30,908 nt of DNA from a virus: positions 1 to 30,908 of the IMG/VR virus record IMGVR_UViG_3300047316_000179; one strand, 5' to 3'. Under the pieces are notes generated by a model. The model had not been told where the DNA came from. It saw only the letters and a list, made by a program, of their open reading frames with translations, and ran no database searches. Each line of letters begins with the position of its first letter. Position 1 is the first letter of the stretch. Shown here piece by piece: positions 1 through 30,908 of this stretch. A program made the position numbers and the translations under genes.

Positions 1-2
1 AT

Positions 3-2714
3 CCGCAGACCGGACATTTGCTTATGCAACGACAGGCAACTGTAGGTGGCCTCCATAATTGGGAACCGATATACAAATACGATCACGACAGTCTACAGGT
101 CATCGGTCAATTCGGTCTATCTGACACGTACGGACCGCCGTGGCCCGCCGGTCTTCGTGCTGGCAATACCAGTTTTGTCTGTGTGACAGCGGGTTCAAGA
201 AGTTACCTCGTAGGCTTAGAAAGTCTTACGCTTAAATGTTTTGCGATAGATGTCGGATCTATGTCGGCGACCAGTTTTTATCAGTCGGTACCAACGCACG
301 ATCTCGGTTTCACAATTCCGGTTACGTACACCAATATAGTCGCCGGTCAGTCCGGTCCAGCCGGTGCGACGGTGTTTTTCACTTTTGAGAACTTCAACGT
401 TCCTGTCGGTACAAGTAATCCGCCTAATACGGTTGCGATATTCAGGGTTAGCATCTCTTCGGGCGGGACGTTCAATACGACTACGGTTGGCTCTTTCACG
501 CTCAATGAGATTGATCCGAAATGGTCCACTCTCGGTAACAGCGTTGGTTTAAGGGTGAACAGCCTCGGCTACGATCACACCGATGGCAATCTGGTGATGG
601 TGCTTGGCTCTTCGAAAAATCTAGCTACGATTGATAACATCGGTTACTACGCGAAGGTCAGCGCGAACGACGGCTCGCTTATGTGGAAGACCAAGTACGA
701 CAGTAGGATACCGAACACTTTTGAACTTGAAGAGGGCAGTCATCCTCCGAACACAGATCCCGACGGTCCGCCCATTATTGATATGGGTATCCTTAGAGCG
801 GGTCTTCCCGCTTACAACATAACTAGCAGTAACATCGGCGTTATGGACAAACACGGCTTCGGTATTATCGACGGCCCGACCGGAATATGGAAATTGTTCA
901 GTACGAAATTCGAACTCGCACTTCAGGAGACTGGCTTTACAGCACTTCCGCAAGAATTTTTCGGACTGATATGGAACAGCATTGCGCTAACGCCGGACGG
1001 ATCGTTGTTTCTGACATATACAAGGTATGATGGTCCCGGCGGGTATGCCCCCGATCCGGTCTTCGGTACTACTTCTTTTCTTGCGGATTTAGCGATCGTA
1101 CAACCGGCACCTTCAGACGATGAGGGCGATGGTCCGCTCTTCGATAAGGGGCCTAAAGACACGCCGGAGATCATCACGCCATGGTCTTTCGATGAACCGG
1201 ATTGGCTGAACGGCGTGACGGAGCGTCTGTTGTGGAAAACCGATGTACTCTCATCGCAGACGGGTATCGAGCAACGTCGTCGTCTTCGCAACGCGCCGCG
1301 CCGTCAGATCGAAGCAGCCTTTACGCTTATCGGTCAAACTCGTCGTCTCTACGATAACATCATGAACAACGTGGGAGCATCGCACACGTTCAACTACCCA
1401 CTGTGGTGGGAGAAGTATTTCCTTGTCGCTCCCGCAACTGCCGGTGATACCACCATACTTGTTACGGATATGAGTTTTTCGGAAGTAACTTCCGACGATA
1501 TAATCCTGATACGCGGCACGTCACCTTTTGTGTATGAAATCGCCACGATACAAACATTCGCACCGAGGGTTCTCGAACTTAAAGACCCCTTGGTTCGCGA
1601 TTGGCCGACTTCGACGACTCGTATCTACTTGACAAAACTGTGCCGCATAACCGGCGTGCAACGTGGTAATCGTCGAGCCGATGATGCCGCGCAAGTTACG
1701 CTCACTCTCGATACGGTGGAACCGAATGATTATACGGGCATCCCTCCGACGCAGACTTATTTCAACGTTCCAGTTCTCAACCTGTTTCCTGACGAAGCGC
1801 AAGACCTCACGGTGGAATACACACGGCTGATCCAGGAGTTCGACAACCAAACGGCCCGAGTGCCTATCCGGCGTGATCTCGGCAATCAATCATTCATGTT
1901 GCAACAGTTTTCTTGGTTTGCGATGGGCAGGAAAGCACTCGCCGATCTGCGCGGTCTGCTGTATTTCTTGGAAGGAAAACGTACGCCGATGTACGTGCCG
2001 ACGTACTACCGTGACGCGGAATTGATGACGCGGACGATTTTCCCGGCCGGTACTACGACCGTCGTTGTGACCCGATCAGGGTTCACCGAAATGATAAAAT
2101 CGTATCTCGATAACAATGTCACCTTGCCACGTACGCGACGGCTGATGATGTTCCAATTCAACGACGGCTATAATTTTGTCCGACAGGTCGTCTCCGGTAC
2201 CATTCTCAGTGACGATTTCGAAGAACTAGGTTTCGACTCGCCGTTCGATCGGGATGTCAGTAACGGCGTGACATTGCGTCTCTGTTGGTTGGCGTACAGT
2301 CGTCAGGATCAGGATGAAATCGAAATTCTGCACCACGCGGATGGGCTCGGCCCGGCGACGATCGTAACTACGTTCGCCACGATGGCTGAAGGACGCAACG
2401 CGCAGCCTTATTCGACGGATGTGTGGAACGGATCGTTCCATCAAGATACCGGCGTGACGCCACCCGCGCCGCCGCCACCGGACGGTCCCGCGCCGCCCAT
2501 CAGCATAGATCAGGTGCCACCGACCCAGGGCGATTTCGGCAGTGGTGGAGACCACGGCGGCGAAGGCGGCGGTGATGGCGGCGGGGACGGCAGTGAAGGC
2601 GATGGTGGCGACAGTGGCGACAGCGGCGGTGGTGACAGTGGCGACGGCGGCGACAGTGGTGGCGGTGGCGGCGAAGGCCGCATGGTGCCCATGCTACCTA
2701 TAGGAGTTGGATGA
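3..2714 (+). CDS. Large phage tail protein (5' end outside window)
   Basis: The reading frame is open from the window edge, with no stop upstream of the first possible start, so the gene probably begins outside. The N-terminal third has no family I can name; it is beta-rich and could be a propeller-like or fibre domain. The middle (around WLNGVTERLLWKTDV, bases ~1195-1240, through LADLRGLLYFLEGKRTPMYVP near 1940-2000) resembles the distal-tail/hub proteins just before DUF2163 proteins in D3112/DMS3-type siphoviruses. The last ~60 residues (about 2512-2690) are almost only Gly, Asp, Ser and Glu, a low-complexity tail. A palindrome copy at 1481 is read in frame as EVTS. The stop overlaps the next start (TGATG). 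Tail role is well supported by neighbours; the exact position in the tail tip is inferred. Confidence 0.75.
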   Translation, partial: PQTGHLLMQRQATVGGLHNWEPIYKYDHDSLQVIGQFGLSDTYGPPWPAGLRAGNTSFVCVTAGSRSYLVGLESLTLKCFAIDVGSMSATSFYQSVPTHDLGFTIPVTYTNIVAGQSGPAGATVFFTFENFNVPVGTSNPPNTVAIFRVSISSGGTFNTTTVGSFTLNEIDPKWSTLGNSVGLRVNSLGYDHTDGNLVMVLGSSKNLATIDNIGYYAKVSANDGSLMWKTKYDSRIPNTFELEEGSHPPNTDPDGPPIIDMGILRAGLPAYNITSSNIGVMDKHGFGIIDGPTGIWKLFSTKFELALQETGFTALPQEFFGLIWNSIALTPDGSLFLTYTRYDGPGGYAPDPVFGTTSFLADLAIVQPAPSDDEGDGPLFDKGPKDTPEIITPWSFDEPDWLNGVTERLLWKTDVLSSQTGIEQRRRLRNAPRRQIEAAFTLIGQTRRLYDNIMNNVGASHTFNYPLWWEKYFLVAPATAGDTTILVTDMSFSEVTSDDIILIRGTSPFVYEIATIQTFAPRVLELKDPLVRDWPTSTTRIYLTKLCRITGVQRGNRRADDAAQVTLTLDTVEPNDYTGIPPTQTYFNVPVLNLFPDEAQDLTVEYTRLIQEFDNQTARVPIRRDLGNQSFMLQQFSWFAMGRKALADLRGLLYFLEGKRTPMYVPTYYRDAELMTRTIFPAGTTTVVVTRSGFTEMIKSYLDNNVTLPRTRRLMMFQFNDGYNFVRQVVSGTILSDDFEELGFDSPFDRDVSNGVTLRLCWLAYSRQDQDEIEILHHADGLGPATIVTTFATMAEGRNAQPYSTDVWNGSFHQDTGVTPPAPPPPDGPAPPISIDQVPPTQGDFGSGGDHGGEGGGDGGGDGSEGDGGDSGDSGGGDSGDGGDSGGGGGEGRMVPMLPIGVG
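1481..1493. repeat. Palindrome copy 1, GGAAGTAACTTCC
   Basis: Perfect 13-mer inside the large tail gene, read EVTS; flanks extend it to 15 bp (C...G). Confidence 0.95.
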
Positions 2715-3574
2715 TGTCTGGAAGTTCTTACGATCTCGCGGAGATCGGCACGTATACTGGACAGGATGTTCGGCTGTACCGATTTCAACGCGATCAAGCT
2801 TTTTGGTTTTATAACACCGGAGATCGCGACATAGATTGGAGCGGCGCTACGTGGTTGACTACATCGATATCGGACGACGGCCTCAAGCAGAAGAGCGAAG
2901 CCGTCACGGATGACTTCACCATAACGGTGCCCTCCGGTATGACCATCGTGCAGATGTTTCGCGGCACGCCACCGTCCGATCCCATCAAGGTCACGGTGCG
3001 CCAGTTGCAGTACGGTGACACCATGGCCCCGATCATATGGGTGGGCTACGTGTCATCCGTGAGATACCGGGACGAAGTAACTTCCGATATCGTCGCCAAT
3101 ACCCAAACGGCGTACCTCAACAAGAAAGGTCTGCGTCTATCGTGGACGCGTGGATGTCCGTACGCTCTATACGATCGCGACTGCGGCGTGGATCGCAACC
3201 AATGGGCGGAGTATGTTGCTCTTACCAATCTTCACGGGAACGGTTTTCACTGGAGGCACCTTGGCGGACATCCGATCAACCCCAGCATTTGGCCAGGACG
3301 GCTCACCAACGGCTATGTTGAGTGGAGTCCGTTCCATAATTATTTTGAACGTCGAGCCATTTTAGTCGATCTCAACAGCACTCCACTTGTGAATAACGGT
3401 GACGTGTTGATAATAGGACAGACCGATGGTATGATCGAAGGTATGCACGCCGTTATGTATCCCGGCTGCACTCGCGATCCCGCTGGCTGTAAACGCTTCA
3501 ACAACATTTCTAACTATGGGGGCTTCGGTTTCATGTCGGGCAAATCGCCATTTGACGGTTCGCGCATCTTCTGA
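2714..3574 (+). CDS. Tail hub protein, DUF2163 / phage BR0599 type
   Basis: A 286-residue protein with the features of the DUF2163/Phage_BR0599 family, which forms a hub of siphovirus and GTA tails. It has an N-terminal beta domain, a central RGCPYALYDRDCG segment, and the typical Cys/Asn-rich C-terminus YPGCTRDPAGCKRFNN followed by GGFGFMSGKSPFDG. Family C-termini carry this Cys pair, which binds metal in GTA homologues. AGGAG lies 7 nt before the chosen ATG, which overlaps the previous stop by one base; an ATG three bases earlier is possible. A palindrome copy at 3073 is read in frame as DEVTSD. Its order after the large tail protein and before two small proteins and the tail-tip protein matches D3112/DMS3-like tail blocks. 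Confidence 0.85.
   Translation: MSGSSYDLAEIGTYTGQDVRLYRFQRDQAFWFYNTGDRDIDWSGATWLTTSISDDGLKQKSEAVTDDFTITVPSGMTIVQMFRGTPPSDPIKVTVRQLQYGDTMAPIIWVGYVSSVRYRDEVTSDIVANTQTAYLNKKGLRLSWTRGCPYALYDRDCGVDRNQWAEYVALTNLHGNGFHWRHLGGHPINPSIWPGRLTNGYVEWSPFHNYFERRAILVDLNSTPLVNNGDVLIIGQTDGMIEGMHAVMYPGCTRDPAGCKRFNNISNYGGFGFMSGKSPFDGSRIF
3073..3085. repeat. Palindrome copy 2
   Basis: CGAAGTAACTTCC, one outer base changed; inside the DUF2163-type gene, read EVTS. Confidence 0.9.
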
Positions 3575-3586
3575 AGGAGAACCGTC

Positions 3587-3838
3587 GTGAACTTCGTTTG
3601 GATGATCGCGCTTCTGGTCGTATCGTACGTCCTCACGGCTGTACTTACGCCAAGACCCAAGCCGCCGCCCGATGCCGTCGCGGCCATGTTCAAAGACATC
3701 AACATCCCCATACCAGATGAAGGCGCGCCACAAGCGGTGGTATTCGGAGATTGCTGGACGCCTGATTGGCAAGTGATATGGTACGGCAACATGCGTACCG
3801 AGAACATCATGGCTGACGTTAGCACCGGTAAGAAATAA
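3587..3838 (+). CDS. Small tail-associated protein with N-terminal membrane segment
   Basis: An 83-residue protein starting at GTG, with GAAGGAG about 8 nt upstream. Residues 2-20 form one hydrophobic helix followed by PRPKPPP. The rest (DINIPIPDEGAPQAVVFGD, then WQVIWYGNM) resembles the N-terminal segment of many phage tail-tip proteins, where a 'PxxxEGxxxPVVFG' stretch opens the hub domain. In related phages this short gene sits between the DUF2163 protein and the tail-tip protein. It probably assists tail-tip assembly; no enzymatic motif is seen. Its TAA overlaps the ATG of the next gene. Confidence 0.7.
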   Translation: MNFVWMIALLVVSYVLTAVLTPRPKPPPDAVAAMFKDINIPIPDEGAPQAVVFGDCWTPDWQVIWYGNMRTENIMADVSTGKK

Positions 3839-4044
3839 TGGAAGTTACTTCCGACTTACGAGTGACGATACGCGACGTGCGCGCCGCTCGCCTATGCTGT
3901 CACGGCGGGCGTGATTGGTGTGCCGCGTACGGCATAGCGTGGGCGGATGTTCTTGGTGACGGTGTTCCGGTTGAGTTCTTACTCTCGTTGAAAGACCCGT
4001 TTGCGGAGCGCGTTGTTGCGGCGCGTCTGGCGCGAGCGAAATGA
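3838..4044 (+). CDS. Small conserved tail-region protein
   Basis: A 68-residue protein coupled on both sides: TAATG with the gene before and ATGA with the gene after. The first six codons are made entirely by a palindrome copy (ATG GAA GTT ACT TCC, read MEVTS). The body (VTIRDVRAARLC, WCAAYGIAWADVL, GVPVEFLLSLKDPFAERVV) matches a short conserved family found just before tail-tip proteins in siphoviruses. Function unknown, probably tail assembly. The palindrome forming the start suggests the site was added to, or retained at, the extreme 5' end of the gene. Confidence 0.7.
   Translation: MEVTSDLRVTIRDVRAARLCCHGGRDWCAAYGIAWADVLGDGVPVEFLLSLKDPFAERVVAARLARAK
3840..3852. repeat. Palindrome copy 3, at a start codon
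   Basis: Perfect GGAAGTTACTTCC; its first base is the G of the ATG of the 68-residue gene. Confidence 0.95.
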
Positions 4045-7000
4045 GCAAGAAGAGTAGTCATCAACAACAAATCGTAGGCTATAAGTATTTCCTTGATTTT
4101 CTCATGGGGATATGCCGGGGTAGTGTTGATGAACTGGTAGCATTGAAAGTTGGCGATCTCCCTGCTTGGTCTGGCAGTCAAGGCAGCAACGGCGACATCT
4201 TCATCGACAAGCAGGATTTGTTCGGCGGCAAGACTGGCGAGGGCGGCGTCTGGGGTACCGCCACCTTCATGCTGGGTGAGCCGGGTCAGAATGTAAGCGG
4301 CGGCATCAAGAGTACTATCGCGGGCGGTCCGCAGTCTTCAAACGAAGGCAACTGGACTTTTCAAGATGGCGTCGGTCAATCCGACGAAGGCGCGACCTCG
4401 GAAGATATCGGAGACATATCCGATTTCAGAGGCGTCACCACGCTTTACTGGTCCGGTCAGATCGCTTCGAACAACCCATACGCCAAGCCGTGGAAGGCGC
4501 GCACCCGCCGCACGTTTAGAGGCTGGGATCGTACGGGATGCTGGTACCGCGAAAAGGCGGTCATCAACTACGCGCCGCAGATTACGTCTGGCACCGTCGG
4601 TGTCTGGGACGCATCTGCCAACAACCCGAATTTGCAGAGCGGCGTTGGGCACAGCGGGGAAACGTACAACGTCAGTGTTGCCGGTGGCACCAATTTGGAC
4701 GGCATTACCGACTGGGGCGTTGGCGACATGGCCAGCTACAACGGCGCGGCGTCGCAGTGGCAGAAGATCACGTCGGGTGAAACCATCATCAAGGCGATGA
4801 ACCCGGCGCACATCCTTTACCAATGCCTGACCGACCGGTCGTGGGGTCGAGGCATGTCGCCAGACGAACTGGACAACGATGCCTGGGTCTACGCCGCCAA
4901 CTACCTATTCAACGAGTCCTTCGGCCTGTGTATACGCTGGTCGAAAGACGGCGACATAAACGACTTCATCCAGACCATCATCGATCACATCGGCGCGGCG
5001 ATGTACATCGATCGCGGCACGGGCCTGATGGTGCTGCGGCTGATCCGCAACGACTACAACTACAATCAGTTACCGATATTCGGTTATAGCTCCGGCTTGC
5101 TGTCGGTGGACACTCAGGAAACAGGGGCCAGCACGATCCTCGCCAATGAGGTCGTGGTCAAGTGGCACGATCCGATCCGCGATCAGGACCGGCAGACCAG
5201 GGTACACAACCTCGCGTCCATGCAGTCGCTCGGGTACCCTATTTCCGTCACGCGAGATTTCATTGGCATTCCCGATCCAGACCTCGCGCAGCGTGTGGCC
5301 TTGCGAGAACTTCAGGCTGGTTCCGCTGGCGTCAAACGGTTTAAGATCAGGTTTGACCGGCGCGCGTGGCGCATTCAACCCGGCATGGTCATGCGGATCG
5401 TGGCGGCAGACAAAGGCATCAACGACGTAGTGCTGCGGGTCGCTACGTACGATGACGGCACCATGCTTGACGGCACGATCACGATGGACTGCCTTCAGGA
5501 CGTGTTCGGTCTGCCGTCCACGATCTATGCCCCGCCGGTTCACAATACAACGCCTGAGCCTATAATCCCCGGCGCGCCGCCGGTTGTCGTCGAGTTCGTA
5601 CAGGAAGCCAGCTATCTGGATATGCTGCGCGTCCTAGGTACTGCGGGTCTTTCCGCCGTGGGAGATGCTGAAGGTGGCGTGATAGGAATGGCGAGCAGGC
5701 CGACCTCGACCAGCCAGTATTTTGCGATGTACTCGACACCCGCCGGAGGAGATCAGGGACGCGACATTGGCACATATGCGCCGTCAGCTACAAGCGGTAA
5801 ACCACTCAGTTATTACGATATCAACGTAACTGTTACCAACGGTATGAACCTCGATCTGTTGCAGATCGGTCAGACCGGAATAATCGGCAATAAAGAATTG
5901 GTACGAGTGTCAGCGATGACACCGAGTAGCGGGCTGATCGTCCTCGATCGCGGCGGCGGCGATACCACGCCGATCAAGCACGCGGCGGGCGAGAAGATCA
6001 TATTCGATGATGCTACGTTGAGCGCGGCCTCGGCAGCATTTGAGAACGGCGAGGTAATCAGCGTACAGCTTCAGAACGTCACGTCGTCTGCCGCGAGCGA
6101 TCTCCGGTTGGCGACCACGCATTCCGTAACTATCGTCGCGCGACACTTCATGCCGTACGTGATGGGTGATCTTCGCCTCAACGGCATTCCGGCGTTATCC
6201 GATGTCCCGCTTGGTGCCTTTGGCAATGCGGTGTTTACTTGGAACTCACGCAATCGACTGCTACAGTCCGATCAGTTCATACCGCACAACGGCAGCTCCG
6301 TCTCGCCAGAGGCAGGTACGACTTATGTCGTGGAGGTACGCGACAGCGCCTCGGATGCGTTGATCCGTACGCACAGCGGTATCTCTGCCACCAGCTACAC
6401 CTACACGGCTATCGAGAACGCCGCCGGTGATCCGGTAAAGATCACGTTCGTGTTTTACACGCAACGCGACGGTATCAGTAGCTTCAGTTCGTACCGCGTG
6501 CCGGTGATCTACACTGACGGATCATTCGAGGGCGTCGGTCAGGCGGCTGGTCAGGGCACAGCACAAGCTGTTGGAAGTTACTTCCGACAATCTGTTGGCA
6601 ACGCGGCTGGTCATGGTGCGGCGAACGCGGCGGGACGTTCGGCTACGCTAGCTATCGCTGTCGGTCACGCCGCGGGTCTTGGCTCGATCATCTGGCCGCT
6701 TACCGGTCTGGCCAGAGGCACCGGCGCGGCTCATGGCGTAAGCGAACTGTTCGGTCTGTCTATCAGCGTCGGCACTGCGGCGGGCCACAGCCCGACCAAT
6801 GCCGTCTCGGTTTCGACGGGCACGCTCACCAGCGTCGGCCACGCCACGGGCCTCGGCAATGCTGTCGGCCAGATCGGCAGCGTCATCGTGGTCCAGGCTG
6901 CGGGTCAGGCCGATGGCCTCGGTATCGCGAACGGTATCCAGTTCGTCGTCCCGGTTCCAACCGGTGCGGCTTCCGGCACCGGCACGGCGCACGGTGTCGG

Positions 7001-7829
7001 AGAGCTTGTCCCGAAGGGTGAGGCTTCCGGCGTCGGTGCGGCCCACGCTGTTGGCGACGTTATGCCGGTCGGGTTTGCCTCCGGCACCAGCAACGCAATC
7101 GGCGCAGGCGAAAGCGTGCCGCGTGGCGTGGCGACAGGCTTCGGTGCCGCAATCGCCTTCGGGTCAACCGTTCCGCGTGGCGTGGCAGCGGGTATCGGTG
7201 CGGCACGAGCCATAGGCACAACCGTTCCGCGTGGCGTCGCGGCTGGCGTCGGTGCGGCTCATGGCGTGGTTGCCGTCACCTACAGCAGCGTGGGCGCGGC
7301 ATCGGGTACTGGCGCAGCGATCGGTATCGTCGCTACCACCCATGTTGGCGATGGCACGGCGGCGGGTGTCGGTGCGGCGAACGGCGCTGGCGCGCTCATC
7401 GGTACCGCTTCGAGTGTCGGTGCAGCGGCGGGTATCGGTGCAGCGAATGGCGCTGGCGCACACACCCAGACAAGTGTCGGTGCATCAGCGGGCGTCGGTG
7501 CGGCGAACGCCAACACGGGCAATGTCGCATCGGCAACTGCGACGGCGGATGGAACCGGTACCGCGAGTGCAGTCGGTATCGCCGTTCAGACCATCTCGGG
7601 CGTTGGTGCGGCGAGCGGTGTTGGTGCGGCGAGTGGCGTCGGGCGTTCCATCGCGACGGGAGTTGGAGCAGCGGCGGCATTGGGTGACGCGGTAGCCGTC
7701 GGTATCGCCCTCACGGCATTCTCAGCGGTCGCAATCAGCGCCTCTCGTGTAGGTGTCGGATCGGTTATACTGACCGCGAACCCCGGTAAGACAACGCTTA
7801 TCTCCAACGTGGGGAGTGTCAAGGAATGA
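4041..7829 (+). CDS. Tail-tip / host-specificity protein with Ala-Gly repeat C-terminus
   Basis: A 1262-residue protein that starts inside the previous stop codon (ATGA). The N-terminal ~500 residues have the character of a siphovirus tail-tip hub (J-like or phage tail-3 type), for example LDFLMGICRGSVDELVALKVGD at the start and DFIQTIIDHIGAAMYIDRGTG with WRIQPGMVMRI further on. The middle holds beta-sandwich segments. From about residue 830 (base ~6530) to ~1215 the chain is an imperfect repeat of about 20 residues with the pattern VGxAxGxGxAxxxG. A palindrome copy at 6573 adds SYFRQS between two repeat units. The C-terminus probably forms a fibre or glycine-rich sandwich exposed to the host; that is inference. 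Confidence 0.8.
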   Translation: MSKKSSHQQQIVGYKYFLDFLMGICRGSVDELVALKVGDLPAWSGSQGSNGDIFIDKQDLFGGKTGEGGVWGTATFMLGEPGQNVSGGIKSTIAGGPQSSNEGNWTFQDGVGQSDEGATSEDIGDISDFRGVTTLYWSGQIASNNPYAKPWKARTRRTFRGWDRTGCWYREKAVINYAPQITSGTVGVWDASANNPNLQSGVGHSGETYNVSVAGGTNLDGITDWGVGDMASYNGAASQWQKITSGETIIKAMNPAHILYQCLTDRSWGRGMSPDELDNDAWVYAANYLFNESFGLCIRWSKDGDINDFIQTIIDHIGAAMYIDRGTGLMVLRLIRNDYNYNQLPIFGYSSGLLSVDTQETGASTILANEVVVKWHDPIRDQDRQTRVHNLASMQSLGYPISVTRDFIGIPDPDLAQRVALRELQAGSAGVKRFKIRFDRRAWRIQPGMVMRIVAADKGINDVVLRVATYDDGTMLDGTITMDCLQDVFGLPSTIYAPPVHNTTPEPIIPGAPPVVVEFVQEASYLDMLRVLGTAGLSAVGDAEGGVIGMASRPTSTSQYFAMYSTPAGGDQGRDIGTYAPSATSGKPLSYYDINVTVTNGMNLDLLQIGQTGIIGNKELVRVSAMTPSSGLIVLDRGGGDTTPIKHAAGEKIIFDDATLSAASAAFENGEVISVQLQNVTSSAASDLRLATTHSVTIVARHFMPYVMGDLRLNGIPALSDVPLGAFGNAVFTWNSRNRLLQSDQFIPHNGSSVSPEAGTTYVVEVRDSASDALIRTHSGISATSYTYTAIENAAGDPVKITFVFYTQRDGISSFSSYRVPVIYTDGSFEGVGQAAGQGTAQAVGSYFRQSVGNAAGHGAANAAGRSATLAIAVGHAAGLGSIIWPLTGLARGTGAAHGVSELFGLSISVGTAAGHSPTNAVSVSTGTLTSVGHATGLGNAVGQIGSVIVVQAAGQADGLGIANGIQFVVPVPTGAASGTGTAHGVGELVPKGEASGVGAAHAVGDVMPVGFASGTSNAIGAGESVPRGVATGFGAAIAFGSTVPRGVAAGIGAARAIGTTVPRGVAAGVGAAHGVVAVTYSSVGAASGTGAAIGIVATTHVGDGTAAGVGAANGAGALIGTASSVGAAAGIGAANGAGAHTQTSVGASAGVGAANANTGNVASATATADGTGTASAVGIAVQTISGVGAASGVGAASGVGRSIATGVGAAAALGDAVAVGIALTAFSAVAISASRVGVGSVILTANPGKTTLISNVGSVKE
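6573..6585. repeat. Palindrome copy 4
   Basis: Perfect GGAAGTTACTTCC between two Ala/Gly repeat units of the tail-tip gene, read GSYF. Confidence 0.95.
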
Positions 7830-7847
7830 TCTCGCAGAAGACGCGCC

Positions 7848-9923
7848 GTGGCTGATTGGTACGTATCCAGCGCGGCCTACGCCAGCGTGCCGACTTTCGC
7901 GATCTCGACGGCCTATACCGTTGGGCAATTCGTCAAGCCGATCACGCCTGCGCTCAAGGCGCAGTGGGTTATGCGATGCACCACGGCGGGCACGTCGGCG
8001 GCAACTGAGCCGACATGGCCGTTAATTAACAACAGCACCGTGACCAGCGGTACTGCGGTCTTTACCAACGTCACCGGTCAGAGCGCCTATGGGTGGAGCG
8101 CGGCGGCGGGTGATCTGCCGACTATGTTTGTTGGTGGCGCTCTTCGTTTCACGAGCGGAGAGCGCATATTCATATCCAGCGATCACAGCGAAACACAAAC
8201 CACGTCCACGACGTACGGAGCAACTGGTGGTGGCACCACCAATACCATTTCTCCGATACTGTCCGTCAATCGCGCTGGTAGCGTGCCGCCTGTCGCGGCC
8301 GATCTGTTGCCGGGAGCTACTTGTACAATCTCCGGTGGGTCCTCAGTCCCTACGCTGGAGACGGTTTTTCCGATCTACTATTACGGCATAACTTTCATCA
8401 ACACGGGTGGCGCTGTTTCAGGGGTGATATTCGCTACCAACACCCGGATGAATTATTTCGATACCTGTCAATTCTACCTTAACAACACGAGTGCTGCTCA
8501 ACGTCTTCAATCAGGAACCATGGCGAATACCGTATTTTACAACACGACGGTGCGCTTCGGTCATATTGCTCAATTTTTTGCCAGCACCAACATACACGAG
8601 ATTACTTGGCTCAATACACCCGCTGCTCTGGCTGGTGCCATTTTTCCTACCACCCTATTTGGCATTCCATCGCCGCAAAATGTAACCACCATCATTGCTC
8701 GTGGTGTCGATCTCAGTGCTGTGACCGGAACTTTGGTGGCGAACAGCAATATAGCTTCCGTTAAAGCTCTGTTCGACAGTTGTCGTATCGCGCCGGGGGT
8801 CACTCGCTATTCCGGCGCAACCGCTTTGAACACGCGCGATGAAGTTGAACTGTTCAGTTGTTACGACGGTACGAATATCATCAACGAACGCTACCAGCCC
8901 GCGGGTGCGGTCACGACTGATTTTGTCGTCACGTTGAGCAGCGGCGGCGCTACCGATAACGTCGGTGTGTTCAGCCATAGGATGGTCAGTAGTACGTTCA
9001 TCGACAAGTACTGCAACATGCTCACAGGTTTCTGTATGGACATGAATTATACCACCGTGGGATCTAGCCAGACCGCTACCGTCGAGATCATCAGCAGTGC
9101 CAGTTTGAACAACGACGACATCAGTCTTGAACTTGAATACCCCGGCACGTCCGGTTCGTCATTGGCGTCGTTCGTTGATAATCTTCCGGCCACCGTATTG
9201 ACCGCAGCTTCGGCCCTTCCTACGTCCACGGCAACGTGGAACGGTATGCTTGCCTGGAACCCAGTTGATCTTCTCGCTATTACGTTGAGCGGTGGAAATC
9301 TTATCGCGACCTCGACCGGCGCGGGTTCGGTGCGTGGCCTTAGCGCCTTGACGACAGGTAAATATTATTGGGAATGCACTGTAAACACTTGGAGTCAGGC
9401 CAGTACCAGCGTGGGCGTAGCATCACCGACTGCCGTTTTATCAAATTTCGTGACAACTGGATTTCAATCCGCGATGGCGTACCTGTCCGGGGCACTGTCG
9501 GTAAACAGTGTAACTCAGAGCGGGTCTCTCGGAGCAAGATCGAGCGGCGACATTATAGGGATCGCCGTGGATGGCACCGCGCATTTAATCTGGTTTCGGG
9601 TCGCGCCTTCGGGCAACTGGAACGGCAGCGGTACCGCCAATCCGGCGACCGGAGTGGGAGGTTTTAACATCGCCGGGCTGGGAAGCACTGTGTTCCCGGC
9701 TTTTGGACAGGCTACAAGCGGTCAAAGCGCGACTGCTAATTTCGGGGCTACCGCGTTCACTGGAACTGTCCCTTCTGGGTTTTCGGCTCCGCCGTCCGGT
9801 GGAGTATCGCAAAAACTACAGGTCACGTTCACGCCGCAAACAGCCGGTCGGTTGCGAGGCCGAGTTCGTCTTGGCAAACCTTCGACCACGGTCTACTACG
9901 ATCCACAGATGACGATCACATGA
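7848..9923 (+). CDS. SPRY-domain tail fibre, copy 1
   Basis: A 691-residue structural protein. The GTG start was chosen because the protein then aligns from its first residues (ADWYVSSAAYA) with its tandem paralogue, which has a clear ATG and Shine-Dalgarno. The ribosome site here is weak (AGAAG). A 9-codon frame starting at 7826 overlaps both the previous stop and this start, so coupling is possible. Residues ~1-120 and the last ~40 are shared with the paralogue. Residues ~490-650 look like the SPRY/lectin-like domain common in phage fibres (GKYYWECTVNTW, GDIIGIAVDGTAHLIWFR, GNWNGSGTANPATG, TANFGATAF). Likely a receptor-binding or fibre component. Confidence 0.75.
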   Translation: MADWYVSSAAYASVPTFAISTAYTVGQFVKPITPALKAQWVMRCTTAGTSAATEPTWPLINNSTVTSGTAVFTNVTGQSAYGWSAAAGDLPTMFVGGALRFTSGERIFISSDHSETQTTSTTYGATGGGTTNTISPILSVNRAGSVPPVAADLLPGATCTISGGSSVPTLETVFPIYYYGITFINTGGAVSGVIFATNTRMNYFDTCQFYLNNTSAAQRLQSGTMANTVFYNTTVRFGHIAQFFASTNIHEITWLNTPAALAGAIFPTTLFGIPSPQNVTTIIARGVDLSAVTGTLVANSNIASVKALFDSCRIAPGVTRYSGATALNTRDEVELFSCYDGTNIINERYQPAGAVTTDFVVTLSSGGATDNVGVFSHRMVSSTFIDKYCNMLTGFCMDMNYTTVGSSQTATVEIISSASLNNDDISLELEYPGTSGSSLASFVDNLPATVLTAASALPTSTATWNGMLAWNPVDLLAITLSGGNLIATSTGAGSVRGLSALTTGKYYWECTVNTWSQASTSVGVASPTAVLSNFVTTGFQSAMAYLSGALSVNSVTQSGSLGARSSGDIIGIAVDGTAHLIWFRVAPSGNWNGSGTANPATGVGGFNIAGLGSTVFPAFGQATSGQSATANFGATAFTGTVPSGFSAPPSGGVSQKLQVTFTPQTAGRLRGRVRLGKPSTTVYYDPQMTIT

Positions 9924-9930
9924 GAATGTC

Positions 9931-9943
9931 GGAAGTAACTTCC
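9931..9943. repeat. Palindrome copy 5, between the two fibre genes
   Basis: Perfect GGAAGTAACTTCC, 7 bases after one stop and directly before AAGGAG of the next gene. Confidence 0.95.
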
Positions 9944-9956
9944 AAGGAGCGAGACG

Positions 9957-12074
9957 ATGGCTGACTGGTATGTGTCCAGTGCGGCCTATGCCGCTGTGAC
10001 GCCCTACACGATTTCGACGGCTTACACTGTCGGACAGTTTATTAAGCCGAGTTCACCTACGCTCAAATTGCAATGGGTCATGCGCTGCACGACGGCTGGT
10101 ACTAGTGCGGCGACTGAACCGGCATGGCCAGCAGCCAACAATGGTACCGTCACCAGTGGCGGTGCGGTTTTCACCAATGTCACTGGTCAAAGCACTTACG
10201 GATGGAGTGCAGCGGCGGGTGATATGCCGACTCTAATCGGCGGTGGCGGTGGCGCTGTACGTTTCCTGGGCGGTGATCGTATGTTTGTTTCAAGCGATCA
10301 CAGTGAGACACAAACTGCTAGTGCGACTTATGGTTCTGGAATAGGAACCCAGAGCTACAATCTCGCTTTAGTATTGTCGGTTAATCGCGCCGGAAGCGTG
10401 CCGCCGGTCGCCGCCGATCTGTTGCCGGGAGCCACCGCGACAGTTGGTACCGGCGGCGTAACCCTCACCATAGAATTGGGCTTTCCGGTCTATTTTTACG
10501 GGATGAATTTCGCCAACACCGGTTCAGCTATAGCGGGCATCCAACTCACATCGACTCAATCCAAAATGGGTCGGTTTGATACGTGCGTATTCTATCTAAG
10601 CAGTGCGACAGCCAATCAGCGTTTTCAGGCAGGTTCGATTACTAATATAATCTTCGACAACACGTCGGTGTATTTCACCGGTTCTAGCCAGGGCATCGTC
10701 CTTACGAATGATTGGGAACTGATTTGGATCAACACGCCCTCGCCAATCCTCGGGACCGTAGTTCCGGCTGCGCTGTTCATTCCCGTAACCCTCACTCTCG
10801 CGGGACTGGTAGTGCTGAGAGGTCTCGATTTGAGCGCCCTCACTACGACGTTGATGGCCGGGGGAAGCGGTAATTCCGCTGGGTTCAAGCTGTTGGTTGA
10901 CAGTTGTCGTATCGCGCCGGGGGTGTCTCGTGCTGTCATAGCTCTCGCGAATAATTCGCGTGACGACAATGAACTGGTCAATTGTTTCGACGGCACGAAC
11001 ATCATCAACGAACGGTGGCAATCCGCGGGGGCGGTTACGACCGATTTCGCCGTCACGTTGAGTGGGGGTGCTGTCGATAACGCCGGTGCGTTCAGTCACA
11101 AGATGGTCAGCACTAGCGGCACGAACCTCGATAAAATCGCCAACATGCTGTTAGGTTTTTGGATGGACGTGAACTACACCACGCTCGGTAGCAGCAAGAC
11201 GGCGACGGTCGAGATCAGCAGCAACCTCACGTTGAACAACGATGATATATCGCTGGAGTTGGAATACCTCGGCACATCCGGCTCGTCGCTTGCTACGATA
11301 GTTAACACGTTACCAGCCACGCCACTGACCGCTGCCACGGCTATTGCGACCTCAACAGCGACGTGGGTCAGTTCACTTCCGCCGGGTATCTGGAACACTT
11401 TGGATATGACCGGCATCACACTCAGCGGCGGAGATCTTACTGCGACAGCGACAGGCGCGGGCGGCGTGCGAAATACAAGTTCTATGTCTACAACCGGCAA
11501 ATATTATTTTGAGTTCACCCTGAACACGTATGCCAGCGGCAATAGCGCCGTGGGTGTTGCTTCACCATCGGCTATTCTGGCGTCTGTCGGACCGACGCCG
11601 CTCCAAGCTTCTGTGATGTACCGAACTGGAGCCATTTGGACAAACAATGCGTCTACAGGGTTTAGTCTTGGAACGCGAGCAAACGGTGATGTGATAGGGG
11701 TCGCTGTAGATATCGCCGCACACTTGATCTGGTTCCGAGTTGCGCCATCAGGTCTGTGGAACGGCAGTGGGACAGGCAATCCCGCAACCGGAGTGGCAGG
11801 TCTTACTCTCACTGCTTTGGGCGCTACGGTATTGGCGTGTTTCGGAGCGAGTGTAAGCGGTGAAAGTGTAACCGCTAATTTCGGAGCTACTACAACTGTC
11901 GGAACCGTCCCCGCAGGGTTTACGACAGTTCTACCGCTCGGAACCGTTCCCATCACTAAACAGAAACTACAGGCCACGTTCACGCCACAACAGGCTGGTC
12001 GTGTGAGAGGAAGGTTAAGACTAGGCAGAGTTAACACGACGGTCTACTATGATCCACGCCTCGTTATCACTTAA
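9957..12074 (+). CDS. SPRY-domain tail fibre, copy 2
   Basis: A 705-residue paralogue of the preceding protein, with AAGGAG before the ATG. The N-terminal ~60 residues are nearly identical to copy 1 (ADWYVSSAAYA, then VGQFIKP). The middle, around residues 130-300, diverges most, and the SPRY-like region (residues ~505-665; GKYYFEFTLNTY, GDVIGVAVDIAAHLIWFR) and C-terminus align again. This is the pattern expected of duplicated receptor-binding fibres that keep their anchors and vary in between. The two genes are separated only by 33 bases, which hold a perfect palindrome copy at 9931. Confidence 0.75.
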   Translation: MADWYVSSAAYAAVTPYTISTAYTVGQFIKPSSPTLKLQWVMRCTTAGTSAATEPAWPAANNGTVTSGGAVFTNVTGQSTYGWSAAAGDMPTLIGGGGGAVRFLGGDRMFVSSDHSETQTASATYGSGIGTQSYNLALVLSVNRAGSVPPVAADLLPGATATVGTGGVTLTIELGFPVYFYGMNFANTGSAIAGIQLTSTQSKMGRFDTCVFYLSSATANQRFQAGSITNIIFDNTSVYFTGSSQGIVLTNDWELIWINTPSPILGTVVPAALFIPVTLTLAGLVVLRGLDLSALTTTLMAGGSGNSAGFKLLVDSCRIAPGVSRAVIALANNSRDDNELVNCFDGTNIINERWQSAGAVTTDFAVTLSGGAVDNAGAFSHKMVSTSGTNLDKIANMLLGFWMDVNYTTLGSSKTATVEISSNLTLNNDDISLELEYLGTSGSSLATIVNTLPATPLTAATAIATSTATWVSSLPPGIWNTLDMTGITLSGGDLTATATGAGGVRNTSSMSTTGKYYFEFTLNTYASGNSAVGVASPSAILASVGPTPLQASVMYRTGAIWTNNASTGFSLGTRANGDVIGVAVDIAAHLIWFRVAPSGLWNGSGTGNPATGVAGLTLTALGATVLACFGASVSGESVTANFGATTTVGTVPAGFTTVLPLGTVPITKQKLQATFTPQQAGRVRGRLRLGRVNTTVYYDPRLVIT

Positions 12075-12089
12075 CAAAAGGGATATACC

Positions 12090-12518
12090 ATGTCGATCTC
12101 AGACGCCACTGAAACCGCCATCCTCGGACTGGTCTACAATGCAGCGGCGTGGGCGAACTACGCCGACAACGCTGCGGGCACGCCGCAGACCAACATCGCG
12201 GTCGCGCTGCATGTGGCCGATCCCGGCGACGCCGGTACGCAAGCCACCAGCCCCGCCGCGTACACCTCCTACGCACCGGTCAACGTGCCGCGCACATCGG
12301 GCGGCTGGACGGTCACGGGCGGCACCTGTTCGCCGGTCGCCAACATCGACTTCCCGGCTGGCACCGGAGGGTCCGGCACGGTGAACTTCTTCTCGACGTG
12401 CAAGACCGGCGGCGGCGCAGCGGCGATCCTCTGGTCGGGCACGGTCACACCCAACATCGTCACCGGCACAGGCGTCACGCCGCGCCTCTCGACGGCGACG
12501 ACGATCACGTTGGACTGA
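12090..12518 (+). CDS. Small phage tail fibre-like protein
   Basis: A 142-residue protein with AAAAGGG about 10 nt before the ATG. The N-terminus is a helix (TETAILGLVYNAAAWANYAD), followed by NIAVALHVADPGDAGTQAT and beta-rich repeats ending in ATTITLD. This layout (short helix, 'LH.ADPG..GT', beta sandwich) is that of the common ~140-residue phage 'tail fibre' or capping family found downstream of fibres. No catalytic residues are apparent. It ends the structural block; the next gene follows after 12 bases. Confidence 0.65.
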   Translation: MSISDATETAILGLVYNAAAWANYADNAAGTPQTNIAVALHVADPGDAGTQATSPAAYTSYAPVNVPRTSGGWTVTGGTCSPVANIDFPAGTGGSGTVNFFSTCKTGGGAAAILWSGTVTPNIVTGTGVTPRLSTATTITLD

Positions 12519-12530
12519 GGGAGCGTGATG

Positions 12531-12731
12531 ATGTCTGACGTGGAGCCGATCTTGCAGTTCTTCACCTACGAACACCTACCGGCGCACCTTGCCGAGATCA
12601 GTAGTCAGTTCGGCGTACTGGCTCGAAGAGTGGTGGACGATCTGCCGCGCAATCCGGAACGTACGGTTGCGTTGAGGAAGTTGTTGGAGGCGAAGGACGC
12701 CGCTGTGCGGGCGCGGCTGTACGAGACATGA
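12531..12731 (+). CDS. Probable Acb2/Tad1-type cyclic-nucleotide sponge (anti-defence)
   Basis: A 66-residue protein with the helical-hairpin pattern of the Acb2/Tad1 group: aromatic FTYEHLP at the N-terminus, LARRVVDDLPRNPER in the middle, and the conserved helix TVALRKLLEAKDAAVRARL at the end. Known members bind cyclic oligonucleotides or cADPR variants and so block CBASS or Thoeris immunity. I choose the third in-frame start, since GGGAG lies 7 nt upstream; GTG 12525 or ATG 12528 are possible. Its stop overlaps the next ATG. Family assignment rests on recognition of the motif order, not on a search, and many members are untested. Confidence 0.6.
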   Translation: MSDVEPILQFFTYEHLPAHLAEISSQFGVLARRVVDDLPRNPERTVALRKLLEAKDAAVRARLYET

Positions 12732-13141
12732 GCGAACACGCTGCTCTGTTCCGGCAATGTCTGATCGATCTTGACGTGAAAATGATGCGGCAGTTGTGGC
12801 ACCACGTCTCGCCACACTTGTCGCAGCCGAGGACAGACGACGAATGTCTAACGACGATGCACATGGCTCGCGTCGATATGGTCACGTTGCCTACGGCGTT
12901 GCGAAATCGATCGGAGGCATGGCTGAAGGAACGTCAGACCTCGCGTGATGCTTTCGCCGTGGGGATCGCCGTCAAGTCGGCGTCCTCGTTTCAGCCGCAT
13001 CAACGTCGTCGCGGCATCTACGTCCAGCACGAGATGTCGTATGCCGTGGAGCAGGCGCTTAGTCACGGCATCGGTCTGGAAGACCCGAAGGACGCAGCAG
13101 AAGTGAAGCGTCGCATATTGGCGGCGCGGGACAAGGCTTGA
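12728..13141 (+). CDS. Conserved phage protein of unknown function
   Basis: A 137-residue, mostly helical protein overlapping the previous gene by ATGA. Visible features are an N-terminal helix with FRQCLIDLDVKMMRQLWHHVSPHL, then TMHMARVDMVTLP, and a C-terminal basic helix (EVKRRILAARDKA). Similar proteins lie directly after Acb2-like proteins in other phages of Gram-negative hosts, so the pair probably moves together. No catalytic motif is visible. Its TGA is followed immediately by a palindrome copy, which contains the next start codon. Confidence 0.65.
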   Translation: MSEHAALFRQCLIDLDVKMMRQLWHHVSPHLSQPRTDDECLTTMHMARVDMVTLPTALRNRSEAWLKERQTSRDAFAVGIAVKSASSFQPHQRRRGIYVQHEMSYAVEQALSHGIGLEDPKDAAEVKRRILAARDKA

Positions 13142-13154
13142 GGAAGTGACTTCC
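13142..13154. repeat. Palindrome copy 6, at stop/start junction
   Basis: Perfect GGAAGTGACTTCC; abuts one gene's TGA and contains the next gene's GTG. Confidence 0.95.
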
Positions 13155-13364
13155 GATCCAGAGGAACCGAAGCACGGCATCATCAGCGCCGTCGCCCACG
13201 TCGGCTCGCAAGTGGTGAGTTCACTTCAGCCGCAGTTCCTTGCGTTGATCCTTGTCAACGTGATGTTCATGGCAGCGTTCGTGTGGTTCGTTGATGGCCG
13301 GGCCAGACATACCGTCGAGATCATCCAAGCGTTGTTGGAGTCTTGTCTGAAGAATAAACCATGA
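13146..13364 (+). CDS. Small one-helix membrane protein, holin-like candidate
   Basis: A 72-residue protein whose GTG start lies inside a palindrome copy (GTG ACT TCC). A cytosolic or periplasmic stretch is followed by one strong membrane helix, FLALILVNVMFMAAFVWFV (residues ~31-50), then DGRARH and an amphipathic tail. Position after the tail genes fits a holin or spanin-like lysis accessory, but no endolysin was recognised beside it, so this is only context. The AGGAAG arm of the palindrome is too close to serve this GTG as a Shine-Dalgarno, and coupling with the upstream gene is likely. Confidence 0.5.
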   Translation: MTSDPEEPKHGIISAVAHVGSQVVSSLQPQFLALILVNVMFMAAFVWFVDGRARHTVEIIQALLESCLKNKP

Positions 13365-13386
13365 CAACTGTGGATAACCCTGGACA

Positions 13387-13399
13387 GGAAGTTACTTCC
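13387..13399. repeat. Palindrome copy 7, intergenic
   Basis: Perfect GGAAGTTACTTCC, followed by ATGCCA as in copy 12; after the membrane-protein gene. Confidence 0.95.
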
Positions 13400-13453
13400 A
13401 TGCCACACTGCTGTTCGTTCGACGCTTGGTTTTGACGCGGATAAACTCTTCAG

Positions 13454-13490
13454 CCCCCGGCCCCTCTCACCTAGCCGGGGGTTCTTTTTA
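13454..13490 (+). terminator. Terminator after the membrane-protein gene
   Basis: Stem CCCCCGGC / GCCGGGGG with a 12-base loop, then TTCTTTTTA. Ends the late + unit before the PEP-CTERM genes. Confidence 0.85.
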
Positions 13491-13491
13491 T

Positions 13492-13638
13492 GAGACGTGT
13501 CTCATCCGGTGAGACGCCCATGCGGGGGCCTGGAGGGGGTGTACACGGCGTCTAGCCTTGGCGGCTATAGGGGGTAGCGCCCCCCTTGCCAGACGCCGCC
13601 CTACCCCCCTAGCATTTCGGTTTTCAGGGGTATCAGCC
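13492..13638. other. Structured GC-rich element 1
   Basis: Starts with a TGAGAC..GTCTCA dyad. GGCGTCT (13547) pairs with AGACGCC (13591), and GGGGGTAG (13570) with CTACCCCC (13601); the two pairings interleave like a pseudoknot. GGGGG can also pair with CCCCCC at 13580. Shares AGGGGGYGTACA and GCCCCC(C)TTGC with element 2. Confidence 0.5.
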
Positions 13639-13851
13639 ATGACCATGCCCACCGGAAGTGACCAGACCTCGACGGTTCGCCGGATGGCGGATCGGATCGC
13701 GGAGCTTGAACAGGAGAACGCCGCGCTCAAGCGCCAGATCGCGGAGCTACGCGGTGCGGTGGAAGTGCTTCTGGCACCGTCGCCACCGCGTGAACGAATG
13801 GCGAACAGTTACGAGGGCAGCACGACAACTCAGCCGATATCAACGAGTTAA
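13639..13851 (+). CDS. Short coiled-coil protein
   Basis: A 70-residue protein. Residues ~14-42 form a leucine-zipper-like coil (MADRIAELEQENAALKRQ, then IAELRGAVEVLL) with regular heptads, followed by a polar tail. The ATG at 13639 follows AGGGG weakly; the frame is open further upstream, but that would run through the structured GC-rich element. Could be a dimeric regulator, a spanin-like piece or a scaffold. Coding is likely because of the coherent coiled coil; function unknown. Confidence 0.45.
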   Translation: MTMPTGSDQTSTVRRMADRIAELEQENAALKRQIAELRGAVEVLLAPSPPRERMANSYEGSTTTQPISTS

Positions 13852-13952
13852 GAAATCGGCGTTTGTCGGCACTCTTTACAACCACGACGAAACGAACCTT
13901 GCTAGGCTCTTGCGCGGCAACCGATGCCGCAACTCTTGCAAGGAGCTTTAGG

Positions 13953-14579
13953 ATGCGTAAAGCGGTTGCCGCTACCGCCCTCACACCGCTCGCGGCACAC
14001 GCGACGCTGATTACCTCACTGGCCCAGGAGAGCCTGACCAACACCGTCACCGCGACCGACAATGGTACCGTGACCAACATCAGCATCGCGGCGGGTACCC
14101 TGGTCACGCTGGGCGGCGGCGTGTTCAACGTCTCAGGTGCTTCGTTCCAGCTTTCCGCCACGTCGATCGACAGCGCGATCGACATCGGCGGCGAGATTGT
14201 CCAGCACTACTCGGGATCATTTTGCGTGTCCTCGGTGGCCGGATGCGGTGGTAACTTCCTGTCGGGCACGTTCACCGACGCGGCCTTCGGTGCGACCGGC
14301 GGTCCCGGCTTGACGGTTCAGGTCAGTAACCCGCCAGAGCAGTTGGTGTTGACCTCCAACGTGGTCCCGGCAGCCGACCTCCTGCCGCCGTCTTCGTTCA
14401 ACCTCACGTTCGTCAACCTGTCCAATCCGCTGGTGATCGACGGTACGACTATCGGCGCGTTCGACGCCAGCTTCACGGGTGACGTGTCGGCCTCGGCTGC
14501 ACCGGAACCGGCCTCGCTGGCGCTGCTAGGGGTAGGCGTACTGGGCATCGGTATGGTGGCCCGTCGCCGTCGCGCATAA
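13953..14579 (+). CDS. Secreted PEP-CTERM protein 1
   Basis: A 208-residue protein. AAGGAG lies 8 nt before the chosen ATG, which starts a signal peptide (MRKAVAATALTPLAAHA). The mature part is beta-rich with few charges. The C-terminus is a full PEP-CTERM sorting signal: APEP, a ~17-residue hydrophobic helix (ASLALLGVGVLGIGMVA) and RRRRA. In bacteria this tail is recognised by an exosortase (EpsH/Xrt family), which cleaves the protein and places it at the envelope. No exosortase gene is in the window, so the host must supply it. Function of the body unknown; it could alter the host surface or adhesion. Confidence 0.8.
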   Translation: MRKAVAATALTPLAAHATLITSLAQESLTNTVTATDNGTVTNISIAAGTLVTLGGGVFNVSGASFQLSATSIDSAIDIGGEIVQHYSGSFCVSSVAGCGGNFLSGTFTDAAFGATGGPGLTVQVSNPPEQLVLTSNVVPAADLLPPSSFNLTFVNLSNPLVIDGTTIGAFDASFTGDVSASAAPEPASLALLGVGVLGIGMVARRRRA

Positions 14580-14610
14580 ACGGGGGCACACCCGTCTGGG
14601 AACTACCTGT

Positions 14611-14651
14611 CGGGACGGTGTTCCCCAACATGCCGCCGTCCCGGCTCTTTT
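14611..14651 (+). terminator. Weak terminator or hairpin between PEP-CTERM genes
   Basis: Stem CGGGACGG / CCGTCCCG with a 17-base loop, then GCTCTTTTC. Could separate the two PEP-CTERM genes partially. Confidence 0.5.
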
Positions 14652-14665
14652 CAAAGGAACGTCAC

Positions 14666-15409
14666 ATGAAACGATTACTCGTAGCTACAGTTGTAGTTGC
14701 AGGGGCGATGTTCTTTCATCTCCCCGCCTACGCCGCGTTGATCTCGATCAGCAACGCTAATGGCAACTGCGGCGCGCCAGCGCCGAACGGTGCCTGTGAG
14801 GGCCTTACCTACACGCTGGAAGCACAGGCGACAGCCGATCCGTTGACGGAGCAATTCGCGTTGCTCATCACCGGCCAGAACTCGGGCACCGATACCATCG
14901 GCGGGCGTACCGGCATCGATGCCTTCGCGTTCAATCTCGTGAACAACAAGACCAACTCGCCCGCTACCGGCGTGGTTGTCGGGACCATCTTCGACGGCAC
15001 GCTGGTCAGCAACCCGGCCAATTGGGTGTTCAAGAACGGCGGGCTGAACTCGACCGGCTGCAACAGCACCGGGAATTTCTTCTGCTTCGACAACACGTCA
15101 ATCGACCAGAACTCCAATCCGCCGATTATCCCGACGACGCTCCTCGGCACCACGCCGATCGTGATCGGGTTCGAGGCGACGTTGTTACCGGGTGACTCGT
15201 GGGCCAACTACAGCACGGCGCTGAAGATCAACTGGGTCGGTACCCAGAACAACTACAGCCTCGTGTCAGAGGACATTCCGATCAACACGTCCTGCCCCGA
15301 CTGTGTGATTAACCCGGTCGTCATCGTGGACGCGAGCGAGCCGATGACGCTGGCGATCCTCGGCATGGGATTGCTGGGAATGGTGGCGGTTCGCCGTCGC
15401 CGTACCTGA
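14666..15409 (+). CDS. Secreted PEP-CTERM protein 2 (SEP variant)
   Basis: A 247-residue protein with AAAGGAA before the ATG. It has a clear signal peptide (MKRLLVATVVVAGAMFFHLP, then AYA), a beta-rich body with paired cysteines (NGNCGAPAPNGACEG, STGCNSTGNFFCF, NTSCPDC) and a C-terminal sorting signal DASEP, helix MTLAILGMGLLGMVAV, RRRRT. The Pro of PEP is replaced by Ser, a variant seen in some PEP-CTERM proteins. The cysteines suggest disulfides in the periplasm or outside the cell. Its TGA is the first part of a palindrome copy, and a strong bidirectional terminator follows. Confidence 0.8.
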   Translation: MKRLLVATVVVAGAMFFHLPAYAALISISNANGNCGAPAPNGACEGLTYTLEAQATADPLTEQFALLITGQNSGTDTIGGRTGIDAFAFNLVNNKTNSPATGVVVGTIFDGTLVSNPANWVFKNGGLNSTGCNSTGNFFCFDNTSIDQNSNPPIIPTTLLGTTPIVIGFEATLLPGDSWANYSTALKINWVGTQNNYSLVSEDIPINTSCPDCVINPVVIVDASEPMTLAILGMGLLGMVAVRRRRT

Positions 15410-15419
15410 AGTAACTTCC
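15407..15419. repeat. Palindrome copy 8, on a stop codon
   Basis: TGAAGTAACTTCC; the TGA ends the second PEP-CTERM gene. Confidence 0.9.
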
Positions 15420-15424
15420 GAAAC

Positions 15425-15460
15425 TAAAAAGGCCCCGCTTTCGCGGGGCCTTTCTTTTTA
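15425..15460. terminator. Bidirectional terminator between + and - units
   Basis: AAAAAGGCCCCGC, loop TTTC, GCGGGGCCTTTCTTTTT: a 10-12 bp stem with A and T tracts on either side. Stops the + PEP-CTERM unit and the minus unit alike. Confidence 0.9.
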
Positions 15461-15601
15461 GTCTGGCATTGCCTCGGCGCGCTTCAACTCGGCCTGGGCA
15501 GCGTCTTTCTCCTGCTGCGTCTTGTTCTGCGCTTGTACGACGGCAGCTTGCGCCTTGGCGAGAGCGGCTTCTTTCTTCTCGGCGTTTGTCTGTTCAGGCA
15601 T
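15458..15601 (-). CDS. Short charged helical protein
   Basis: A 47-residue protein on the minus strand; AGGAGG lies about 7 nt before the ATG (MPEQTNAEKK). The chain is one long alanine/lysine/glutamine-rich helix (EAALAKAQAAVVQAQNK), likely a coiled coil. The frame continues upstream, but the Shine-Dalgarno decides this start. It is the last gene of the minus unit, its TAA lying in the bidirectional terminator's T tract. Function unknown. Confidence 0.6.
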   Translation of the reverse strand: MPEQTNAEKKEAALAKAQAAVVQAQNKTQQEKDAAQAELKRAEAMPD

Positions 15602-15667
15602 GGGTACCCTCCTTTGATGTCCGAGTATAACGCCCGTGGCGTTTATCGGTTTCACGTCGCGAAGAAT

Positions 15668-16105
15668 TTACTTCGGAGCGGGCGCGGGCGGGAGCGGCGT
15701 ACCGGCGACCAGGGACGGGTCCACTGCAACGTATCGCCATCCCAACGAAGGACAATACGCGATCATCCAGAACACTTGGCTCGGCAGGCCGTTATCGATC
15801 TGTCCGCCGCCGCCGCCACCGGGCAGTGCGTTGCTCGGTCGGTCGGGCAGTCCAGGCGTGGGCCAGATTGTTCCCGGCTCGACTGGTAGACCCTGATCGG
15901 GATGCACCGGCACGATGGGCCTCGACCACGACGGCGGGGGCCAGGTACCTGGGGGCGGGGCTGGCAGTGTTGCGCCGGGAGGGATACCACCCGGCAAGGT
16001 ATTGTCTGGATGTCCGCCGGGACCGCCAGGAAGTTCGTTGTCGATCTCGCCGTCGCCAGGTACAGCGATGTTCAGGTATCCGCCGGATACGTGTACGCGG
16101 GTCAT
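15668..16105 (-). CDS. Pro/Gly-rich repeat protein
   Basis: A 145-residue protein with GGAG before the ATG. The N-terminal two thirds are Pro/Gly repeats of the type HPDNTLPGG, HPDQGLPVEPG and IDNGLPS. The C-terminal part WMIAYCPSLGWRYVAVDPSL resembles the short globular end of a repeat-protein type often seen in phages of alphaproteobacteria, where it is preceded by PPGxIWPP. No enzymatic motif. It may be a structural or surface-exposed protein; the role is unknown. Lies between a hairpin at 16138 and the 47-residue gene in the unit read from 17.7 kb. Confidence 0.65.
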   Translation of the reverse strand: MTRVHVSGGYLNIAVPGDGEIDNELPGGPGGHPDNTLPGGIPPGATLPAPPPGTWPPPSWSRPIVPVHPDQGLPVEPGTIWPTPGLPDRPSNALPGGGGGGQIDNGLPSQVFWMIAYCPSLGWRYVAVDPSLVAGTPLPPAPAPK

Positions 16106-16137
16106 ATTTATTCTCCGTGGTTAAAGGGCGCGGTCTT

Positions 16138-16164
16138 CTAGCACGTCGCTCGATCGCGTGCTAG
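16138..16164. other. Hairpin between beta-helix and Pro/Gly-rich genes
   Basis: CTAGCACG / CGTGCTAG with an 11-base loop. No clear T tract on the minus strand, so perhaps an RNA-processing or stability element. Confidence 0.45.
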
Positions 16165-16177
16165 TTCTTGTTCTGTT

Positions 16178-17185
16178 CTATCCGTGATCGCTGTGGATTG
16201 CGATGGAAGTAACTTCCGCTGCGTGATGATGCCCGCCGTGGCCATGGCCGTGAACTGGTGGTGGCGGTGGTGGCGGTGGCGTTGTCCCGCCGGTGAACGT
16301 CAGCGGCGTGAGATCGAGTGGCGGGCGTGCCGCCAGATCGGTGTTGCCCGACGCCGTGACGTTGCCAAGATTGGCGAGGTTCCAATCCTGATTGTTGGTA
16401 TACGATGCTGGTCCACCGAGTACGCCGTAGGCGTTGGACGCCAGATCGTCGTTGACCACGGTGTTGCCGGTGATGAACATCATGCCTGGATGAGTAATGC
16501 CTTCTTCACCCCAGGCGAAGATGGCCGGGTTCTGCGTGTTTGGACCTTGCTCGATTACGTTACCCGTAACATTCGCAGTACCACCATTTGGCAGGTCGAT
16601 AGAATAGCTAGCACTACCACTATTATCAAAAATACGATTACCCGTGATCGTATTATTCGCGGCTCGGGATTTGATTTCATGGCCTACCACCGCGTCGTGG
16701 ATGTACGAGTTCGTGATCGAGAATGACGCGATATCACCAACGTAGATGTTGTGCGTCGAGCCTGATCCATCGCCATTCGATGCAAATTCACTGTGGTTAA
16801 TCGTGATACTGCCGCTTGAGTCGGCGGCTCCGAGTAATCCCTCTTGGTTGTTGTGGAAGAAATCATCCGTGAGAGAAAGGGCTCCGCCCTCGTAGCGGAT
16901 TGCCGCGCCGTTGTGATCCGGGACAGAAACGCCCGATATATCGAACCCATTGATTGCAACGGCGATGCCACTGGCTCCCTCCGTTATCATTGCTTTGCCG
17001 TTCGGCGGCTGCACCGTCTCGCGCAGCAATACTTGGCCGTTCACGGCTTGCAAAGTGATCGAGGTACGAATGGTGAGAAACTGGTCAGTGTAGGTGCCAG
17101 CCTGCACATCGATCGTATCGCCCGGTGCGGCGGCATCGATCGCGGCTTGGATGGACTGGCCTTGGCCGACGAGTACTGTGGTCAT
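16178..17185 (-). CDS. Right-handed parallel beta-helix protein
   Basis: A 335-residue protein starting MTTVLVGQGQSIQAAIDAAAPGDTIDV, the typical cap of pectate-lyase-like beta helices, after a good GGAGG. Rungs follow with the usual N/G/I pattern (ITINHSEF, FSITNSYIHDA, NTITGNRIFDN, ANVTGNVIEQG, MMFITGNTVVNDD). The C-terminus is a poly-proline run and a His/Gly-rich stretch (VHGHGHGGHHHAAE), then palindrome-encoded EVTS. No catalytic set is obvious. In phages such folds are usually tail spikes, but this gene lies outside the tail block on the other strand. Its A+T-rich middle (16540-16680) suggests acquisition from a bacterium. Confidence 0.75.
   Translation of the reverse strand: MTTVLVGQGQSIQAAIDAAAPGDTIDVQAGTYTDQFLTIRTSITLQAVNGQVLLRETVQPPNGKAMITEGASGIAVAINGFDISGVSVPDHNGAAIRYEGGALSLTDDFFHNNQEGLLGAADSSGSITINHSEFASNGDGSGSTHNIYVGDIASFSITNSYIHDAVVGHEIKSRAANNTITGNRIFDNSGSASYSIDLPNGGTANVTGNVIEQGPNTQNPAIFAWGEEGITHPGMMFITGNTVVNDDLASNAYGVLGGPASYTNNQDWNLANLGNVTASGNTDLAARPPLDLTPLTFTGGTTPPPPPPPPVHGHGHGGHHHAAEVTSIAIHSDHG
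16205..16217. repeat. Palindrome copy 9
   Basis: Perfect copy in the last codons of the beta-helix gene (minus strand), read EVTS. Confidence 0.95.
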
Positions 17186-17225
17186 TGTGTCCTCCGTTTG
17201 CAGGTCGGTACCATAGCACATAAGC

Positions 17226-17290
17226 GAACGGGGGTCGATCTGGCGGATCAACCCCCGTTCTAATGATCGTACGGCTTGCACCCCGTACGA
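17226..17290. other. Two adjacent hairpins between minus genes
   Basis: GAACGGGGGT / ACCCCCGTTC (17226-17260) and TCGTACGG / CCGTACGA (17267-17290). They lie between the DUF3846-like stop and the beta-helix start. No T tract, so attenuator or processing role is possible. Confidence 0.5.
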
Positions 17291-17301
17291 CCATATGCGA
17301 A

Positions 17302-17667
17302 TTAGATGCCGAGTTCTCTGGCGAGGATGCGGGCGCTATGCCTATCGTGCCACACGACTTTGGAAGTAACTTCCGTGAGCGTTGATCTCGGCGGTCTAGT
17401 CTTGTCGGTGTCTCCGATCTCCGCGCCGACGATCAGGCCGGGACCGGCGAACAGTCCTTGGCCGCAGCCGGGCAGTTCGAAGAAAGTATCAAACAGGTAT
17501 AGGCCCTCGTCGTTCACGTAGACGGTATCGCGGTTGAAGTACCCGGCGAGACAGAAGGTAGTATGCCCTTGATCGTCGGAGACAGCCGCACCGATAGAAC
17601 GGAAACCGTCGGGTACATTGATGGCGGTAATGGTTCGATCGCGTGGGTCAATGCAGATGGCTCTCAT
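17302..17667 (-). CDS. DUF3846-like phage protein
   Basis: A 121-residue protein with AAAGGA before the chosen ATG (MRAICIDPRDRTITAINVPDG). The pattern of an N-terminal strand, a middle 'VYVNDEGLYL', and a C-terminal 'LFAGPGLIVGAEIGDTD' resembles the small DUF3846-type proteins common in phage early regions; similarity is by eye only. It is the first gene after promoter P1, with a ~30-nt leader. A palindrome copy at 17362 is read in frame as TEVTSK near the C-terminus. Function unknown. Confidence 0.6.
   Translation of the reverse strand: MRAICIDPRDRTITAINVPDGFRSIGAAVSDDQGHTTFCLAGYFNRDTVYVNDEGLYLFDTFFELPGCGQGLFAGPGLIVGAEIGDTDKTRPPRSTLTEVTSKVVWHDRHSARILARELGI
17362..17374. repeat. Palindrome copy 10
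   Basis: Perfect copy near the 3' end of the DUF3846-like gene (minus), read EVTS. Confidence 0.95.
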
Positions 17668-17698
17668 GCTGATTTCCTTTCTGTTTTTCAGCATGTAT

Positions 17699-17727
17699 AT
17701 TATCCCACAACGCCAAGTGTATGTCAA
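17699..17727 (-). promoter_or_regulatory. Promoter P1
   Basis: Minus strand TTGACA, 17-bp spacer TACACTTGGCGTTGTGG, then GATAAT. Very close to the sigma70 consensus. Drives the DUF3846-like, beta-helix, Pro/Gly-rich and 47-residue genes. Palindrome copy 11 lies 5 bp upstream of the -35 box. Confidence 0.85.
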
Positions 17728-17732
17728 GTTGT

Positions 17733-17745
17733 GGAAGTTACTTCT
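17733..17745. repeat. Palindrome copy 11, stop codon and P1
   Basis: GGAAGTTACTTCT; on the minus strand its central TAA ends a gene and promoter P1 starts 5 bp on. Confidence 0.9.
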
Positions 17746-17917
17746 CCAGTTTGTTGGTCGCCACGTACAGGAAGTCGCAAGCCTGCCGCGCTTTGAACCA
17801 CGTCTGTGCTTCCTCCGGTGTCAGTTCGTCCAGGTGATGTTTGACGTTCTCCAATCGGAGGACCGCATCGGCGGCAGCGTCAGCGACTCTCTGCAAGGCC
17901 CTTTCACGATCAGTCAT
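17738..17917 (-). CDS. Small helical phage protein (59 residues)
   Basis: Reading the minus strand from ATG 17917 gives a 59-residue protein, MTDRERALQRVADAADAVLR (approximate start), then KHHLDELTPEEAQTW and CDFLYVATNKLEK. It starts inside the stop region of the upstream gene (8-nt overlap). Its TAA is the central TAA of a palindrome copy (AAG TAA CTT), and promoter P1 begins 5 bp beyond that copy. Helical, no known function. Confidence 0.65.
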   Translation of the reverse strand: MTDRERALQRVADAAADAVLRLENVKHHLDELTPEEAQTWFKARQACDFLYVATNKLEK

Positions 17918-18140
17918 GTTTCGCGGCTTCGCGACAATGCTCTGCCCACTCGATGTTGGTGGAAGCCTTTACCTCATCGGGTGGAACTTTGGCCAGATGT
18001 TGTTCGACATAAAAATTGAACTGTCCGGCGGCTTTCAATAGCGCGGCGCGCATTCGTGCATTCTCGTTGATTAGTTGCTTCACCAAATCAACGGTGTCGT
18101 TCAGGTTGTCGTGTATTTTCTGTTCGATACCACTACTCAT
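17910..18140 (-). CDS. Small helical phage protein (76 residues)
   Basis: Starts MSSGIEQKIHDNLNDTVDLV after GGGAG; the ATG overlaps the stop of the upstream gene (ATGA). The chain is helical and probably coiled coil in residues 5-45 (DLVKQLINENARMRAALLKA), followed by a charged C-terminus (IEWAEHCREAAKHD). The arrangement of overlapping short genes fits a single minus-strand message. Function unknown. Confidence 0.6.
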   Translation of the reverse strand: MSSGIEQKIHDNLNDTVDLVKQLINENARMRAALLKAAGQFNFYVEQHLAKVPPDEVKASTNIEWAEHCREAAKHD

Positions 18141-18499
18141 GTCACAGATCTCCCATAACGATCTACGGCAGTCCACACACTACGCAATTCGCACGTCTTA
18201 AAGAAGGGGCGTTTCCCGTTGTACTCCGGATGATCGTCCAGCCACAAGCGAGCGTAGTAGGCGCGGTGGTTATTCGGCATCTTGAAATCCTCACCGGCGA
18301 TATGGGAGCGGTTCGTTATAGCGACCTCCCAACGAACACGTTCCCATATCGCGGCGATGCCGAAACGGAGATAGCCCGCCGCGAGGGCTTCGGCGGCGAA
18401 CCGTTTCACCAGCTTATACACACGCGGATTTGCCGCGTGGTATATCTTAAACTCGGCGTACAGTTGGTCGCTAGTTTTCTTTGTCGTGTGAGGTACCAT
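18137..18499 (-). CDS. Conserved phage protein with FHxANPxVY-like motif
   Basis: A 120-residue protein. The second ATG was chosen because CCGGAG lies 7 nt before it. It carries a pattern shared by a widespread phage family of unknown function: YHAANPRVYKLVKRFAAEAL, GYLRFGIAAIWERVRWEV, then FKMPNNHRAYYARLWLDDHP and FFKTCELR. The basic, aromatic-rich sequence might bind nucleic acid, but this is not shown. It overlaps the genes on both sides. Confidence 0.65.
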   Translation of the reverse strand: MVPHTTKKTSDQLYAEFKIYHAANPRVYKLVKRFAAEALAAGYLRFGIAAIWERVRWEVAITNRSHIAGEDFKMPNNHRAYYARLWLDDHPEYNGKRPFFKTCELRSVWTAVDRYGRSVT

Positions 18500-18773
18500 C
18501 TCCATGCTCCGGAGCTAACTGTTCTTCTGGCAGCGGGAAGTTACTTCCATGCCAGACGGATCGTAATTCCTCGACAGCGGCGCACATAGCCCACAGATCG
18601 AGGCCAGCTCCCGGCTTGCCGTAGTGTGCCACGGCGTCGGCGAATGGAACATCCAGCGGCACGGTGTTCTTCAACCAGTACCGTTGGGCGTGGTCGGCGA
18701 TCATCACTCGGTCGATCGCTCTGGTGAGGTTGAGCAATCGACGTGACAGGTCGTAAGGAATATCGTCGGACAT
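18471..18773 (-). CDS. Phage protein of unknown function (100 residues)
   Basis: Starts MSDDIPYDLSRRLLNLTRAI, four bases after the upstream stop, with AAGAGGA as ribosome site. Helical, with an acidic C-terminus (LPEEQLAPEHGDGTSHDKEN). A palindrome copy at 18536 is read in frame as GSNF within SVWHGSNFPLP. Its 3' end overlaps the next gene by ~29 bases, so it likely belongs to the same message. No recognised domain. Confidence 0.55.
   Translation of the reverse strand: MSDDIPYDLSRRLLNLTRAIDRVMIADHAQRYWLKNTVPLDVPFADAVAHYGKPGAGLDLWAMCAAVEELRSVWHGSNFPLPEEQLAPEHGDGTSHDKEN
18536..18548. repeat. Palindrome copy 12
   Basis: Perfect copy inside the 100-residue minus gene, read GSNF; shares TGGCAT flank with copy 7. 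Confidence 0.95.
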
Positions 18774-18776
18774 TAT

Positions 18777-19100
18777 TCATTCCTCTTCTCTGGGGTATCT
18801 GTAAGTAACGGGGTTAGGCCAGTTCCATTCGCGGAACTCGTCGATTTCCATGAACGCTTTATGCGCGGCGACGAACGACACGTTACCGACCTGGGTGATT
18901 TGAATAAATTCGTGGAGCATCCAGGCTTTATTTTTCCATGAGTTATTACAAGTGTGGACTTCGAGATACGCCGCGCCGCCTGAGCATCTGTAATGGCCGG
19001 GTTGTCCGAAAGGAATACGGGCTGTCGGATGTCCGAGCGGTACGACAGTTATTTGATCTGTACCCTCATTCCACAGTACCAACGCATTTTTGTATTTCAT
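18777..19100 (-). CDS. Phage protein of unknown function (107 residues)
   Basis: Starts MKYKNALVLWNEGTDQITVV. The palindrome copy at 19101 directly precedes the ATG, and its left arm (GAGGAAG) is placed correctly to serve as the Shine-Dalgarno. The chain is beta-rich at the N-terminus (VVPLGHPTARIPFGQPGHY), with CSGGAAYLEVHTC in the middle and an aromatic C-terminus (FREWNWPNPVTYRYP). The ORF extends upstream, but the ribosome site supports this start. No family recognised. Confidence 0.6.
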   Translation of the reverse strand: MKYKNALVLWNEGTDQITVVPLGHPTARIPFGQPGHYRCSGGAAYLEVHTCNNSWKNKAWMLHEFIQITQVGNVSFVAAHKAFMEIDEFREWNWPNPVTYRYPREEE

Positions 19101-19113
19101 GGAAGTCACTTCC
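19101..19113. repeat. Palindrome copy 13, supplies a Shine-Dalgarno
   Basis: Perfect GGAAGTCACTTCC, directly upstream of the ATG at 19100 (minus). Confidence 0.95.
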
Positions 19114-19687
19114 TCCTGAATATGCACATCACTCGAAAGCGATGATTTGTTGACTTTACGATCCCGACACAGCCTGCGAGGTCGAACGTGTCCTTGCGCC
19201 ACATCGGGAGTACCTGATCGAGCCACACGATGTGTGCCCCGGCGGGCAACCGGGCCAGGGCTTTCAACACGACGTTCCGCTTGACGCTGGAGGTCATGTA
19301 GTGATCCGCGTCCTCGGCTGAGTATGGCGGATCGGCCAGGACCAGATCATACCGTTCAAGCGGCACACGCAAGAGCGTGTGGGCGTCGTCAACATAGGTG
19401 GGGTTTAGATCGGGATGCACGTCTACCGTGTCACCGGGGTATAGTGTGGTGTCAACTTTCCCAGAGAACAAATGGAGAACGCGCTTCTTATCTCGGAACA
19501 TGGAACGAACTCGTTCGAGATAGGTGGCAGGGTACCCACCATAGAACCGGTACTTGACGTGGTAGTCGTTGCCCATAATCCACGTCCCGACCAGCCTGCC
19601 GTCGGCAGCGATGAACAAGGCTTCGGGGTAGCCTGTCTCGAAGGCGTAGTCTTGGATGCGCTCGTGCCAGCCATAGGGGTCTTTCAT
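19106..19687 (-). CDS. DNA methyltransferase-like protein
   Basis: A 193-residue protein starting MKDPYGWHERIQDYAFETG, overlapping the previous stop (ATGA) and preceded by AGCAGG. Features of a class I SAM-dependent methyltransferase are visible: a motif I-like VLHLFSGK (residues ~85-92), an acidic strand end VDVHPDLNP, and motif IV LADPPYSAEDA (DPPY, residues ~130-140), typical of adenine-N6 or cytosine-N4 enzymes. It lacks a recognisable target-recognition domain and has no restriction partner nearby. Likely modifies phage or host DNA, perhaps against restriction; the target is unknown. Confidence 0.65.
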   Translation of the reverse strand: MKDPYGWHERIQDYAFETGYPEALFIAADGRLVGTWIMGNDYHVKYRFYGGYPATYLERVRSMFRDKKRVLHLFSGKVDTTLYPGDTVDVHPDLNPTYVDDAHTLLRVPLERYDLVLADPPYSAEDADHYMTSSVKRNVVLKALARLPAGAHIVWLDQVLPMWRKDTFDLAGCVGIVKSTNHRFRVMCIFRRK

Positions 19688-19875
19688 CCTGCTTCTGCCT
19701 CGGAAGTAACTTCCGCCGGTCGAACATTCCAGCCTTGAGCCTTGAGTTTCTCCCGATTTTGGTAGGTATTTGGCATGTGCTTGAGTGCCAGTAACCGACT
19801 CCACGCGCCGTCCTCCGATACGAACCGGTTGGCCCAGGATATGCCGTACCTTGTCACGACTTTGTAGGTTTGCAT
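19684..19875 (-). CDS. Small phage protein (63 residues)
   Basis: Starts MQTYKVVTRYGISWANRFVS, with GGAG six bases before the ATG; an in-frame ATG lies 12 bases upstream. Residues ~17-45 are charged and helical. The last residues come from a palindrome copy (PAEVTSEAEAG). It is the first gene after the terminator that follows the ParB-like gene, so it is expressed by read-through or from an unseen promoter. Function unknown. Confidence 0.55.
   Translation of the reverse strand: MQTYKVVTRYGISWANRFVSEDGAWSRLLALKHMPNTYQNREKLKAQGWNVRPAEVTSEAEAG
19702..19714. repeat. Palindrome copy 14
   Basis: Perfect copy in the last codons of the 63-residue minus gene, read EVTS; C...G flanks. Confidence 0.95.
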
Positions 19876-19890
19876 CGTCTTCTCCATACG

Positions 19891-19917
19891 AAAAAGGCGG
19901 GGCCTCTCGACCCCGCC
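19891..19917 (-). terminator. Terminator after ParB-like gene 1
   Basis: Minus-strand stem GGCGGGG / CCCCGCC with an 8-base loop followed by TTTTT. Confidence 0.85.
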
Positions 19918-19922
19918 ATTCC

Positions 19923-19935
19923 GGAAGTAACTTCC
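19923..19935. repeat. Palindrome copy 15, between stop and terminator
   Basis: Perfect copy lying between the stop of ParB-like gene 1 and its terminator. Confidence 0.95.
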
Positions 19936-19940
19936 AGCGA

Positions 19941-21179
19941 TTACAGATCGCCGGAGGCTGGTTCGGCAATGCCGAGTTTTCGAAGATCGGGAACGCTGCT
20001 GTCCTCCTCTTCGGAGTTTTCGTCCTCGGACAGATCGTCGTCGTCTTCCTCAGTGTCCTCGGACAGATCGTCCTCGGCTGCGGCAGGCTTCGTCTTCTTG
20101 CCGTTGGTCTTGGCGGCTTTCGCGGCTGCCTTCTCGGCGGCGATCTGAGCGGCAACTTCGTCTTCCGCTGCCAGTTCGTCGGCGGTCTTTGTCCGCTGGA
20201 TTTTAACCCTGATCTTCATATCCGACAGGGCAATCTTCTTCTTGGTCGAGCGAGTGCCTTTGAACCAGCTCTCATCCTCTTCGAGCAGGCCCATGAACGG
20301 CTCTACGTCTTCGTACTGGAACTCAGCGCCAGCCTGGGCGGTGAAGCCCAACTCTATCGTCTTCACCGTGTTGCGCGGCGGCTTCTCTCCACCGGCTTCA
20401 AGGTTCTTCCGTGTCAGCTTCTCAGCCTTCTTGGCCAAGCTGGCTTCGGCTTTCGCCTCGGCCTTTGCGGCGGCTTCCATGATCTTCTCGCCCGTAGGGT
20501 CTTTGCGTAGTTGTGCAATCGCCTCATAGGCCGCGATCTTGTTGTCGCGTATCAGATCACGCACGCCCTTCGGCGCGTTGATGATGACCTTCAAGTCACG
20601 AACGTGTTTGTTCGTGACGCCGAGACGGGCGGCGATATCATCGTCATCCATGCCGGTCTTTGCCATACGGTTTGCCAGTACCGCACGCTCCAGAATTGTC
20701 GGACGAACGCCGGTGTTCTCTTTCCACAAAGACACCGCGAGGTCCATGTCCGTCGATCCTGGCTTCTTCATCACGACAGGAAGTTTGGTGATGTCAGCGC
20801 CCTCGCTGGCGGCGAGGAGAGCCGCTTCGTACCGGCGATGGCCCGAGATCAGAGCCAACCGGGTCTCGCCACCAATCTCGGCAGGGAACACGCCGAGCGG
20901 CTGACTGTCGTAATAGCCTTCAGCCTTCATGCTGTCGGCCAGTTCACGAATACCGTCTTTGTACTCCTGGGTATCCGTCACACGCAGGTTAAGTCCAGGC
21001 ACGATGGTGATCTTATCGAGTTGCACCGTGTAGAACCTGGTACTCTTAGACGCTTCGGCATTAGCAATTGCCTCGGCAGACGTACCGGGGGTGAACTCGA
21101 TCATCTTCATACTTACGCGGCTTGGCGGAACGGCTTTTGCGCGGGGCGCTTTAGCCGCTGTTTTTGCTGCTCTTGCCAT
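19941..21179 (-). CDS. ParB-like DNA-binding protein 1 (acidic C-terminus)
   Basis: A 412-residue protein. After a basic Ala/Lys-rich N-terminus (~1-22) comes a ParB/Sulfiredoxin-type domain (residues ~50-135) with IVPGLNLR, YKDGIRELADSMKAEGY and the nucleotide-site motif ISGHRRYEAALLA. Next is a ParB-type helix-turn-helix (TILERAVLANRMAKTGMDDD, then IAARLGVTNKHVRDL). The C-terminal ~70 residues are Ala/Lys-rich and then strongly acidic (SEDTEEDDDD). ParB proteins bind palindromic sites and spread using CTP, but no ParA gene and no canonical parS are visible. Promoter P5 lies ~60 bases upstream and a terminator follows, so it is a single-gene unit. Partition, replication or transcription roles are all possible. 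Confidence 0.8.
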   Translation of the reverse strand: MARAAKTAAKAPRAKAVPPSRVSMKMIEFTPGTSAEAIANAEASKSTRFYTVQLDKITIVPGLNLRVTDTQEYKDGIRELADSMKAEGYYDSQPLGVFPAEIGGETRLALISGHRRYEAALLAASEGADITKLPVVMKKPGSTDMDLAVSLWKENTGVRPTILERAVLANRMAKTGMDDDDIAARLGVTNKHVRDLKVIINAPKGVRDLIRDNKIAAYEAIAQLRKDPTGEKIMEAAAKAEAKAEASLAKKAEKLTRKNLEAGGEKPPRNTVKTIELGFTAQAGAEFQYEDVEPFMGLLEEDESWFKGTRSTKKKIALSDMKIRVKIQRTKTADELAAEDEVAAQIAAEKAAAKAAKTNGKKTKPAAAEDDLSEDTEEDDDDLSEDENSEEEDSSVPDLRKLGIAEPASGDL

Positions 21180-21240
21180 TGGAGGACGCTTGCCTTTCAG
21201 GGTTTGTTCGAACCGGGGAAACTGCTCCCTCGGTTCGTAG

Positions 21241-21269
21241 AGTTAAACACCATGCAAATCGCATGTCAA
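21241..21269 (-). promoter_or_regulatory. Promoter P5 (ParB-like gene 1)
   Basis: Minus strand TTGACA, 17-bp spacer TGCGATTTGCATGGTGT, then TTAACT. About 60 bases upstream of the ParB-like start. Palindrome copy 16 lies ~9 bp upstream. Confidence 0.75.
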
Positions 21270-21278
21270 GTCTGAATT

Positions 21279-21291
21279 GGAAGTTACTTCA
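21279..21291. repeat. Palindrome copy 16, stop codon and P5
   Basis: GGAAGTTACTTCA; on the minus strand TGA of the copy ends the C39-like gene and P5 begins ~9 bp away. Confidence 0.9.
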
Positions 21292-21723
21292 CAAAAGATG
21301 CGGAAAAAACCCCACTCGCCAGAAGCCGTCATGGCAGGGTCCACGCAGGCTGTTCTGGCCGACCGGGGTGGCCGGATCATGGAGGATCTCGCCGCCTTTT
21401 GCCACGACACTGTGGATCGAATAAGTGCCGGTACGACCGATTAAGAGATAAAACATATTCGGCGTGGCGATCTGCATCTGCGTCAGCATGGCCTCCTTGG
21501 ACGGTAGGTGGAAGCCAAGCTCGATATACTCGCATTCGTGCGGACGCAGCCAGTCGCGCAGTGCCTCAGAACTCGCGGCGGGTAATGGCTGGCCGTTCTT
21601 TGCGCCGTCATTGAAGTTGGGCACCGTGTCTAATGACAGGTGAAACAGCGATGCAAGACAAGCGGCGAAGCAGTCGCCCGGTTCGCCGGTCTTAGCACCG
21701 GTTCGCTGGTAGACGGGGATCAT
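21289..21723 (-). CDS. Papain/C39-like cysteine-hydrolase-fold phage protein
   Basis: A 144-residue protein starting MIPVYQRTG. The palindrome copy at 21723 abuts the ATG and its arm AAAGGAAG can act as Shine-Dalgarno. It shows Cys in PGDCFAACLASLFHL (residues ~17-31), then WLRPHECEYIELGF, His in TYSIHSVVAKGGEILHDP and Asp in HDP, the order of a papain-like or C39-like triad. Proteins of this pattern are common in phages; substrate unknown. Its TGA overlaps the palindrome copy at 21279, just before promoter P5. Confidence 0.6.
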   Translation of the reverse strand: MIPVYQRTGAKTGEPGDCFAACLASLFHLSLDTVPNFNDGAKNGQPLPAASSEALRDWLRPHECEYIELGFHLPSKEAMLTQMQIATPNMFYLLIGRTGTYSIHSVVAKGGEILHDPATPVGQNSLRGPCHDGFWRVGFFPHLL

Positions 21724-21735
21724 GAAGTTACTTCC
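21723..21735. repeat. Palindrome copy 17, at a start codon
   Basis: TGAAGTTACTTCC; abuts the minus-strand ATG of the C39-like gene and offers its Shine-Dalgarno. Confidence 0.9.
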
Positions 21736-21737
21736 TT

Positions 21738-22154
21738 TCACTCGGTTCGGGTAATCATCAGCACTGCCGCGATGTCTCTGGACGAAGTACGCCCTTCGAA
21801 CGTCTCGACGCTGAACTTACGTCCGGTGCGATCTTGTATGCGGTGGACGGTCGGCTGCATACCGAGTCGCAAGGTGCGTAAGTACTCACGCGGGATGTGC
21901 TTCAGTGTTTCGTCGGCGTCGAACCGCGCGCCGCGCATGATGCACTCGCCGACCTCCAGAGCTTCGATCTGGGCTCGGTACGAGACATTTTCGTCAATGG
22001 TCGTAGACATGACACTCCTTTCATTAGACTCCCGCAACTGGTCGAGTTCATCGGCAGCGGCGTTGAAGATGACATCGTGTTTGAACTCTTGCGCGTGGGT
22101 ACTCCTGGCTATTGCACGTAACAGGTCGGGTGTGTCATCGCCTCGACGTACCAT
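21738..22154 (-). CDS. Phage protein with strong internal start (138 or 90 residues)
   Basis: The frame runs 138 residues from ATG 22154 (after GAAGGAAA). An internal ATG at 22010 has a better AAAGGAG seven bases upstream and starts MSTTIDENVSYRAQIEALEV. The N-terminal part (HAQEFKHDVIFNAAADELDQ, LRESNER) resembles short phage proteins with 'AADEIERLR'. The C-terminal part has RLGMQPTVHRIQDRTGRKF and MITRTE. Two products from one frame, a long and a short form, are plausible. Function unknown. Confidence 0.5.
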   Translation of the reverse strand: MVRRGDDTPDLLRAIARSTHAQEFKHDVIFNAAADELDQLRESNERSVMSTTIDENVSYRAQIEALEVGECIMRGARFDADETLKHIPREYLRTLRLGMQPTVHRIQDRTGRKFSVETFEGRTSSRDIAAVLMITRTE

Positions 22155-22413
22155 TCTTGCTTTCCTTCACGATGAACCCTGGCAGGAGATCGACTTGAAA
22201 CGCCAGCTTTTGCTTGCCGACGTTGCACAGGTATCGCTCCAGTATGCCATCATAGCCGGTGTTCTTTTCCTCAATGAACACCAAAGCCATGACAACTTCA
22301 GGGTCTTTCTCACCCGTCAAAGTTCGGATGAGGTCGAAGTTTACTTCATGGTGCGGTGTGGCTGTGTGGAAGGTGTCTAGGTAGATTTGTTCGAGTCGGC
22401 TCAGTCTTATCAT
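22135..22413 (-). CDS. Phage protein of unknown function (92 residues)
   Basis: Starts MIRLSRLEQIYLDTFHTATP after GAAAGG; a GTG at 22434 would add seven residues. Predicted mixed alpha/beta: HHEVNFDLIRTLTGEKDPEV, then VMALVFIEEKNTGYDGI and a basic end (ESKNGTSRR). A slightly broken palindrome, GAAGTTTACTTC (one base inserted in the core), lies inside at 22335. It overlaps neighbours by 20 bases on one side and ~68 on the other. Function unknown. Confidence 0.5.
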   Translation of the reverse strand: MIRLSRLEQIYLDTFHTATPHHEVNFDLIRTLTGEKDPEVVMALVFIEEKNTGYDGILERYLCNVGKQKLAFQVDLLPGFIVKESKNGTSRR

Positions 22414-22522
22414 CGGATATCGCCTTTCGTTCACGATGGTAGATGAGTTGGATTTCTTCTTCCGACAGCCCGCCCCAGTCGCGAAGTTGTTCGCACAGAA
22501 AGCGCAATTGAGCTTCTGTCAT
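22346..22522 (-). CDS. Small phage protein (58 residues), first gene after P2
   Basis: Starts MTEAQLRFLCEQLRDWGGLS after GGGAG, followed by EEEIQLIYHRERKA and a Pro/His/Thr-rich tail. It is the first gene of the minus unit, ~50 bases beyond promoter P2, and a palindrome copy (22537) lies in its leader. The ORF extends upstream through the promoter, but the ribosome site supports this start. The 3' end overlaps the next gene by ~68 bases, so the C-terminus may be variable. Function unknown. Confidence 0.5.
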   Translation of the reverse strand: MTEAQLRFLCEQLRDWGGLSEEEIQLIYHRERKAISDDKTEPTRTNLPRHLPHSHTAP

Positions 22523-22536
22523 TGTTTGTAGCTCCC

Positions 22537-22549
22537 GGAAGTTACTTCC
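22537..22549. repeat. Palindrome copy 18, in P2 leader
   Basis: Perfect copy with C...G flanks, ~26 bp downstream of the P2 -10 box. Confidence 0.95.
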
Positions 22550-22574
22550 GATCGAGGAATTTCGATCGTTCAAA

Positions 22575-22603
22575 ATGCTAACACCCTGCAAAACGTATGT
22601 CAA
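22575..22603 (-). promoter_or_regulatory. Promoter P2
   Basis: Minus strand TTGACA, 17-bp spacer TACGTTTTGCAGGGTGT, then TAGCAT. Fires leftward from the left arm into the minus unit; palindrome copy 18 is in the leader. Confidence 0.8.
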
Positions 22604-22928
22604 GTTGCTGCCAAGCGGCGAACTGGGTATGCGGGCGTAGTGGCGGACTGGGCAACGCGCGTAGTGGCGGACAGGGTAGGTGCGCGTAGTGGCGGACGGG
22701 GTAACGCGGACGCGGGCCTCTCATGCGTGCAGGGGTCTCATGCCGTAGCGCGTTCTCGCGGGTGAACGTGTGCGTGTACGCGTGAGCGCGCCGGTGCCCG
22801 CTCGCGTGCGTGATAGCGTATGGACGGGCGTACGGGTACGCGTACGCGCATGTAGGATCACATGACGCGCGTCATGACGCTCACGCGTTTTTTCCGTGTA
22901 TCGCGATACGCGCAAGAGACGCGATCTA
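22604..22928. repeat. Left non-coding arm with iterated repeats
   Basis: No convincing gene. Three units CGTAGTGGCGGACNGGGT (22636, 22660, 22685) plus a partial one (22616) open the arm. Then CG-rich alternating DNA with exact palindromes (CATGACGCGCGTCATG at 22861, GTATCGCGATAC at 22898) and a TTTTCCGTG box (~22889). It separates divergent promoters P2 and P3. Could be an origin or control region. Confidence 0.7.
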
Positions 22929-22941
22929 GGAAGTGACTTCC
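22929..22941. repeat. Palindrome copy 19, upstream of P3
   Basis: Perfect GGAAGTGACTTCC, 10 bp before the -35 box of P3, at the end of the left arm. Confidence 0.95.
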
Positions 22942-22951
22942 GATCGGCGAC

Positions 22952-22980
22952 TTGACATACATTTTGCAGGGTGGTAGACT
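22952..22980 (+). promoter_or_regulatory. Promoter P3
   Basis: TTGACA, 17-bp spacer TACATTTTGCAGGGTGG, then TAGACT. Drives the + cassette. The spacer differs from that of P2 at two bases. Palindrome copies 19 and 20 lie on either side. Confidence 0.8.
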
Positions 22981-23022
22981 TGTTGACGGTCGAAAACCGG
23001 CCGATTTCTCGACAACGGTCGA

Positions 23023-23035
23023 GGAAGTAACTTCC
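23023..23035. repeat. Palindrome copy 20, in P3 leader
   Basis: Perfect copy, 13 bp before the first ATG of the + cassette. Confidence 0.95.
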
Positions 23036-23048
23036 AAGCGAGGACAAA

Positions 23049-23249
23049 ATGGCACACAACGTCGAGTACGCCGTGAAGGGCACGAAGCTCATCATCACGA
23101 TGGATATCGGTTCGGCGTCGATCAACGCGGCTCCGCCGTCCAAGACGGGCAAGACCAATCTGGTCGCGTCCACGGGCGGCTCGGTCAAGGTGGACGGCAA
23201 GGACGGTCTGTCCTTCTCTGTCAACCTGATGCAGAAGGCGGATCTCTGA
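23049..23249 (+). CDS. Small conserved phage protein, first gene after P3
   Basis: A 66-residue protein with GAGGA before the ATG. Alternating strands (AHNVEYAVKGTKLIITMDIG, then TNLVASTGGSVKVDG and LSFSVNLMQKADL) suggest a small beta sandwich or barrel. Similar short proteins (VEFxVKGxxLxIxVD) occur in phages and bacteria without known function. It is the first gene transcribed from P3. Its TGA forms the start of a palindrome copy, followed by a UUCG hairpin. Confidence 0.6.
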   Translation: MAHNVEYAVKGTKLIITMDIGSASINAAPPSKTGKTNLVASTGGSVKVDGKDGLSFSVNLMQKADL

Positions 23250-23259
23250 AGTAACTTCG
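23247..23259. repeat. Palindrome copy 21, on a stop codon
   Basis: TGAAGTAACTTCG; TGA ends the first cassette gene, hairpin follows. Confidence 0.85.
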
Positions 23260-23278
23260 GTGGGGCTTCGGCCCCGCC
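23259..23278 (+). other. UUCG hairpin after the first cassette gene
   Basis: GGTGGGGC, loop TTCG, GCCCCGCC. Very stable, but no T tract follows; could stabilise or attenuate the message. Confidence 0.5.
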
Positions 23279-23294
23279 GTTCAGGAGCAAAACG

Positions 23295-23489
23295 ATGACC
23301 GAAGAGAACAAAGGCGAATGGCTCAAGACCGCACAGATACGGACGATCAACCCGGAGGTGTGCCCGTATCTGATTATGTGGCCTTCGCACTTCCGCGACG
23401 ACGGGACGTGCAAGTGTAACGATCCGCAGGAGAAGATCATGCGGTCGTGGGGCTATAAGTGGAACCCGAAAAAGGGCCGGTGGGTCTAG
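23295..23489 (+). CDS. Small phage protein (64 residues)
   Basis: Starts MTEENKGEWLKTAQIRTINP, with the recurrent AGGAGCAAAAC leader. The body PEVCPYLIMWPSHFRDDGTC, KCNDPQ and the Trp/Lys-rich end WGYKWNPKKGRWV suggest a compact Cys-containing domain; three cysteines and one histidine might bind metal. Function unknown. Confidence 0.6.
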   Translation: MTEENKGEWLKTAQIRTINPEVCPYLIMWPSHFRDDGTCKCNDPQEKIMRSWGYKWNPKKGRWV

Positions 23490-23500
23490 GAGCAAAACCA

Positions 23501-23806
23501 ATGGCGTTGAACGAAACCTTGGCGGAACTGGCGGCACTCACGGTGCCGCAGTACATCACCCGTGCGAACGTGGATGAATTGCTCGACCGGCACCAAATCC
23601 AGGTCCACATGACCAGCGGCAAGTGGTGGTCGATCAGGCGCAACGGGCAGACGAAGCTGTGGAAGCGCGATCCCGCACGTATCTACATCCCGTTCAAGTA
23701 CGGGTTCAAGTTCTACGGTTGCATCGAGACAAGCGACTTCGTGGGGCCGCATGGCTCGCTGCGTACCGACCTCTTTCGCGTGACACCAGGAGACGGCAAT
23801 GATTGA
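23501..23806 (+). CDS. Phage protein of unknown function (101 residues)
   Basis: Starts MALNETLAELAALTVPQYIT directly after the AGGAGCAAAACCA leader. An N-terminal helix (YITRANVDELLDRHQIQVHM) is followed by basic aromatic strands (GKWWSIRRNGQTKLWKRDP, ARIYIPFKYGFKFYG), which could bind nucleic acid. Its end overlaps the next start by 8 bases. No named family. Confidence 0.6.
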   Translation: MALNETLAELAALTVPQYITRANVDELLDRHQIQVHMTSGKWWSIRRNGQTKLWKRDPARIYIPFKYGFKFYGCIETSDFVGPHGSLRTDLFRVTPGDGND

Positions 23807-24071
23807 ACGTTACGAGCAAATGCTCATCAACTACGTGTGGTTCATCGAGTTTGAACGGGTCGAAGGTGGGGCGAAGTTACTTCGCCACTACCGTGTCCGG
23901 TTCAACGATCCCAAGCGGCCCGTGTCCATCGGCGCGGGCCACATCATCGAAAAAGAGGGTGATCGTATCGCAGTCGCGGTCGAGGTCATCCCGTACGGCA
24001 AGACAGAGAAGGAGACGCTGAAGCTGGTCAATCCCGGTCATGTCTTCGGCTATCACGGGCTGGAGAACTGA
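23799..24071 (+). CDS. Phage protein of unknown function (90 residues)
   Basis: Starts MIERYEQMLINYVWFIEFER after CAGGAGACGGCA. Beta-rich (RHYRVRFNDPKRPVSIGAGH, DRIAVAVEVIPYGKTEKET). A palindrome copy at 23872 lies in frame as AKLLRH; here the central codon is TTA, so no stop arises. Overlaps the previous gene by 8 bases. Function unknown. Confidence 0.6.
   Translation: MIERYEQMLINYVWFIEFERVEGGAKLLRHYRVRFNDPKRPVSIGAGHIIEKEGDRIAVAVEVIPYGKTEKETLKLVNPGHVFGYHGLEN
23872..23884. repeat. Palindrome copy 22
   Basis: CGAAGTTACTTCG, symmetric with C/G outer pair; read KLL in the 90-residue gene. Confidence 0.85.
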
Positions 24072-24072
24072 C

Positions 24073-24249
24073 GTGCCGGTGTATTCGGTCTACATGATGG
24101 ACGCTGACACGTACTGGAAGCTGGTCCATCTACAGCGTCGCTTGCACAACATGGAGCGGACGATGAAGTTCGACGAACAGCGGGACTTCGCGGAGACGTG
24201 GCGTCTCGCAATGGAGGAGATCGAGAAGCAGGACAAACAGGTTTCGTAG
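24073..24249 (+). CDS. Small helical phage protein (58 residues)
   Basis: GTG start one base after the previous stop, with TGGAGAA upstream. The sequence VYSVYMMDADTYWKLVHLQR, RLHNMERTMKF, DFAETWRLAMEEIEKQDKQ is one or two amphipathic helices. A later ATG (MMDADTYW) is a possible start. Followed by a hairpin with an ATCA loop and a palindrome copy. Function unknown. Confidence 0.5.
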   Translation: MPVYSVYMMDADTYWKLVHLQRRLHNMERTMKFDEQRDFAETWRLAMEEIEKQDKQVS

Positions 24250-24255
24250 ACTTTT

Positions 24256-24275
24256 GCCGGGGCATCAGCCCCGGC
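24256..24275 (+). other. Hairpin between cassette genes
   Basis: GCCGGGGC, loop ATCA, GCCCCGGC; no T tract. Followed by palindrome copy 23 and the next leader. Confidence 0.5.
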
Positions 24276-24292
24276 TCTAGCCTGGGAAACCG

Positions 24293-24305
24293 GGAAGTAA
24301 CTTCC
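24293..24305. repeat. Palindrome copy 23, intergenic
   Basis: Perfect copy between a hairpin and the AGGAGCAAAAC leader. Confidence 0.95.
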
Positions 24306-24327
24306 GCAACAAACCAAGGAGCAAAAC

Positions 24328-24570
24328 ATGGACGAACTAACACCGAAACGGTTTTGGTTGGGCAGTGCGCCCGTCCGATGTGATCTGACTGATGCTAACC
24401 CCGGTCAACACGACTTGACTAAAGAGTTCGTGGACGGGGCCACGCGGATGGGACCGTGGGCAATCATGTGTGCCCGTTGTGCCCGTATGCGTGGGATCGG
24501 TATCGGTCGGGGTATGGGTCAACGTTACCAGCGGCAGGAAGATGGCCGATGGTTGAAGGTCGCCGGTTAG
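24328..24570 (+). CDS. Degenerate zinc-ribbon-type phage protein
   Basis: An 80-residue protein after AAGGAGCAAAAC. It follows a known small phage pattern: an N-terminal Cys knuckle, then TKEFVDGATRMGPWAIMCAR, CARMRGIGIGRGMGQRY and DGRWLKVAG. The second knuckle is intact (CARC), but the first has only one Cys (RCDLTDAN; usually CDxC). Zinc binding may therefore be lost or completed differently. The 3' end overlaps the next gene by ~22 bases. Function unknown. Confidence 0.65.
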   Translation: MDELTPKRFWLGSAPVRCDLTDANPGQHDLTKEFVDGATRMGPWAIMCARCARMRGIGIGRGMGQRYQRQEDGRWLKVAG

Positions 24571-24755
24571 TCTGCCGGTTCGGGCATGTGCTTCATAGGC
24601 ATAATTCTACGCTTATGAAGCACAGCCAGACCGGCAAGACGTGGATACGATGTCTGATTTGTCACGCCGCGCGACAGCGCAAAATGAGGAGCAAAACCAA
24701 ATGTCGAAAAAAGATTATGAGTTCATCGCCAGTGTCATCCGCAATCTCGACGTGA
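24549..24755 (+). CDS. Small zinc-finger-like protein
   Basis: A 68-residue protein in a different frame from both neighbours. AGGAAG lies 8 nt before the ATG. It shows VCRFGHVLHRHNS, then GKTWIRCLICHAARQRKMRS and a very basic C-terminus (KTKCRKKIM). The CxxxGH...CxxC layout is that of small phage zinc fingers related to HNH or CGNR-like knuckles. The last ~55 bases overlap the next gene, so the extreme C-terminus is less certain. Confidence 0.5.
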   Translation: MVEGRRLVCRFGHVLHRHNSTLMKHSQTGKTWIRCLICHAARQRKMRSKTKCRKKIMSSSPVSSAIST

Positions 24756-24883
24756 CCGGCGGGATGCGCGATCGGATCGCTCGCGCTTTTGCCAGTGAAC
24801 TGTTGAACACCAATCCGCGGTTCGATCTCCAGCGGTTCGTCAACGCCTGCGGACATGCCGGGGCCAAGGTGAAGCTGTCGTGA
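24701..24883 (+). CDS. Conserved small phage protein (60 residues)
   Basis: Starts MSKKDYEFIASVIRNLDVTG after GAGGAGCAAAACCAA. The pattern DYxxIAxVIR...RIARAFASELLNTNPRFDLQ, RFVNACG is shared by a common short phage family with 'NPRFDxxRFxxAC'. Helical; function unknown. Overlaps the next gene by GTGA. Confidence 0.65.
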   Translation: MSKKDYEFIASVIRNLDVTGGMRDRIARAFASELLNTNPRFDLQRFVNACGHAGAKVKLS

Positions 24884-25113
24884 GATGGCGGTACGACTAC
24901 TGGATAGAGTACCAGGCGTGGATACACGGACGCCCGGTCATATTCGTGGCCGTGAGTGGCACCGCGTACGTGGCTGTCGATTGGGCCAAAACGATCCGTC
25001 ACAAGCGTCTTGGTGACGCGCCGAAGCCGCCCAAGGTTCGTCGGAAGTTACTTCTGACGAAGCGGCTTCCTCGCAAGAAGCCAACGCACGAAGCACATAG
25101 GAGCGTGCAATGA
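24880..25113 (+). CDS. Small basic phage protein (77 residues)
   Basis: GTG start overlapping the previous TGA. The N-terminus is aromatic (RWRYDYWIEYQAWIHGRPVI), followed by a hydrophobic stretch FVAVSGTAYVAVDWAK and a very basic end (PPKVRRKLLLTKRLPRKKP). A palindrome copy at 25043 is read as RKLLLTK. The basic tail suggests nucleic-acid or membrane contact. Its stop overlaps the next ATG. Confidence 0.5.
   Translation: MRWRYDYWIEYQAWIHGRPVIFVAVSGTAYVAVDWAKTIRHKRLGDAPKPPKVRRKLLLTKRLPRKKPTHEAHRSVQ
25043..25055. repeat. Palindrome copy 24
   Basis: GGAAGTTACTTCT; read KLL in the 77-residue gene. Confidence 0.9.
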
Positions 25114-25439
25114 AAGCGAAAGACATCATTCGTGCGGTGGTCGAGAAGGCCATCGCGAATGGGGCGGTGCCGGTCGAGGAAATTCCTGCCGTTCGGAAGT
25201 CACTTCCGAAAGATCGGAAACCTCGTCGCGTATCCGGCAGCATCGGCACCACCTACGTCGATGACAACTATGGGCATTACGAAATCCGCAGCGACGAGGA
25301 TGTGGATTTCTACTTCTCGACGCAGAAGGCATCCCGACTGAAGAAGTGCGTTGACTGCGGCCAGATGGTCCGCATCAAGCCCGAGTACGAGTGCTGCAAC
25401 TCTTGCGCCGACGCCCGTGAGAAGGGCTGGGGTTACTAG
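25110..25439 (+). CDS. Zinc-ribbon phage protein (109 residues)
   Basis: Starts MKAKDIIRAVVEKAIANGAV after AGGAGCG. The N-terminus is helical and basic. The C-terminal ~35 residues form a two-knuckle zinc ribbon, KKCVDCGQMVRIKPEYECCN and SCADAREKGWGY (CxxC ... CCxxC). A palindrome copy at 25195 is read as RKSLPK. Likely a small nucleic-acid-binding or adaptor protein. Confidence 0.6.
   Translation: MKAKDIIRAVVEKAIANGAVPVEEIPAVRKSLPKDRKPRRVSGSIGTTYVDDNYGHYEIRSDEDVDFYFSTQKASRLKKCVDCGQMVRIKPEYECCNSCADAREKGWGY
25195..25207. repeat. Palindrome copy 25
   Basis: Perfect GGAAGTCACTTCC, symmetric for 19 bp with TTC...GAA flanks; read KSL. Confidence 0.95.
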
Positions 25440-25465
25440 ACATCGACTTAACAGGAGCAAAACCA

Positions 25466-25891
25466 ATGCGAGAACTACTCGAACAAAAGCGCCGCGAGGT
25501 CGCGGCGCAGATGGTGAAGCTGGAGGCCAAGCTGGCCGTCTACGACGAATTGCTGGCCGAGTTATCACCCGTCGTCGTACCGTCGTTGACGGTGCCGACG
25601 GAAGCGTTGCAGTCGTTTGTGCCGACGAAACTCAGCGAGAAGCCGTACAACCCACGTCCTCGACAGCACCGGCCAGTGGTCGAAACAATCGAACTGGCGC
25701 TGGAAGCTGCTGGGGAAGAAGGCATCACTGCAAAGCAACTGGCGGAAGTAGCTTCCATACCGGGCGGCACGATATCCGGTCGGTTGTCGATGATGAAATC
25801 TGAAGGTCGGGTGAGACACGTCGGCACACGCTACTTCGCGGTGCATAGCAAGACTCAAGACAACAACGACGACCAGGGGATCGAGTCATGA
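25466..25891 (+). CDS. Coiled coil plus winged-helix DNA-binding protein
   Basis: A 141-residue protein with the AGGAGCAAAACCA leader. Residues 1-35 form a coiled coil (MRELLEQKRREVAAQMVKLE, AKLAVYDELLAEL), then a linker, then a winged-helix domain (VVETIELALEAAGEEGITAK, QLAEVASIPGGTISGRLSMM, KSEGRVRHVGTRYF). The shape, dimer coil with C-terminal wing, suits a phage transcription regulator. It is one candidate to bind the dispersed palindrome, though nothing in the sequence proves it. The gene itself contains the only palindrome copy with a changed core (GGAAGTAGCTTCC at 25744), in the helix region. Confidence 0.6.
   Translation: MRELLEQKRREVAAQMVKLEAKLAVYDELLAELSPVVVPSLTVPTEALQSFVPTKLSEKPYNPRPRQHRPVVETIELALEAAGEEGITAKQLAEVASIPGGTISGRLSMMKSEGRVRHVGTRYFAVHSKTQDNNDDQGIES
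25744..25756. repeat. Palindrome copy 26, core variant
   Basis: GGAAGTAGCTTCC, the only copy with a changed core base; inside the winged-helix gene. Confidence 0.6.
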
Positions 25892-26211
25892 GCTTCCACA
25901 TCAAACCGAGGCCCCCGAAAGACTCGGGGGCGTACCAGCAAGCCGTGGTGTTGAAGCGGATGCTGGAGAACGGCGGCTGGGCTGAAACGCTCAGGCCCCG
26001 GCACGATACCTCGCCGTTGATGTCGATCATCTGGCACATCGCCTTCGGATGCGCCGTCGTGACTACGCTGTCATTCGACGGGCATGAGATCAGGTTCCAG
26101 TACGGGAATGGCCCCAAGCGTGAGATGTGGGTCGAGGTCGATGGCTTCGAGGTCTCGTTTAACGCCGAAGTGCTGTCGATCATGCTCGATTGCGGGGAAG
26201 TCACTTCGTGA
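25888..26211 (+). CDS. Phage protein of unknown function (107 residues)
   Basis: ATGA overlap with the previous gene; starts MSFHIKPRPPKDSGAYQQAV. An N-terminal helix (LKRMLENGGWAETLR) and a beta-rich C-terminus (TTLSFDGHEIRFQYGNG, REMWVEVDGFEVSFNAEV). The last codons are a palindrome copy (CGEVTS, stop). Overlaps the next small gene by GTGA. No family recognised. Confidence 0.55.
   Translation: MSFHIKPRPPKDSGAYQQAVVLKRMLENGGWAETLRPRHDTSPLMSIIWHIAFGCAVVTTLSFDGHEIRFQYGNGPKREMWVEVDGFEVSFNAEVLSIMLDCGEVTS
26196..26208. repeat. Palindrome copy 27, at gene end
   Basis: GGAAGTCACTTCG; final codons EVTS of the 107-residue gene, stop follows. Confidence 0.9.
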
Positions 26212-26297
26212 GAGTTCTATTGACGATACTGGCGCTGGGCATGTTCGCGTGTGTCCTGCTGTCGAAAGGAACAAAGTCGTGGAAAACCTATTACTAG
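26208..26297 (+). CDS. Tiny membrane peptide (29 residues)
   Basis: A GTG overlapping the previous TGA opens a 29-codon frame: RVLLTILALGMFACVLLSKG, then TKSWKTYY. It is one hydrophobic helix with a basic end, and its stop overlaps the start of the superinfection-immunity gene. A lipobox-like LGMFAC is present but imperfect. Tight coupling supports translation, but such a short frame could be chance. Confidence 0.4.
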   Translation: MRVLLTILALGMFACVLLSKGTKSWKTYY

Positions 26298-26500
26298 CCT
26301 TGTGGTACATCGGTCTCATCCTTTTCGTGACAATCGTGCCGATGTTTTTCTATTTCTTGCCCGCCCTCGTTGCTTGGGAGCGCGGCTTGAAAAATGCCCT
26401 GTCGATCACTTTGCTAAACCTGTTCCTCGGCTGGACTATCCTGGGATGGGTGATAGCGATCTGCTTGGCCTCGATGGGTACCGCAGCGAAGCGCGCATGA
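26279..26500 (+). CDS. imm: Superinfection immunity protein (Imm type)
   Basis: A 73-residue protein starting at GTG, with AAAGGAA eight bases upstream. It has two membrane helices: YIGLILFVTIVPMFFYFLP (residues ~9-28) and the C-terminal LNLFLGWTILGWVIAICLA. Between them is ALVAWERGLKNALSIT. The 'YFLPxxxAxxRxxxNxxxIxxLNLFLGWTxxGWxxA' pattern is the hallmark of the T4 Imm superinfection-immunity family, which blocks DNA entry of later phages at the inner membrane. I am fairly sure of the family; the effect in this phage is untested. Confidence 0.85.
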   Translation: MENLLLALWYIGLILFVTIVPMFFYFLPALVAWERGLKNALSITLLNLFLGWTILGWVIAICLASMGTAAKRA

Positions 26501-26513
26501 AAGGAGCAAAACC

Positions 26514-26993
26514 ATGACCGACGAAAGCTGGCCACCGAACCTGTTCGTCAAGCGGGTTTTGGAAGTAACTTCCAACACTCGGACGGGCTGCATCCTGCGG
26601 GCCATGTTCGACGATCCTCGTGACTACGTGCCGAAGTATGACCGCAAGGCGATCATCACGTCGGATGGCTACATCATGTGCGGGTATACCGACAGTTACG
26701 GTGACTATCACGCCGGTGCGTTTGTCGGGTCGGCCTATGACCTGACGCGCAACCTGATCGCGCTTTGCGTTTTCGCCAAGCTGAGTGCCGACGAAATCTT
26801 GGCACTTGGCGATGCGGCTGATAGCTGGATCGGTACCGACTATCGAGCCGGTGCAGTTCACCCGCCGCGATTGGTGCTGAGTACCGCTGAAAGCGAGCGG
26901 GCTTCGCGAGAGGTTGTAGCCGAAATCGCGTCGATAAAATCGGCCGATAGTCTTTGGAAGTCACTTCACGAGGACGAAAACGATGGCGCGTAG
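26514..26993 (+). CDS. Phage protein of unknown function (159 residues)
   Basis: Starts MTDESWPPNLFVKRVLEVTS after AAAGGAGCAAAACC. Two palindrome copies lie in it: codons 17-20 (EVTS) and near the end (WKSLHED). The middle, with DDPRDYVPKYDRKAIITSDG, YIMCGYTDSYGDYHAGAFVG and LTRNLIALCVFAKLSADEIL, is alpha/beta and resembles single-domain phage proteins of unknown function. The end overlaps the next gene by ~11 bases. Confidence 0.55.
   Translation: MTDESWPPNLFVKRVLEVTSNTRTGCILRAMFDDPRDYVPKYDRKAIITSDGYIMCGYTDSYGDYHAGAFVGSAYDLTRNLIALCVFAKLSADEILALGDAADSWIGTDYRAGAVHPPRLVLSTAESERASREVVAEIASIKSADSLWKSLHEDENDGA
26561..26573. repeat. Palindrome copy 28
   Basis: Perfect copy near the 5' end of the 159-residue gene, read EVTS. 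Confidence 0.95.
26956..26968. repeat. Palindrome copy 29
   Basis: GGAAGTCACTTCA near the 3' end of the same gene, read KSL. Confidence 0.9.
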
Positions 26994-27222
26994 ATTACCC
27001 CACCCGTCCGTCACCGAAGATCGCGTGGTCGAATTGGTTATGCTCGCGCAGACTACGGTGGAAAATCCTGGGATTTGTCTGGCGTGCGGCGAGGATGCAG
27101 ACGGCTGCGAGCCGGATGCAGAGAACTACGAGTGCGAGGTCTGCGGCGAGTCCACCGTTATGGGCGCGGAGCAGATATTAATCGCGGGTGCCTACCACCC
27201 AAACAAGGAAGATCAGTCATGA
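26983..27222 (+). CDS. Zinc-ribbon phage protein (79 residues)
   Basis: Starts MARRLPHPSVTEDRVVELVM; GAGGACG lies upstream. Contains the conserved small-ribbon pattern PGICLACGEDADGCEPDAEN, YECEVCGESTVMGAEQILI: CxxC...C...CxxC. Such proteins are common in phages of Gram-negative hosts and are usually annotated only as conserved. Overlaps the next ATG. Confidence 0.65.
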   Translation: MARRLPHPSVTEDRVVELVMLAQTTVENPGICLACGEDADGCEPDAENYECEVCGESTVMGAEQILIAGAYHPNKEDQS

Positions 27223-27419
27223 GATTACGAATGGTAAAAAATCTACGTCGAGGGGATCGCGTGCTTCTCGACGGTCGCGATGAGGAGATCGCTGAAGTGG
27301 TCGCGATCGACACCGCTGACACGCCGGGGCTGTACGGCATCCAGCTTGACATCGTAGGGTCCGGGATGCCGTTCGGTCTCGCGGTCTGGCCGGGTGACGA
27401 TTTCGTGGAGTTGGCGTGA
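27219..27419 (+). CDS. Small beta-barrel-like phage protein (66 residues)
   Basis: ATGA overlap; starts MRLRMVKNLRRGDRVLLDGR. The pattern of 'KxLRxGDRVLxDG...EIAEVVAID' and a second set of strands (YGIQLDIVGSGMPFGLAVWP, GDDFVEL) suggests an SH3/KOW-like fold. Function unknown. Its TGA overlaps the next ATG. Confidence 0.6.
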   Translation: MRLRMVKNLRRGDRVLLDGRDEEIAEVVAIDTADTPGLYGIQLDIVGSGMPFGLAVWPGDDFVELA

Positions 27420-27607
27420 TGACCACGATGACTGCCGCGAGGCTTATCGAGCTGCTGGCGCAGCACATCGCCGAGCAGGGCAACGTGCATGTCGCCATGC
27501 CGTACCACGCCGGGGATTGGGGTGAAGTGACTTCCGTCGAGTATGTCGGCGTCGTGCGTTGCTGGTGGAACGACGAGCGCAAGTGCATCGTGATAGGGAG
27601 CAGGTGA
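27419..27607 (+). CDS. Small phage protein (62 residues)
   Basis: Starts MTTMTAARLIELLAQHIAEQ, TGATG-coupled. The N-terminal helix is followed by GNVHVAMPYHAGDWGEVTSV, EYVGVVRCW, where EVTS comes from a palindrome copy. The shape 'ELIxLLxx...GNxxVxMP' is common in short phage proteins of unknown function. Confidence 0.55.
   Translation: MTTMTAARLIELLAQHIAEQGNVHVAMPYHAGDWGEVTSVEYVGVVRCWWNDERKCIVIGSR
27523..27535. repeat. Palindrome copy 30
   Basis: TGAAGTGACTTCC, read EVTS in the 62-residue gene. Confidence 0.9.
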
Positions 27608-27804
27608 TGTACGGGACGTACTCACGACTGCGCCTCCACGTCAGCGCAAGCGACACGGAGGTCGTGCGAGCGGCACGACGGGTACTCAAGATGCCTGAGT
27701 GTCTTGGGACACGCCGTAAGCGACAGGCACGTCGCAGGTTTTATCGGATGATGCTCAAGCATCATCACGATGAGCAGGCGTTGTTCCGTCGCTACAGATT
27801 TTGA
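27607..27804 (+). CDS. Small basic phage protein (65 residues)
   Basis: Starts MYGTYSRLRLHVSASDTEVV, overlapping the previous stop by one base. Very basic helices follow: RAARRVLKMPECLGTRRKRQ, ARRRFYRMMLKHHHDEQ. The 'YSRLRLHVxASDxxVxRAAR' pattern is known from short phage proteins in alphaproteobacterial phages; the role is unknown but nucleic-acid binding is plausible. Last gene of the + cassette; a palindrome copy starts two bases after its stop. Confidence 0.6.
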   Translation: MYGTYSRLRLHVSASDTEVVRAARRVLKMPECLGTRRKRQARRRFYRMMLKHHHDEQALFRRYRF

Positions 27805-27805
27805 G

Positions 27806-27818
27806 GGAAGTGACTTCC
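27806..27818. repeat. Palindrome copy 31, cassette end
   Basis: Perfect GGAAGTGACTTCC one base after the last cassette stop; opens the right arm. Confidence 0.95.
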
Positions 27819-28206
27819 CACAGCCGCGTAGTGGGTGTGCGCGTAGTGGCGGACTGGGTGCGTAGTGGCGGAGTGGGTGCGTGCCCGTAGTGGCGGACTG
27901 GGTACGCGCACGCTCCCCACAGCCGTATACTGGGTGCGTGTTCCCACAGCCGTATAGTGGGTGCGCGCCATCGCGCGTTTTCATGTGACTATGAGTGCAG
28001 GCGCACGCCTGCCCGCGAAAGCGGGCGCGCGTGCGCCTACGCGTGTACGCGCGAGCGTACGCGGACGTGTGTGAGTGTGCGTGGGGGCGCGTGTGCCCGC
28101 GCGCCTATACGCGCGTACGTGTACGCGCGTGGGCGCGAGCGTGCGAGCGTGCGCGTCTTTTCCGTATTGTCGCGCGGGATGCGTGCGAGCGTGCGTGCGT
28201 TCCGTT
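27819..28206. repeat. Right non-coding arm with iterated repeats
   Basis: Units CGTAGTGGCGGACTGGGT and near copies (27842, 27861, 27886) are mixed with a second repeat CCCACAGCCG..TAGTGGG (27818, 27918, 27944). Then CG-rich palindromes, including CAGGCG/CGCCTG (27998) and GCCCGC-GAAA-GCGGGC (28011), and CTTTTCCGTATTGTCGCG (~28157). Same order as in the left arm, leading to P4. Confidence 0.7.
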
Positions 28207-28219
28207 GGAAGTCACTTCG
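28207..28219. repeat. Palindrome copy 32 (array upstream of P4)
   Basis: GGAAGTCACTTCG; first of three tandem units with GTT flank. Confidence 0.9.
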
Positions 28220-28232
28220 CTGGCCAGCCGTT

Positions 28233-28245
28233 GGAAGTCACTTCC
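28233..28245. repeat. Palindrome copy 33 (array upstream of P4)
   Basis: Perfect GGAAGTCACTTCC, 26 bp from copy 32; flanks CGTT...AGGCAA. Confidence 0.95.
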
Positions 28246-28257
28246 AGGCAATTCGTT

Positions 28258-28270
28258 GGAAGTGACTTCC
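28258..28270. repeat. Palindrome copy 34 (array upstream of P4)
   Basis: Perfect GGAAGTGACTTCC, 25 bp from copy 33; flanks CGTT...AGGCAA. Confidence 0.95.
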
Positions 28271-28305
28271 AGGCAAAAATTGGCGGAAACCCGCCAAAAA
28301 TCAAT

Positions 28306-28334
28306 TTGACATACGTACTGCATTGTGGGATTAT
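28306..28334 (+). promoter_or_regulatory. Promoter P4 (ParB-like gene 2)
   Basis: TTGACA, 17-bp spacer TACGTACTGCATTGTGG, then GATTAT. About 70 bases upstream of the ParB-like 2 start. Three palindrome copies in tandem lie upstream. Confidence 0.8.
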
Positions 28335-28403
28335 TAGTTGCGGTCAAAAGAGACCGCCGCAACGGCAATCGCCGATTGTGAAATGAAACGGAGTAAAGCA
28401 ACT

Positions 28404-29774
28404 ATGTCGCAAGTATCTTTCAAGGAAATACTGGGCTTCACCATGTTAAGTGGCGTTCCCTGTATTGATCCGGCGCAAGTCAAGTTTATCGACAATTACA
28501 ACGTGCGTGATGCTTTCGCACCGGATACTGATGAGAGTGACGCGCAACTGGCCGCGAACATGACAGAAAACGGCTACATTGCGGACAAGCCCATTACCGT
28601 TCGGGTTGTCGGCAATGTGGCGTACGTCATTGCGGGCCATCGGCGCGTCGCGGCGGCCAATTGGGTTAATCTGCAAGCCCAAATCGCCAACGGAAAGCGC
28701 GGCAAGCGGGACAATCGCCCGATACGCGGCATCACGTTCATTCCGGAAGCGGTAATGGCAAACGGCGAAGTCCGCAGTCCGGTTGAAATGTCGTACGACC
28801 TGGAATTGTCCAATACCGGCAAGCCCCTCTCGCCAAACGAGCGCGGCGCGAACATTCTGAAGCTTCGCGCCATGGGCGAAACCGACGAAACGATTGCGAA
28901 ACGTCTCGGCATCGGTACTCGTTGGGTTATCGATCTGGCGAAGCTTGGCCGCGCCAATCCTCGTTTGAAGGCTTTGGTAAAGGCTGGCGTCGTACCGCCG
29001 TCCACTGCGGTTAATCTTGTCCGCGCCCATGGCGAGGATAAGGGCACTGCAATCGCGGAAACGGCCGTCGCAATCGCCAAAGCGGAAGGAAAGGGAAAAG
29101 CTACCGGCAAGCATGTCTCCAAGGCCGAAGTGAAGCATGGTGTCGCGGCCAAGGTCGGAGAGAAAAACAAGAAAGGCGCGGACACTCGCGCTACCTCCAA
29201 GGTTGTGACCGTGACCGTCGCGCCAGCCGTTTCCAAAACGGACAAGTCCGGCGTGACTGTTTCCACGCTCGCAGGACCGTTCAAGCTTGGAAAAGACTTG
29301 ACGGAATGCGCCATCTTTGACGCGAACGGAGCGGAGTTGTGCGAGGTCGCGGACGTGGGCATGGCAAAGGCCGTGCTTCAATTGTTGATGCTAGGGTGGG
29401 GCGTACTGAAGGGAACGCCAGCCGTTGCGCCAGCCGTCGCGCCGACCGTCGCGCCTACCGTGGTCAAGCCTGCCCGTACCGTCCCCGTCCCCGATGCCGC
29501 TGCAATCGCGGCAGCGGAAGCGGAAGCGGAAGCTTTGGCCAGTGCCAAGGCAGAGAGGCAGGCAGCGGCACGGGCACGCGTCGCGGCGCAAGTCAAAGCG
29601 GATGACGCGAAGCGGATAGCCGCTGCCAAGGCAAACCTTGCGGCTATCGCGGCAATGGCGAAGCCTGCGCCAGCCGTCGCGAAGTCCCGCGCGAAGTCCC
29701 GCGCGACCGTCGCGGAAGTCTTGGCAGTGGTCTCCAAGGCAAACGGTCGGGCCAAGCCTGCCGCGCGCAAGTAA
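28404..29774 (+). CDS. ParB-like DNA-binding protein 2 (Ala/Lys-rich C-terminus)
   Basis: A 456-residue protein; CGGAG lies 10 nt before the chosen ATG (MSQVSFKEILGFTMLSGVPC). Residues ~25-115 form a ParB-type domain with FIDNYNVRDAFAPDTD, ESDAQLAANMTENGYI and VIAGHRRVAAANW. A ParB-like helix-turn-helix follows (LSPNERGANILKLRAMGETD, ETIAKRLGIGTRWVIDLAKL). The C-terminal half is Ala/Val/Pro/Lys-rich and low-complexity. It is only distantly like ParB-like protein 1. No ParA is near. Promoter P4 and three palindrome copies lie directly upstream, and a strong terminator follows. The DNA-binding role is well supported, the cellular job is not. Confidence 0.8.
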   Translation: MSQVSFKEILGFTMLSGVPCIDPAQVKFIDNYNVRDAFAPDTDESDAQLAANMTENGYIADKPITVRVVGNVAYVIAGHRRVAAANWVNLQAQIANGKRGKRDNRPIRGITFIPEAVMANGEVRSPVEMSYDLELSNTGKPLSPNERGANILKLRAMGETDETIAKRLGIGTRWVIDLAKLGRANPRLKALVKAGVVPPSTAVNLVRAHGEDKGTAIAETAVAIAKAEGKGKATGKHVSKAEVKHGVAAKVGEKNKKGADTRATSKVVTVTVAPAVSKTDKSGVTVSTLAGPFKLGKDLTECAIFDANGAELCEVADVGMAKAVLQLLMLGWGVLKGTPAVAPAVAPTVAPTVVKPARTVPVPDAAAIAAAEAEAEALASAKAERQAAARARVAAQVKADDAKRIAAAKANLAAIAAMAKPAPAVAKSRAKSRATVAEVLAVVSKANGRAKPAARK

Positions 29775-29787
29775 CATCAAGTCTACT

Positions 29788-29821
29788 AACCCGCCGATTG
29801 CTACAATCGGCGGGTTTTCTT
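29788..29821 (+). terminator. Terminator after ParB-like gene 2
   Basis: AACCCGCCGATTG / CAATCGGCGGGTT with a 3-base loop, then TTCTTTTC. Strong intrinsic terminator. Confidence 0.9.
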
Positions 29822-29844
29822 TTCTTCATTTTGGAGTGTTCGCG

Positions 29845-30054
29845 ATGCTTGAACTAATCACGTCCAAGGTTATTCGGAACGGTGCCGAAGTACTTGAGCT
29901 ATACCGCGTCGCAGGATATCGCGGCGCGACGGAGTGCTACCGGCTGATATGGGCGGACGCGGTACCGCAGCGTGGCCGCAAGGCGCGACTGTTAGACGTG
30001 AAAGACTTCCCGCGCGCCGACCGCGCGGTACTCGTTTTCAACAAGGCGCGCTGA
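29845..30054 (+). CDS. Small phage protein (69 residues)
   Basis: Starts MLELITSKVIRNGAEVLELY after TTGGAG. Alpha/beta with YRVAGYRGATECYRLIWADA and a basic end (RADRAVLVFNKAR). It lies just beyond the terminator of the ParB-like gene; expression would need read-through or its own promoter. Function unknown. Confidence 0.55.
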   Translation: MLELITSKVIRNGAEVLELYRVAGYRGATECYRLIWADAVPQRGRKARLLDVKDFPRADRAVLVFNKAR

Positions 30055-30055
30055 T

Positions 30056-30202
30056 ATGGCTCAGATATCCCCGCTTTGCTTCGCACTGGTCGCGCTGTTC
30101 TCGTTTGCATGGTGCGGCGGAATTGCTGCGATCTACGCGTACTGCATGGGCGTTCCGTCGCGTCGCATACGCGCCACCATGCGACGCGCCAGCCGTCGCT
30201 AG
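30056..30202 (+). CDS. Small membrane protein (48 residues)
   Basis: An ATG one base after the previous stop opens a 48-codon frame: MAQISPLCFALVALFSFAWC, GGIAAIYAYCM, then a strongly basic end (PSRRIRATMRRASRR). One transmembrane helix with a cationic tail, positive side inside. No family known. It ends just before two tandem terminators. Coding is supported by tight spacing and the clean membrane-helix pattern. Confidence 0.5.
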   Translation: MAQISPLCFALVALFSFAWCGGIAAIYAYCMGVPSRRIRATMRRASRR

Positions 30203-30220
30203 GCTGGCCAGTCACCTCTA

Positions 30221-30258
30221 AGCCCGTCGCTCCGATCGGAGCGGCGGGCTTTCTTTTT
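30221..30258 (+). terminator. Terminator after the 48-residue gene
   Basis: Stem of ~14 bp AGCCCGTCGCTCC / GGAGCGGCGGGCT, then TTCTTTTT. Confidence 0.85.
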
Positions 30259-30272
30259 GTCCGCAGTCTGCC

Positions 30273-30308
30273 AAGCCCGCCGCGTCCTAGGGATGCGGCG
30301 GGCTTTCT
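30273..30308 (+). terminator. Second tandem terminator
   Basis: AAGCCCGCCGC / GCGGCGGGCTT with an 11-base loop, then TCTTG. Backs up the terminator before it. Confidence 0.75.
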
Positions 30309-30331
30309 TGTGCCCATTTGCCAGCCGTCCT

Positions 30332-30408
30332 AGGGGGCGTACAGGCGGGCTGGCAGGGAGGGCGCTACCCTAGTAGCGGGCTGGCCAGCCGTGGCGTGTA
30401 CGCCCCCT
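30332..30408. other. Structured GC-rich element 2
   Basis: Outer inverted repeat AGGGGGCGTACA / TGTACGCCCCCT (12 bp). Inside it, CGCTAC-CCTA-GTAGCG and GGCTGGCCAGCC form two hairpins. Looks like a folded RNA or a DNA recognition structure. Lies after the tandem terminators. Confidence 0.55.
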
Positions 30409-30705
30409 TGCAGCGCCCGCATGGCCGTGCCGCCTATTCTCACGTTATGGGATTTGTCTCATGGGCAGAGAATGCCCGTAGACGGCGCGCGCGACCGTGC
30501 CCGCTAGGGTACTGACCGTGGAACGCTCGCGCCGCTGGTACCCCGTTGCAGCGCCCGCGCGGGGTATCACACAAGCGTAACATATGCGTACGTGTAATGG
30601 TGCGACATGCTGGCCACATGATACCGCATGGTTGCCACATGCCAGCCGTTGCATTGTTGCAATGGAAGTACCTTTCGAATGGTGCGACTGTGCAATGGTA
30701 TGTTT
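30409..30705. other. Region without a convincing gene
   Basis: Rises from GC-rich to more A+T-rich DNA. The phrase TTGCAGCGCCCGC occurs twice (30408 and 30545), and ATGGT/CCACATG words repeat. The only frames here are short and lack ribosome sites. Confidence 0.5.
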
Positions 30706-30757
30706 GTATATACGATTGTCTGTACATACGTTTATGCGTACTCACAATCGTATATAC
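30706..30757. repeat. 14-bp perfect inverted repeat
   Basis: GTATATACGATTGT (30706) and ACAATCGTATATAC (30744) around a 24-base loop in A+T-richer DNA. Could be an operator, an origin dyad or part of a packaging site near the genome end. Confidence 0.75.
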
Positions 30758-30779
30758 GCGCGATTGAGTCGCGAGCGCA

Positions 30780-30908
30780 ATGGTCAATTGGTGGGCTATC
30801 GCAATGAACACGGAGGGGGTATCAGCAGGCTGGCGCAACGGTTATCTGTTACGCTGGCGTGATGGGGTCCCATTCCGGGGTCGTATCGAGGGTGGGAGGC
30901 CGCAGAGG
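30780..30908 (+). CDS. Possible gene start, cut by window end
   Basis: An open frame runs from ATG 30780 to the window edge: MVNWWAIAMNTEGVSAGWRN, GYLLRWRDGVPFRG and so on. A second ATG (MNTEGVS) is 24 bases later. No convincing ribosome site. It could be the start of the next gene (right of the window) or chance. Confidence 0.25.
   Translation, partial: MVNWWAIAMNTEGVSAGWRNGYLLRWRDGVPFRGRIEGGRPQR

Follow-up and report, generated by a model that had tools for sequence, protein, structure and literature searches.

In bacteria, proteins of the PEP-CTERM/exosortase pathway are exported by Sec, held transiently in the membrane by a C-terminal anchor and processed by an exosortase, and the substrates of this enzyme are known as envelope and exopolysaccharide proteins. 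These substrates (TIGR02595, PF07589; XrtA/EpsH system TIGR03109) combine a signal peptide and a variable beta-rich body with a PEP motif, a hydrophobic stretch and a basic end. The two proteins described here, P1 and P2, share this build, but are phage-encoded without a phage exosortase and are exchanged among unrelated phages, and P2 carries the variant motif SEP. The T5 protein Llp is a phage-encoded lipoprotein exported to the host envelope, where it is proposed to guard the phage receptor, a device of the lysogenic-conversion or superinfection-exclusion kind. Compared by description, Llp and P1/P2 are both phage-encoded and envelope-directed (P1 and P2 by proposal), whereas Llp is a lipoprotein and P1 and P2 would take the exosortase route. 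By anatomy, P1 and P2 are PEP-CTERM proteins; what seems new is their setting, as widespread, selected exosortase substrates found across phages.

Two sets of cellular PEP-CTERM proteins lend themselves to closer comparison. Residues 67–207 of P1 align to positions 136–261 of the model for PepA (NF033554; Zoogloea, Aquincola) with an E value of 2.3e-9, a similarity that extends beyond the tail. Since P1 scores only 37.4 bits against a cut-off of 80, it is not a PepA equivalog, and PepA itself is a cellular protein, not a phage one; the PepA model was nonetheless weakly matched by 16 of 18 P1 members. Acetobacteraceae PEP-CTERM proteins (a Rhodopila-like P1 homologue and P2 homologues on Acidiphilium plasmids) match over their full or near full length, including the sorting tail, at about 40–50% identity. 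These are cellular or plasmid-borne, and the VPAPAG tails of some have no Glu, whereas the phage copies form a clade of their own.

The DNA analysed, referred to here as the window, is a 30,908-base virus contig (IMG/VR record IMGVR_UViG_3300047316_000179). Its listing among the IMG/VR viruses and the tail genes directly upstream of P1 show it to be phage DNA, as a preliminary description had proposed. The tail module (2711–12518, + strand) encodes phrog_778, phrog_1180 and phrog_1101 proteins, a gp80-like protein and two SPRY/fibre-like proteins, and is followed upstream of P1 by a small, holin-sized protein with a single transmembrane segment (13146–13364, +; cluster c4), relatives of which are present in eight PEP-CTERM phage loci. 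Downstream of P1 and P2 lie genes for a DNA methyltransferase and two ParB-like proteins (19941–21179 and 28338–29774), which likewise bear out the phage assignment. The possibility that the genes sit on a bacterial island is ruled out by neighbouring tail, terminase and portal genes. GenBank phages contain 750 relatives of the N-terminal 753 residues of the 1262-aa tail protein, all but one at less than 60% identity, and the best listed matches in isolate phages, which infect many different hosts, reach only 33–37%, which places the phage in a group not yet sampled.

Two further features of the contig were recorded. Many Acetobacteraceae genomes contain genes with 65–71% DNA identity to that of the DNA methyltransferase (19106–20155, − strand). 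In addition, a 13-bp palindrome, GGAAGTNACTTCC, occurs in about 34 copies across the whole contig (1481–28258), both within genes and at gene ends, compared with an expectation of about 0.2 per strand; examples lie at 1481, 3840, 6573, 9931, 13142, 13387, 15407, 16205, 17362, 18536, 19101, 19702, 19923, 22537, 22929, 23023, 24293, 25195, 26561, 27806, 28233 and 28258. It did not occur repeatedly in the other loci compared. As the phage encodes two ParB-like proteins, one of these could possibly bind at the scattered palindromes.

P1 (13953–14579, +; 208 aa) is preceded by a ribosome-binding site, AAGGAG (13940–13945, +), 8 nt before its ATG. It begins with a predicted signal peptide, MRKAVAATALTPLAAHA (13953–14003, +), continues after the expected cleavage point as TLITS and terminates in SAAPEPASLALLGVGVLGIGMVARRRRA, with the PEP-CTERM tail PEPASLALLGVGVLGIGMVARRRRA (14499–14576, +) comprising PEP, a hydrophobic segment and a basic end. 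P2 (14666–15409, +; 247 aa) has a ribosome-binding site, AAAGGA, at 14653–14658 (+), a predicted signal peptide, MKRLLVATVVVAGAMFFHLPAYA (14666–14734, +), followed by ALIS, and a C-terminus, DASEPMTLAILGMGLLGMVAVRRRRT, that includes the SEP-type tail SEPMTLAILGMGLLGMVAVRRRRT (15335–15406, +). A strong intrinsic terminator with an 11-bp stem and a T-run (15428–15453, +) closes the P1–P2 unit. The Sec-type signal peptides, which are expected at the N-terminus of PEP-CTERM proteins and contain no lipobox, were called by eye and from their conservation across homologues. Beta-rich bodies are also what AlphaFold2 predicts, with modest confidence (pLDDT 62 and 64). Structure comparison gave no convincing fold match for the P1 model, and the P2 model showed a weak resemblance to Ig-like adhesins such as ACE19 (E 4.6e-4), which suggests that the P2 body may be an Ig-like beta-sandwich. 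The preliminary description had read this locus as two adjacent genes, each with a signal peptide, a beta-rich body and a PEP or SEP tail, and in this the sequence, TIGR02595 and the homologues all agree.

The tails were then compared with the profiles that define the bacterial sorting signal. TIGR02595 had exactly two matches in the record, the tails of P1 (E 8.5e-7) and P2 (E 2.0e-5), both above the curated cut-off, and no match in 14 control genomes. With Pfam PF07589, P1 passed at 26.4 bits and P2 fell slightly under the threshold (19.2 versus 20.7 bits). Both proteins thus have the C-terminal domain typical of the class, P2 with SEP; SEP and GEP variants were also seen among relatives, and the E-P pair was invariant across A1 and A2. 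Judged by profile, the tails of P1 and P2 are genuine exosortase sorting signals. A chance match is ruled out by the TIGR02595 scores together with the homologues, which retain signal peptide, body and tail and have pN/pS values well below 1.

Similar proteins are common in uncultured viruses. In IMG/VR, a single-sequence scan found 32 close relatives of P1 and 17 of P2, and a profile scan raised the number for P1 to 123. Among the 80 best of these 123, which form 52 clusters at 90% identity, 77 kept the sorting tail; the three without it (L337, L338 and L343) are one sequence from one phage lineage in three assemblies, in which P1 ends exactly where the tail would start (VPGR-stop). An independent scan with a DNA pattern for PEPAxLALLG returned 102 viral stretches, and in 78 of the 80 examined the motif was a true C-terminal tail; the P1 superfamily profile matched 46 of those 78. 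In six phage contigs, the place ahead of P2 that P1 takes in the window is filled by a third PEP-CTERM family, c8. The preliminary description knew of few phage examples. Named isolates bear this out: searches of 50,697 GenBank phages returned no relative of P1 or P2, and a search of named phages with the tail consensus found no PEP-CTERM protein, although the low-complexity filter may have removed this 29-aa query. Among uncultured phages, by contrast, the class is common. The open-licence papers searched contained no report on PEP-CTERM proteins in phages, prophages, auxiliary metabolic genes (AMGs) or viral contigs. Since more than 100 other viral contigs carry P1 relatives, it appears that phages produce surface proteins dependent on a host enzyme for their sorting.

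Two observations concern individual members of this collection. One viral record with a PEP-CTERM protein, IMGVR_UViG_2784746777_000003 (L228), has an identifier that suggests a sequenced isolate and could provide a direct link to a host. Next to the P1–P2 unit, the window encodes a protein (15668–16105, −) in which PDNTLPG-type motifs recur and the C-terminus, WRYVxVDPSL..G.PLPP, is conserved; its family (cluster c3) is common to ten other PEP-CTERM phage loci.

P1-like genes are found in at least three unrelated types of phage, with a phrog_1101-type tail, a P22-type portal, or Portal_3 and Terminase_6. The P1 of the window, from the first type, is 77% identical to that of a phage with a P22-type portal (L004) and 79% identical to that of a phage with Portal_3 and Terminase_6 (L007), and in two other cases (G013 and L047) a member of the P1 family sits between terminase and portal. 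In a phylogenetic tree, 27 phage members form a clade with support of 98/91, with all cellular copies outside it. When the window genes were compared with their homologues, pN/pS was 0.20–0.65 for P1 and 0.11–0.55 for P2, the tails were constrained as much as the bodies, and the bodies contained many invariant residues. Given the low pN/pS, the separate phage clade and the unrelated structural modules, the genes are, on comparative grounds, retained by selection in phages. The best explanation is that P1 and P2 are host-derived exosortase substrates passed between phages.

Exosortase (PF09721) was absent from all 26 phage records searched, ruling out an enzyme encoded by these phages, and any sorting must therefore use that of the host. 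A right-handed beta-helix protein without a signal peptide (16178–17281, −), which adjoins P1 and P2, also turns up near the PEP-CTERM genes of 15 further phage loci, and its aligned members are 58–76% identical to the copy in the window. The great majority of its closest cellular relatives belong to Acetobacteraceae. Exosortase is encoded in 22, and PEP-CTERM proteins (up to 26 in each) in 24, of the 30 genomes that carry such relatives. Among 397 Acetobacteraceae genomes, a sensitive profile search identified full-length homologues of P1 in six, or eight when two partial matches are included, and a sensitive search identified homologues of P2 in four. This rate is low for P1, and the homologues of both proteins are distant, lying on chromosomes and plasmids; where examined, the setting of cellular P1 homologues was chromosomal, beside smpB and dapA in two genomes. 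Among 385 Alphaproteobacteria drawn from across the class, P1 was matched in the centre genome alone, and a P1 profile scan of 84,980 species genomes gave no match. A close chromosomal donor is thus rejected, as the profile scan of genome contigs was empty and the sensitive search recovered only distant Acetobacteraceae homologues. Of the 12 genomes in which cellular homologues of P1 or P2 occur, 10 encode exosortase, and the one enzyme typed, in the Rhodopila genome, is an XrtA with a FemAB partner.

Homologues of P2 are annotated as PEP-CTERM proteins on eight plasmids, six from Acidiphilium (NC_009467, NC_009469, NC_009471, NC_015178, NC_015181 and NZ_CP041718) and two from Acidithiobacillus (CP084173 and CP084175), and the P2 family is therefore mobile beyond phages. 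Separately, two Acetobacteraceae genomes (G289 and G317; loci L159–L177 and L185–L191) each contain at least seven dispersed P1 homologues, all with VPAPAG tails without the Glu of PEP; both genomes nonetheless encode exosortase.

Direct searches for the host were also made. When 20 kb of the window were compared with the 397 Acetobacteraceae genomes for CRISPR spacers, there were candidate matches of 25–36 bp, none of which, among those inspected, lay in a CRISPR array, and no prophage linking the phage to a host was found. GC content across phages of the P1/P2 family spans 39–64%, and hosts therefore differ among them; the terminase of the Portal_3/Terminase_6 phage L007 is closest to those of Rhizobium phages (about 55%). 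For the phage in the window, the relatives of the beta-helix protein, the homologues of P1 and P2 and the exosortase-bearing genomes in which they occur make an Acetobacteraceae-like host most likely. The preliminary description would have been undone by a host lacking any exosortase; as far as can be tested, with a host that we infer from homologues, this objection does not apply, since homologue-bearing genomes mostly encode the enzyme.

Taken together, we consider it probable, with some room for doubt, that P1 and P2 are phage cargo drawn from the envelope repertoire of exosortase-bearing, Acetobacteraceae-like bacteria, sorted by the host and altering the cell surface during infection. The genes' anatomy, conservation, phage context and spread, the lack of a phage exosortase and the cellular homologues are the observations from which we infer the host, the processing, the final location and the benefit to the phage. 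The position of P1 and P2 among late genes suggests late expression, and the two proteins would then be made in infection alongside tail and lysis genes. Sec would export them, the C-terminal helix would retain them in the inner membrane, and a host exosortase, probably of the XrtA type, would cleave and sort them, such that the beta-domain would arrive in the host envelope or exopolysaccharide layer and change the cell surface. In line with such a location, the cellular PEP-CTERM protein PepA keeps exopolysaccharide bound to cells (PMC9850573), and P1 members weakly match its model. The preliminary description had suggested that the phage may use the exosortase of its host for surface display, for example to alter adhesion, biofilm or phage receptors, and this interpretation is partly supported. 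The likeliest benefit would be that surface receptors or exopolysaccharide are hidden or altered, reducing re-adsorption, superinfection and the loss of progeny. Counting against this model are the one phage lineage without a sorting tail, the negative CRISPR and prophage searches, the low rate of P1 homologues in Acetobacteraceae, the broad GC range of the phages and the want of a convincing fold for P1.

The same tail evidence would also apply if excess P1 and P2 served to keep the exosortase of the host, or its carrier, busy, leaving host PEP-CTERM proteins unprocessed so that the exopolysaccharide coat loosens and virions leave, with no need for the beta-domain to act. Several unrelated PEP-CTERM bodies (P1, P2, c8 and others) occur in phages, as if the tail mattered most, and the PEP-CTERM proteins of host genomes, numerous as they can be, would be available as targets. 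A pure decoy, however, needs neither invariant residues nor purifying selection on the body about as strong as that on the tail, and we regard this explanation as unlikely. We assign a similarly low probability to P1 and P2 being matrix proteins that, by adhesion or by binding exopolysaccharide, keep infected cells attached to one another, promoting flocs in the manner of PepA and raising local host density. The binding of exopolysaccharide to cells by PepA (PMC9850573) and the weak but consistent similarity of P1 members to the floc_PepA model, along with the weak resemblance of the P2 model to Ig-like adhesins, would fit such a role. Against it stand scores far under the PepA cut-off and the finding of an integrase in just 2 of 35 phage records, so that there is no sign of the long persistence in cells under which such a trait would be favoured. 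Masking of receptors or exopolysaccharide appears preferable to us over both a decoy and aggregation.

An N-terminal signal, a beta-rich periplasmic body and a C-terminal transmembrane helix are also the topology of a lysis protein that spans the membrane in the manner of a unimolecular spanin, and P1 and P2 follow tail fibre genes with the small holin-sized gene just upstream. Unimolecular spanins require an N-terminal lipobox, and none with Cys at +1 was found in the leader regions of P1, P2 or their relatives; the four pattern matches among 187 all lay in mature sequence. This absence rules out a spanin identity, and as the tail also matches a specific sorting signal and the gene position is not fixed, shifting to the terminase–portal interval in other phages, a spanin-like function is very improbable. 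It is more improbable still that the genes were acquired from a host by accident, or are bacterial contigs misfiled as viral, and have no function for the phage. The families do have cellular homologues, but dozens of divergent phage copies have low pN/pS, the phage clade stands apart from cellular copies, and terminase, portal and tail genes adjoin the gene in unrelated phages. For the family this explanation is already refuted, which leaves only a slender chance that the window copy alone is inert.

Looking beyond this phage, it is conceivable, at a little less than an even chance, that phages of exosortase-bearing bacteria carry widespread, exchanged exosortase substrates, with at least three unrelated bodies (P1, P2 and c8), that, by way of the host exosortase, remodel the surface or exopolysaccharide of the infected cell, and that would constitute a hitherto undescribed system for guarding receptors or controlling exopolysaccharide. 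If so, the large, conserved set of phage-borne genes would mean that phages exploit the exosortase sorting route, and would offer new handles on how they deal with exopolysaccharide-coated hosts and protect their progeny. Phage PEP-CTERM genes are also a genomic marker tying uncultured soil phages to exosortase-bearing hosts, and the small size of the phage proteins makes the surface role of PEP-CTERM proteins testable.
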